Assembly (NCBI GenBank): GCA_030765065.1
Contig: CM060978.1
Location: forward strand, 110,169,192 to 110,233,191
DNA length: 64,000 nt
Reading direction: 5' to 3'
Origin: Deroplatys truncata
Lineage: Eukaryota > Arthropoda > Insecta > Mantodea > Mantidae
The notes beneath the pieces are model-generated. The model saw nothing but the letters and a program-made list of their open reading frames with translations. It searched no databases and was not told the origin of the DNA. Positions 1-64,000 of the stretch are shown in pieces. Position numbers and translations under genes: made by a program. The stretch's first letter is position 1. Each line of letters starts with the position of its first letter.

Positions 1-1250
1 GAAATTTATAAGTAGGCAAGTGTTGGAAAAGTAAACAAATTCCAAAATCATTGTATAAAGTTAATCTAATCTCAAATTTTAAGCAAGACGAACAAATAAA
101 TGCTGGAATTACCGAGGCATCACTCTCCTAAGCGCTGCTTATAATGTATACCCTAAAATAATCGATGCCCGGTTAGAAAGAATAACGAATCAACATTATA
201 AGAAAACCAAAGTGATTTTAGAAAAGGATGTATTTTTCAGTAAATCAAATATCTGAAAAGAGAAAGGAATTTAATCTACAGACACACTTAGACTCCATGA
301 ATTTAGAAAAGGTATACGACAGAGTAAAGAGAAAACTATCTTCGGAAATATTACAAAAGAAAGGATATCCTAAACATCTAATCAAAGTACTACAAAATAT
401 GTATAAAAATAAAATAATTAGAAAATGGACGATTTCAGAGGAAATGAAATAACGGTTAAAGCAATGGTGGAGTTTGTCCCCGCAATGTTTTAATATATAC
501 CTATACGGACGAATTTCTTAGATAAATAAAAGGTAAAATACCACCAGGAATCAGAATAAATAGGAATAATACAATGAATATGTATGCTGACGATTTATAA
601 TAGTACAAGCAAAAAAATAGGAATTAATGTGCAGAAAACTGTTATTGAAGTAGGAAATGTTCTAGCAAAATATGGACTCCAGGTATCAATTAATAAAACA
701 GTAATGGGCTTCCAAGGAAAGTACCCTCTAGGACCCAAAATAGTAATAAATAACGAAGTACTAAAACAAGTAAAAATTTAACTATTTAGGAGCAAATGTA
801 ACATATCTAGACAACTAAAACATAAATTAAGGAAATCTCAAAATAACTGTGGAATATTAGAAACGGCACTAAAAGGAAGAACGAGAAAAGAAACTAGCTT
901 AAAATGTTATAAGACAATGACGATTACAACCATTTCCAATGATTGTGAGAAAGAATGGGATAAAATAAATGGGGAGAAATGAGATACTTCAGAACTATTA
1001 GACGGTGCACAATATTGGATAAAATAAAATTTGAAGAAATCAGAGAGGGATTAGGCTTAGATTCTATAAATGACTAAATAAAGCAATATAGAGAAAGATG
1101 GAGAAAGTGATTGCAGAGGATTGACAATACCCGATATCCCAAAATGACAAATGAACAATAATCATATGGAAAAAGAGATACTGGAAGTTGGATGAGAAGA
1201 TGGAAGGAGACATAAGGGCGGAACAGGAGATTTCTCCTAATCCATGAGAG
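1..1250 (+). pseudogene. Decayed non-LTR retrotransposon reverse transcriptase
   Basis: Translation in shifting frames gives reverse-transcriptase blocks in the right order. From 101 there is a CWNYRGITLL-like block (RT motif before the palm). At 228-452 there is a segment with the pattern LEKVYDRV followed by LSSEILQKKGYPKHLIKVLQ. Near 590 are remnants of the YADD catalytic loop, and at 640-780 a KYGLQVSINKT-type block. A C-terminal tail with GRxxRRW-like residues falls near 1200. Multiple stops and frameshifts separate the blocks, so nothing is functional. The 5' end lies outside the window. The clade is not assigned: RTE, CR1 and Jockey groups all have similar blocks. The family-H piece at 1335 follows after about 85 bp of unassigned DNA. 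Confidence 0.75.
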
Positions 1251-1334
1251 ATGATGATGTGTTAGCAAACGAATACCTTGACAAATATAATTTTGAAGAT
1301 GACTTTAATTTTAGAATACGAATGCGTTTAAAAG

Positions 1335-1528
1335 ATCTGATGTGCTGCATTCACACGACATTTTCTACCCACTCTTCCAAAACTATTCTTACAAAGGCTT
1401 ACTCTTCTATCTGCTAAACGACATTACGCATGTAGGTAAGCTAAAACGATAATCAGGTTTTTAGAAAGCGGATCAGTAAGTGACGGCTTTGAAATTCCAT
1501 GCTGCTTGCACGACTACGAGAAAACAAA
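1335..1528 (+). mobile_element. Family H, 5' module A fragment
   Basis: Starts with the family's ATCTGATGTG 5' terminus and a recognisable degenerate ACTTTCTCTAC subterminal repeat. It covers only module A and is directly followed by another copy starting at 1529. Old, diverged subfamily. Confidence 0.7.
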
Positions 1529-2192
1529 ATTCTGTGTTACATTCACATTCTACCCTCTATCGTTTATTGGTGGGTATAAAATTATTCTTACGAAAGTTTA
1601 TTTTTCTATCTACTTCATTTTAATCCAGATAAACCTTACATTACACATTTCCTTAGGATACGAAGGGAACAGTGATAATGTTTCCTTGCAATCGCAAGAA
1701 ACAACTAAAAATCGATGGGACTAGAGTGACAATATACTGAACAAATCCAAATATTAATATCTCGGAAATGGCTTATGCCACAAAAAAGTTATTTGAAATA
1801 AATTGTGTGTTTTAAACAGATCTACATTTTTGTGTGGTACTTTTCGTCTATCGCTGAACGTTTACCAATTATACAAAATTATATAAAATCCCTTCCGAAT
1901 GAAGAGGACTTCACATGCTAATGCAGGAAAATTCAAGATATACATTTTATTTGTCATGTAAATATCTTTAAAAACGGTATTTTAATCAAAATCGTTAGAA
2001 CCATTTTTTAGAAAATCAAAAATTTCGAAAAATGTTCCATGTAAAGGCTAGTTTGGGGCGGTGGTATTTTCTTGAGAATCTTCGTGTCGCTCTTTAGAAG
2101 GTACTGAACCTAAATCCCAAGTTTGGTATTTATCTGTCTTTTCTTCTTGAGCTATGCTGTTCACAGACATACACACACGCACCTTTTAAAAC
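1529..2192 (+). mobile_element. Family H copy, 3' end missing, interrupted
   Basis: Begins with the module A terminus (TCTGTGTTACATTCACAT). It runs through module B up to the short CA stretch and the T-tract that precedes the last ~130 bp of the element. At that point another copy (2194) is inserted. Old subfamily, with many differences from the 9005-9896 reference copy. Confidence 0.75.
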
Positions 2193-2193
2193 A

Positions 2194-2903
2194 ATCTGCT
2201 GTTACATTCAACTAACTTTCATTACCCTCTATCTTATTTACTGGGCATGCAAACTATTCGTATTGAAGAATTTTTTAAATCTATTACATTTTAAACGTTT
2301 GCAGAAATATTTACATTGCATATTTCGTTATAGATACAAAGGGAACAGTAGTAATCAGATGTTTAAGAACTAGATGCTATACGCTGCTTTAAAATTCTAT
2401 ATTCTTTCCATGCAATTGCGAGAAACAACCGAATGTTGAGAGGACTCCAAAGAATGACCAAGTAATGAGCAATTCGAACCATTAATAACGTATATCTCGG
2501 AAATGGCTGATGCCATCAAAAAACGTTATTTGAAACAAATTGTGTGGTTTAAAGCAATCTACATTTGTTGTGTAGTCCGTTTTCGTCTGCCTCTTAACGT
2601 TTACTATATGCAAGATTATACGAAAGTTCTTCCAAATGAAGAGGACTTCAAAGACTATTCCCAGATAATTCAATATATACATTTTATTTATCATGTAAAT
2701 ATCATTAATAAATGATGTTTTAACCAAAGTCGTTGCAGCCACTTTTTAGAAAATAAAATTTACGAAAACTTTTCTGTGTAAGGGTAGTTTGGGATGCAGG
2801 ATTTTCTTGAAAACCTTTATGTCGCATCTTTAGAAGGCACTGAACCTAAATACCAAGTTTGGTGTTTATCCGACTCTTCGTTTTTGAGTCATGCTGTTCA
2901 CAG

Positions 2904-2951
<48 letters not shown>

Positions 2952-2974
2952 ACACACGGAGCGTTTTCTAAAAA
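2194..2974 (+). mobile_element. Family H copy, left part, interrupted at the internal T-tract
   Basis: Module A start at 2194, module B with a pure (CA)n run at 2906-2958. It is then broken at 'ttttctaaaaatg' just before the T-tract, where a further copy begins. Its last ~120 bp reappear at 3678-3798. Confidence 0.75.
2906..2958 (+). repeat. (CA)n microsatellite inside family H
   Basis: About 26 CA units with one interruption. It lies at the same place in module B where every long family-H copy carries a CA/GT-rich run, so it is an internal part of the element that has expanded. Confidence 0.9.
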
Positions 2975-3677
2975 TGTCATGTATCACATGGCTTTTTCTA
3001 CTCTCTAGCGCTTATTAGTGGATATATGCATTATTCTTACGAAAGTTTATTTTTCTATCTACTTCATTTTAACCGAGATAAACCTTTCCGAAAATAGCTG
3101 AATTATACATTTAGATATAGATACAAAGGGAATAGCAATACTCAGATGTTTTAGAAATGGACACTATACACTGGCCTAAAATTTCGTATTGCATGTTGCG
3201 AGAAACAGCTGAAAATCGACAGGACTTGAAAAGAATGCTAAGTACTGAACAATGCAAAACATTAATAACGGATATCTCAAAAATGGTTGATGCTACAAAA
3301 AAGTTATTTGAAGTAAACTGTGGTTAAGGGAGATCCACATTTTTTTGTGTAGCACGTTTTCATCTGTCGCTTAACATTTACCAGTTATGCAAGATTATAT
3401 AAATCACCTTCGAATACAGAGGACTTCACAAGCTACTCTCAGAAAATTGAAGATATACATTTTATTTATAATACCAGTTTGGTATTAACCTGATATTTCT
3501 TTTCGAGTTATGCTGTTCACAGACAGACACCAGATACACACACTTACCTTTTTCTAAAAGTGTGTTTTTGTTGGTCTCAGGGGATCTCAAAACATGCAGT
3601 TGCGGTGAAATCTCTGCATCGATTTTTGGGTGGAATGTAATACCTTCCCTACCTACTATGTACGCGGTAAAGAAAGT
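2975..3677 (+). mobile_element. Family H copy nested in the previous copy
   Basis: Starts with a decayed module A terminus (TCATGTATCACATGG) and ends with AGAAAGT, the family 3' terminus, at 3677. It is shorter than full length through internal loss. Host sequence resumes directly after it. Confidence 0.7.
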
Positions 3678-3798
3678 AAAAGTGCTGTTTTTATTCAAGG
3701 GGCCTCAAAACATGTATTCCTGGTGAAATCTCGGTAATGAGTTTTTTGGGTTTACTGCAATACTACCTGCATTTACTATAGGTAAGCAGTCCAGAAAT
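3678..3798 (+). mobile_element. Family H 3' tail, continuation of the 2194 copy
   Basis: Holds the T-tract followed by the 'cctcaaaacatgtatt' segment and a decayed 3' hairpin. This is the portion missing from the interrupted copy at 2194-2974 (or from the 1529 copy). Confidence 0.65.
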
Positions 3799-4318
3799 TA
3801 GAACATTAAAGAAGCAGTATTGGTTGAGATGTTAGGGTAATATGAATGGATCTATATACGTTATTTTAGGACAGAGTGTCGGCACAAAAACGAAGAGCTC
3901 TATAGAATATTCACACACTTTTTGGGACGTTTTACTTCAGAAGTTTTTGAGTAGTTTTTCATATTTTTGCAATACCATCTCCGGAAACTTAACTCTCTGG
4001 TTTTGCTCGTTCAGTTCGTCCAGAGATATAAATAGTACTTTTATGTCCCATGTTACAGTTCTTCCACAGTCCATTAGACCGTGATATACATTATCTGTTT
4101 TTCCTCTTTGAACTTCTCATGTCTTTTAATAGCATGGCATAGCATCCCGTCCCCTTCTTATCATAATAAGTTAGTACTTCTTCCTACTCCACTCTGTTTT
4201 ATCTCCCTATGGAGCATTCAGTGCTTTTCTGTTTGTCAATATCCTATGCATCAAAGTCGAATTCCCGGCTTTTTGTCCTCTGTGACTTTACAAATAGTAA
4301 AACATAACTACTATTTTT
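3799..4318. other. Unassigned stretch
   Basis: No domain, repeat family or RNA gene recognised. Open frames of about 80-88 codons on the plus strand show no known motif and are probably chance. Confidence 0.5.
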
Positions 4319-5185
4319 ACTTTCCCTACCATGTACTTAGTACTTAGTTCTCTACCCTACTCAGGGGTACTCCACCCAAAAATTAGATACCAAGATTTCG
4401 CCAGAGATACATGTTTTGAGACACCCTGAATCCAAAAAAGGCATTTTTATAAAAAGGTCCGTGTGTGCGTCTGCGTCTGTGAACAATAACTTAAAAACGA
4501 AAAGTTGGATAAATACCAAACTTGGTATTTGAGTTTAGTATTATCCAAGGATGTGACACGAAGATTTTCAAGATAATCCCTAACCCCAAATACCCTTTAT
4601 ATGGAACATTTTTCGAAAACTTTGATTTTCTAAAAAATGACTCTAACCATTTTGATTAAAATACCGTATATGAAAGATATTTACATGACAAATAAAATGT
4701 ATATCTTGAATTTTCTGGGAATAGCCTAGGAAGTCTTCTTCGGAAGGAATTTTGTATAATCTTGTATAACTTATAAACGTTAAGCGATAGACGAAAGTGT
4801 GCAAAAAAATAAGTAAATAAAAAACACACACAATTTACTTCAAATGAGTTTTTCTGTGACATAAGCCATTTCTGATATATCCGTTATTAAAGGTCGAATT
4901 GTTCAATATTTGTCATTCTTTTAAAGTACCAAGAATTTTAAGTTGCTTTTCGCGATTGCATTGAAACAATATGGAATTTTAAGGCCAGCGTATAGCGTCC
5001 AGTTCTTAAACATTTGATTATCGCTGTTCCCTTTGTACTATAACGAAATATGTAACGTAGCTATTCTTACAAAGGTTTGTTTGGATCAAATGCAGTAGAT
5101 AGATAAATAAGCTTGAGTAAGAATACTTTGTATACCCACTAATAAAGTTAGGGAGCAGAAATCATGTGAATGTATCACATCAGAT
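4319..5185 (-). mobile_element. Family H copy, minus strand, near full length
   Basis: Read on the minus strand, it runs from the ATCTGATGTG terminus near 5185 through modules A and B to ACTTTCCCTACC at 4319. It carries CG/GT-rich remnants of the microsatellite near 4460. The 3' terminus may be partly duplicated (two ACTTT/TTCTCTACC-like blocks at 4319 and 4348). Confidence 0.75.
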
Positions 5186-5894
5186 TTTTTTAAACGTATG
5201 TGTGTGTGAACAGCATAACTCAAAACGAAATGTCGGATAAACACCTACCAAACTTCGTGTTTAAGTTTAGTATCTTCTAAAGATTAGCCATGAAGAATTA
5301 AAAAAAAAAAAGAATTCCCCATCATAACCTACCCTTTACATGGAACATTTTTCGAAATTTTGACTCTCTGATTTAATCAAAATAAAGGTTTTGATTAAAA
5401 TACCGTGTTAAAGACATTTACGTGAGAAAACGTATATATTGGATTTTCTGGGAATAGCCTGTGAAGTACTTCTCATTCAGAAGGAATTTTAATAATCTTG
5501 TAGGTATAACTAGTATTACTCTTTAAGACCCACAGTTTATTTTAAAAAAAAACTTTTTATGGCATAAGCCATTTCCGAGATATCCATTATTAATGGTTCG
5601 CATTGTTCAATACTTTTTAATTTTTTTAGTCCTACCGACATTCAGTTGTTTTTCACGATTGCATGGAAACAGTATGAAATTTTAAGGCCAGTATGTAGCG
5701 TACAGTTCTTAAACAACTGACTATCGCTATTCCCTTTGTATCTATAACGAAATGTGTAATGTAGCTATTTCTGCAAAGGTTTATTTGGATTAAAATGAAA
5801 CAGACAGAAAAATAAGCTTTAGTAAGATTAGTTTGTATATCCACTAATAAAGGTTAAAGGGTAGAGAAAGTCATATGAGTGCGTCACATCGGAA
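5186..5894 (-). mobile_element. Family H copy, minus strand, lacking its last ~130 bp
   Basis: Begins (in plus coordinates) at the T-tract and microsatellite part of module B and continues to the module A terminus near 5894. The missing portion is exactly the part that would lie beyond the copy at 4319-5185. This suggests that copy was inserted at the T-tract of this one. Confidence 0.7.
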
Positions 5895-6512
5895 TTTTTA
5901 GGCAGAAAAATGATAACCCACAATATTTCTTTCATTGGTATCCTTAACTTACATGCAGCGTTTATGAACGACCTTTAAACGTGAAAATATTTAAATTCAG
6001 CTATTCCACTATCTTTTACGTAGGTATATTACCAGTTGTGAGCTGACGCCAGCAGTACATGCAATAGATACGAGTAGAAAAACAAGGTCCGATATGCAAT
6101 ATTCATGACAATTATCATCATTAACTACATTAAACAAAGGAATGACATTTCTAAACTGACCATGACCCACATGTTTTAAACCGGTATATTTGTAAAGAGA
6201 CACCACCTCCAAGATAGTTTAAAAAATTGTCAGTTATCAAGGAACTGTATGTTTGAATAATCCAAGTTCACCCACGGATGTGAGAAGTATATCCATACTC
6301 ATTTGGTGGGAAAACTTTGGTAAGTGCGTAATGTCTGTGCGATTAGGCCAGAGATTAATTCAAACAGTGGCATTGCATTTTACATCTATGAATGTAATAT
6401 AACAGTGTCCAAAATGTTTCTCGTAATTTTTGACTTTGGATGAATATTTGATACTAGCGAATATAATGAACTATACTTAAGCTAAAAACGGAAAGTTTAA
6501 TATATTGGTTTG
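5895..6512. other. Unassigned stretch
   Basis: AT-rich DNA with no recognisable repeat, domain or RNA gene. Confidence 0.5.
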
Positions 6513-6513
6513 C

Positions 6514-6573
<60 letters not shown>
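6513..6573 (+). repeat. Compound (GT)n(GA)n microsatellite
   Basis: About 13 GT units pass directly into about 17 GA units. Confidence 0.95.
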
Positions 6574-6577
<4 letters not shown>

Positions 6578-6771
6578 TAGGAAGTAGCATATGTGGTATT
6601 CGCCCGATGGAGCGCAAAATAAAAAGTCGAAATATCACTTATTCAAAAAATGGAACATAACAAAAATTATAATATTTCTAACATGTTTTTTATGCACAAC
6701 GTTTCGATTAGATGAATAGTTAAGAAATTAAACTAATGTTTCATTGCTACTATTATTATACTTACCTAAAC

Positions 6772-7062
6772 CGGTTATGACGGAAACAGTGCTTACAATT
6801 TAGATCGCACTTTAAGCGTGAGACACGCTCAAACCAAAACGTTTTCAAAACAGCACATGACAAACAAGTTGCACAAATAAGAGAGAGGAATGAGAGTGAC
6901 GGAGTGAGAAATTGGAAGAGAGATGCATATGTAGGGAGAGTGGGAGAGGAAAGGAGGATAAAACAGTGAGAAAGCATGAGAGACAGGAGAATCTCAGGAC
7001 TTAACACAATAACGCGAGCGGAGCTGCAGATTCTGTTCATAAAATAAACGTATAGCTTCCGG
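6772..7062 (-). repeat. Repeat T, minus strand copy
   Basis: On the minus strand it has a CAGCTCCGCTCGCGTTATTG-type start near 7030, then about 130 bp of TC-rich sequence, then TTGTGCAA and TTTTGAAAAC blocks near 6830-6860. The same order of blocks occurs at 27190-27545 and 55048-55778. Class unknown. The 102-codon open frame here is a by-product of the pyrimidine-rich core. Confidence 0.5.
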
Positions 7063-7664
7063 CATAACACACACTGCTTTGTTTACTGTTCTGGGCTGTA
7101 GAATATACGTCATATCTAGAGGACAAACGTAAGTACCACCCTACCTAATACAGTGACGTCATACTGAATACACGGACCCAGGACTGCACAGTTGACAGCG
7201 TTACTGATATGTCAGAGTTGCTCAGCATTTATTTTCTGCTCTACCTTTGGCGCTACCGTTTACAGTTCCAGGTTACCTGTAGCACCCCTTATCCATCGCC
7301 GCATTGTGGATACAAAGTCGCTGCATGCACATATTGTAAGCCAAAGGATATTAAGTCCTAGCTCTGGTCATATCCCCGAGGGAAACATATCTACTTATTT
7401 ACACACGAGGAGTACAAACAGAGTTGTATTACTCCAAAACTGAATTTTTGTATTCAGAAACCAGTCCTTTACACAGAAGCAATTCTATAGAGCTCTGTTC
7501 TCTGCAGGTTGTAACACTTTCCTTCAGCTGTTTAAGTTTCTCTTGTCTTTTTCAGAGTAGAAGCAACGTTAGGTTATTAATGCTTCTTACCGATGTTAAT
7601 TTGGATTTAAACGTGAGAATTACCATACTTCTGAGGCTTAAGAATATAAACTATGCAATATGGG
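7063..7664. other. Unassigned stretch
   Basis: Somewhat less AT-rich than its surroundings. Two overlapping plus-strand open frames (83 and 120 codons) show no recognisable domain, and I do not call them genes. Confidence 0.4.
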
Positions 7665-8552
7665 TACATCATCATAACATGAAGCCCCCGCCACCCCAAA
7701 ACATTACCCTCTATTGTTTATTAGAGGGTATACAAACTATTCTTACAAATGTTTTTTTTCCCCCCGTCCACCTCATTTTACTTTAGTTAAACCTTTGCAG
7801 AAATGTATACCTTACACATTTCGTTATACTTAAAAAAGGAACAGCGTTAGTCAAATGTTGAAGAATGGATGCTATATACTGGCCTTAAAAGTTTACATAT
7901 TTTCCATGCAATTGCAAGAACGAACTGAATGTAGAAAGGATTGTAAAAGAATGACAAAGTATTGAACAATTCGAACCATTAATATCTTCGAAATGGCTTA
8001 TGCCACAAAAAAGTCATTTGGGATAAGTTGTGTGCTTTAAAGGGATCTACATTTGTGTGTAGTACTTTTTCCTCTATAACCTTTACCAGTTATGCAAGAT
8101 TTTATAAAGTTCCTTCCAAATGAAGAGGACTTCACAGGTTGTTCCAGAAAATTCAAGATACGCATTTTATATTTTTTAATATATAATATTTTAAACGAAA
8201 TTGTTATTGCTGTTTTTGAACAAATAAAAAAGTTCGAAAATTCTTTTATGTAAAGGGCAGTTTGGGGTTAGGGATTTTCTTGAAAGGTTTCATGTCGCAT
8301 CCTTGGAAAATACTGAACTCAAATACCATGTGTAGTATTTAACCGACTTTATGGGTTTTTGAGTTATGCTGTTCAAACACACACACACATAAACAGACAG
8401 ACACATACACACACAGATCTTTTTCTAAAAATGCTTTGTTTGTTTTGTTTCAAGGCGACTCAAAACGTGTATTTCCGTGAAATCTCGATATCGAATTTTT
8501 GGGTGGAATGCAATACTTTTCCTACTTACTATAGGTAAGCAGTAGAGAAAGT
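7665..8552 (+). mobile_element. Family H copy, old subfamily
   Basis: Module A with a decayed terminus, module B with a CA-rich run near 8375-8415, and a 3' end at AGTAGAGAAAGT (8541-8552). The DNA after its 3' end matches the DNA after the 3' end of the copy at 12760-13190. Confidence 0.75.
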
Positions 8553-9004
8553 AATGAATATAGTACAAAGTCATCCGAAAAATCCCCACAACTTTATCTG
8601 GAACGAAATCAAGTGAGGAGTGCAAGAAAATTGTCAGATTGTATAGAGAAACATATTTAAGGAGGGATGTAAGTGGTGAGGTCAATTTTTTTCTTCAATT
8701 TTTTGAACATTCATGATGTTTTCCTCACTCTCCGTAAATTTTAACATGATATTCCAACTCTTAATGTATTAAAAAAAATACATACTAGTGCGCTGATACT
8801 GCCACGCCCACATTTCAATCAAAATGAACACTTCTGGTTGCATCATTTTATTTTGTCACAATGAATCGCTATGGGCAATTCCACTTCAAGATTATTTTCT
8901 CTAGGTTATTAGTACACCCTTCTTCCACCAGGAGAGGCTATACAATTGCACAATCTGGAGAGCACAAGTTTTTGTTGAGGTTGGAATTGAAGTAGTGAAT
9001 TTTT
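8553..9004. other. Flank shared with another family H copy
   Basis: About 120 bp from 8553 (aatgaatatagtacaaagtc onward) is clearly similar to 13191-13320. The remainder is unassigned. Confidence 0.5.
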
Positions 9005-9896
9005 ACTTTCTCTACTACGTATAGTAAGTAGGGGAAGTATTGCATTCCACCCAAAAATTCGATACCGAGATTTCACCGGAAATACATAGTTTTGAGACTC
9101 GCTGAATCCAAAAAAAGCATTTTTGGAAACATGTCCGTGTGTGTGTCTGTCTGTGTGTCTGTGTGTCTGTGTGTCTGTCTGTGTGTCTGTGTGTCTGTGT
9201 GTCTGTGAACAGCATAACTCAGAAACGAACAGTCGTATAAACACCAAACTTGGTATTTAGGTTCAGTATCTTCCAGAGATGCGACACGAAGGTTTTCAAG
9301 AAAATCCCCCCACTCGAGACTACCCTTTACATGGAACATTTTTCGAAAATTTTAATTTGCTCAAAAATGGCTCTAACGATTGTATTAAAATATCATATGT
9401 TTAAGATAATGTCATTCGAAATGAAATGTATATCTCGAATTTTCTGGGAATGTCTCCAAAAGTATTCTTCATTGTGAGCGACTTTTGCATAACTGGTAAA
9501 CCATAAGAGATAGACAAAACTTTACTACACAAAAAATGTAGAGCGTGTTAAAATACGCAACTTATGTCATATACATTTCTTTTGTTGAGTGAACCGTTTT
9601 CGAGATATTGCTTGTTATTTCCTTAAATTTTCCAATACTTATACTTTTTCTCAAATTCGTTACTCATTTTTTTATGTCCTGGACATGCAAAGAGAATGGA
9701 ATGCGCCACATAGCAACCAGCGTTAAAATATTTGACTATCACTTAAAACCTACCATACTCCCCTTGCATCTACAAGAAAATTACCAATAAGATTGACATC
9801 TCGATATCTCGATTAACATGAAGCATATGGATTAGGCGTTTGTAAAAATAGATTGTACAAGAGCAGAGAAAGTCATGTGAGTGTAACACATCAGAT
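9005..9896 (-). mobile_element. Family H, full-length 892-bp reference copy
   Basis: On the minus strand the element starts ATCTGATGTG at 9896, where ATGTG/CACAT can pair in a small 5' hairpin. The subterminal ACTTTCTCTAC (here with one change) follows. Module A runs to about 9680. Module B contains a GT/CTGT microsatellite (9130-9212). The 3' end has an imperfect hairpin (CTACTTAC...GTAGTAG) followed by AGAAAGT at 9005, flanked by T/A runs. No open frame of significance exists. Asymmetric ends with subterminal inverted repeats, an internal microsatellite and a 3' hairpin are known features of Helentron-related non-autonomous elements. Equating this family with that group is my inference. A MITE-like DNA transposon is the alternative. 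Confidence 0.8.
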
Positions 9897-9963
9897 TTTT
9901 TTGAAAGTATTGTTTTTACTGAATTGCCTAATGTATTTCACAATAGTTGTAATAGTCTTTACA

Positions 9964-10528
9964 ATGCCAAGATCATATGGAGTGTATAAAAATATAAAAT
10001 TTCATGGAAACCGTTTTAAAAACAGAAACAACCAGTAGCAGACAAACTAACACAACTGAATCTATCAGCTTCATCTTCTAAAATTGATTCTGATCTGCAA
10101 GTTTTGGATAACAGTGTAGCCAATGAAGATTTATCAATGTCAGGGCTAAGACTTGTAGATCTAAATGTAATGCAATAAACATATCATGTGACTGCTCAAA
10201 TTGCTAAAATACTCAGTGTGTCAAAATGATGGAAACAAGCTGAGTTGATGTTGCTTACGTTGATGATGTTCAAATTTGTGTGTGAGAGCTGGGTTTTGAA
10301 TTTTCATTTTCTTCATCCAAGTAAGGGCCAGAAGGCATTTATGAAAGTAATTTTAGATTAGCATATGGAATGACGTGCTTGGAAAGGGGAGAGAAGGTGC
10401 AACATCTTTTGTGGAATTATGAACATGCCTTCAACTATTCTAAGATTTATGCTGTAAACAAATACATTTCCAATATAACATATGTTGCTGCAAAGTGAAC
10501 ATATGAAAGCTGTAGATGAATTAAAGAA
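9964..10528 (+). pseudogene. Mutator-like transposase relic, N-terminal half
   Basis: ATG at 9964 opens MPRSYGVYKNIKFHGNRFK, matching the usual start of arthropod proteins with the Mutator-like transposase domain. Next come a low-similarity SxSASSSKI/LRLVDLN region (10050-10180) and, near 10350-10500, a block resembling the conserved 'AMRxxGxGxxG..FC..MNMP' region. Frames change and stops intervene, so it is inactive. The gene is cut at about 10528 by a GC-rich insertion and resumes at 11072. Family assignment rests on the order of conserved blocks across the gene. Confidence 0.7.
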
Positions 10529-11071
10529 CCACGGGACCAGGACTGACAACTCAGTCCGCACCCTCGGGCTCCGGGAGTCAAGCTTGTGGGGTTTTCCATT
10601 AGGGCAGCACCTATTTTATATTCTGTCCCCCCCCCCTTGCGTGGCCGAGATTGGGTCAGAACACTATTCTGCCCTCGTCTCCCGCCACACAGGAACGGAA
10701 ATGGATACGCCACTTACGCACGTCAGCCCAATAGGCAAAACCTATCAGGAAGACTACCGAAGAACCTCGGTGGGGCCGACAGTATACCTAGTTACCGTCT
10801 ACCAGCTCTCACTCATGGTTGGTGCCGAAGATCATCTGGGCGTCTCACAACCCCGCCTGGGGGGGAAAACCAGCCAGATGTACCCAATCTTCCATGGGTA
10901 TCGGGAACCACTGCCTTGCCGAGTCCAACCGAATCCGAACAACTCTCTTATGGGAGGGGCTCGAATATTCGGCCCGGCGTACTTCTAGCAACGTCAGAAG
11001 TACCACGAGTGCTATGGGTCTGCAGCGACCGCACCACAGCAACTGAAGGTGTCGGAACCCTCCTCTACGGA
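10529..11071 (+). mobile_element. GC-rich insertion of unknown class within the transposase relic
   Basis: About 543 bp of markedly GC-rich DNA in an AT-rich window. It begins with a potential hairpin (GGACTGACAACTCAGTCC) and contains a C-run at 10626. It is bracketed by similar sequences, gtagatgaattaaag at 10512 and gtagctgaattagtaaag at 11072, which look like an imperfect target-site duplication. Overlapping open frames of 168-191 codons exist in several frames, as expected for GC-rich DNA; none has a recognised domain. Strand is arbitrary. It could be a SINE or a truncated LINE end. Confidence 0.55.
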
Positions 11072-12215
11072 GTAGCTGAATTAGTAAAGCAAAGAGAAGA
11101 GAAAGAAGAATTAAGTGAAGAGCCCAAAGATTGTGTGTTTCAGTCGATGGTACCTGGATGAAGAGAGGCCAAACATCCCTGTTTGGTGTAGCTTTAATAA
11201 TAGATGTTGACAGTGGCAAAATATTGGACATTGTCATTAAGTCTAGGTATTGCAATGAATGTGCAGCGAGAAAATCCTTGGCAGGTCCAGCAGCAGAGAA
11301 GGAATGAGCTGAAAAGCATAAATTAATTTGCAGCAAAAAACTATGATGGTTCAAGTGGTGGCATGGAATCAGCAGCTGTTGTCGACATGTTTTGCAGATC
11401 CCAAAGTCAATATGGAGTAAGGTTACACAAAATATCTTGGGGATGGTGACTCTTCACCCTACAAGCACGTCTTGGATGGAAATCCGTATGACTATCCAGT
11501 TGAAAAACTGGAATGTATTGGATACATTCAGAAAAGGGTTGGTGGAAGACTTAGTCGATTGCTGAAGAAGAAAAAGGGCACTCATTTGAAGGATGGAAAC
11601 TGTTTAGGAGGCAGAGGAAGGCTGACTGCAAAGGTTTACTATGGAAAAGAGGTAAGAGAAAATAATTCTAATGTAGAGAATATGAGGAAAGCAATTTGGG
11701 CCATTTACTTCCGCAAACTGTCAACCGATCAGAATGCACCAGTTGTCTCCAAAGAAGGGTGGTGCAAGTACAGCATTGACAGCAGCAGCTATACATACAA
11801 GCATTCACTCCCAGAGGCAGTGTTAAATGAATTAAAGCCAACATTTAGAGCTCTGTAATATCCTGAACTTTTGCAAAAACGTGTGCGTAGTAAATAATAA
11901 TAGTGATGAAAGTTTTAACAATTTAGTGTAGATTAGGTGCCCTAAAATGGTCTTGTGGTCTAAAACTACTGGGTATTGCTGTGTATGATGCTGTGCTATA
12001 TTATAATGAAGGAGATAATGGCAGAAGGTTTTAAGGTTTTAAACAAAGTTGAGCTGGAACCTGGAGTATACACAATAAAAATACTTAACTACGTGGATCG
12101 GAAGCGGGTAGCGAAAGTAGAGTCAATCTCCTGAAACTGCACTAGGAAGCAAGGCAGAAGAAGAGGGCCAAATGAAAGTTTCGAGATGATGATGTGGTGG
12201 TCACTGAGCATAGCT
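11072..12215 (+). pseudogene. Mutator-like transposase relic, catalytic and C-terminal half
   Basis: Resumes after the insertion. Near 11140-11275 the translation gives SVDGTW followed by KRGQTSLFGVALIIDVDSGK and a CNEC motif, the family's first catalytic-Asp region. At 11335-11470 come a GSSGGMES block and then a frameshifted GDGD block. The open stretch 11472-11858 reads YDYPVEKLECIGYIQKRVGG, then GRGRLT, MRKAIWAIYFRKLS and KHSLPEAVLNELKP. Beyond the stop at 11858, shifted frames continue with SDESFNNLV and PGVYTIK-like blocks to about 12215. At least three frameshifts and several stops make it a pseudogene. TIRs were not found. Confidence 0.75.
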
Positions 12216-12759
12216 AACTTTTGAAAGTAAGAATGTTTTGTTCATATACTTGATAAAAAACCTTAATTGCTCATTTCTAAAACTTACATTTTTCATATGT
12301 TAATTTTTCTCAGCAACCTCCCACCAATAGACCTATGAAACTTTTATAAAAGTCTTTATAACTTAATATTGAAGCTTGTTCTCTATAGGAAGTTTATTGG
12401 AGTATTAGAATCAGGTTTATGTTAGCTCTATACACTGATGTTATGCCAAAAGTGTAAAACAAAAATTAAAATGTAATTAGTTTTTATGTTTAGAGGTCTA
12501 AAGTTACCAACAGGTAACATTAATTCAGTAAACACTTCAGATGAATTGCTTCACAAATTTCGGAAATAAAGGAACATAATTTCTAATCGTTCATTTCTTA
12601 GTTTTAGTGCATTGCCCAATCTGTGTAAGGAAAATTCACCATTAATTCTTTTTACGTGCTACATTTTATAGGTAACACGTGTGCAAAATTTCAAAAACAT
12701 ATCTTTGTTAATGAGCTAATGGCAGTTTTTTAAATACATTAGTGACTTCTGACTTACAT
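12216..12759. other. Unassigned stretch
   Basis: AT-rich, no recognised feature. It may include the 3' end of the Mutator-like element, but no TIR is visible. Confidence 0.45.
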
Positions 12760-13190
12760 CCCCAAAATTCAAAACATACATTTTATTATCTTTAATATAT
12801 ACTATTTTAAACAAAATCGTTACAGCTGTTTTTGAGCAAATCAAACATTTCGAAAAATCTTTTATGTAAAGGGCAGTTTGCGGTTCGGGAATTTTCTTGA
12901 AAATTTTGTGTCGTGTCCTTGGAAAATACTGAACTTAAATACCACTTGGTATTTAACCGACTTTTAATTTTTTTAAACTTTAAACTTTATAGGTTATTGA
13001 GTTATGCTATTCACAGACACATACATGTAAACATGCAGACACATACACACAGATCTTTTTCTAAGAATGCTTTTCATTTTGTTTGTTTCAAAGCGTCTCA
13101 AAACGTGTATTTCTGGTGAAATCTCGGTATTGAATTTTTGGGTAGAATGCTGTACTTCCCATAACTACTATAGGTAAGTAGTAAAGAAAG
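12760..13190 (+). mobile_element. Family H copy, 5'-truncated
   Basis: Only the second part of module B: a segment resembling the 'catacattttatt' block, a CA-containing stretch near 13015-13050, and a 3' end GTAGTAAAGAAAGT. It is closest to the copy at 7665-8552, with which it also shares its 3' flank. Confidence 0.7.
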
Positions 13191-13647
13191 TAATGAAGGT
13201 AGGTGCAGACGAAAGTCATCCGATGAATCAGCACAACTTTATTTGGAACGACATCAAGTCAGAAGGGGTGCAAGAGGATTGGCCGATTGTGTAGTGAAAC
13301 AAGTTTAAGAGGATGCCAAGCATCACGAAACAGTTGTTTTGTATTCAGATTGTTGTTTAAATATGATCTTAAGTCTCCTAATACTTTAATAATTCAAACC
13401 ACAAGATTATATTTATTGATTACAAATTTCTTGATTCCGGAATTAGCAAATTCTTAATTAATCTAATTTCGGTTGAATGCCAAGTGAAATCGCGTTTGTT
13501 TGAATGTGGGTGCATGTAAAGAAAACTGCTGAAGGTCATCAAAGTGAATATGACATAACGTGAAGATTCCTTGTCTACTCAATCACTTCAACATTCCGTA
13601 ATAATATTAATAAGCTCTGGTGAGAAAAATAAAAACTAACAAAAAAA
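13191..13647. other. Flank shared with 8553-8680, then unassigned DNA
   Basis: 13191-13320 matches 8553-8680, including gtcatccgatgaatc/gtcatccgaaaaatc and caagtttaagaggatg/catatttaaggagggatg. The rest holds nothing recognisable. Confidence 0.5.
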
Positions 13648-13880
13648 ATCTGATGTGCTACACTCACATGACTTTCTCTACTCTTGTACAAACTATTTTT
13701 ACCAGCGTCTATTCTCCATATGCATCATGTTAATCGAGATATCCAGATGTCAATCTTATTGGTAATTGTCTTGTAGATGCAAGGGGAATATGGTAGGTTA
13801 TAAGCGATAGTCAAATATTTTAAGCGTTGGTTGCTATGTGGCGCATTCCAATCTCCTTTGCATGTCCAGGACATAAAATA
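13648..13880 (+). mobile_element. Family H module A, first of three tandem
   Basis: Starts ATCTGATGTG after an A-run and stops at the end of module A (ccaggacataaaa). The next module A follows with no spacer. Young subfamily. Confidence 0.85.
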
Positions 13881-14158
13881 ATCTGATGTGTTACACTCAC
13901 ATGACTTTCTCTACTCTTGTACAAACTATTTATACAAACGCTTATTCTCAATCTACTTCATGTTAATCGAGATAAACATTTGCAGACTCTATCTTATTGC
14001 TAATTTTCTTGTAGATGTAGGGGAAAATATATTTACAAGGGCAATATAGAAAAACAGTAGCCTTTAAGCACATACATATCTCTTAATAGCTCGTTGCTAG
14101 GTGCAGCACCATTCCCTTTGCCACAGATTATAACTCTTTGCATATCCAAGACAAAACA
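13881..14158 (+). mobile_element. Family H module A, second of three tandem
   Basis: Same start and same end point (ccaagacaaaac) as the unit before it, directly abutting the full copy at 14159. Confidence 0.85.
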
Positions 14159-15097
14159 ATCTGATGTGTTACACTCACATGACTTTCTCTACTCTTGTAC
14201 AAACTATTTTTACAAACGCTTATTCTCCATCTACTTCATGTTAATCGAGATAAACATTTGCAGACTCTATCTTATTGCTTATTTTCTTGTAGATGTAAGG
14301 GGAATATATATTTACAAGGGCAATTTGGAAATACAGTAGCCTTTAAGCACATACATATCTCTTAATAGCTGGTTGCTAGGTGCAGCACCATTCCCTTTCC
14401 CAAAGATTAATACTCTTTGCATATCCAAGACAAAAAAATGAATAACGAATTCCCATTTGAGAATATAAGTACTGAAAATTTTAAGGGAATAACAAGCATT
14501 ATCTCGAAAATGGTTCACTCAACAAAAAAATGTATATGACATAAATTGTGTATTTCAATGCGATCTACATTTTTTGTGTAGTAAAATTTTGTCTATCTCT
14601 TATGGTTTACCAGTTATGCAAAAGTCGTCCACAATGAAGAATACTTTTGGAGACATTCCCAGAAAATTCGAGATATACATTTCATTTCTCATGACATTAT
14701 CTTAAGCATATAATATTTTCATCAAAATCGTTAGAGCCATTTTTGAGAAAATTAAAATTTTCGAAAAATGTTCCATGTAAAGGGTAGTCTGGAGTGGGGT
14801 GATTTTCTTGAAAACCTTCGTGTCGCATCTCTGGAAGATACTGAACCTAAATACCAAGTTTGGTGTTTATCCGACTGTTCGTTTTTGAGTTATGCTGTTC
14901 ACAGACACACACACACACACAGACACAGACACACAGACACACACACACACACACAGACACACACACGGACATGTTTCCAAAAATGCTTTTTTTGGATTCA
15001 GGAGGTCTCAAAACATGTATTTCCAGTGAAATCTCGGTATCGAATTTTTGGGTGGAATGCAATACTTCCCCTACTTACTATACGTAGTAGAGAAAGT
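14159..15097 (+). mobile_element. Family H full-length copy (A+B) in the array
   Basis: 939 bp from ATCTGATGTG to AGAGAAAGT, with a CA/CAGA-rich microsatellite at 14903-14968. It is closely similar to the copies at 9005, 16229 and 42317. It carries the third module A and first module B of this array. Confidence 0.85.
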
Positions 15098-15725
15098 AAA
15101 AATGAATAACGAATTCCCATTTGAGAAAATAAGTATTGAAAAATTTAAGGGAATAACAAGCAATATCTCGAAAATGGTTCACTCAACAAGAAAAATGTAT
15201 ATGACATAAATTGTGTATTTTAACGCGATCTAAATTTTTTGTGTAGTATAATTTTGTCTATCTCTTATGGTTTACCAGTTATGCAAAAGTCGTTCACAAT
15301 AAAGAATAGTTTTGGAGACATTCCCAGGAAATTCAGGATATACATTTTATTTGTCATAAAAATATCTTAAACATATGATATTTCAATCAAAATCGTTAGA
15401 GCCATTTTTGAGAAAATTACAATTTTCGAAAAATCATCCATGTAGAGGGTACTCTGGGGTGGGGGGATTTTCTTGAAAACCTTCGTGTCGCATCTCTGGA
15501 AGATACTGAACCTAAATACCAAGTTTGTTGTTTATCCGACTTTTCGTTTCTGAGTTATGCTGTTCACAGACAAACACACAGACACACACACACGGATATG
15601 TTTCCAAAAATGCTTTTTTTGGATTCAGGGGGTCTCAAAACATGTATTTCCTGTGAAATCTCGATATCGAATTTTTGGGTGGAATACAATACTTCCCCTA
15701 CTTACTAAACGTAGTACAGAAAGTA
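15098..15725 (+). mobile_element. Family H module B, second of three tandem
   Basis: Begins 'aatgaataacgaattccc', the first bases of module B, immediately after the previous 3' terminus. It ends with another hairpin plus AGAAAGT. No module A is present. Confidence 0.85.
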
Positions 15726-16228
15726 AAAATGAATAACGAATTTGAGAAAAAGTATAAGTATTGGAAAATTTAAGGGAATAACAAGCAATATCTCGAAAAT
15801 GGTTCACTCTACAAAAAAAATGTATACGACATAAATTGAGTATTTTAACGCGATCTACATTTTTTGTGTAGTAAACTCTTGTCTATCTCTTATGGTTTAC
15901 CAGTTATGCAAAAGTCGTTCACAATGAAGAATACTTTTGGAGACATTCCCAAAAAATTCGAAATATACATTTCATTTGTCATGAAAATATCTTAAACATA
16001 TGATATTTTAATCAAAATCGTTAGAGCCATTTTTGAAAAAATTGAAATTTTCGAAAAATGTTCCATGTAAAGGGTAGTCTGTGGTGGGGGATTTTCTTGA
16101 AAACCTTCGTGTCGCATCTCTGGAAGATACTGAACCTAAATACCAAGTTTGGTGTTATCCAACTGTTCGTTTCTGAGTTATGCTGTTCACAGACACACAC
16201 ACGGACATGTTTCCAAAAATGCTTTTTT
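15726..16228 (+). mobile_element. Family H module B, third of three tandem, left part
   Basis: Starts like the previous unit and stops inside the T-tract (gctttttt) at 16228, where a full opposite-strand copy is inserted. It continues at 17119. Confidence 0.85.
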
Positions 16229-17118
16229 ACTTTCTCTACTACGTATAGTAAGTAGGGGAAGTATTGCATTCCACCCAAAAATTCGATACCGAGATTTCAC
16301 CGGAAATACATGTTTTGAGACCTCCTGAATCCAAAAAAAGCATTTTTGGAAACATGTCCGTGTGTGTGTCTGTCTGTGTGTCTGTGTGTCTGTGTGTCTG
16401 TCTGTCTGTGTGTCTGTGTGTCTGTGAACAGCATAACTCAAAAACGAACAGTCGGATAAACACCAAACTTGGTATTTAGGTTCAGTATCTTTCAGAGATG
16501 CGACACGAAGGTTTTCAAAAAAATCCCCCCACCCCAGACTACCCTTTACATGGAACATTTTTCGAAAATTTTAATTTTCTCAAAAACGGCTCTAACGATT
16601 TTGATTAAAATATCATATGTTTAAGATATTGTCGTGACAAATAAAATGTATATCTCAAATTTTCTGGGAATGTCTCCAAAAGTATTCTTCGTTATGAACG
16701 ACTTTTTCATAACTGGTAAACCATAAGAGATAGACAAAATTTTACTACACAAAAAATGTAGATCGCGTTAAAATACACAATTTATGTCATATACATTTCT
16801 TTTGTTGAGTGAACCGTTTGCGAGATATTGCTTGTTATTCCCTTAAATTTTCCAATACTTATACTTTTTCTCAAATTCGTTATTCATTTTTTTATGTCCT
16901 GGACTTGCAAAGAGAATGGAATGCGCCGCATAGCAACCAGCGTTAAAATATTTGACCATCGCTTAAAAGCTACCATATTCCCCTTGCATCTACAAGAAAA
17001 TTATCAATAAGATTGGCATCTCGATATCTCGATTAACATGAAGCATATGGAGAATAAGCGTTTGTAAAAATAGTTTGTACAAGAGTAGAGAAAGTCATGT
17101 GAGTGTAACACATCAGAT
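16229..17118 (-). mobile_element. Family H full-length copy inserted in a module B T-tract
   Basis: 890 bp, minus strand, from ATCTGATGTG at 17118 to AGAAAGT at 16229. It is nearly the same length and sequence as 9005-9896. T-runs flank it on both sides (tttttt before, tttttttt after), so any duplicated target cannot be told from the run itself. Confidence 0.9.
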
Positions 17119-17230
17119 TTTTTTTAATTCAGGGAGTCTCAAAACATGTATTTCCGGTGAAATCTCGGTATCGAATTTTTGGGTGGAATACAATACTTTC
17201 CCTACTTACTATACGTAGTAGAGAAGGTAA
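17119..17230 (+). mobile_element. Family H module B, third of three tandem, right part
   Basis: Resumes with the T-tract and 'aattcagggagtctcaaaac', the exact continuation of the sequence broken at 16228. It ends with the 3' hairpin and GAGAAGGT. Confidence 0.85.
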
Positions 17231-19754
17231 TAAAGTGGTTATAATTTGCGAAGGGACACCATTTATGACACATCCTGACAGATTAATTCCATTCAACGAG
17301 TTTCAGCAAAAGCTGGGATCCTCCGGCGTGTTCCGTTGTAGTTTTTGAGCATGAGTAAAGGGGTCTAGGAAAAGGACAATAACAAAATAAAAGACATACA
17401 GATATATTCACATTTTATTTCTAGATTCAACATTTTTGTTTCAATAGCTTGCTTGTGATTGTAAGAAACACATAAGAGGAAAAAGACAGAAAAGAAATAG
17501 AAAAAACCACGATAGTAAGAATGAAGTTGAAGATGATGTGCCACTATTAATTCATTAACTACACTTAAATTTATTCCAATGTTTCATTTGGAATTTTTTT
17601 TTACTTGAAAGAAGTTTTATTTCAGTTGAGAAGCATAGTAAATAAATTTAATTGTAATGTTTTTAATTAATGTATAACACACAATTAAATATTTTTAGTA
17701 TTAAGGTGTGTGTCTAATGCTTATCTAACGGAATATCTTATAAAGTAATCCGGTCTGCAATGTGGTATTATAGGATGGGACAACGCTTTTACCACTACTA
17801 TTATGCCTTTAATATTACTGCAAAGAAGATTAGTTAAAATACGTCTTAAAAACCTAGTGATTTTCCAACAGAACTTCTGTTTTCTGAATTCATGTACTCA
17901 AAATCTACCCACTTCAATATAGTGTTTTTTAAATTATATATAGAAAAATGGGAAAAAGTTTCCGTTGTATTGCCATACATATGCGCAAATTTAAGCGATC
18001 TGAATTTGTATACTTGCCTGAACTTAAATGTTTAACACCTGCAGCCTTCAACCGAAGTACCAATATTAGTACAAGGTTATACAGTATAAAGATAGAAATA
18101 TCCAGATATGCAGCACTACAGAATTTTTAAATAAAGAAAATACATACACATATCATATTAAAATCATTATCAAGAAGGAATTTCTATAAAAAATCATTTT
18201 TATAAACTTTAAATTAACTGCATAAGCGTTATGTAATTATTGTTCGTTATTATATTCGTTCTTCTCTTTTACCTTGGGTATGAATTGCTAACTAGTTTAT
18301 ATAATAAAATAAGCTTTTACAATATACATTAACGTTACATCTTTTTGCCGTTTAGTTTATTGCTGCTTAATAGTATTACCTTTTCAATATATTTGTGTGA
18401 TATGCACATCTATTTATGAGGAATCCTCTCCTCAGCACAAAATTTTTCTCATTCAGGAGAGATGCTAAAACTTAACCTTTAATGTTTATATAATTATCTG
18501 CAAACATATAAAACAAATAAATATTGCATTTATAAACTTATTAGGCGATGACTGCAATGGTATTATGGAGTGACATGTTTTCATCCTGTTGAGTATGAAG
18601 AATGTTTCCAGAAAGCTTGGGCAGTATATACCCTGTATTGCGAGTAATTTCTTAACCTCCTGTGTGCTTAAATTGTCACCAAGGTAGTATTAGTTTAGAT
18701 GGTACCAATTAAAACTATTTCTGACAAGTAGTGTTGTATGAATAATTTGGGGAGGACTATTAAAATAGACGATACTTGTAGGAAATGTTTTGCGATTGTT
18801 TCACATCAGGTAAGTATGCACTTTGGAGTAGGTTCTATACACAAAGGGAAATTAATCAATATCAGAAAACATTAAGTAATTAACTGAGTTTAACAAGAAA
18901 CGAAATTCACTTTTCCAACTTTGGACATAATTACCAAGAAAATTGTTTATTTGTATATTTATTTTCAGACTACCTTCGATATAAACGTACTAGATTTTAA
19001 CGTTTTTGGTGTTATGTAATGAGCCTGTCTCATTTTAAAACAAATGTGTTGAAATTAATTAAATGTTTCAGCTAAATATGGCATTTGGGTGGTTTTCTCA
19101 ACACCTTAAAAACTTATTTTATGATTTTTTTTTTAAATCACAGAGATTGAAGTTCAGTTTCGAAGAAAAGTCAATTAGAATGAAAGACGTTTGCGAGAAA
19201 GTTTTCTGGTAGAATGTTTCTCCCTTCTTCCTGTTCGAGTTTTGGCAACGAACATAAAGCTAAGTGCTAAGGCATGACTAGCAAACTTGTCACGGAAATG
19301 GATTTCGCTTACCTTCATAAACATTCTGCGATAGCCGTTATTGGTGTGCGAGACCTTAAAAAATACGCGTATTTATTTATTTCACATGGTGGACGTCATT
19401 TACAGGCATGAAAGCTAAAGAGAAATAAATACCTTAAAGTAACTGTTGGTATTAAAAGTTGTGAGTTGTGCATTGTATTATTATAAGTTTAAGTATTAAC
19501 TACTATGCAAGCGTAAGGAAATGTAACGCAATAACTGTGTGACTGTTTATGACAGAACTTGTCAGATTTGCGGAACTGTTGCGCAATTATAGCCAGGTTA
19601 GTCTCACGTGTCTCTCACTGAGTTTGTAATTCACCATTCGCTTGTTTATATCGAGAAAGACATCCTAAATCTGGCTGTAAAAGAGAATCTAAGACTTCTC
19701 CTATCCTCAAGGTCTGTGTATCTTTCCCAGTTCTGCATCCTTGGAAGATACTTA
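17231..19754. other. Long stretch without recognised features
   Basis: AT-rich DNA. No repeat family, RNA gene or domain recognised. A short frame ending at 17348 (VVIICEGTPFMTHPDRL region) looks somewhat protein-like but matches nothing I know. Confidence 0.5.
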
Positions 19755-19918
19755 AGCCCGGTTGCAGAAAAGCAAATCAAATTACCCTCTGATTGCCAAT
19801 CTGTTGTTCTTTAACCAATTTGATGTTTCGTTGGGTTGCATAAACGCTGATCACCAATCAACTGATTGCGAAAATGAATTTGGTGCATTTTAGGTACCAC
19901 AGTCAGTAAATGACGTTC

Positions 19919-19940
19919 CTTTTTTTTTTTTTTTTTTTTT
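19919..19940 (+). repeat. Poly-T tract
   Basis: A T homopolymer run of about 22 bases followed by TTTG repeats. Confidence 0.9.
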
Positions 19941-20559
19941 GTTTGTTTGTTGCTTTAAAGCTTGGTGAGTGGTAGGCTTCTGGTTGCAAGTTAAAAATAA
20001 GTGAACACGAGTTGATCGAGAAATGTTAGGGACCCTAATTTTTCTGCACTAAGTACTTCCACTAAATACACTAAAGTGTTATTTGCAGATAATAGAAAAT
20101 AAGAAGTCGGGACGGATGCGTGAAACAGAAAAATAACCTCTGAATTCAACAAGCGGATTACTTCAGCGTTTCATCAATTAAACGTAGCCTTCGATAACTA
20201 TAAAAGGAGGAATTAAGTTTTCAAGGATTCCTGAGAGTAAAAATTACTTCTTCTCCGTTATTCACTCTAATTTTAGATTAGTTTGTTGCTAGGTACTTTT
20301 CACTTTCCTCTACTTCTGAAAAACCCAAAACAAAAGCACTTATGAAAGCGTTTCAAATTACCTATCATATAAATGGGCCCTCTTCTACCTTTTTCACTTA
20401 AAAATAATTTTTATAGCATAATATTTTACACCACAAAGTTAATTCTTTTAGGGAGAAAATATATAATACAATCGCAATATTTAATACGTACATTGAAGAA
20501 GACAAGGAATCTGGTATAAGAATTGTGGCAAATATCACTACTAATTCTTCTTCTTCTTC

Positions 20560-20905
20560 ATCAATGGATTACCCTCCTCTTTGTAGGATTTACACCCCCC
20601 AACTTACAAGTCAATGTCTTGGGTGAGTAGCCTGTCGAGGAACAAGCAAACTCTGGATCATAGCACATCCAGGATGGGTGATCAGTTCAATGCTTGATAT
20701 GACGGTAAAGAATAAGGAAATGAAATGTAGCGATGAAAGAGTTGATAGGAAAATTCGCGGATCAATTATCCAACTCACTCCGCATTCGCCTACCAACCGC
20801 GGAAAACCGCGAAAAAAACTTAGTCAGGTTGGTCGGCCCCGGGGGTTTGAAGCCGAGACCCCCCGAATGCGAGTTACACACGTTACCTCACGTCACAACA
20901 ATAAT
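20560..20905 (-). mobile_element. tRNA-derived SINE, SINE-B-like
   Basis: Read on the minus strand it has a tRNA-like head with CGTGTGTAACTCGCATTCGG and a decayed B-box (GGCTTCAAACCC) near 20850. The central CGCGGTTGGTAGGCGAATGC block found in the other SINEs falls at 20781-20810. A tail runs to about 20560. Ends are approximate. Confidence 0.65.
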
Positions 20906-21130
20906 TCCAAAGCCACTCATTAGCAAATGATTACGCAATTATAGGTTAGATTTTCATGTTTTGATCTCCGAACACACTTTTGATTGATAGCCAACAATTT
21001 TATCAAATCTGACAAAGAATAATCTTTAATCAAACACTGATTATGCTTTCTGCAAAAGAAATTTTACTGGTTGTCAATCAAAGCTTTCTAAATCATCGAT
21101 TAATTTTGATTTGCCCTTCTGTAACCAGCT

Positions 21131-21671
21131 ATAAAAGATAAATTTCATTTATTTATAACTTTGAAGGTTATTAGTTTGACTTAAAGTCTTAGTGCATTGT
21201 TAAAATTTAAGTACAAATTAATATCCCAAGTAATAAGGACGAAACGGAAAGCATTTATTTTTGAATACTATACATACTTACATGCAATATAACAGTAAAG
21301 TGAAAGGTTTTACTTAATTCTACTGGCCTTTTACGCATTGGTTATTGAACTTTCCGGATGAGAGCAATAAGGAACTATTTTTCAACATCAAACACGGGAG
21401 ATCTGAAAAGATTATCTTGGACTAATCTGTCTTCTCGGAAGTAAACTTAAAACACACTTTGAAAACAGTTTTTTTTTAATATTCTTTTATTGCAACCAAT
21501 TGTGTCTATCTCCTCGTTCAAGCTAAAATAAGCTTTCCACTTGTTCTATAAACAGAAGGTTTCTTTTTACATTATCACCCTTTCACTTCACTGTCAAAGG
21601 AGCGCATTGTATATTAATAAAACTATTAAGATATAAATATTTCGGAGAGCATTAACTAAATGTGCATTTTT
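21131..21671. other. Unassigned stretch
   Basis: AT-rich, nothing recognised. Confidence 0.5.
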
Positions 21672-21778
21672 ACTTTCTCTTCTACGTATAGTAAGTAGGG
21701 CAAGTATTGCATTCCACCCAAAAATCGATACCGATATTTCATCAGAAATACATGTTTTGAGGCCCCTGAATAAAATAT
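21672..21778 (-). mobile_element. Family H copy (minus), left piece of an interrupted element
   Basis: Contains the 3' terminus ACTTTCTCTTCTACG and the last ~105 bp of module B. It breaks in the A-run equivalent to the internal T-tract. It continues at 22992 after a plus-strand copy; together the pieces are about 881 bp, a full element. Confidence 0.85.
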
Positions 21779-22991
21779 ATCTGATGTGTTACACTCACAT
21801 GACTTTCTCTACTCTTGTACAAACTATTTTTACAAACCTTATTCTCAATCTATTTCATATTATTCGAGATAAACATTTGCAGAAACGATCTTTTGACATG
21901 CAAAGAGAATTACATTTCACGCATAGCGACCAGTTCTAAAAATATTTGACTATCGCTTAAGGCCTACTATATTTCCCTTGTTTTGTAATTGCAAGAGCAA
22001 TATAGAAATACAGTAGCCTTTAAACATAGACATATCTCTTAATAGCTGGTTGCTATGTGCAGCACCATTCTCTTTGCCACAGATTAATACTCTTTGCATA
22101 TCAAAGACAAAAAAACGAATAACAATTCCCATTTGAGAAAATAAGTATTGAAAAATTTAAGGGAATAAAAAGCAATATCTCGAAAATTGTTCACTCAACA
22201 AAAAAAAAAGGTATATGACATTAATTGTGTATTTTAACGCGATCTACATTTTTTGTGTAGTAAAATTTTGTCTCTTATGGTTTACCAGATTTGCAAAAGT
22301 CGTTCACAATGAAGAATACTTTTGGAGACATTCCAGAAAATTCAAGATATACATTTTATTTTTCATGAAAATATCTTAAACATATGATATTTTAATCATA
22401 ATCGTTAGAGTCATTTTTGAGAAAATTAAAATTTTCGAAAAATGTTCCATGTAAAGGGTAGTTTGGAGTGGGGGATTTTCTTGAAAACCTTTGTGTCGCA
22501 TCTCTGAAAAATACTGAACCTAAATACCAAGTTTGGTGTTTATCCGACTGTTCGTTTCTGAGTTATGCTGTTCACAGGCACACACACGGACAAGTTTCCA
22601 AAAATGCTTTTTTTGGATTCAGGGGGTCCTAAAACATACATGTCCGGTGAAATCTCGGTTTCGAATTTTTGGGTGGAATACAATACTTCTCCTACTTCTA
22701 GTTCCCAAGGTCGCGGGTTCAAACCCGGCGGAGGGCGATGGATTTTTTCGGGCGTAAAAATCCTTAGCATGGCTTCCTTCGGAAGGGAAGTAAAGCCGGT
22801 GGTCCCGTGTCGTAGATTTAAGGCACGTAAAAGAACCTCAAGCCCGATAAAGAGGCCTCTGAGGAAAATTACCGATCTTTCACGCCCAATACAGAATGGT
22901 ACGTTAAGGACCATAGTAGTTAAAGAGCGTCCATAAATAAAACTCAATTTTTATTTTTCTTCCCCTACTTAGCTTACGTAGTAGAGAAAGT
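21779..22991 (+). mobile_element. Family H full-length copy nested in a minus copy and itself carrying a SINE
   Basis: Starts ATCTGATGTG at 21779 and ends GAGAAAGT at 22991. Removing the SINE at 22698-22958 and one 12-bp target duplication leaves about 940 bp, the normal full length. Inserted at the T-tract of the surrounding minus copy. Confidence 0.88.
22698..22958 (+). mobile_element. SINE-A, 5'-truncated
   Basis: Starts within the tRNA head (ctagttcccaagg) and has the B-box GGTTCAAACCC at about 22717. The SINE-A body follows, ending in aaataaaactcaattttta. Flanked by CTTCTCCTACTT (22686-22697) and CTTCCCCTACTT (22959-22970), a 12-bp target-site duplication of family H sequence with one difference. 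Confidence 0.9.
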
Positions 22992-23765
22992 AAAAATCAT
23001 TTTTATAAAAAAAGGCCCGTGTGTGTGTCTGTGTATCTGTGTGTCTGTGAACAGCATAACTCAAAAACGAGAAGTCGGATAAATACCAAACTTGGTGCTT
23101 AGGTTCAGTATCTTTCAAAGATGCGACACGAAGCTTTTCAAAAAAATCCCTCCACCCCAGACTACCCTTTATATGGAACATTTTTTGAACAACTTTGATT
23201 TTTTCAGAAATGGCTAACGATTTTGATTAAAATATCCTATATTTAAGATACTTTCATGACAAATAAAATGTATATTTTGAATTTTCTGGGAATGTCCCGA
23301 ACAGTCGTCTTTTTTCTGAATGGATTTTGCATAACGAATAAGCCATAAGAGATAGGCAAAGGTTTTCTACATTGAAAATGTAGAGCTCGTTAAATCACAC
23401 AGTTTATGTCATATACATTTTTTTGTGTGGAGTGAACCATTTCGGAGATATTCCTTATTATTTGTTTGAACTTTCCAATACTTATTTTCTCAGTGGGAAT
23501 TCGTTATTCGGTTTTTATTTCTTCTTTCTTTCTTTTTTATGTCCTGAACATACAAAGAGAATGGAATCTTCCACATAGCAACCAGCTGTAAAATATTTGA
23601 CTATCGCTTAAAGCCCACATATTCCGTTTGCACCTACAAGAAAATTAGCAATAAGATAGTTTCTGCAAATGTTTATCTGATTAACATGAAGTAGATGGAG
23701 ATAAACGTGTGTAAAAATAGTTTGTACAAGAGTAGAGAAAGTCATGTGAGTGGAACACATCACAT
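22992..23765 (-). mobile_element. Family H copy (minus), right piece of the interrupted element
   Basis: Continues from the A-run through the GT microsatellite (23018-23048), the rest of module B and module A, to the terminus near 23765 (ACACATCACAT). Confidence 0.85.
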
Positions 23766-24210
23766 TTTTCATTTTCCTACCACAACTGGCATTAAAAATT
23801 CATTGAATTCACTTACAGTTATAGCAGGCGAAAAAACTCACTCCTTTGGGCGGGGATAGCATGTCATCTATTTTCGGTTAGGGTAGGTTGCCTGGATACT
23901 ATTTGAGCATCATTCCACAGTTTCATTTATCATCTCTGAAGACACGAGTTGTTAAAAGGCACATTATAAACTTTAAACGCGTTGAAGAAGTAACGAAGGA
24001 GGAGAAGGGTATTGTGGAACAAACGTGTTTGGTTGCACCATAGTAAGGCTTACACTGCAACGACAGAGTGACAATATTTAACAATATATCTAAGTGTATG
24101 AATCTGTAATCATCTTGGCCTTCTTTTTTATTGAATGTTCTGTTTACATAGCCTGTTTTAAATAGTTTGTTCGTTTCATCGACTTTGCTTTTTTATTTAT
24201 TCGCTTTTTT
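23766..24210. other. Unassigned stretch
   Basis: No recognised feature. Confidence 0.5.
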
Positions 24211-24665
24211 ACTTTCTCTACTACCTACCTATAGAAGTAGAGGAAGTATTGTATTCCATCCATAAATTTGATATCGCCATTCCACGGAAGTACAAATTTT
24301 GAAACTCCTTGAAAAAAAAAAGATAACGTTGCGTTTGTATGCGTGTGTGAACAAGTTAATTAAAAAACGAAGAATCCGATAAATGCCAAACTTGGTATAT
24401 AAGTTTATCTTACAAGGAAGCAACACAAACATTTTCAAGAAAACTCTTCAACCCCAAACTACCCCTTAGATGGAAAATTGTTTCATTGTTTTATTTTCTC
24501 ATAACTGGCTCTTTACGATTTTTATTAAAATATCATATTTTAAAGATATTTGCATGACTGCATATTCTGAAGTTTCTCCTTTGGAATTATCTTCATTCTG
24601 AACTGAAGTTTGTATAACTGGTAAACCTTAAAAGGTGGACAACATTTAAAGTGTAGAGCTCTTAT
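24211..24665 (-). mobile_element. Family H copy, module A and part of B missing
   Basis: Starts ACTTTCTCTACTACC with the 3' hairpin region, contains the CACGGAAGTACAA block and a weak GT stretch, and fades out near 24665. Diverged. Confidence 0.65.
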
Positions 24666-25533
24666 GCAGTTGATATCGAGTACCTTTTCCTGCAGTTCTA
24701 GTAGTTTTCCCAGATTACTGTCATGCGACATCCATAAAAGCATCTCTTCTTTTTCGTTTCATGGGTTCGTTAATCAAAACGATATGATATGTGAATAGTT
24801 TTGTTTTGTTTTCTGTATCATGCATATAACCACACCGATATTACCTAACATTAGATTACTTCTTATCGTGAGTAATGTGGATAAAAGAATATATTTTCAT
24901 AAGAGTGTAAAAAAATATAAGAAGTTGTGTTAAGTTGTAATGGATAAACAAAAAAAGTCAAATGTGTGTGATGCATCAGAGTTTTTAAATACGCGGTCTA
25001 AGTATATTATAACAATAATAATTTTCCGATTTGCTTAATATTTCACATGTGGGACCCCATTTTGCGTTCTGCTGCGATTATTTTGACATAGATATAAACA
25101 AATATAATTTTGATCATTATCGCCATTATCAACAATCTCATGTGTTGATAACTTTTGTTTAGTCTCATATGTGCTCCTTCTTTAAAGTCTATGTTTTTAT
25201 GTTCACAAGGTTTATATCTGTATGTTTAAAAGGGGATACATTCTTAGTAAAGGGCTACTTCAAATTTTCACTAAGCAATTGACCGACCCACTTAGAAGCT
25301 GCAAATTCGAAATGATACGTTGAGGTTTCAGATCTAACTTAGGAGTTAATAAAAACGTTGTCAAGAAGCCAGGACATATCATGGTAAAGGAAGCTTTTAC
25401 TGGAAAGAGAAGTACCTATTTTCTTTGGACCACTGAAGAGATCACGAAATGCTTCGAGTAGATCACGGTAGGTATTGAGCGCAAACTTAAATATTGCGGC
25501 GAAGTAGTGAAAACCAATTAGAAGTTTAAAATG
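24666..25533. other. Unassigned stretch
   Basis: AT-rich, nothing recognised. Confidence 0.5.
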
Positions 25534-25543
25534 CGGAAATGGA

Positions 25544-25804
25544 AATTAAATTAAATTGAGTTTTATTTATGGACGCTCTTTAACTACTATGGTCCTTAGC
25601 GTCCCATTCTGTATTGGGCGTGAAACACCGGTAATTTTGCTCAGAGGCCTCTTTATTAAGCTTGAGGTTCTTTTACGTGCCCTTCCGAAGGAAGCCATGC
25701 TAAGGATTTTTACGCTCGAAAAAATCCATCACCCTCCGCCGGGTTTGAACCTGCGACGTTGGGAACCAGAGGCTAGCACGGTACCACTAGTCCACGGAAG
25801 ACGA
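25544..25804 (-). mobile_element. SINE-A, internally deleted
   Basis: On the minus strand: tRNA-like head (gtcttccgtggactagtgg), B-box GGTTCAAACCC, SINE-A body, and a TAAATT-rich tail. About 35 bp corresponding to the 'gtggtcccgtgtcgtag' segment are missing. Flanked by a perfect 10-bp duplication CGGAAATGGA at 25534-25543 and 25805-25814. Confidence 0.9.
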
Positions 25805-25841
25805 CGGAAATGGAGATGAATGGACAAGGCAGTGAAGCTAT

Positions 25842-25843
<2 letters not shown>

Positions 25844-25889
<46 letters not shown>
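25844..25889 (+). repeat. (GA)n microsatellite
   Basis: About 22 GA units ending in a short G-run. Confidence 0.95.
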
Positions 25890-25892
<3 letters not shown>

Positions 25893-27189
25893 GATAACGA
25901 AGAACAATGTCGAAACTGATTAGAAATAATAAACTAAATTGTCTGCGAGAAATAGGTTAATAAAGCGAAAAAGAGGAAAGAATGGAAGAGGCTGAGAACT
26001 CCCTTTGGAACAAAGGAAGATCGTTTGCCGCAATACCTGCATTGAATTTAAGCGTATTTAAATAAATAACCGCATTATCTCCTATTTTTATTTGGTCTGT
26101 TTTACTGTATTCTCCACTGTCCTAAGATGTTTATTTCTGCGTTCTATTGTATTCCTCCAGAAACAAATATAGCTCTAGACGAGTGCTTGGTTCATGAATA
26201 TGTGAAAAACTAAGCTTCACATGTTCGGATTGTACGCACCTCGGCGGATAGAAATCGAAACCTGGTACGCTAGATTTGGAAGCAGGAACTCAAGAAGCAT
26301 GCATTGTTTATGTCCATGCCACATTTGCATAAAGCAAGGACGTCATTATGTGTGCACGGAAAGGGCACGGTGTTGAGGGGGTGCGAGCAAGTCTAAAAAG
26401 GAATACAAAATAGCATCCTGTTGGCAAGTTACCCAAGTTTCAAAATTCTGTCACTGTTATTGGCGGTGAAAAGCACACACATACACATTGTTAATTCTCC
26501 GCGCATGATTTCCGCGGTTTCGCTTTCCTTCTGCTGCCCCTTGTACGAGTATACGTGTTTCCCCTGCAGCACCAGTAAAACAATGTAGGCTACCAGTGCT
26601 GCATGCAGAGAACAGGTTTTGGAGGCCATGGAAGACGACCGTATCAGAGGTGGAATTAATACTCAACAATATTCACGAATATTGCGTTAGTCAAGTCGTA
26701 AAGAAACAATGTGTTACTAAATGCATACACATGTCAAAATGCATTTTTTTTGTTGTGTCAACCCGTATTTATTGTTACTGTTTTTAACGGCATTTTTAGT
26801 TTTCCTCAGGATGAGTCTATTTTAAACAATTAGTGTTATGCCATTCTAATTGCCTTAGCTTGATAACGAATGTTTGGAGTGAGCATTATTTAATAGGTAC
26901 CAGCGTCCAAGCCTATCACTCAAATTATTGAGACATTTACACAGTAACAGGCAGAAAAAACTATCCACATTACTCTAGTCACAATAAATATTTATCTAGA
27001 ACTGGTTTCAATTTCAAACAATATGAGCTTGGTTCCATATATTAAGCGTGTACATTTTTGTTAGTAATGAGCACATGCACTTCTCAAACACATTCTGTTG
27101 AATGCACTAACACGTATACTTTGGGAAAATATAACGAATATTTTGGAAACAGTCAGTGCTACGAAAAATGTATTTTTCTTTTCATTTAT
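25890..27189. other. Unassigned stretch
   Basis: No domain, repeat or RNA recognised. Short open frames only. Confidence 0.5.
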
Positions 27190-27295
27190 AGAATACAGCC
27201 AGAACCCGTAGATCAGCTCACGGTAATGCGTAAAATGCGGAGATTCTTCCTTGTCTCTCTACCCTTCTGACTTTCTCAGTCTCCCGCTTTCCTCG

Positions 27296-27350
<55 letters not shown>

Positions 27351-27545
27351 ACTTTTCTCTATCACTCTCCATTTCCACTTTCCCATTTTTTGCCCGCCAT
27401 CGCCCACACTCTCTCCTCTGTGTGCAATTTAGATGCAATGCGATGCTTTGAAAACTATTAATAAAACAGTTTTTCTAGGGTTAATAAGAATTAAAACATA
27501 AATAAAAGGTTTAACAGTATACATACCTGTTCCGTATGCATGTAA
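27190..27545 (+). repeat. Repeat T, plus strand copy
   Basis: Starts ACCCGTAGATCAGCTCACGG, then a TC-rich core including a pure (TC)n run, then TGTGTGCAATTTAGATGC and CTTTGAAAACTATTAATAAAA. The same block order occurs at 6772-7062 (minus) and 55048-55778. Limits approximate. Confidence 0.5.
27299..27345 (+). repeat. (TC)n microsatellite
   Basis: About 20 TC units within the pyrimidine-rich core of repeat T. Confidence 0.95.
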
Positions 27546-27660
27546 TGCAATCTGAATTATTACTTTGCCGTGGTAAGCATTTAACTTATACGAAAAAGTT
27601 AAATAGTTAAATGTCCTATGGACATTTTTCAAATAACCAAACTTGTTAGAAATATTGTAG

Positions 27661-27900
27661 TCCAGGTCGTTAGGCAGCCTTGTGAACGAGAGGTCTGCGG
27701 TTCAAATACCGCCAGTACCGTCTTCCCCGTTTTCCTCTAAACTGGCAAATCCCGGGGAGGTGCGGTAACTTAGGCTTGGAACGTTTCCTTCCCACATTTC
27801 TTCCCCACCTCCATTATCATTTCATTTTATTTATTCATCAGTGTGCAGTCTGTGGTGCCGAATGCCGTAAGAACGACCGTTAAACACTACTACCACTCAA
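27661..27900 (+). mobile_element. tRNA-derived SINE, third type
   Basis: Head 'ggtcgttaggcagccttgtg' with B-box GGTTCAAATACC at 27699-27710. A central GTTTTCCTCTAAACTGGCAA block (27728-27758) is similar to the central block of the other SINEs. The tail has a TTTATTTATTCATCAGTG stretch. No clear target-site duplication was identified. Confidence 0.65.
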
Positions 27901-28209
27901 TCACCAAACATTTTCAGTTTTTTACGGATAAATTTTAACAAAATTTCTACTTCAATAAGTTAAGCTTTTTTTGTATCTGCTACGGCTTCGAAGATGTATA
28001 AAATTCAATGAGAATGAAGAGCAATTAACAGGCTCTTAGCATAAAATTCAAAATTTATTTTATGTACTGTTTGACTGTATTAAACATACATGTTAAGAGA
28101 AATTATAACCATTTTTACCAAAATAAAATAGCGAACATTTTTCTATATAAACAGTTCTTTGATGTGAGGGGGGGATTTTTAAATTCTCCTGACTTCCTTA
28201 TATGGTGAT
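27901..28209. other. Unassigned stretch
   Basis: Nothing recognised. Confidence 0.5.
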
Positions 28210-28251
28210 ATTGTTCTTCCTTCCTTCCTTCCTTCCTTCCCTCTCTCTCCC

Positions 28252-28284
<33 letters not shown>
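28210..28284 (+). repeat. Compound (TTCC)n / CT / (CA)n microsatellite
   Basis: TTCC repeats at 28213-28239, a short CT/C-rich stretch, then about 14 CA units. Confidence 0.92.
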
Positions 28285-28285
<1 letters not shown>

Positions 28286-28304
28286 CATCTTGTTCTATAT
28301 TTTT

Positions 28305-29150
28305 ACTTTCTCTACTACGTATAGTAAGTAGGGGAAGTATTGCATTACACTCAAAAATTCGATACCGAGATTTCAGAGGAAATACATGTTTTGAGGCCTC
28401 CTGAATCCAAAAAAAGTATTTTTGGAAACATGTCCGTCTGTGTGTCTGTCTGTGAACAGCATAACTCAGAAACAAACAGTCGGATAAACACCAAACTTGG
28501 TATTTAGGTTCAGTATATTCTAGAGATGCGTCACGAAGGTTTTCAAGAAAATCCCCCCACCTCAGATTACCCTTTACATGGAACATTTTTCGAAAATTTT
28601 AATTTTCTCAAACATGGCTCTAACCATTTTGATTAAAATATCATATATTTAAGATACTTCCATGAAAAATAAAATGTATAGCTTGAATTTTCTGGGAATG
28701 TCTCCAAAAGTACTCTTCATTGTGAACGAATTTTGCATAACTGGTAAACCATAAGAGATAGACAAAATTTTGCTCCACAAAAATGTAGATCGCGTTAAAA
28801 TACACAATTTATGTGATATACATTTTTTTTTGTTGAGTGAATCATTTTCGAGATATTGCTTGTTATTCCCTTAGATTTTCCAATTCTTTTACTTTTTCTC
28901 AAATGGGAATTCGTTTTTCACTTTTTTTGTCCTGGTAATGCAAAGAGAATTAAATACTCCACATAGCAACCAGCTCTTAAAATATTTGACTATCGCTTAA
29001 AGCCTACCAATTCCCCTTGCATCTACAAGAAAAGTAGCAATAAGATTAACATCTCGATATCTCGATTAACATGAAGAATTATAGAGAATAAGCGTTTGTA
29101 AAAATAGTTTGTACAAGAGTAGAGAAAGTTATGTGAGTGCAACATCAGAT
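28305..29150 (-). mobile_element. Family H full-length copy
   Basis: 846 bp from the module A terminus (CATCAGAT, 29150) to ACTTTCTCTACTACG at 28305. Short GT/CTGT microsatellite. Young subfamily. Confidence 0.88.
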
Positions 29151-29544
29151 TTTCTCAAGATATTTCAAAAAGAGGTGATATTTGGTTAGCAAAGTTTTGG
29201 TTGAGTTACATTGTATACATGTGAAGAATTGAGCGAACATTTCTGAAATGAAAAGGTATGCATTTGGGATAAAAGTTTATTTTTCGGCAATCATTTTACA
29301 CCTGAGTATAGAAATCCTCCAAACTGGTGCAGTATTTGAAGGGTAAGTGCGTGTGATAAATGCAAACATGAGCACCTTCAAAGAATCATTCAAATTAATT
29401 AGCTATATCTACTCTACAATAAAGCAACTTAGGCAATCATCCTACACGCAATACACGACAACTTCTTGAGCAATGTCATTTGCTCATTTTTCATGAGCAT
29501 TTTCACTTTATTTTGGTCATTTTTAAACTATCCGTATATTATTT
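29151..29544. other. Unassigned stretch
   Basis: Nothing recognised. Confidence 0.5.
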
Positions 29545-29559
29545 TATAACGTCAATGAA

Positions 29560-30090
29560 ACCAGCAAGATGGTTCCGCGGTAACGAGTGAGGTTCGCATT
29601 CGGTAGGTCCAGGGTTCAATTCCCGTTGGGCCGATCTATGTGACCTTGGGTTTTTTCCGCAGTTTGCTCTGGCAGGTGGCGTGGATTACATAGAGGTGCG
29701 AATTTTCCTGTTCTCCATTTCCTGGCATTTCACTGTTTCATTTTCTTTAGAATGTATTAGAGTCGAAGGCTCTGGCGAATGGTTGGCAGGCGAGCCGTAT
29801 GGGGGTAGAGTTTTCTTTTATGGAATGTCTACCCTGGCATTCTATGTAGGACGGGTCCTTAGTGAGACCTCTTTATGGGAAGAGGTAGACACGTGGGGGG
29901 GGAGGTGTCTCGCCATGATGTAATATCTGGAGACGTTAGGGACTTCGCCTGACTCTGAGCCTGCTTTCCTGGATCTGGTCACCCTCTGTGTCCTTGGCTT
30001 TACTCCTTCCTCCTGGAGGTTTCCAGAAGCACATTGGGCGAATGTGCGCTTTAGTGCCGAAATCCTCCTTCGCTTCCTTATAACCATAAC
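29560..30090 (+). mobile_element. SINE-B, full length
   Basis: tRNA-like head (atggttccgcggtaacgag) with B-box GGTTCAATTCC at about 29612, a long body, and a conserved 'cttcctcctggaggt' near the 3' end (30005-30020). It is bounded by TATAACGTCAATGAA (29545-29559) and TATAACGTTAATGAA (30091-30105), a 15-bp target-site duplication with one mismatch. This fixes both ends and a length of 531 bp, long for a SINE. Confidence 0.88.
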
Positions 30091-30105
30091 TATAACGTTA
30101 ATGAA

Positions 30106-30399
30106 GTATGTACTCGTATGCTGCCATTAAACCTTCTTCCTCCAGGCATTTGACCAGCTTTATTTAACTTTTTATAGTCGGCTTATCTGGCAAGAGGCAT
30201 TTCCGATCTGATGCAAGAAATAGTCGTTTTTATTTTCTCTGTCAGTAATAAAAGAAATTACCAAATGAGATTTTAAATTATTAAATTCAAACCATTGATT
30301 TAAACCACTTAACCTTATTAAAATATAATATAAATTTTGTGCTCCAAAATATTCTCTTCAACCAAAATCAATATATTTAATTGAATCAAAACCTGCAGG
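30106..30399. other. Unassigned stretch
   Basis: Nothing recognised. Confidence 0.5.
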
Positions 30400-31248
30400 T
30401 TCTCTACATAGCAGGTAGGGAAGGTGCTGCATTCAAACCCAGAAATACCGAGATTTCACTGGAAATACATGTTTTGAGGCCCTTGAATCCAAGTAAAGCA
30501 TTTTAAGAAAAAGGTCGTGCATGTGCACCTCTCTCTCCTTTCTCTCTCTCTCTCTCTTCTCTCTGTGTCTTTGAACAGTATAACTCAAAAACCAATAGTC
30601 GGATCAACACCAAACTTGGTATTTAAGTTCAGTGTATTCCAAAGATGGGACACGAAGATTTCCAAGGAAATCCCCTCACCCCAAACTACTCTTTACATGT
30701 AGAGTTTTTGAAAGTTTTGATTTTCTAAAAAATGGTTCTAATGATTTTGATTAAAATACCATATGTTAAAGATACTTACATTACAAATAAAATGTATATC
30801 TTGAATTTTATGGGAATAGCCTGTATAGTCCCCTTCATTCGGAAGGATTTTTGTATAACCTTGTATAATTGGTAAACGTTAAGCGATAAACGAAAGCGTA
30901 TAACACAAAAAATGTAGATCTCTTTTAAACAACAATTTCCTTCAAATAAGTTTTTTGTGGCATTAGCCATTTCCGAGATATCCATCATCAATGGTTCGGT
31001 CATTCTCTTAAAGTCCTGTCAAGATTCAATTGTTTCTCGCAATTGCCTAGAAACAGTGTGGAATTTTAAGGCTAGCATTTAGCGTCCAATTTTTAGACAT
31101 CTCTATTCTCTTTGTATCTATAATGTAGCTATTTCTACAAAGGATTAAAACGTAGTAGATGGAAAAATAAGCGTAGTAAGAATAGTTTGTGTACCCACTA
31201 ATTAACGATAGAGCGTAGAGAATGTCGTGTGAATGTGTCACATCAGAT
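30400..31248 (-). mobile_element. Family H copy, old subfamily
   Basis: From CATCAGAT at 31248 to the decayed 3' terminus near 30400 (ctacatagcaggtaggg). Its microsatellite has become TC-rich (30527-30562). Confidence 0.75.
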
Positions 31249-33774
31249 TTTTACTCCTGTAATGCATTTAAGTGTAACAGGGTACGAATCACACTTAATT
31301 TAGTATGTGGGAAGCTTTTGTATGGCTCCAGATATCTCCATATAACGCGAAGTGATAAAATGGCGTTCCTTTATGTTTGCTGGGATGATTATGTGCATAG
31401 TTTCAAACACATCTATCTCTGTGTTATTTCTAGCAGCTGCTTATTTTTATTTCATTTGCTACTGTTAAGCTGGTATATGCATAGGTACGTCCTGCAAATT
31501 GGCGCCCATTCATTCGACAAATGACAGAGGTTTCATTTCGTTACCATTAATCCTTGACTACTTCCCAAAAATGCTTTAGCAAATAACCCGCAAATGCGTC
31601 CAACTATGCTAATGCGTTACGAGCTATGCCAATTCTTCGGAAGCAATCTCGAGAGAATATTTGTGTATTTGTATGTTATGATGTGCAAGTGAATCTCAAA
31701 AATTACTGAGCCAGTTTTGATAATTCTTAAAGCACTGAAAAGTCCTATTCTTTTTCGACTAATTTAGGTTAAAAGACATCTAATTTCAGCTCCTAAATAA
31801 AAGACTAAGATGGCTTTACAAGCCTTATATATTAGAATATGAAAACGCTGGAACTATAATAAAAGATATTTAAGATTGCTTTGACATTTCGTCGTCGTAG
31901 GTGCTGTTACTTTACAAAGAATGCGTGTAAAAGCAGCATCCGATTGATTACATGGACGATCAAGACGTAACAGCGATGTAGTGATACTAAACAGACAGAA
32001 AACAGAGCGAAACGAAAGACAATTGATACTGTATACGATTCCTATGTTCCATTTATTTCTTTAATTGATATTTGTTAATTACTATTGAAGTGTCTGAGTA
32101 AACGTTATGCTTATCCTATAGATGGGTGCAATAAAGTTTCTGTATTCCAAAACTTTAAATAACCCTTGCATAAGTTTTGCTGCTCTTCCTCGTTTATGTT
32201 GTGATCAATTTCTTTATCGATATATTACACAATACCAAGTGATAAATTACTATTCCGAGGGTAATATATTACTATCAAGTTCAAAATATTTTAATTGCTG
32301 GTTTGGGGGGGCAGTATGGAATAGCCTACAGTTGGGGAGGCGGTATGGAATATTTATAGCCTGCAGTTTCGCCCCTATTTCTTTGAATGTTGATATCATG
32401 GGATTATGTGCTTCCCTAATGCGAAAATGTAGAGAATTTTATATCATTAAATAACTACGGGACTAAAGAGAAGGTACAAAGTTTAAAATTTGATTTACTC
32501 TGCCTATCTAAAATTATTTGACCAAGTAAGGTCGTAGGACTTGCAAATAACCAAAACATGTCTTTCGGGTTAAGATTACCGTGGTCGAAGTGTAAAGATA
32601 TTTATGAACTTGGCGTTTCGTTCACTTACGTGGCGGGCATCTTCAGAGGCCTACAGCCTGCTGAAGACATTCTCCACAGTTACGTACGAAAAGTGTAGGT
32701 TTTACTTTTTGACTGCAGCATCCTAATTTGTAAGACGTATTTTAGTTAATTATTTGGCTATTTCAGTAATTATTTCAGCGCTAAAACATACTAAAGATAT
32801 ATTGCATTCCCAGAATTTGTAATATTGTTGAGGGGAGACAGAGGAGTTCATAAACACAACATCCGCTGAAATTTCACTCCCATTTCCGTGAGTATCATAG
32901 AATATTTGGCTTATTATTACGAATATCATACAAGGTATAAACACATATAAACGTCTTCAGTGGAGTACGGACAGAGAGAAATTAATTGGATCCTCGTTCG
33001 AGACTTAAAACGACAGTCGTGAAAGATCGGGTAAGCCAACTATTGCTAAATAAGATGGTGTACTGTTGATGCTGTGATTTTCAGGCGGACACAATGGTGT
33101 CCAACATACTCGTTCAAGCGCTCAAGTTTGTATCGTTCAAAAACCAAGCCATTACTAAATTTCTTTCAGCTTCTCAAATAATTAATACAATATACAGGAG
33201 TACAGAAATGATTATAGGAATTTTAAACTTATGTATTTTCTCTGCAGTATGCAATGTAATTTTGAATCATAATTTAAATTTCAGAAAAACTGTGCACATT
33301 ACCACAACACAAATTACAAGTGTTCAATGTGGGATCCATTTGTAACACGGCATACATCCAGCCCGTAGCCCATGTCTCACCACAACTGACGTTAGCATGT
33401 CAGGTGTAACTGATTACTCAGTAATCCTGATTATTGATTTTTATTACAATAATACTGCAATAATCCCCCGTCTCAACTCAGGTCTGCAGGTAACGGTAGC
33501 AACACCTTCCACAGTGTCATTTTGGAATTGCTAAGTTCTTGAGATATTTTAGCACTGCGCGCGAGTAAGTTGTAACCACTGAATTATGTTCGCGAATTCC
33601 AAGAGACAGCAACTTTTTGCAAGCGAATTGAGATGTTTTTGTTTTATTTCGTTACTCTGACTACCAAACGAAATAAAAACACACTATTTCCATGCAGAAT
33701 ACAAACTTCCATAGTTACTCTTCAATTTAAAGTCATGATACAAAATTATGTTGTACATCACAGAGAGAAAAAAA
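31249..33774. other. Long stretch without recognised features
   Basis: No gene, repeat family or RNA recognised apart from a short motif at 32600-32700 (cgtttcgttcacttacgtgg / ttcagaggcct / gctgaagac) of a kind common in decayed arthropod transposons. Frames of 80-110 codons carry no known domain. Confidence 0.5.
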
Positions 33775-34623
33775 ATCTGATATAACATTCACATGACTTT
33801 CTCCTCCCTCTATCGCTTATTAGTAGGTATACAAGCTATTCTTACGAAACTTTATTTTCCTGTCTACTTCATTTTAATCGAGATAATCTTTTCCGGAGAT
33901 AGCTGCATTGCACTTTTTGATATAGTACAAAGGGAATAGCGCGATAGTCAAATGATTTAGAACTGGACGTTATACGCTGGCCTTAAAATTCCATGCTCTT
34001 TGCGTCTCGCAATCGCGAGAAACAAATGAATATCTAAAGGACTTTTAAAGAATGACAAAGTATTGAACAACTTGAACCACTAATAATGGATATTTCGGAA
34101 ATGGCTAATGGCACAAAAAAACTTTATGGAAATAAATTACGTGTTTTAAAAAGATCTAAAGTTTTGTATAGTATGTTTTCGTCCGTGGCTTAACGTTTAC
34201 CAGCTACACTAGATTATAATAATTCCTTCCGAATGAAGGAACTCACAAGCTATTCACAGGAAATTCAAGATACACATTTTATTTGTCATGTAAATATCTT
34301 GAATATATGGTGTTTTAATCAAAATCGTTAGCTATTTTTAGAAAAATAAAAAATGTAAGGGGTAGTTTGGAGAGGAGGTATTTCTGGAAAACTTTCGTGT
34401 CGTATCTTTGGAAGATCCTGAACCTAAATACCAAGTTTGATATTTATCGGACTTTTCGTTTCTGAGTTATGCTGTTCACAGACACACACAGACCTTTTTC
34501 TAAAATTGCTTTTTTTATTTATTCAGGGAGCCTAAAAACAGTATTTCCGGTGAAATCTCGGTATCAAGCTTTTGGGTAGAATGCAGTACTTTCTCTGCCG
34601 ACTATGTACGTGGTAGAGAAAGT
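33775..34623 (+). mobile_element. Family H copy, old subfamily, near full length
   Basis: 849 bp from ATCTGATATAACATTC to GGTAGAGAAAGT. The CA run is reduced to CACACACA (34480-34488). Confidence 0.8.
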
Positions 34624-36191
34624 AAAAAAACAACATACGTTTAAAACCCCCATAAGCATTTGTGCACATCCTGTGTATTTGGGCCAATAAGGTAGTTGTG
34701 CTTTGAGTTTCCAGATGAAACTCTCTCTTGCTTCAACTCCTGGAGTTCCTAGCAACAAACATTCTTCAGGGAAAAAAATTCCATTCACATTTCCGTTGGA
34801 TAAATTTTTAAAACACAAAGAATAAATAAAATAAAATAATAGAAAATATGGTAAATGAAAAAGATCTGTCAAATAAGAGTATTTGTCAAGCTGTCGTCGC
34901 ATATTTTCTCACTAAACAGTGTGCATGCTTCTAAACGAAATCCGTACCTCTTTTGTTGCCCTCAAATTAAAGATAGTCGATATATAACCATACCGGCTCT
35001 ATAATTAACATTTTCTTATGCTCTAGCGCTGCGCACTTAAGAGTAGACCCGCCCCTGGCTGAAGCACGGGACATCTGGAAATAAGATCGCAATTCTTTAT
35101 GCATTGGCGGGGAGAACGGGAAGGTGATTGCGAACACGATACGACTTGCTCGTATTTCTAATTTGGCCTCGGAAATGCCTGCCTTGCGGCTTCCGTAAGA
35201 TATCAAACAGACATCCTAATGTGTAACTGCGTCTCTCCTACGGAAATGGAAACAGAAAAACCGCTATCACACCGAGCCAATTAAAAGATACCCCTGCTCT
35301 GCACGGAATTTCTGAAGATTCGTGTGCTTTTACGCAGTTCAAATAACAAAGGAGTCTTAGAAAGTAAAGATAAATGGTTCCCTGTATTCATATAAATCGT
35401 CACTTAAAACTTAAATTACCCTTAAGTCCTTAAAGATTTTCCTCAAGGGCGAGTATCATCAGAAAAAAATTAAGTTTATTATCCAGATTAATCCGCACTT
35501 AAGCCTAGTTACGTTTCTTTTGTGTTTTGCAATGGAGTTCTGCTGAATTATTCCACATTAATTATAAGAAATCTGAGATTAAAAGTGGCACGGTGACTTT
35601 TAGCATTTTGAAATCACAAATTTAGCATTTTCATTTGCACATTTAGTATTTTGTAGCATTTATATATTTGTAATTTGGCATTTTCAAGAAAAGCATATAA
35701 CTGATAAACAAGTAAGGTATTTTGACATAACAGTAATATAAAGTTAAAATCGCACTTGTAAATGATTAATTCTGAATTAAAGTGCATAAAGCAAATTGCC
35801 TATTTTTAAAAGAGAAACATAGAAATGATACAGGCTAAAGCATAACTGGAGAAAAAGAGGTTCATGAAAATCCAGAATAATAAAAAGCAATACCAACATT
35901 AACTCAAATCATGCAAATTCATAAATGAACTAACACTGTTGAATGAGCTATGTTGAATAACCTCAACAATTTGTTCTGTCTCCTTTCATTACAATTATAG
36001 GTACTTACTGAAATATTTTTCAGCATCTACGCTATAGGTAGAATTCCAATACATACAGAACTATTAAGCAAACTCTGCATATACGAGCTTAACAATCAAC
36101 AGCTTTGGCAAGTAGTCTGCATCTTTATTTTCCTGCATAGCTTGTACTACCAGTTGGGAATGACTAAAAAAGCTATCCATATTAACTCGAT
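34624..36191. other. Unassigned stretch
   Basis: Includes a run of degenerate TTTAGCATTTT-like motifs at 35595-35690 and a slightly GC-richer part at 34980-35200. No recognised gene or family. Confidence 0.5.
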
Positions 36192-36345
36192 TGCCGGCCC
36201 TCGTAGCCGTGGTCATTCGAGCGTGTAGCTTCGGCGCTCCGCCAAGCTGAGGGTCGCGGGTTCGAATCTCGCCATGGGCATCGGTGTTTGTGTGTTGTAT
36301 GTGTAATTGCGGTAATAAGCGGTGAAGTAAACGGTAAAACACAGT
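36192..36345 (+). mobile_element. tRNA-like SINE fragment, fourth type
   Basis: 'ccctcgtagccgtggtcatt' gives an A-box-like segment and GGTTCGAATCTC (36259-36270) a near-consensus B-box, with tRNA-like spacing. A short AT/GT-rich tail follows. It cannot fold as a complete functional tRNA by eye, and the long tail favours a SINE. Confidence 0.6.
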
Positions 36346-36678
36346 ACTCATAAACTGAGTAAATAAGGTAACTTTAAAAAAGCTCGAAAATGGGATCTTT
36401 CTTTTACTTTCAAACCTATCGACAACACTCGGTACGCGGCGACAGATTAAAAGTTTACCAACCTCTTGGAATGGAAAAACATTTTTTTTTCGCGCAACTT
36501 TTTGTTGTAATTAAGCAAACATTCCATAAGATGTTTTCATTTTCCATTTTACTTTACATTTGAACAAGAATCTATCGCATTTATTTGGCATTTTGTGTTT
36601 TGATTCAGTTTCGCATTTTACTGCATATTCAAAACAGATTAAGTGGTGGTTTACAGGTCGTAAGAATGAAAATACAAC
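36346..36678. other. Unassigned stretch
   Basis: More GCATTTT-type motifs near 36580-36640 resemble those at 35595-35690. Nothing else. Confidence 0.45.
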
Positions 36679-36689
36679 AGTGCAAGCTT

Positions 36690-36998
36690 TTAAATTAAAT
36701 TGAGTTGTATTTATGGACGCTCTTTAACTGCTGTGGTCCTTAGCGTCTCATTCTATATTGGGCGTGAAAGGGCAGAAATTTTGCTCAGAGACCTCTTTTA
36801 TCAGGCTTGAGGTTCTTTTACGTGCCATAAATCTACGACACGGGACCACTGGCTTTACTTCCTTTCCGAAGAAAGCCATACTAAGGATTTTTACGCCCGA
36901 AAAAAATCCATCGCTCTCCGCCGGGTTTGAACCTGCGATCTCGGGAACTAGAGGCTAGTATGGTAACCACTACACCACGGAGGACGACTTTTTATAAA
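36690..36998 (-). mobile_element. SINE-A, full length
   Basis: Minus strand: head with A-box region tgtagtggttacc, B-box GGTTCAAACCC at about 36922-36932, body, and a TTTAATTTAA-type tail. The duplication AGTGCAAGCTT occurs at 36679-36689 and 36999-37009. About ten extra bases (tttttataaa) separate the usual 5' end from the duplication. Confidence 0.88.
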
Positions 36999-37009
36999 AG
37001 TGCAAGCTT

Positions 37010-37799
37010 GTATGAGCATTTCGTGCTATATCGCACTTCCTACTAATTGCATATCCCTAATTATTATGTACACTAATCCTTAATACAAATTAAAATGATC
37101 GTCACACTGAATAAAATAGTGCAAATAATGTAAGATGACGTGATTTTAAAAAGTCAAACTGCATATCCACGCGTTATCCTTTTGCACATACGGTCTCCTT
37201 TGCTTTCAGCACTCCCATTTTGGACTTTTTTTTCGCACAATGGAGTTCATTTCGAGAAGAGGACGGTTAACGAACTCAATCAATTGCTTATCAATATGTC
37301 TTGTATTCACCAGTTGGGTGGTTTGATTGAATATAAGGCTGTATATTTATAAGCCTGAACAACAAAACTGGCACTTGTATTACGGAACTACTTTCGGCCC
37401 CGCCTTTGAATCCAGCTGTCGCGAGGATAGCTTAACGCATGTGTTCTAGATAGTTCCAAAGAAAAGGGAAGAAACACATCACTATAGTAATGACATTTAC
37501 ATTTATTGAAAATGAATGTAAATGTGAATATAGCTGTATTATAGCGTCCCGACTACTAGAAGAATGCTGCACTGAATAGTATTTATGGGATTGTTTTTAC
37601 TAATCATTTGTTTATTTTAATATTTCCTCTTGCTTTGTCAAACCGATCTAGGTCGTTATTTTATTGGATCAGAATGTAGAAATTGTTCTAAATAAGTAAT
37701 CGATTCTGTGTTATTTGCAGGGATCGTTAGCCTTTCAATCGTATTGTTTCGTAGCAGTGTTGAAAACTCATTCAGTCTGCCAAGCCAACCCAAATCAAC
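37010..37799. other. Unassigned stretch
   Basis: Nothing recognised. Confidence 0.5.
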
Positions 37800-38160
37800 A
37801 TAGTTTTATTTACGGCCAACATTGAAACAAATGCTATTAGCAATTCTTGGCTGTATAGCTAACCAAATGCAACCATCTACATTCGGTGGTTCAGTATTAT
37901 GTATACTACATTCTCTCCGTGGAGCAACAGCCCTACTGCACGGCCGCTGCATCCCATGTCTCCGTCTCACAGAACATCATGGGCAGAATGTTGTAATGGG
38001 AGTGGCAAGCATTCACCTAAAGTGGTTCCTAAAACCAAATGCGGCAGAGTACATCAAGTACTATGCAGGAATCTTGATGCCCATACCAGAAATCGAACCC
38101 TCGTACCGTAACCAACACTACCGCAGTGCTATGGGGCGGTTGTATCACGCAGCTAATTAG
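37800..38160 (-). mobile_element. tRNA-derived SINE, fifth type
   Basis: Minus strand: tRNA-like head with GGGTTCGATTTC (B-box, about 38090-38101) and a CACTGCGGTAGTG hairpin near 38115-38130. A body of about 280 bp follows. Its 3' end GTAAATAAAACTATG resembles the AAATAAAACTCAATTT end of SINE-A. The 112-codon plus-strand open frame across it has no known domain. Confidence 0.6.
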
Positions 38161-38808
38161 CAAAAAGTTACAGAAAAATGATAGTGTTTTTCTGTAACAA
38201 ATTATTTCATTATAAGGAACCACATTTTACTATTTCTGGTACATGTTTTTTCCCCTCCAAGTTGACACTTCGTCTTTTATCGTTATGCGATAGTAACGCA
38301 TGTTAATTTCAAAGCACATCATTCCGAAACTCTATTGCATAGGTACAATTATGTAAGTTTTTACATTACTTATGAGTAAGTAAAGACAGATCGGGTTAAC
38401 TGCCTCTGTAAGCTAAGGGTACAAACAGCTGAAATATTGGTCATTATCAAAAAATTAAAAAACTAATTTGTATATCCAAAATGCTTTGAACCTTTAGCTT
38501 CAATTACATACTATGGATTTTGTTTTCAGAGCCCCTTAAGGCTTCAACAAGTAATTTAAATGCCCAAGAACACACGACCTAGTGGTCTGTGTTTATTTCA
38601 ATCGACTTTGATTTTCCTTACATTTTTGCATAAAAAATATTCCATAAGACGTAGTTTGTGCAAATTTTCAGGAGAAACTCAAAGAGAATGAACTTAAAAA
38701 ATGTTCATATAGTTTCTGATACACTTTTAAATTGCTCAAGATATGACATAATTAAATCTACGACTGAGGATAAAAAGTTTTTCAAAACTTATATTTAAAG
38801 GTTTAAAA
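38161..38808. other. Unassigned stretch
   Basis: Nothing recognised. Confidence 0.5.
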
Positions 38809-39652
38809 ATCTGATGTGATACATTCACATGACTTGCTAAACTCTATCTTTATTAGTGGTTTACAAGCTATTCCTACTAAATCTTATTTTTCTATCTACT
38901 ACATTTTAATCCAAACAAGTCTTTGCAAAAATAGCTACATTACACATTTTCTTATAGACACAAAGGGAACAGCGCCAAATGTTTAAGAACTGGACCCTAT
39001 ATGTTGGCATTAAAATTCCATACTGTTTCCATGCAATCGCGAGAAACACCTGAATGTTGATAGGACTTTAAAGAACCACCAGGTAATGAACAATTGGAAC
39101 CTTTAATAAGGGATATCTCAGAAATGGCCTATGCCAACAAAAAACTTATTTGAAGTAAATTGTGCGTTTTAAAGAGATCTACTTTGTTTGTGTAATACAT
39201 TTTCGTCTATCACTTAACGTTTAGCAGTTGAAGAAGACGATACAAAATTTCTTCCAACTGAAGTAAACTTCACAGGCTATTCCCAGAAAATTCAAGATGT
39301 TTTATTTGTCATGTAAATATCTTTAATATATGGTATTTTAATCAAAATTGTTACATTTTTTAGAAAATAAAAAATTGTGAAAAAACTTTCGTGCAAAGGG
39401 TAGTTTGGGGTGGGAAATCTTCCTGTCGCATCCTTGGAAGGTACTAAACTTAAATACCAAGTTTGGTATTTATCCGACTTTTCGTTATTGAGTTATGCTG
39501 TTCACAGACAGACACACACACGCGCGCGCGCGACCTTTTTCTAAATTTTTAGGGGGCCTCAAAACATGTACTCCTGGTGAAATCTGAACATCGAATTTGT
39601 TAGTGAAATACTTACAATACTTCCCCTACTTACTACATGTAGTAGAGAATGT
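38809..39652 (+). mobile_element. Family H copy, old subfamily
   Basis: 844 bp from ATCTGATGTG to GTAGAGAATGT. The CA run passes into (CG)n at 39521-39531. It is followed at once by the T-tract and 3' tail of another copy. Confidence 0.82.
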
Positions 39653-39765
39653 AAAATTGTTTTTGATTAAGGAGGCTTCAAAACATGCATTTCCGGTGAA
39701 ATCAATATCGAATTTTTGAGTGGAATACAATACTTCCCTTACTTACTCTACGTAGTAGAGAAAGT
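39653..39765 (+). mobile_element. Family H 3' tail only
   Basis: T-tract (ttgtttttgatt), 'cttcaaaacatgcatttccg' and a complete 3' end TACGTAGTAGAGAAAGT. This is the same piece that follows the nested copies at 3678 and 17119. The left host piece is not present here. Confidence 0.8.
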
Positions 39766-40251
39766 AAAAATGTTTTCCTCAAGAGTCAAAAGAGAAAACA
39801 TCTGATATCCGTTATATAAATATAAGCCAATATAATATAAATATCTGTTATATAAATAACATCTGATATGCCAGTTTTGCATGCAGATATTTAAATAATA
39901 TGCTAGTATTTCTATTTTCTCAAAGTCAAGATTTGTGTATCGTGTGGAACACCTGATTAATTAGCATATTACAAGTAAAATAACATTTTTTCTCCAAAAT
40001 ATGTCAGAGATATCTACATGAAGTAGAATCTACCCGAGGTATTATCTGTTGCAGTTTTTAATTTCTTAAAGATTATTATGATATGACTATTACTACCATT
40101 ATTTACCAAATTCACATGATAATTGTGAAGGGTTCGAAATTGTCGGAATGTTTGGTATAACTTTTTGTATAATTTTCAATAGAAAACGATTGGGTAGCAG
40201 AAAAGTAGGTTTTGCACATCGATAGAATCAATAATTTCTATTATACGAAGA
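39766..40251. other. Unassigned stretch
   Basis: Short TATATAAATA-type repeats near 39810-39860, nothing else. Confidence 0.45.
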
Positions 40252-40745
40252 AGACCGCACGAGATAGCTCCGCGGTAACGTGTGAGGCCCGCATTCGGGA
40301 GGTCCCGGTTTCGATTCCCGTCGACCGCTCACTCTGACCTAGGGGTTTTCGAGGCTTTCCCTGGTCGGTGGCAAATGCTGGGGGCTTCTCATTCACCATA
40401 TTTCCTTTATATCATTTCGCCTTCATTCCGTTTCCTCATGTTTCAAGCGTGCTTTTAGCTTTGGCATAGGCCGAGATCATGCGGACGCTTACTCAAAGGA
40501 AAGAGCATTCCCCATGGACACTAGAGGGGTGCCTGGTCTACTGATCGCTCGCCGCCCTTTCTAGACAGCTCCAGCAGTGGGACGGGTCTTCAAGCCAGGA
40601 ACTATTAGGGACTACCGCGCGTCGCGATGGCCGTGTGTTTGCGGTCTGTAGACTCCTGTCGTTCCTTCACTTTATCCCTTCCTCCTGGAGGTTGGCAGCC
40701 ACAATAGATCTTCCGTAGGTCGTAGTGCGCGAGGTGCCTGCCTCC
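40252..40745 (+). mobile_element. SINE-B, near full length
   Basis: Head 'agctccgcggtaacgtgtga' with B-box GGTTTCGATTCCC (40307-40319), a central TTTCCCTGGTCGGTGGCAAA block (40355-40382), and the 'cttcctcctggaggttgg' block near 40680-40697. It aligns along its length with 29560-30090 and 48265-49016. Ends approximate. Confidence 0.8.
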
Positions 40746-40977
40746 ATTATATACCTTATACAAGAGGTGTTAATATGCGCACTATAAGCACCAAATGCCT
40801 TCGTTATCAACCAAACTGGAACCTTATGATGTCTTTGTGAAATATTTTTTCAAAATATGTTTAACAACACAGCGGTGTTTCACTTAACTTCTATGGCAAT
40901 ATCGGAGGTTGACTTGAGAAACAATTTACTGTTTTTCGACCTTTTTGTTTATTTATTTATTTATTTTTTTATTTTTT

Positions 40978-41022
<45 letters not shown>

Positions 41023-41079
41023 GAACTGTAGGTCCCCTAAGCGTTGGTTTTGTCAACTTTTTCTTTCTTTACATTGAGC
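40746..41079. other. Unassigned DNA with a low-complexity tract
   Basis: 40949-41022 is (TTTA)n, then (TC)n, then (TTTC)n. The rest is unassigned. Confidence 0.6.
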
Positions 41080-41215
41080 ACACTCACATTCACTCCCGCG
41101 GAGGATAAGGAATGATTCTGGATAGAGAAAATTTCCCTGGCCCAGCTGGAAATCGAACCCGGAACCTCTGAGTTGGGATGTAAAACGCTTATCATTCGAC
41201 ACAAAAGCAGTCGTC
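41080..41215 (-). mobile_element. tRNA-like SINE fragment
   Basis: Minus strand: 'aactcagaggttcc' followed by the B-box GGGTTCGATTTCC (about 41150-41162) and a short body ending near 41080. Heavily truncated. Confidence 0.5.
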
Positions 41216-41236
41216 AAATTTTTAATTTTTTTTTTA

Positions 41237-41361
41237 ACTTTCTCTACTACGTATAATAAATAGGGGAAGTATTGCATTCCACCCAAAAATTCGATACCGA
41301 GATTTCACCGGAAATACATGTTTTGAGACCCCTGAATCCAAAAAGCATTTTTGGAAACATG

Positions 41362-41417
<56 letters not shown>

Positions 41418-42082
41418 CAGCATAACTCAGAAACGAACAGTGGGATAAACACCAAACTTTACATGGGACATTTTTGGAAAATTTTAATTTTCTCAAAAAT
41501 GGCTCTAACGATTTTGATTAAAATATCATATGTTTAAGATATTTTCATGACAAATGAAATGTATATCTCGAATCTTCTGGGAATGTCTCCAAAAGTATTC
41601 TTCATTGTGAACGACTTTTGCATAACTGGTAAACCATAAGAGATAGACAAAATTTTACTACACAAAAAATGTAGATCCCGTTAAAATACACAATTTATGT
41701 CATATACATTTTTGTTGTTGAGTGAACCATTTTCGAGATATTGCTTGTTATTCTCTTAAATTTTTCAATACTTATTTTCACAAATGGGAATTCGTTATTC
41801 ATTTTTTTTGTCTTGTATATGCAAAGAGTATTAATCTGTGGTAAAGAGAATGATGCTGCACATAGCAACCAGCTATTAAGAGTAATGTCTATGCTTAAAG
41901 GCTACTGTATTTCTATATTGCCCTTGTAAATATATATTCCCCTTACATCTACAAGAAAATTAGCAATAAGATAGAGTCTGCAAATGTTTATCTCGATTAA
42001 CATGAAGTAGATGGAGAATAAGCGTTTGTAAAAATAGTTTGTAAAAGAGTAGAGAAAGTCATGTGAGTGTAACACATCAGAT
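41237..42082 (-). mobile_element. Family H full-length copy
   Basis: 846 bp. The microsatellite is a pure (GT)n run at 41365-41415. A stretch of about 100 bp after it in module B, which normally holds 'ggtatttaggttcagtat', is deleted. Confidence 0.85.
41365..41415 (+). repeat. (GT)n microsatellite inside family H
   Basis: About 25 uninterrupted GT units at the element's usual microsatellite position. Confidence 0.95.
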
Positions 42083-42316
42083 TTTTTTTTGTCTGGTAAT
42101 GCAAAGAGAATGGAATACTCCACATAGCAACCAACTCTTAAAATATTTGACTATCGCTTATAACCTACCAATTTCCCTTGCATCTACAAGAAAATTAGCA
42201 ATAAGATTAACATCTCGATATCTCGATTAACATGAAGCATATGGAGAATAAGCGTTTGTAAAAATAGTTTGTACAAGAGTAGAGAAAGTCATGTGAGTGT
42301 AACACATCAGATTTTT
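42083..42316 (-). mobile_element. Family H module A alone
   Basis: Runs from the module A/B boundary (ttttgtctggtaatgcaaag) to the terminus CATCAGAT at 42312, then four T residues before the next copy starts. It is the tandem-module arrangement seen at 13648-14158. Confidence 0.85.
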
Positions 42317-43258
42317 ACTTTCTCTACTACGTATAGTAAGTAGGGGAAGTATTGCATTCCACCCAAAAATTCGATACCGAGATTTCACCGGAAATACATG
42401 TTTTGAGACCTCCTGAATCCAAAAAAAGCATTTTTGGAAACATGTCCGTGTGTGTGTCTGTGTGTGTATGTGTGTGTGTCTGTGTGTGTGTGTCTGTGTG
42501 TGTGTCTGTGTGTCTGTGAACAGCATAACTCAAAAACGAACAGTCGGATAAGCACCAAACTTGGTATTTAGGTTCAGTATCTTCCAGCGATGCGACACGA
42601 AGGTTTTCAAGAAAATCCCCCCACCCCAGACTACCCTTTACATGGAAGATTTTTCGAAAATTTTAATTTTCTCAAAAATGGCTCTAACGATTTTGATTAA
42701 AATATCATATGTTTAAGATATTTTTATGACAAATAAAATGTATATCTTGAATTTCCTGGGAATGTCTCCAAAAGTATTCTTTATTGTGAACGACTTTTGC
42801 ATAACTCGTAAACCATAAGAGATAGACAAAATTTTACTACACAAAAAATGTAGATCGCGTTAAAATACACAATTTATGTCATATTTTTTTTTTTTTGTTG
42901 AGTGAACCATTTTGGAGATATTGCTTGTTATTCCCTTAAATTTTTTAATACTTTTCTCAAATGGGAATTCGTTATTCATTTTTTTGTCTTGGATATGCAA
43001 AGAGTATTAATCTGTGGGAAAGGGAATGGTGCTGCACCTAGCAACCAGCTATTAAGAGATATGCATGTGCTTAAAGGCTACTGTTTTTCCATAATGCCCT
43101 TGTAAATATACATTCCCCTTACATTTACAAGAAAATTAGCAATAAGATAGATTCTGCAAATGTTTATCTCGATTAACATGAAGCATATGGAGAATAAGCG
43201 TTTGTAAAAATAGTTTGTACAAGAGTAGAGAAAGTCATGTGAGTGTAACACATCAGAT
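42317..43258 (-). mobile_element. Family H full-length copy
   Basis: 942 bp from CATCAGAT at 43258 to ACTTTCTCTACTACG at 42317. GT/CTGT microsatellite at 42447-42518. Closely similar to the 14159 copy. Confidence 0.9.
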
Positions 43259-43289
43259 ATTTTAATACGTATCGGTATAGCTAATAGGT

Positions 43290-43455
43290 ATATCTTAATG
43301 CTTTTGAAGCTCTCTTCGCCCTTGGTGAATTTTGTACAGTTGGAGAACCACACACAAATACAAAATCTTGCTATATAAAAAATGTAAACCCTATTTAAAT
43401 ATACATTTCTTGTCATATAGCTCTTTTATAGTGACATTAACCTTTAAAAAATATT
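43290..43455 (-). mobile_element. Family H fragment, strongly diverged
   Basis: Aligns with the middle of module B (blocks like atatataaaaaatgtaaacc, ttcttgtcatata and aaaaaatatttgc), with many changes. An older insertion beside the young copy. Confidence 0.5.
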
Positions 43456-45757
43456 TGCTTTTGCAAGCTTAAAGTGTCTTAGTTTGAAGTAACATGCTTT
43501 GAAAATATTTTGTATCAATTCTTTTGTTTCTTCTGCTGGCATCTACGAGTACTTGTATTATAAGCTGACTGTTATATGGACATCCTGAATGTAATAAGAC
43601 GTGCATTTCGTAATTTGAAACATTTCTATTTTGAAATTATAACTTCTAATGGATAAGGAAATAAGCCAGAATAGAATAGCCATAAAATAGTAATGTAGAT
43701 AAAGTCACAGGACTGAGCCACTTGCTGAAAAGAAGTATACCAGCAACAATGGTATTGCAAACCTTGGACATTAACTCTGGGCCTTCATTCTCCAATTACT
43801 CCATTCACTTTGACCGTTTCCACTTCGGGAGGCACAAGACCTTGTGCAGATCTAGTAACGTCGTAAATTATTAACTTGTACAAGAAAGACACAAAGACCA
43901 TTATTTTTGTACCTTGCAAAGCTGCACTTGCATGTGCATACCGAATTTCAGAGAAGGATTAAGCACATAGTTTGAATTTGTTTGCCTTTCTTCTGACGTA
44001 AGACAAATAGTCAGGTAGGTACACGTTTCTGACTATAAAATGAAGAAGGCTGGACTTGGATTTCTGCCAAATGTGCGCGAGGGAGATGGCGATTGGTAGA
44101 ATAATGTCCTTGTTTGACTTTAGTTTTGTCATTTACGTTCTTGTTGTTTGGGCATCAGTTTACTTGATTCCTATTTTCTAACGTTATTTATATATGAAGC
44201 TAAAGCAACACTGAAAATTTAGCTATAAAATTCTCTTCCTCTCATTACGACTAAAGAACTATAAATGGAAAGTTTGGTGTAATTTATGGGATACTGGCAT
44301 TTAGGAATATATTTGTGTAAGGTATTTACACTCTTATAAGACAATGAAACACAATGGAGTAAATCTTATCATTCTTTACATATTCACTTTACTTTATCAT
44401 TCCAATTGAGTTTGATTTTAATTGTAATCTCTTTTTTTTCATTCATAGACTTATCTATTTGTTCTTTTCGCTCTGCAAGCACATAAACACTTCCGAAGTC
44501 GTTAAAAAAATAACATTTATAAAATGAGGGGCAAAATGTAACACCTAACATTCACATAACTTTCTCTTGTTAGAGCTAACATCCTATATCTATGTTATTC
44601 ATATAAAAGCTTCTTCTCTTACCCATTTCACATTGTCATAAAATGTTTTATGTTTTAGGTAAAGTAGACTGCAAAGTCAAAACTGTTTATATCGCAAATC
44701 GATTTTTTTTCGTGAAATAATTCGATAAGAAGTAACTCATTTTCGTGCATGTCAGGTTAACCGAAGTTAAATGTAATACAAAAACTTAAACTTTAGAGCA
44801 TAATTATAAATATATTGACTGCAAACCCAAATAAACATTAAAGCACCTTCAGTTATAATATTTTAAATACTTTATTCATTTTTGCACGCCAGTTTACTGT
44901 AGGTTATTCCCACAATGAGGAAAGGAGTTAAATCCCTGTATCACATTAAGTCCTTCAGACGGGACTACGAGTATTATAATATTATCACGGGCTTAAAGCG
45001 GTACACAGAAGGATGTATAAACTATTGCAGAGTCTAATGTATCACTCAAAATTCCAACCTTTTTTTGTGACCCCTACGAGAACTAGTAGAAACTTATTTT
45101 GTTACGACTAAAACTACCGTGACAACTTATTAAAATAAATTAGAGTATAGATCATGGCGATAATCCTAGACATTTATTTTCAACTCTATTATTTGGTTTC
45201 AAACGTGTAAAGTTTAAGATATAAGAACACGTTTTAAATTTATTCATTTTCTGCAACGAAAACAGGGAACGTATAGTTGTATAAATTGAGTGTTTTACCT
45301 CTTGTATCATTGTTAAACACTATCTATCACTTTTGTGATCAAGTAATAATACTTTTGTTAGTTCACCTGCATATAACTAATTACCTATATGTATTTGTGT
45401 TATTTATGTATTTTTGGCATGTGTATATATATATATGTATTTATATTATGTGTACTAGCTAAATTGGGATGTATCACATTCCATAAACAAAGACTTTAAC
45501 TCTTGTTATAGTCAATTAATACTAAATTTTACGTTTGTAAAGCACATCAATTTCTTCCGAATAAAGTTTATAAGGTTTTCGAATCAGGCATTTTTGTGCG
45601 ATTTCGCTGTAAATAAAATTAAAAACTATATTTCCAATAAAAGTCACATTTCTGCAATTGGTTAAGTAAGTATTTATTAGTGTATCTCGTAGCCTAACGT
45701 TTGGTTGCATTACAAGAACCCCAACTTCCCCTACATGCATGGCCCCAAAAAGCATTA
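43456..45757. other. Long stretch, mostly unassigned
   Basis: 44535-44650 looks like a very old family-H module A (taacattcacataactttctc). Otherwise no gene, RNA or repeat family is recognised. Confidence 0.5.
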
Positions 45758-45938
45758 TTCAGCATTGAACGTACAACTATGAATGCTTTGGTAATCTCTA
45801 TGTTACAAAAACTCTTTTAGTAATATCTATATTTAACAAACTTTTGTATATCCCGTGTTTAGAATGAAGATGGCTTCAAAGATTATTTACAGAAAATTAA
45901 ATATATACGTTTTGTTTGGGAAACCATTACATCAATAT
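45758..45938 (+). mobile_element. Family H copy, very old, left piece
   Basis: Diverged module B blocks (attgaacgtacaactatgaa; gaatgaagatggcttcaaag; cagaaaattaaatatatacg) lead up to 45938, where a solo LTR is inserted. It continues after 46472. Confidence 0.6.
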
Positions 45939-46472
45939 TGTGACTGTGTTCAGTTTTTCAACTGTGACTCTTCCAAGTTCTTATCTAGTTCACAGGGAGT
46001 TCACTTCGTTCACATTATCACTTCACTATGGTGAACTAGTTCAATTCTCCGTCACTGTACTTCTTTGTGACGTAGCCTCTTCATGCCGGACGGCTCACTT
46101 CATTCGGGAGTCGAACACAAGACTTCCACAACCCGTCGCTCCGCATAGCACTCGCTGCACGTCACAACAGTCGTCACCAACTCGCTCGCTCACTGACCGA
46201 TGCAACTTAACTCCCACTTGACTCGCACTGACTCACTCCCGCGAGAGCGCTCGCTTATATAGCCAGTGAAATCTTTCCACAGGGCTCTCGAACGTTACAG
46301 AACCATTTCGACACACTTTCCGGAGGAGAGGGGAAAAGAAGCTTCCAGAAGGTTCTAGTTATCTGCGATAGCGCGGCCGGTGTTTACGCTGGCAAGCGGC
46401 AGTTATCGTTGTTTACTCTCACCGCCCGGTGTCGATTTCCCGATAACTTTGGGCCATAACCGCTGCGTCACG
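45939..46472 (-). mobile_element. Solo LTR, minus strand, heat-shock-type promoter
   Basis: 534 bp bounded by TGTGAC and GTCACG, flanked by ATAT on both sides (45935-45938 and 46473-46476), and lying inside a family-H copy whose two halves align across it. On the minus strand the U3 part carries heat-shock elements, a TATA box and an initiator. The part after the initiator (about 290 bp) would be R-U5. No primer-binding site, polypurine tract or internal sequence adjoins it, so it is read as a solo LTR. A captured heat-shock gene promoter plus leader is the alternative. A second related copy at 47999 and the 4-bp duplication favour an LTR. Confidence 0.65.
46227..46355 (-). promoter_or_regulatory. 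Heat-shock-element promoter in the solo LTR
   Basis: Minus-strand promoter. The initiator TCAGT is at 46231-46227, with +1 at about 46229. TATATAA at 46261-46255 starts about 32 bp upstream. A partial heat-shock element with GAA units at 46290 and 46300 sits at about -61 to -80. A perfect four-unit element GAAgcTTCcaGAAggTTC (46338-46355) sits at about -109 to -126. HSF trimers bind inverted nGAAn units, so heat or stress induction is expected from known biology but untested here. Confidence 0.75.
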
Positions 46473-46770
46473 ATATGTATTTTAATTTAAGCATGTAATA
46501 GTAATTTTTGGGAAAATAAAACAAAGCGAAATTTTTCCACGTAAATCGTTATTTGGTGTGCGAAAATTCACTAAAAGTGTTTAATCTGCAACCATTAAAA
46601 ATGCTCGACTTAATATAAAATTTAGTGGTAACGGAATTTTTGTAATTTTAGTTATGCTGTGCACACGCATGCACACCATCTTTTTCTAATTCTTTTTCCA
46701 GGAGACTTGTGCATTTCCAGCGATATCTTGTATAGAATATCTGCATTATAATATGTCGTTTGTTCCTTTT
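46473..46770 (+). mobile_element. Family H copy, very old, right piece
   Basis: After the LTR the module B alignment resumes: ttttaatttaagcatgtaat, gggaaaataaaac, then 'gttatgctgtgcacacgc' at the microsatellite position and 'ttccaggagacttg'. Confidence 0.6.
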
Positions 46771-47998
46771 CTCAGAGCTTGGAAGTATAATTTTTTTGTT
46801 TCCTGATTTTCCATAATTATATACTTATCCCCCTAAGGATGTCTATAGGTAACGTTTTAAAATCGTAACAGCTTCTAACTAAGTTTTGCAAACTTTTATC
46901 ACATTCCACCTATACTATACTTTCAGTTCCATGCAGCTACCTCATGTTGTTTCTTTTCTGCTAGTTTTGCACAAGAAATGCTAAACATCATAAAATATCA
47001 CTTGTTTCACAATTTATCCTCGATGATCAAATTAATCGTCGTATCTTGGGTAACTTGTAAAATGTAGTGAAAATATCACACGCCATTTTTTTTATTAATT
47101 CTCGCCGAGTTTCCACTCAACATTTAAGCAAGACTGTTAACAGCTGAGTCATACGCAACAGTTTTACTAGGTTAAGGTGTAAGCAAAATTAAAGTTGAGA
47201 AAAAGGCGTTTTAAACGGGTAATTAAAGAACTTTTGTCCTTGTGCGCATGCACATTTAAACAATGTTTAAAATACTCCAGGGCTAAAAGCCATACCGAGT
47301 ATTTGAAGCTAAGGACACAAAAGTAGTTTTAGATTTAGAAATAAAAATTTGATTTTTTCAATTCAGTTTAAAATTACGATATAGTGGATCTTTCTTTTCA
47401 AAGTGGTACTTTTACCTTTCGTTGAAAAGCAGGAGAGAACTAATTGTTTATCCCCCCCCCCAACCAGTCTTAACCGCTACGAGATCGACAGGCGATAGAC
47501 CGATGAATAATACTAACAACTGGCCAGTGCAAACGTGATGAACATAAAGCTTTAACAGATCAGGTAACCCTTAATCTGCAGTGCTTAATCAAATAAACAA
47601 CTGAGCGATGTGAAAATGGTTTACTTTATGAATTATTCGTTTGTAATTTACAGTTTCAGAGCTAAAATTGTGTAGAGAGAACTTTTATACAACCAGCCTA
47701 TAAATATGTTTTGAACTTTTTATCTCGCTTTGCTTTAGAGTTATTACTATGTTCAGCAAATTATTTTTTACGGTACACTGTGTTGTTTACAACTTCAGGG
47801 GTTCTACTTCAATGTAGTGGAGTTGCGCCGGCTGCTCAGTTTGAGTCATTGGGACAACACTAAGACGCGGGTGAATGGGGGTGAAGTTGAATGTGGGAGC
47901 CTTAAAACTTAAACAATGGGGTTCACCTATCAAATGATTATTACATTTCAACTTTCCGCATAACAAAATTAGCTGCTCTTTGATTGTTTTGAAAATAT
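46771..47998. other. Unassigned stretch
   Basis: No recognised feature apart from a C-run at 47452-47460. Confidence 0.5.
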
Positions 47999-48264
47999 TG
48001 TGACTTTTTTTATCGTCACTGTCATTTCACTTTTCCTGTTACGTAGCGGAGTAATGAAATACGCGAGAAGCAGTCTCTTCTTCCTTCAGCTTCACTCGCG
48101 GGGGTGACCAACACAAGACTTCTCTAATCTCTCGCAGTAGCAGCATTCACGATACGTCTCAAATGTCGTCGCAAATTTACTCGGAGATCGCACTGAATAA
48201 CCAGTACTTTATGTCGCATCAAGAACACGCACTATCTCACTAACTCGCGAACACGGTCGCTTAT
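47999..48264 (-). mobile_element. LTR fragment related to the solo LTR
   Basis: Starts TGTGAC after AAATAT like 45939. It shares the blocks cgtcactgt, acgtagc, aacacaagacttc, a cac/ctcgc-rich stretch and the TATA-proximal cgcttata. It stops just past the TATA-equivalent, where SINE-B begins, so the U3 with heat-shock elements is absent. Strongly diverged from the first copy. Confidence 0.55.
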
Positions 48265-48530
48265 AATAAAGTGTTTGACTGCCGCATTCGGGATCTCCCA
48301 GGTTCGATCCCCGGCGACCGCCTTCTCTGATTTTATTCGTGATTTCCCCGGAGTTGGTAGGCGAATGCTGGAATGGTTTCTTCTCTGCCGCCATTTCCCT
48401 TTTATTCCATTTCATTCTCATCTTCTGTGCTTCTAGGTTCCGTGGCGTATGGCGGTGCCGGACAGATGGCGCGGATGCATACTCAATGGAAAAAAGTATT
48501 CCCCATGGTCATCAGAGGACTGCTTGATTG
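48265..48530 (+). mobile_element. SINE-B, left part, interrupted by SINE-A
   Basis: Head with gccgcattcgg, B-box GGTTCGATCCCC (48301-48312), central TTTCCCCGGAGTTGGTAGGC block (48343-48372), and body to 48530. The last 11 bases (48520-48530) are the target duplicated by SINE-A. Confidence 0.82.
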
Positions 48531-48807
48531 TCGTCCTCCATGATGTAGTGGTTACCATGCTAGTTTCTAGTTCCCGAGGTCGCGGGTTCAAACCCGGCGG
48601 AGGGCATAAAAATCCTCAGCTTGGCTTTCTTCGGAAGGGAAGTAAGGCCGGTGGTCCCGTATCGTAGATTTACGGCACGTAAAAGAACTCAAGCCTTATA
48701 AAGAGACCTCTGAGCTAAATTACCGGTCTTCACGCCCAATATAGAATGGGACGCTAAGGACCACAGCAGTTACAGAGCATCCATAAATAAAACTCCATTT
48801 TAATTTG
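48531..48807 (+). mobile_element. SINE-A, full length, nested in SINE-B
   Basis: Begins tcgtcctccatgatgtagtg (tRNA-like head with A-box region), with B-box GGTTCAAACCC at 48585-48595, a body, and an end in aaataaaactccattttaat. It is flanked by the perfect 11-bp duplication CTGCTTGATTG at 48520-48530 and 48808-48818. 277 bp; serves as the reference copy for the family. Confidence 0.93.
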
Positions 48808-49016
48808 CTGCTTGATTGATGAGTCGTTCTTTGCCATTTCTCGGCGGCTCCAGCAGTAGGACGGGTCTGCGAGATTGGAAATGTTAGGGACCTCACGTGC
48901 ATCTGTGGCCTGTCTGCCTACGGTCTATAGCCTCCTGGGTACCTTCACCTCATCCCTTCCTCCTGGGAAGGTCGCAGCGCGCGAGGTGTCCCACTCCGTT
49001 GAATCCCCTCTACCTC
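48808..49016 (+). mobile_element. SINE-B, right part
   Basis: Continues the SINE-B body (ctccagcagtaggacgggtc; gttagggacc; cttcctcctgggaagg; cgcgaggtg) exactly where it was broken. It matches 40560-40740. Confidence 0.82.
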
Positions 49017-49155
49017 TACCCTCTAGCACTTAGTCGTAATATGTGGATGGTATCAAATCCATGCCGCCTGAGGAAAAAGCCAGCTCTCAGTCAATGCGGC
49101 ACTCGGGCTGACATTTTAATCCAAGATCTCACATATGTGAAAAATATTTTGACTA

Positions 49156-49162
49156 TATATCA
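49156..49162 (+). repeat. Candidate 5' target-site duplication of the LINE
   Basis: ATATATC here is repeated at 54019-54025, directly after the A-rich tail. It is short and AT-rich, so a chance match is possible. Confidence 0.5.
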
Positions 49163-49338
49163 GTCGTGCAGTGGCAGGCGTGCCGTGAGGTTGTCTGTCC
49201 GCTGTGTGTTAGTGTAACCGGCCGGCACTGGTGCGAGTTATTTGTTTGCTGTTGTGTACAGTTTTCAGTGTCTCCGAGTACCCGCTTGTTTAATTGGGTA
49301 TACTTTCTTTCTTGTTTTGTAAGTTCTAAACGGTAACC
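49163..49338 (+). promoter_or_regulatory. LINE 5' UTR, probable internal promoter
   Basis: GC-richer than the flank. Stops occur in all frames, with the last stop in the ORF1 frame at 49327-49329 (TAA). An internal promoter is expected for this class; no specific element was identified. Confidence 0.5.
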
Positions 49339-50553
49339 TTGGCGGTTTATAAACGTGTGAATACTCTCAAAATTCAGTTTACGACGACGGCGATTAAACC
49401 CACTGCACTAGAAATCCACCAGTGGCTAGTGAACTTCATGGGGCTTCAAGCTGATCAGGTCGACACGCTCCAGCTTCACACCAGGGAACGAGCTATCTAT
49501 GTGAAATTGTTATCGGCGGTATTGTATGATAATCTTCTCTCGCGGTTTAAAGAGGAACAAAATTTTACATACGCCTCCGGCGACATAACAAAAGTGAATA
49601 TTACACCGGGTGATCAGCAAACAGTAAATGCTCGGGTGTTTAACCTGCCTTCTGAGGTGCCCTTTACGGTACTGTCACAGGAACTAAGTAAATATGGTAC
49701 AGTGTATGATATCCGTAGGGAAAGATGGGGCTCGCAGTATCTTCTTTCGTCTAACAACGGAGTGCATGCTGTAAAAATGGGGCTCAAACGTCATATACCG
49801 GCTAGTTTAGTTATCGATTCGTATTTGATTGCCATCAGTTACATCGGCCAACCACAGGCTTGTCATTTGTGTCATGACACTACCCACTTAAAAGCAGCTT
49901 GTCCTCTACGTGCCACGCGGCTACCTATAACTCCAAGGAATCGACCGGTAACCTTCAGTGAGGCGGCGAGTGTTGCCACCTCTTCTGATGCAGTCGCCCA
50001 GAAGCAGGCTTCCATTATGTCACAAACGTCTGTGGTAGAACCTTTGTCGGTGAACCTTCCAGCGCACTCTTCAGATTCAGGAAGTGGTGGTCCTGCTGGG
50101 GCGGAGACACCGCTGTTGACTGCAGCAACCGAACATGCAATTGTGGACGGATCTATTACGCCCTTTGTTGATCGGAAGTCGGCATTCGAAATGCCCGAGG
50201 TACCCTCTTTTTCGCAAAATTCTCAGGATGGGGACATGGAGATCGTTTGTGATGAAGAAGTAGAGATATCGGCGAGTGAGGTAGTACTTTTAAGGCAAAA
50301 ACCTTCTGCTTCTTTGTCTAGTCGAGATCCTCGGATACGGAGCCAGCATAGGCGGATGGATGTAGAAAGTGCCATGACACGACAGCACTCCCAAGATATG
50401 CAACCGTTGCCCGGTAACTCTCCGGCTCGTTCCACAACGAAAGAGGCGGACTCAGGCAAGCGGCCGGCAGTAGATGACAGCGATGATTTTGAGGATCACC
50501 AACGTTCCCCTAAACTTACAAAGGATGACCCGCACCCGGATAGTGATGATTGA
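49339..50553 (+). CDS. LINE ORF1 protein, nucleic-acid-binding, with CCHC zinc knuckle
   Basis: About 404 residues if read from 49339. The predicted role is the RNA-binding ORF1p that packages the transcript and escorts it for target-primed reverse transcription. Residues 90-170 form an RRM-like or trans-fold region (NARVFNLPSEVPFTVLSQEL...RRERWGS). A single knuckle C175-C178-H183-C188 (C-x2-C-x4-H-x4-C) follows SYIGQPQ. The C-terminal 200 residues are Ser/Pro/acidic-rich and probably disordered, ending in DDPHPDSDD. The frame opens after TAA at 49327, and the codon in the expected place is TTG, in the strong context ACC TTG G. The first ATG is residue 34 (49438). So the ancestral ATG may have mutated, or a non-AUG start may be used. 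ORF2 lies 75 bp downstream in the same frame. Confidence 0.82.
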   Translation: MAVYKRVNTLKIQFTTTAIKPTALEIHQWLVNFMGLQADQVDTLQLHTRERAIYVKLLSAVLYDNLLSRFKEEQNFTYASGDITKVNITPGDQQTVNARVFNLPSEVPFTVLSQELSKYGTVYDIRRERWGSQYLLSSNNGVHAVKMGLKRHIPASLVIDSYLIAISYIGQPQACHLCHDTTHLKAACPLRATRLPITPRNRPVTFSEAASVATSSDAVAQKQASIMSQTSVVEPLSVNLPAHSSDSGSGGPAGAETPLLTAATEHAIVDGSITPFVDRKSAFEMPEVPSFSQNSQDGDMEIVCDEEVEISASEVVLLRQKPSASLSSRDPRIRSQHRRMDVESAMTRQHSQDMQPLPGNSPARSTTKEADSGKRPAVDDSDDFEDHQRSPKLTKDDPHPDSDD

Positions 50554-50628
50554 GATTGTGTTGTTTCTGCAGTGCTCACTGGTTGTTCTCCGCTTGCAAC
50601 TATTGAATATACGATCCTTGCCCTTTAA

Positions 50629-53600
50629 ATGCCGGTAGGTCTTCAAATATGGGCTTCGCTCAACGTTAACGGCCTGCGACAGGTTATTAAACAACAACTT
50701 TTAAGGGACTTTTTGATCAGTAATGACATAGACATTTGTTTTTTACAGGAGGTGAATCTTTGTAATCTGGATTTTTTGTATGGCTTCGATTACGAGACCA
50801 ATCTTGGCCCCGAGGGTTCCGGTACGGCGATTGTTTACAGACAAGGCTTACGCTTACACAGTTTTGGATACCATCCTTCCGGTAGGGTTCTTTCGGCAGT
50901 GTATGATGACGTGACTTTCGTGAATATCTACGCACCTGCTGGTAGTAATAAACGCAAACAACGAGAGGAGTTTTTTCGGCAAGACCTCCTGACCCATATC
51001 CCATCGGGTGCTACCTTTGTGCTTGTCGGTGACTTTAATTGTACGTTGGCGGCCAAAGATCAACGTGGAGCCTTTAATGGATGTGTTACTTTGCAGCAGC
51101 TGGTGGAGCAAATGCGGTTAAAGGATACCTGGGAGCATACGCATGGTTCCGCAGTACAATTTACGTTCGTGAGAGGCCTATCAGCATCGCGACTGGACCG
51201 CATGTATGTGCCGGCTGAACTCTTATCACGTCTTCATCGTACAGAGATAGTGCCTGTCGCATTCAGTGATCATAATGCACTCCTACATGCCTTTGAAGGT
51301 AGGGCAGCGATCTACAGTAGAGGTAGAGGTTATTGGAAATTAAACTGCTCGTTGCTTATGGATGAGGACGTGCTAAGGGATTTCCAGGATCTTTGGTCGC
51401 GGTTGCGGGTATCCTTTCTGCTAGCACAGAATAAAGCCTTCTGGTGGGTGTGTAAAGCCAAGCCTGCGCTTCGTTATTTCTTTCGGGCTGCAGCCTGTCG
51501 TCGAGCTCTGGCTAGGAGGGAAACCATGAACTATTACCTGCAAGTCCTTCAGGAACTACACATACGCCAACAGCAAGGTGATGATGTTCAGTCTCTTATG
51601 AGAGGCATCAAAGAACACATTAAGGCCCGAAAATCTAACGAGTTACAGGGGTGTTTGTCCAAAGTACACTCGGCGGAAGTGGTGTTTGGGGAAAAGGCGA
51701 GTTTTTACCATCTGGCGAAGGAACGTAAACATGGTCGCCGGAAGCTCGTCACTCATTTGGAGGTTGATGGACAGAAAATTTCCACTACAGCCGGAATTCT
51801 TCGTGAAGTGCACTCCTTTTACGTCCAACGCTTCTCCGTCCCAGCGGAATGCTCCAGTGCTGTGGACGAGTATATGTCTGGGGTTGCTCCGGTTGTCCCG
51901 GAGGAGCTGCGGCATGATACGACGCCTGTTTCAGCAGCAGAGTTCATGGAAGTGATCCAGTCGTCAAAGTTGCATGCGTCTCCAGGACCTGATGGTCTAC
52001 CATATGAATTTTACAAGCACTGTTGGCGCTATATTCGGGAAGAATTACTTCAGGTTTTCCAGGTAATGTGGACCTCAGAGCGATTGCCGCCTACTTTTGC
52101 AGATGGGATAGTGGTCCAGCTTCCGAAGTGTGCGCAGCCGAAGACTCCACAGGATTATCGGCCGATCACGTTATTGAACTGTGACTACAAGTTGTTTGTT
52201 AAAATCATTAGTGGTCGTATGCAGAAGATTCTACCCTATATACTTAGCGAGATGCAGGCTGCCGTACATAAGGGGACGGCCATTCATCATACGCTGGCGG
52301 CATTGAGAGGTGGTATATTGCACTGTGCACAGGAACACCAGTCCGCTGCAGTCATTAATTTAGATCTTGAGAAGGCCTTTGACAACGGCGTTCACGGGGC
52401 AATATGGAAACGTTTGGTTGCCTTGAAAGTGCCCGATAAGCTCCGTAATCTTATCCGAGCCCTATATGATGTTGCTTCGTCTAAGATTCTCTGCAATGGG
52501 TATCTCACAGCTGCTATACCGGTTAAACGTTCCGTCCGACAAGGTTGTCCCATGTCTATGATACTATTTGCCTTGTATGTTGATCCTTTACTTCGACGTC
52601 TTCAATCTACTCTTACCGGAATCGATGTGTATGGTCAGAGACTGGTGGTACGAGCCTACGCTGACGATATTACTGTAATGGTTACCACACCCCGCGATAT
52701 TATACGCCTAAAAGATTGTTTACAGCAATATGAGGAGAATACCGGAATGACATTTAATATGAGGAAGTCCGAGATATTGCCCATTGGGTTACAACCTCCG
52801 GATACATCAGTTTTGGGCATACCTGTTGTGCAGCGTACGAAGGTTCTGGGGATCTACTTTAGTGCTGACGCAGAGGATATGCGGGAATACAACTGGACGT
52901 CTCGTATTAATATCTTACGTGGTGTGATGTATCAGCAGAAAGCCAGGATGCTGAATTTGGTACAACGTATATGGTTTTGTAATAGCTTTGCGCTCAGCAG
53001 AATTTGGTTCCTTGCATCTGTTCTTCCGCCCTCAAAACGCCATTGCCAGAGAATAGAACAGATATTAGGTTATTTTATCTGGACAGGAAAGCTTTATCGC
53101 ATTGCGCGTACGCAACTCCGTCTCCCTAAAGGTGAAGGTGGCTGGGGATTATTAGAGGTGGTTCGTCAGTCTCAGGCCTTGATGATTCGAACGCTCTTGC
53201 TTGCCATGAATAACCAGGGTGACCCCGTGGATATTGCGCTACAACGACAATACTCATCCTTTTTTAATCGGGGCGAGCGTGACAAGGTTCCCCAAATGTT
53301 ACGTGAAGTTTATCAGGTCTTGGAGAAGTTACCACCGGAGAAAGTGGGGAATGGTGACTTTAGTACGGTGAAGAAGATTTACACCTTTCTTGTTCAAGCT
53401 ACTCCTATTATCCCTCATGTCCAGCTGAAATACCCACAACTGCCCTGGAGACGCATTTGGAGATGTTTTAGCCTGCCACAGATTAACTTCGATTGGATGG
53501 CAGTAACGTATGCGGTGGTAAACGAAATCCTTCCAACGGCGGACAAACTCTATCGCCACCGGATGGCAATTTCCCACAACTGCCCACTTTGTAATGCCGC

Positions 53601-53934
53601 AGATTCCCTTCCTCATCGACTGATGGAATGTTCCGGTAAAACGCTGGTCTGGACTTGGGTTTTAGGATATTGTCGTACTTGGGTACCTACCGGATGGATT
53701 CCTCAACCCTTTGATATTTTGCATTTGAACCTTCCTAAAGTAAGCCCCCCATTGTATAATTCCCTACTCTGGCTGATTATGGGCACCTTTACTTGGCTAC
53801 AAACGTTGGACGATCCAGCTGATTGTGTACTGCCTCATCTACGACAATTTTTACGTGCTGAGAGATGGCAGATGATTCGGCAACACAGAACAGGGCCATT
53901 CCAGCCTTGGATATTCAGATTTAAGCTCCACTAG
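50629..53934 (+). CDS. LINE ORF2: AP-type endonuclease and reverse transcriptase
   Basis: 1101 residues from ATG, uninterrupted. The endonuclease (about 1-220) nicks target DNA and has all expected motifs: SLNVNGL with N12, LQE with E41, NIYAP, GDFN with D135/N137, SRLDR at 187-191, SDH at 213-215. The reverse transcriptase (about 430-740) has SPGPDG at 451, DYRPITLLN at 509, LDLEKAFD with catalytic D579 region, RQGCP at 637 and YADD at 677-680. The C-terminal zinc motif is C985-C988-H996-C1001 (C-x2-C-x7-H-x4-C). Nothing catalytic is missing, so the protein may be active. The ATG follows TAA directly (TTTAAATG), and the frame is the same as ORF1, so reinitiation is a plausible way to translate it. 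The motif wording (SPGPDG, ITLLNCDYK, RQGCPMSM) resembles Tx1/L1-group elements; this assignment is unproven. Confidence 0.93.
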   Translation: MPVGLQIWASLNVNGLRQVIKQQLLRDFLISNDIDICFLQEVNLCNLDFLYGFDYETNLGPEGSGTAIVYRQGLRLHSFGYHPSGRVLSAVYDDVTFVNIYAPAGSNKRKQREEFFRQDLLTHIPSGATFVLVGDFNCTLAAKDQRGAFNGCVTLQQLVEQMRLKDTWEHTHGSAVQFTFVRGLSASRLDRMYVPAELLSRLHRTEIVPVAFSDHNALLHAFEGRAAIYSRGRGYWKLNCSLLMDEDVLRDFQDLWSRLRVSFLLAQNKAFWWVCKAKPALRYFFRAAACRRALARRETMNYYLQVLQELHIRQQQGDDVQSLMRGIKEHIKARKSNELQGCLSKVHSAEVVFGEKASFYHLAKERKHGRRKLVTHLEVDGQKISTTAGILREVHSFYVQRFSVPAECSSAVDEYMSGVAPVVPEELRHDTTPVSAAEFMEVIQSSKLHASPGPDGLPYEFYKHCWRYIREELLQVFQVMWTSERLPPTFADGIVVQLPKCAQPKTPQDYRPITLLNCDYKLFVKIISGRMQKILPYILSEMQAAVHKGTAIHHTLAALRGGILHCAQEHQSAAVINLDLEKAFDNGVHGAIWKRLVALKVPDKLRNLIRALYDVASSKILCNGYLTAAIPVKRSVRQGCPMSMILFALYVDPLLRRLQSTLTGIDVYGQRLVVRAYADDITVMVTTPRDIIRLKDCLQQYEENTGMTFNMRKSEILPIGLQPPDTSVLGIPVVQRTKVLGIYFSADAEDMREYNWTSRINILRGVMYQQKARMLNLVQRIWFCNSFALSRIWFLASVLPPSKRHCQRIEQILGYFIWTGKLYRIARTQLRLPKGEGGWGLLEVVRQSQALMIRTLLLAMNNQGDPVDIALQRQYSSFFNRGERDKVPQMLREVYQVLEKLPPEKVGNGDFSTVKKIYTFLVQATPIIPHVQLKYPQLPWRRIWRCFSLPQINFDWMAVTYAVVNEILPTADKLYRHRMAISHNCPLCNAADSLPHRLMECSGKTLVWTWVLGYCRTWVPTGWIPQPFDILHLNLPKVSPPLYNSLLWLIMGTFTWLQTLDDPADCVLPHLRQFLRAERWQMIRQHRTGPFQPWIFRFKLH

Positions 53935-54018
53935 CAAAGTAATACCCTTTTCCCTTTTTGTTAGGATCCTGTTCTTCCTTGCTTAAATAATTGTAAAATA
54001 AAAAAAAATAAAAAAAAA
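53935..54018 (+). other. LINE 3' UTR and A-rich tail
   Basis: About 60 bp of UTR followed by AAATAAAA-type A-rich sequence (53996-54018). This is typical of a poly(A)-primed insertion. Confidence 0.75.
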
Positions 54019-54025
54019 ATATATC

Positions 54026-55047
54026 CGCTATGGATTCCGTATTACAAAAGTCAATCGATTATAGTTTTCTACTGAAAGGCAGGTTTATCATTGCAAACCC
54101 AACCCAATAGCATTCTCTTCCCTTTTACGCTTTCTTCTTAGATTATTTTTCTTTATATTATCTATAATTTGGTATTTCTTCTGTCCCGAATCATTTTCCC
54201 ATTCACATTCCTTCCAGCAGTAGTCTTTTCTCGTCCAGTTTACCAGCCAATTTCTTGCGCTTTTCCCGTTCAGCTTCAGCTTTGTTCCTTCTTACTCCAA
54301 AATTTTAAAATAACTTTATTATTTGGAAGGTTGAAACAAATGAGAAAGAATAACTGCCATTGCTGGAACTCTTACCACAGACACTTAGCTTTCCTTACGG
54401 ACCCATTGCCGCTGTGCTACCATGACGAGATCCCTTAGGGCGCACAATTTTATCACATCTGATGTATTTATTCCGAGTTGTCTTATAGTGTTTCTAGTTA
54501 AACACACTGTGGGTGAAAATATGTATGTAAACTGTTATCACGCTGGCTATTCGAGTTTGCCGTGCACAATATACACGTGAACAACAACGAAAAAAAAAGA
54601 TCATTCATTCAACATTAAAGTGTACATGCAAAACAGTAACAAAATATTTGCGTGATTCCTTAAACATTTATCCTATAGAAATGACGTAAATAATAAGATA
54701 TGCCAGAAATAAAATCCATTCAAAGTTTTACTACTTTTCTCGAAACTCAATAATAAGCAAGGGATTTTGATATTTTGGCTTCGTGCCCTATTGTAACTTT
54801 CCAGTAAGGAAGTAAAGGAGGCCTTATGGTCCACCACTAACTGCGACCTAACTAGTGTTATATATACCATGTTTCGTAGCAACCGGCTCAGTCATTCTCG
54901 AGTTACTGGGTGGCACATGCATATACACAGGGGGTAAAATAAATATACACACAAAATAAAACAAATTAAAAAGTTGATTATGTATGTTAACATCAGTTAC
55001 TTATCCCAACAAAAATTTCCTACAATTTTGTTTACCCTCCAATTATA
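54026..55047. other. Unassigned stretch
   Basis: AT-rich, no recognised gene, repeat or RNA. Confidence 0.5.
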
Positions 55048-55134
55048 TGTGGTAGTAGAGCCCGCAGATCCGCTCACGTTATTGCGTTAACTATTTCTTT
55101 CTCTTTGACTCTCTCTCTCCCCCTGTGCAACGTA
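55048..55134 (+). repeat. Repeat T, left part, interrupted by a SINE
   Basis: GCCCGCAGATCCGCTCACG at about 55059 and a TC-rich stretch, as in 27190-27545. It ends with CTGTGCAACGTA (55123-55134), which the SINE has duplicated. Confidence 0.6.
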
Positions 55135-55674
55135 AAGTTAAAGGTATGTATCATGGAAGGGGTCCCGGTACCGTGGCAGAGCACCGCAAGTAGTGACCCC
55201 TCGGAGGGAGTGATGAGGGGAGAGACCCGAAGGGCGACCACATCCGGATGCCGACGGGCGCAACCACGGACGGAATCCCTAACGTTTCCAGATAGAACGC
55301 ATCCGACGCCGCCTGGTTCCTGCCCACAAGCCACCAACCTCCAGGGTCCCAGGGGCGGAGCCCACTCGGAGGAGAGACCTAATTGAGCGGTACCGCAGCA
55401 ACGCCAGAGAAGAAACTTTTACAGAGCGCAAGTCACTGCCCAGCCGCAACCCGCCTGGTCCTACAACCTGAAACAGGTGACAAGGAAGTTGATAGGTACA
55501 GGGAATGAGAGGGAGGACATCGTGGTAAAAGATGAACCACACCAGCATTTACCTGTCGATCCGGGGAAACCGCGAAAAATCCATAGGCCACAGTGGGCGA
55601 TCGCCGAGAATCGATCCCGGGACCTTGAGAACGCGGGCCATAGACGTTGCCTTCTGAGCCACCCCGCTCGGTCT
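55135..55674 (-). mobile_element. tRNA-derived SINE, 540 bp, full length
   Basis: Minus strand: head GACCGAGCGGGGTGGCTCAG at 55674, containing an excellent A-box TGGCTCAGAAGG and a B-box GGATCGATTCTC (about 55608-55619). A central TTTCCCCGGATCGACAGGTA block (55541-55570) follows, with a long GC-rich body and a 3' end at 55135. The perfect 12-bp duplication CTGTGCAACGTA at 55123-55134 and 55675-55686 fixes the ends. Open frames over it (about 90-120 codons) are incidental. Confidence 0.9.
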
Positions 55675-55686
55675 CTGTGCAACGTA

Positions 55687-55778
55687 CATTTCATGTTATG
55701 ATTGGAAAAGCGATATAAAACTGGTTTTCCTGGAGTGCAGAAATTAAAACAAGTAGAGCGTTTGACAGCAAACAAACT
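55687..55778 (+). repeat. Repeat T, right part
   Basis: Continues after the SINE with CATTTCATGTTATGATTGGA, ...AAAACTGGTTTTCC, matching 27440-27520. It is followed directly by the mariner end. Confidence 0.55.
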
Positions 55779-56840
55779 TACGAGGGCTGTCCCAGAAGTG
55801 CCCGACCTAACAAAGAAAACACACAAATTTTGGGAAAAAGCGTATTTATTTCTTTACATAGTCTTTTTTCAGCTCGATACACTTTTTCCAGCGATGCCCA
55901 ATTGCTTCGATACCCTATTTACAGTGAGAACAGTCGAGTTCCGCAAAATAGGCATCAACTGCAAACTCCACCTCTTCATTGTTGGCAAATCTTTTACCAC
56001 CAAGCCATTTCTTCAACTTTGGAAACAAAAAATAACCAGAGGGGCCTAACTCTAGCGAATAGGGTGCATGAGGAAGCAATTCGAACTTTAACTCATTGAT
56101 TTTGTCCATCGCGATAATGGATGTGTGAACTGGTGCATTGTCTTGACGAAACAGAAGTTTCTTTTTCGCTAAATACGGCCGTTTTTGCTTGATTTCATCA
56201 TTCAAACGCTCCAATAAGTTTGCATAATACTCGCCATTGATTGCTTTTCCTTTTGGAAGATAATAACCAATGAAATTTATCCAACGCACATCCCCCCCAA
56301 AAAAAACTGACGCCATGACCTTGCCTGCAAATGAAATTGTCTTCGCCTTCTTTGAAGCCGATTCTCCCCTTTCAATCCACTGCTTTGACTGTTCCTTCGT
56401 CTCAGGCGCGAAGTGATGGAGCCATGTTTCATCCATGGTTATGAATCGACACAAAAACTCGGCTTTATTGCAGCGAAACATCGCCAAACACTCGACTGAA
56501 ACATCCTCACGACGCTGCTTTTGTTCCTTGTGAGTAAACGCGGCACCCATCTTACGCACAGCTTTCTTGTTTCTAAATTTTCAGTTAGTGTGCGATGTAC
56601 AGCACTTTTTGAAATGAGTACAATGTCCGCTAGCTCGCGCACTTTCAGTCGACGGTTATCCAATACCATTTTGTGGATTTTTCACACTTTCTGTCGTGGT
56701 TACCTCATTTGGTCGACCACTGCTGTGTTCGTCTTGCCAACTCGTTAGGCCTCGCTCAAACTCTGCCACCCCATATTTTACTGTTGTAAATGAAGGAGCA
56801 GACTTCCCCACAGTAGAATCTAGCTCAACTTTAATAGGTA
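55779..56840 (-). mobile_element. mariner element, 5'-truncated
   Basis: The 3' inverted repeat (TACGAGGGCTGTCCCAGAAG from 55779) lies right after repeat T. No matching inverted end exists beyond 56840, where transposase similarity stops at about codon 20-25 of a typical mariner. About 1.06 kb remain. Confidence 0.8.
55846..56840 (-). pseudogene. mariner transposase pseudogene (DD34D family)
   Basis: The minus-strand translation in three segments covers most of a mariner transposase. 56656-56840 is the helix-turn-helix N-terminal part (IKVELDSTVGKSAPSFTTVK, SGRPNEVTT). 56540-56670 is the second HTH (RRLKVRELADIVLISKSAVH). 55915-56559 is the catalytic domain: first Asp in TMDETW, second in RQDNAPVH, and the third position, 34 residues later, is Gly in PSGYFLF instead of Asp. 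Further breaks are frameshifts near 56535 and 56670, a stop at 55915, and the missing start. Two frameshifts nearly cancel, since the first and last segments share a frame. The family cuts and pastes into TA; this copy cannot be active. Confidence 0.9.
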
Positions 56841-58028
56841 TTACTTTCAAATGAAAGTATTGTATCACATAACGTTTATAAATTCGCTAAGAGAGTTCAC
56901 TAATAATGGCTGCCAAACAATTACTAAATGACGTAGCATCGTCAAACTTTAAACTTAAGCTTTATAAGGGTGGTACTTTCTACCATAGTCATTTGTTTGA
57001 AATAACAACAGCTGTATATAGTCAGGTGGGGTACCTCTGGGACTGTCCTCGTATATCTGTTTCTTATTCATTGCTAAGTATACTGCTTCCCATGGTAGAA
57101 GATTCCATACTAGAATAAAAGTAGCAAAAATTAATTTAACTTCTTGAATACTTATTCTATTCAAAATTATCAAAATTAAAAAAGCTGTCAGACCTTTGTT
57201 AAAGAATCTTTTTGGAATAGCTCAATAATAAACGAGATATTTAGGTTTGTCGACTTCGTGTCCCAATCGATCCCCTCCTCTCGATTTGAGTAAAGTAGTT
57301 TTGATGTTATACATCCTGTAGCCTTGGTACACTATTTACACTCAGAGCAGAAAATATTCGTAAATTCCTCTAGAAAGACATCCTAATTGAAGGAAAGAAA
57401 ATTCTCGTTTTTACACGTACAAAGAACAAGTTTTAATACAGGTTGTGAGTTTTACATTTTACGAGTTTTGTGCAAATTTTGGAAACTTGCACGAAATGTT
57501 TAACTTTTTTACCTGCTGCAATTTTCAAAAATTAAATTTCGCTTAACAGAGCAAATGTTTTGTGTAATACCCACCTGAAAGTCTGACGGAGAAATAAACT
57601 CACGTTTTTATTGAAAATCACTATTAATGTCTCGATTTTAATGACCTTACGAATTTATTTCTTCGACAGTTTAAATGGTATTTCATTACCTTTTCAGATA
57701 CTATACAAAAAGAAGCTGCGCTACCAAATGCTAAAAATTAACTCTGAAAACACCGCACAAAAGCATGACAGTTTTGTGCAATTTTCAGAAATGTTACTCC
57801 TAAAATGCAAAATATTGAACATCCACAAGGCATGTAAGATTTGAAATCGCTCATACTTTGTGGATGTTAAACATGAGAAATTGCTCTCTATTACTTTGGC
57901 TGCCAGAATGTTTCAAATGTATGTTTTTCTGTTTTGGATGAACCAAGTTTGCCAAGTTTGCCGTGTTGCCATTGGCATTTCAATATTTCGGCAAAGGATT
58001 GCGCGTTCGAGTTCACCTCAGGCGTGGG

Positions 58029-58030
<2 letters not shown>
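56841..58030. other. Unassigned stretch
   Basis: AT-rich, no recognised feature. Confidence 0.5.

Positions 58031-58097
<67 letters not shown>
58031..58097 (+). repeat. (GT)n microsatellite
   Basis: About 33 GT units without interruption and, unlike most CA/GT runs here, not inside family H. Confidence 0.97.
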
Positions 58098-58099
<2 letters not shown>

Positions 58100-59224
58100 G
58101 AAGCCTGTTCTTACAACATACAACTGCATAGGCGGTGGACAGTGACAATGCATGATATGAAATGATAATTGGGAAAGGAAACGTTCAAGGCCTAGGTTTA
58201 GGATACCTTCCCGGCATTTGCCAATTATGAGGGCCAAGAGAACCTGGAAAATATTTCAGTTAGAACTGTCCTGGCGGGATTTGAATCTCAGAGCTCAAAA
58301 CAACAGAAATACAGGTAAAAATGTAAAAGCTGAAATTGCTATTGGGAAAAATATAATATAAATTGGTTTGGCCATGCTTGAGTTAAAAGGTCAAAAATAA
58401 ATAAATAAAGACACAATTTTAAGGAATGCTGTAACTACTTCTGACTTTACGTCAAGTATTAATGCAAAACTAAAAATTATCGAAAATTTTCGTTTACGCT
58501 TCAATTGCACGCATACATTTAAGCCAGAACAGCAAATTATGAGGAATTTAAAGACAGTTTTTGTAAATGAAGGTTTACTGCACTATCTAACCTAAATAGT
58601 AGAATTTAAGTTAGGGAAGAATTGCGAGCCAGAACTGACGTAGGAGTCTTACGATGTATTTCCTTTCCACATGGAACTTAATATCCCCGTGATATGTTTA
58701 CTATGTGGTCATTAAAAGTAGTTTAATGTAGAAGTGTGATACCCTCACTACCGAGGTCGGCTGTAACGGAAGTTGGTACAGCACCACTCCCGAGGGGCAT
58801 GACATTGTGCGTGAAGTGACCCTCAGATTATATTCTCAGTGTCTGGGAAAGGTACACACACTAACCTCTATATAAAGGTCAAATCTGTTTCTCCACACAT
58901 TTCACAACACGTACGCCTTTGTCTACATCCGCAATTCTCATCTTTCATCATCCTGCGTTGTTTTTAGCAATGGCCCTCCAGTGGCATATTGCAGTCATCA
59001 TCTCAAGAAAACCAAAAAGCTCTGCAGTTTGGGCTAACGATAATTTTCATAACTTTGCTATTAAGCAGAAGCAAACAGGAATAAATATGTATGAAATCTA
59101 CTGTCTTTGTAACAATACCTACCTGAGGAGTTCATAGAATTTTGTTTTCAAATTCATAAAATTACAGCGAGCACTAACCACTAATTTAGTTTAATTTCGA
59201 TCGATAACACCCTTTTTACACTCT
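58098..59224. other. Unassigned stretch
   Basis: 58230-58310 has a possible decayed tRNA-type B-box on the minus strand (GAGATTCAAATCCC), perhaps a SINE remnant. Nothing else recognised. Confidence 0.45.
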
Positions 59225-59360
59225 TTACAGTACTTAAGCAAGTAGGGGAAGTACTGTAATCCACTCAAAATTCGATGTCGAGATTTCACCGGAAATACAT
59301 GTTTTGGGGCCCCCTGAACCCAAACAGTATTTTTTGAAAAAGATCCATATATGTCTGTGA
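59225..59360 (-). mobile_element. Family H copy, left piece
   Basis: 3' end region with aagtaggggaagtactgtaa and the 'cccctgaacccaaacag' A-run, up to the 'ctgtgagcag' block. It continues at 60268 after the LTR-bearing interval. Confidence 0.65.
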
Positions 59361-59440
59361 GCAGAATATTGAAGTGGATTGTATTTGTAAGTAGTTGGAA
59401 GATGCTTCATGTTTATCTGCACCACGTATGGGAGCCAATT
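59361..59440 (-). mobile_element. Primer-binding site and start of the internal region of an LTR element
   Basis: On the minus strand, just after the LTR's CA end (plus AAT), comes TTGGCTCCCATACGTGGTGC (about 59420-59439). It matches a tRNA-Lys primer site (TGGCGCCCAACGTGGGGC) with few differences. About 60 further bases follow; no gag is seen. Confidence 0.55.
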
Positions 59441-60171
59441 TGTCGCGGTAACTTCGTGTTATCTTTTTGCTGGGCGCCTGTTATTGTATTACTATTTTTA
59501 AATTTGGGTTCATTGTCCTCCGGCTAGCTATTATTTCTCGGTCGAGCACATCTCTTGAACAGGGTGTGTAAACGGAAAGGAGTTTGTATTGAAAGATAAC
59601 ACTGATAAAGGAATTTGTTTTTACATTTTATTGGCGTCACACTTCTTTAATTTCACATATTATTCTTGATACACGCCCGACTGAAACTGTTATATTTTCT
59701 AATGTCACTATAATCACTTATTTGCTGCACATTATTAATTCGCGTATTTCACATTTATAACTAACTTTACAACGCGAGAGATTTTGTAGAATTGCGCGAC
59801 GATTCTCTTAAACTTTTTGACGTATAACCCACGAATACTTATGTTGAACTGAACGACGTATTACACGCGAATGCTTCTGTTGGACTGTGCAAAACCTGTC
59901 CCCCTGCTTCATGCTTTATATTCCCTCACCCGATATGCCTAAAGATTATAACCGAGTTGCTATTGGTTAATAAAACGCGCCAACATTAGCGTCTATATTT
60001 ATATCCAATCAAGAAATTCCAAGGAAGGAATTCCCGCCATTTCTAAGAAAAGCGCGCTAATCTGACGTCATTTGCTTGTCTCTAATAATTGATAAACAAC
60101 TCACCCCCTCGCTCATTGTTGCCCGCTCTTATTGTCAGTTTCAGTGAGGCTTGTAAACTTATTTCCTAACA
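59441..60171 (-). mobile_element. Long terminal repeat, second type, with TATA, CCAAT and CRE
   Basis: 731 bp beginning TGTTAGGAAATAAG on the minus strand (60171) and ending GCGACA (59441), the TG...CA form of an LTR. U3 motifs on the minus strand: TGACGTCA palindrome at 60063-60070, CCAAT at 59966-59962, TATAAA-type box at 59921-59915. U5 is followed by a tRNA-Lys-like primer site, so this is a 5' LTR whose element has lost the rest. A GGCGCC at 59471-59478 might look like a primer site, but the stronger match lies beyond 59441. The superfamily (Gypsy or BEL) is not resolved. Confidence 0.65.
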
Positions 60172-60267
60172 ATGCTTATAATTAACAAACATCTCAAATC
60201 AATGTCATACAATAATGCTTATTTACACAACAATCACTCTGGTATTTACATTGTTGTGATACAAATT

Positions 60268-60985
60268 ACTGCCACAATATCTCAAAAACGAAAAGTGCTA
60301 CCAAACTTGGTTTTAACTTCAATATCTTCCAAAGTTATAACACGAAGATTTTCAAGAAAGGTCCCCATCCCAAACTATCCTTTACATGGAACTTTTTCCG
60401 TTATCTTTGATTTCCTCACAAATGTCTCTTAACGATTTAAAATATCAAATATTTAAGATATTTACATGACCTTAAAACTATATATCGAGCTTTCTGAAAA
60501 TAGCCTATGAAGTCCTCTTCATTCGAAAGGAATTTTGTATAATTTTGTATGACGGGTAAACCATAAGAAATAGGCAACAACGTACTTAAAAAAAATGTAG
60601 ACCGCTTTGAAACATACAACTTATTTTAAACAACTTTCTTCTGTGGCATTACATATTTTCGAGATATCCAATATTATGGTTTGAATTTTCAACACTTTTG
60701 TCAGTTTCTTCAAGTCCTGTCAGTATTCAGTTGTTTCTCGCAATGAGAAAAGAGTTGGCATTTCCAGACCAGCGTGTATTAGTAGATTTTAAACATCTGA
60801 TTATCAATTCGGTTTCCTTTATCTCCTTTGTACCTGCAACGAAATGCGTAATGAAATCATTTTTGCAAAGATTTAGTTCGATTCCATGAAGTAGATACAT
60901 AAATAAACTTTCTAAGAATAGTCCATAGAAGCTGTATAAAAATAAATCATAGTGGGTAGAGAAAGTCATGTGAATATAATACAGA
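60268..60985 (-). mobile_element. Family H copy, right piece
   Basis: Resumes with 'atctcaaaaacgaaaag' and runs through module B and module A to gagaaagtcatgtgaatata near 60980. With 59225-59360 it makes about 850 bp, so the LTR fragment interrupted a complete copy. Confidence 0.7.
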
Positions 60986-62150
60986 TTTTTTTAATTATAA
61001 CTTTTATCTACTTTAGCTCTTGTACTACAGTTTATAATAACCTAATACTAGCAGGTTTTATTGAAAATTGACGATTTCGTAATGTGTTAAAACTAATTGA
61101 AAGAGAGAAGATTCTGAGCTTTTTAATTTATTTTCCTAAGTGCATATTTGTTGAGTGTTTTCCCTCAAGTCAGTAACTAACACATTTTTATAATATACAG
61201 CTGGTTTGCAGATTTTGTTGCAGTTCCATTGTCGATTCTCAGTTCACAGTGCTACTATGAGGCCGCATTGGATGTCATGCAACAGTGAACAGCGACCCAA
61301 TTGCCCTTTTTACAATGCTGTAATTACACTACATACGTGGATGGTTCATCAAGGATAGGGCGTTTCAGGTGAAGATGGTCTGGTTGTCTTCAAGCAATGC
61401 CTATACCTGACCCAAATTACTGATAATATTAACGTCCTTTGAGGTCAGAGGTTGTAGAAGCGTTGTAGAAAGAAATGTCTTGAGTAAAAGTTGCTTGATA
61501 TTACGAGGGAAAGTAAATGCCATTAGTCGTATTTTATTTGGAGGACGTTCTGATGGTCATTTTAGGGTCAACTTAATTTTTTAAAATGAGAACCTACTTT
61601 TTTGTGTAGTTTTCTCACTACTCATAAAAAGCTAAATATTTGTATAAAGCACTTTGCAATTCTCAACGTAAATAACAACGAAAATTCCGAGTGGCGGTGT
61701 ACGAAGAGCTCATTGAATGGTTGAATGTCCATGGATGGTCATTTCAGGATCAAGTTATGTTTCCTAATTGGAAACCAAAATTTTTTATTTTGTTTACTTA
61801 TTCCTCATCAAAAATAAACAGTTTTATAAACCATTTTCTAATGAGAAAACAACAAAGAAAATGTAGGTTATCATTTAAAAAAATTAAATTGGCCCTAAAA
61901 TGTCCATCACAACGTCTTCCAAATAAAACACGAATAATGTCATTTACTTTTCCCCATAATATCCAGCAATTTTAATTAAAGACATTTCCTTCTACAGCAC
62001 ATAGTTTTGGAAATATTGTACAGTCTCAACTTAAATGGTCCACCCTGTATACACAGCAACATTTATTCCGTGTGCTTAATCTGCCTCATCATTGTATTCA
62101 TGTACCTACTACATTGGTACTGTACGCGGTGGATCAGAAATCAAGTTACA
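60986..62150. other. Unassigned stretch
   Basis: No firm feature. Near 62020-62045 'ttaaatggtccaccctgta' resembles ends of IS630/Tc1-like elements. Confidence 0.4.
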
Positions 62151-62330
62151 ATGGTAGAACTTTTCTTTTATCTGAAAAATTGGTTATACTGGACTGATAC
62201 GCACCCCAAGTGGACAGATTTGTGCAATATGCAAGGGGCAAGAAAGCTGATGGTTTGGTGTGGTTATACACAACGGCTATAAGTCGGATAGATCGTCGAG
62301 GGTTGCTGTGTGGCTAGCACGGTTACACGA
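62151..62330 (+). pseudogene. Possible IS630/Tc1-like transposase relic
   Basis: The translation at about 62151-62280 reads LYWTDTHPKWTDLCNMQGARKLMVWCG. It resembles the conserved YWSDxNPHW...xQxxxKxxVWxG segment that precedes the second catalytic Asp in DDE_3-type transposases. The frame closes at 62282 and only fragments follow. About 60 residues remain; the rest of the element was not found. Confidence 0.45.
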
Positions 62331-62616
62331 TCTAATATTCTTAAATTATTATTTGTGAAATTACTTCAAGGTCATGATGCACGCCAAGAAGATTAAACAT
62401 GGACCACAGCGTTAAGTTTTGATTTGAGTTGCGTAAGCCCGATTTGTATTCCTCATTAGATTTATATTGGTATCTTCTAACATATGCAACTTAAAGCTCA
62501 ATGGTCCACAACGATATCTCATTACAAAAGAAATATTATGCAAATTTCTCTAAGCAAAAATTAATGTGTTACAAGCACACAGCTTTCACTATGCACAATC
62601 ATTTATTAATCTATTA
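62331..62616. other. Unassigned stretch
   Basis: Contains caatggtccacaacgatatc near 62500; otherwise nothing. Confidence 0.4.
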
Positions 62617-63275
62617 CTTTCTCACCTACGTACAGTAGGTAGGGAAATATTGTATTCCACCCAAAAATTCGATTTCGAGATTTCACCGGAAATATATGTT
62701 GAGGTCCCCTGAAAAAAAAGGGGGGAAAAAAGCGTTTCTAGAAGAAGGTCCACGTGCGCGCGCGTGTGTGTCTGTGAAAATCATAACTCAAAAACAAAAG
62801 TCAGATAAATACCAGACTTGGTATTCGAGTTTAGTATCTCTTAAGGATGCGACACGAAGATTTTCAAGAAAATTCCCCACCCCAAACTACCCTTTACATA
62901 CAACATTTTTCGAAAATTTTTATTTTCTAAAATTGGTTCTAACGATTTTGATTAAAATACCATATATGAAAGATACTTACATGGCAGATAAAATGTATAT
63001 ATTGAATTTTCTGAGAATAGCCTTTCATTCGGAAGTAAATTTGTGTAATTTTGTATAACTTGTAAACGTTAAGCGATAGACGAAAACGTACCACAGGAAA
63101 ATGTAGATATCTTTAAAACACAGTTTACTTAATATAGTTTTTTGTGCATAAGCCGTTTCTAGATACCCGTTATTAAAGGTTCGAATTGTTCATTTCTTGG
63201 CCGTTCTCTCAAAGTCCTTTTGAGATAGCATTTGAGATAGGGGGTAGAGAAAGTCATGTGAATGTATCACATCAG
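62617..63275 (-). mobile_element. Family H copy with module A largely deleted
   Basis: The 3' end ACTTTCTCACCTACG at 62617, a CG/GT microsatellite at 62756-62775, and module B complete to about 63220. Then a jump straight to the 5' terminus (gtagagaaagtcatgtgaat...CATCAGA, 63246-63275), skipping about 200 bp of module A. Confidence 0.75.
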
Positions 63276-64000
63276 AATTTTTTTATATCTATTCCACGAA
63301 TCTATAATAATATTGTGTGTGTGTGTGATCTAGGAAATCATCAACGGGTTTTGATAATTCCTTCACCATTGAAAAGCACAACAAAGATTTTAAAACCAGA
63401 GGTTAGTGTGGGGGGGGGAAGATTTTCATATTCATGTCAACCAATTTTATACGGTATTCGTTGAATATCGTAGTATATCTGCGAACATGGCAAATTTTAA
63501 TTACTTCTAGCCCAAAAGCGTAAATGGGGAGGCCTAAAATCTTTTAAAATGGAGTTATTGCAGAAGGAGTTGTATATTGTGTTCATATAATCAATTTTTT
63601 CTCTGATTTCGCTGAACTTTGTTAGCAAGAGGTATTGTTTGCTATGATTTTGACAAAAAATTGTACTTTTGGGTTTTAAAATTTGAAAAACTTCCGCTAC
63701 TCTAGTTTCAATCCTTATTTTCAACCCCAACCTGAAAAGAAAAGAAAAACGCTCTTTGGCCTATCTACACACCCAACCAAAATTGTAGACTACGTTAACA
63801 CTCTGAAAAACCACCCCTACCATATTTTCAACCCCCTATGTATAAATCTGCTGTTTAATCATCTGGTCAAAATATAAAATCATGCTATAGGAATTGACTA
63901 AAATCACACATTACCTCATAAATTCTCAAAACTGCCTAACCCTTATTTTTAATGATATAATACCTCGGTATGTTTACCTTTTGTTTTTAACTCCTTATAG
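63276..64000. other. Unassigned stretch
   Basis: A short GT run (63316-63330) and a G-run (63410-63418). Open frames below 95 codons have no recognised domain. Confidence 0.5.

Follow-up and report, generated by a model that had tools for sequence, protein, structure and literature searches.

What kind of element fills almost a third of a stretch of mantis DNA, and how have its copies come to lie in and against one another? The stretch, referred to here as the window, is 64,000 nucleotides of contig CM060978.1 from Deroplatys truncata. A nhmmer profile built from six full-length copies gave 41 matches that together cover 19,577 bases (30.6% of the window). The pieces found with this profile and with BLAST, using the copy at 9005-9896, span 1335 to 63277, and when grouped by hand they make about 30 copies, which agrees with the original prediction of about 30 copies in about 30% of the window. 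A control search of the reversed window gave 8 nhmmer matches, all at model positions 103-222, in or around the microsatellite; one match in the window itself, 58034-58130 (model 135-230), falls in the microsatellite part. Allowing at most one mismatch, the 12-mer ACTTTCTCTACT occurs 32 times in the window versus 0.40 expected by chance, and the decamer ATCTGATGTG occurs 23 times versus 4.02 expected.

The six full copies that were aligned measure 890, 892, 939, 942, 846 and 846 bp and have pairwise identities of 89-95%. The first four lengths had been given correctly in the original prediction, a further length of 940 bp was not found among the aligned copies, and the copy at 28305, measured at 846 bp (28305-29150), is shorter than those lengths implied. 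Insertions in the 3' third set two length subfamilies apart in this alignment. Two or more length subfamilies, with a unit of about 0.85-0.94 kb, make up the family together with older relatives, several of which keep both ends in their profile matches. For 24 older pieces compared with the consensus, the mean likeness of the blocks is 75-91% over positions 1-440, 45-79% over 441-800 and 65-89% over 801-895, and the 5' half (1-440) is much better kept than 441-800. From this pattern in the older copies, the 3' part looks as if it had been exchanged between subfamilies. Apart from the reference copy and the nested groups described below, the following copies were located:

7730 to 8552, minus strand: older copy (model 1-857)
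12756 to 13191, minus strand: partial copy with 5' end (model 1-445)
24211 to 24677, plus strand: partial copy with 5' end (model 1-560)
28305 to 29150, plus strand: full copy, 846 bp
30400 to 31248, plus strand: older near-full copy (model 4-895)
33776 to 34623, minus strand: older near-full copy (model 1-894)
60277 to 60983, plus strand: older partial copy with 3' end (model 205-889)
62616 to 63277, plus strand: older copy, both ends present

Which way round does the element read? On the plus strand of the window, the copy at 9005-9896 runs from a T-run through the 5' subTIR, a complementary repeat, the microsatellite, a non-coding body, the 3' subTIR, a hairpin and CAGAT to a second T-run:

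9005 to 9896, plus strand: reference full copy, 892 bp, in Helentron polarity 5' to 3'
9000 to 9004, plus strand: T5 flank at the 5' end
9005 to 9016, plus strand: 5' subTIR ACTTTCTCTACT, flush with the 5' end
9027 to 9038, plus strand: inverted repeat AGTAGGGGAAGT, 12 of 12 pairs with the 5' subTIR (two of them G.T), 10-nt spacer
9135 to 9207, plus strand: GTCT/GT microsatellite, approximate limits
9862 to 9873, plus strand: 3' subTIR AGCAGAGAAAGT (one base different from the consensus, AGTAGAGAAAGT), 23 nt from the 3' end
9875 to 9891, plus strand: 3' hairpin, ATGTG, 7 nt, CACAT

In this copy CATGTGAGTGTAACACATCAGAT stands directly after the 3' subTIR and is followed by the T-run. The fixed ends recognised in the original prediction are real, but its polarity has to be reversed, ATCTGATGTG being the reverse complement of the 3' end. 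The opposite polarity is disfavoured because the subTIRs would then sit at the wrong ends for the HINE/DINE-1 group; the assignment to that group, also made earlier, holds, and the reversed element matches it more closely. The 12-bp inverted pair described before exists as well, but one member is flush with the 5' end and the other lies 23 nt in from the 3' end. The microsatellite had been called central; it is found at about consensus positions 131-198 of 895, in the 5' part, and is of the GTCY type. An imperfect 3' hairpin, for which no coordinates had been given, is taken here to be the 5' subTIR with its adjoining complementary repeat; the true 3' hairpin is the small ATGTG/CACAT structure at the opposite end.

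The end structures recur among the copies. When the 5' subTIR was paired with the best-placed 12-mer just downstream, counting G.T, at least 10 of 12 positions paired in 18 of 20 5' ends and at least 11 of 12 in 15 of 20. For those 18 ends no more than 3.6% of 500 shuffles per end paired as well, a figure to be read with the relatedness of the copies in mind, as the ends are not independent. The 5' ends at 4319 and 30397 paired no better than shuffles. The 5' and 3' subTIRs are complementary at 12 of 12 positions in 6 of 15 copies, at 11 of 12 in 4 more and at 7-10 of 12 in the remaining 5. A loose pattern found 19 3' ends in which the subTIR stands immediately before a match to the hairpin-bearing tail. 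In the alignment of the 5' stem, which leaves out the degenerate ends 4319 and 30397, 91.6% of the cells are paired, and in that of the 3' hairpin (18 3' ends, 12 distinct, with 2214 and 60967 of the 19 left out and 5151-5185 added) the figure is 91.2%. Covariation was not above shuffles for either structure: 105 of 500 shuffles equalled or exceeded the score of the 5' stem, and 500 of 500 did so for the 3' hairpin. Since bases redealt among the sequences give equally high pairing, covariation adds no proof, and the stem pairings rest on complementarity. DNA folding of the 5' ends gave z scores of -2.35 (9005), -3.98 (the older copy 34623) and only -0.52 (3677). The 3' hairpin is thermodynamically weak alone (z -0.34; z -1.19 with more upstream sequence).

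These features point to a class. Very probably the family is a non-autonomous Helentron of the HINE/DINE-1 type, as known here from end structures and insertion pattern in one window. In keeping with that group, a 5' subTIR at 0 nt from its end is matched by a 3' subTIR 23 nt inside the other end, the 5' subTIR has an inverted repeat beside it (18 of 20 5' ends pair at 10 or more of the 12 positions), a stem-loop of weak fold and without covariation lies between the 3' subTIR and the 3' end, the microsatellite in the 5' part is GTCY-rich, and insertion is T-rich with a small variable gain of T's and without a fixed duplication. The insertion target of canonical Helitrons is AT. Canonical Helitrons are defined by 5' TC and 3' CTRR ends in the cited part of PMC2374699, and this class was rejected here, where the ends are ACTTT... 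and ...CAGAT, in T-runs.

The subTIRs, the 5'-adjoining repeat, the GTCY microsatellite, the 3' hairpin and T-rich insertion are all published features of DINE-1 and HINE elements, as far as the cited parts of PMC4067079, PMC2374699 and PMC7492417 go. Drosophila DINE-1 (INE-1), as described in those parts of PMC2374699, has a subTIR 0-2 nt from the 5' end with a partial inverted repeat beside it, a GTCY-rich microsatellite in its 5' block, an internal 3' subTIR with a stem-loop a few nucleotides beyond, TT or T-rich insertion and no ORF. It differs in the subTIR itself, which is ATACCCGTTACTC (13 bp) in D. melanogaster versus ACTTTCTCTACT (12 bp) here, in a 3' stem of 7-11 nt versus 5-6 bp here, and in a central repeat array, which was not seen in the six aligned copies. 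The HINEs of Metaseiulus and Culex share subTIRs, a 3' palindrome and a T-rich target, and in the cited sections of PMC4067079 no target-site modification was found for them; border T number varies in Culex and some mite elements as it does here, and a microsatellite is mentioned in only "some copies" of mite HINEs. Their subTIRs are palindromic, whereas here a separate repeat adjoins the 5' subTIR in the manner of DINE-1; the 3' subTIR of the mite elements is 38-60 nt from the end versus 23 nt here, and, unlike for the mite and Culex elements as presented there, no autonomous partner was found among the 39 ORFs of the window. Crassostrea gigas Cg_HINE (the cited sections of PMC7492417) has an 11-12 bp 5' subTIR, a complementary inverted repeat at 1-12 bp, a GTCY-type microsatellite in several elements and a 3' subTIR with a palindrome; its satellite-like central tandem repeats were not seen in the six aligned copies.

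Further relatives were sought in several places. Exact patterns taken from both ends and from the core had no match in viral contigs or in genome contigs, and a phage collection held no match to the element; these collections are not meant for animal genomes, so that the blanks say little. A 17-base core pattern did occur in two viral contigs, but the stretches are alike and coding-like by eye, the consensus had no BLAST match there at E 0.001, and the hits were set aside. Five short end and core strings were searched in the literature; 33 papers contain one or more of them, and no title among the 20 matches listed names such an element. The lepidopteran (GTCY)n elements of Coates et al., reportedly short elements with a hitchhiking GTCY microsatellite, are likened to the family by title alone. 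The core that follows the microsatellite in Drosophila DINE-1 presumably resembles the GTGAACAGCATAACTCAGAAACG stretch here, and this is a lead only.

The copies are also found within one another. Nine insertions lie in or against another family copy, five of them two-sided and four one-sided. Among the two-sided insertions, H2 in H1, 14159 in H2 and 3677 in the 3784 host have the orientation of the host, and 16229 in H1 and 22991 in the 21672 host have the opposite one:

13648 to 17228, minus strand: host copy H1, with nested H2 (T7 site) and 16229-17118 (A7 site)
13881 to 15724, minus strand: H2, nested in H1, carrying 14159-15097 at its own T7 site
14159 to 15097, minus strand: full copy, 939 bp, nested in H2
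16229 to 17118, plus strand: full copy, 890 bp, antisense in H1
21672 to 23765, plus strand: host copy, interrupted by 21779-22991
21779 to 22991, minus strand: nested antisense copy at an A7 site of the 21672-23765 host, with a small inverted piece at 21894-21996
2195 to 3784, minus strand: older host broken by 2977-3677, with 1533-2182 adjoining its 3' end (composite G)
2977 to 3677, minus strand: older copy nested at a T5 site of the 2195-3784 host, 3' end damaged

The copy at 21779-22991 is itself broken near its 5' end by about 260 bp of unrelated sequence (about 22698-22958), and on either side of it stands a near-repeat of element sequence (AAGTAGGGGAAG and AAGTAGGAGAAG). A string in this insert, GGTTTGAACCC, resembles a tRNA-type B box, and the insert is perhaps a SINE with a 12-bp duplication.

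Does the element prefer its own copies as targets? Runs of T or A of at least five number 517 in the window, and 226 of them (44%) are inside family copies, so that the count of nests needs no special preference, and such a preference was rejected. Given this density of runs, 9 nested among 20 to 26 insertions has a P of 0.54 to 0.87. The nests are concentrated in three of ten runs with a P of about 0.002, a value obtained after the fact. It treats the runs as equal and counts G and H as broken at the T5 site, an assignment made across eroded junctions; concentration in particular runs is not claimed on these grounds.

The nested copies serve as empty sites within the window, as uninterrupted host runs can be compared with filled ones. 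The site at consensus 665, where uninterrupted, is T7 in 4 of the 5 copies found by pattern and T8 in the other; at consensus 105, eight copies retain GAATCC, seven of them with A7 and one with A5. The pattern was loose: many unrelated or eroded A-runs (uncounted) also matched, and the 28305 copy was missed at consensus 665. At the filled sites, H2 in H1 has T5 before and TATTTT after it, 14159 in H2 has T5 and TGTTTT, 16229 in H1 has T6 and T7, and 22991 in its host has T5 and ATATTTT, which by eye are gains of about 4, 4, 6 and 3 bases, mostly T; the 3677 nest, the fifth of the two-sided ones, was left out of this count, its 3' end being damaged. A non-T base stands within the first three positions after CAGAT in three nested insertions, 13881-15724 (TATTTT), 14159-15097 (TGTTTT) and 21779-22991 (ATATTTT). 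Among 14 copies, the exact flush repeats between the flanks are 5, 1, 1, 2, 6, 0, 4, 3, 0, 0, 6, 4, 2 and 5 nt long, all T. The 5' flank ends in exactly five T's in 8 of the 14 flank sets, preceded by A in all eight (9005, 14159, H2, 22991, 21672, 28305, 42317 and 4319). There is no fixed-length duplication at the insertion sites. The original prediction of insertion in T/A runs is borne out by the T-run flanks and by the nests in T-runs of the family's own copies; its expectation of insertion between T's without duplication holds as regards a fixed length, but about 3-6 extra T-rich bases are present at the four filled sites. The variable gain of T's fits the family's class, as border T's are reported to vary between Helentron and HINE copies (the cited part of PMC4067079). 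The filled sites may carry a short variable duplication; duplication of a pure T-run does not explain the non-T bases in the three nests.

The same sites bear on an alternative, that the family is a MITE, derived by deletion from a DDE transposon, with terminal inverted repeats and a target-site duplication that is short and T-rich. We consider this improbable. It would account for the complementary 12-bp repeats near both ends and for the T-rich bases gained at the four nest sites, and DINE-1 itself was first argued to be MITE-like (the cited part of PMC2374699). However, the 3' repeat is subterminal rather than terminal, and the flush repeats, T only and from 0 to 6 in length, are of no fixed length. 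Nor does any subTIR match with at most one mismatch occur in 9874-13179 or 43236-60954, where the Mutator- and mariner-type fragments of the window sit.

Those fragments were found when all 39 stop-to-stop ORFs of at least 100 aa in the window were scanned against Pfam, a scan that could miss broken genes in shorter ORFs. No Rep, PIF1 helicase or RPA domain was found in any of the 39, and there was no Pfam match inside the element. Three of the 39 match transposon proteins (LINE, mariner type and Mutator type), all outside the element, and 36 have no match. A loose motif search gave two Rep-motif strings with 3 mismatches, which were taken for chance, and no Walker-type motif in the window. 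The LINE at 49330-53934 has ORFs of 407 aa (no Pfam match) and 1101 aa (endonuclease, reverse transcriptase and zf-RVT) and lies in the GC-richest part of the window. On the minus strand at 55915-56580 is a transposase fragment of 221 aa with a Transposase_1 domain, which by our own reading would be of mariner type. A Mutator-like transposase fragment (PF20700) is on the plus strand at 11421-11855, and long overlapping ORFs without a Pfam match adjoin it at 10479-11453.

Could a LINE enzyme have inserted the copies? In the polarity of the original prediction, the element would be a retroposon with a short A-tail (AAAGT AAAAA), and 5 or 6 A's do follow five of the six full copies in that polarity, with a LINE of two long ORFs present in the window. 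This origin is very unlikely: several old copies retain both ends, no Rfam family reaches its gathering score in the window, and when the flanks of 14 copies were compared over 20 bp, no shared word of at least 6 other than pure T was present in 9, and in the other 5 the shared words were 6-7-mers made up of T and A plus one or two C at most. The copies at 41237-43258 stand head to tail and those at 13648-17228 are densely clustered, which might suggest a local satellite-like array instead of a dispersed mobile element, a notion to which we give hardly any credence, since the copies lie on both strands with precise ends and many unrelated flanks, and the cluster is accounted for by nesting and not by tandem units.

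In the four one-sided nests part of the host is missing:

1533 to 2182, minus strand: host 3' remainder, one-sided composite G
4319 to 5893, plus strand: one-sided composite H, full copy 4319-5185, then host 3' remainder 5197-5893
38809 to 39765, minus strand: one-sided composite I, host 5' part 39658-39765, then full older copy 38809-39652
41237 to 42312, plus strand: one-sided composite D, full copy 41237-42082 (846 bp), then host 3' remainder 42084-42312
42317 to 43258, plus strand: full copy, 942 bp, following composite D head to tail after an intervening TTTT

Composites D, G and H start with the 5' end of the inner copy and finish with the 3' end of the host, and I is the reverse. A BLAST search for the missing host part gave no match below E 0.03 in the DNA where it would be expected; for G and H this DNA is one and the same half-kilobase, which separates the two and was searched from either side. 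Both of these composites have eroded junctions, and the 5' end of G is itself degenerate. In all four, both copies have the same orientation, which is needed by composite rolling-circle transposition; the four point to that process, and with so few cases this is suggestive only. Self-nested Helentrons may thus have been remobilised as chimeras that start at the 5' end of one copy and stop at the 3' end of the other, a reading that we put forward tentatively. The inner stop might then have been read through in D, G and H, and in I an early stop might have been used, which is an equally tentative proposal. Plain deletion, or insertion at the edge of a copy that was already broken, is a possible origin of the one-sided nests as well.

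How would such an element move? We infer a rolling-circle mechanism for the family, with a putative enzyme and a putative strand polarity. A Rep-helicase-endonuclease supplied by an autonomous Helentron elsewhere in the genome would recognise both ends, begin at the 5' subTIR and stem and displace a single strand, and displacement would end at the 3' subTIR and hairpin. Joining of the displaced strand into a T-run would then let the element spread by copy-and-paste with no target duplication of fixed length. What the window itself shows are the end structures, the T-run flanks, the variable T gain, the nesting in the family's own T-runs and the composites that run from one copy's 5' end to another copy's 3' end.

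What the window contributes is a HINE family at high local density, with a polarity that can be read from the end structures and with nested copies that are built-in empty sites showing how the element inserts. For Helitrons and HINEs, bypass of an end and rolling-circle transposition of composites are earlier proposals (the cited part of PMC4067079), and the four one-sided nests are concrete candidate cases. If the chimera reading is true, the window would preserve naturally formed examples of how Helentrons bypass a terminator and choose a start.
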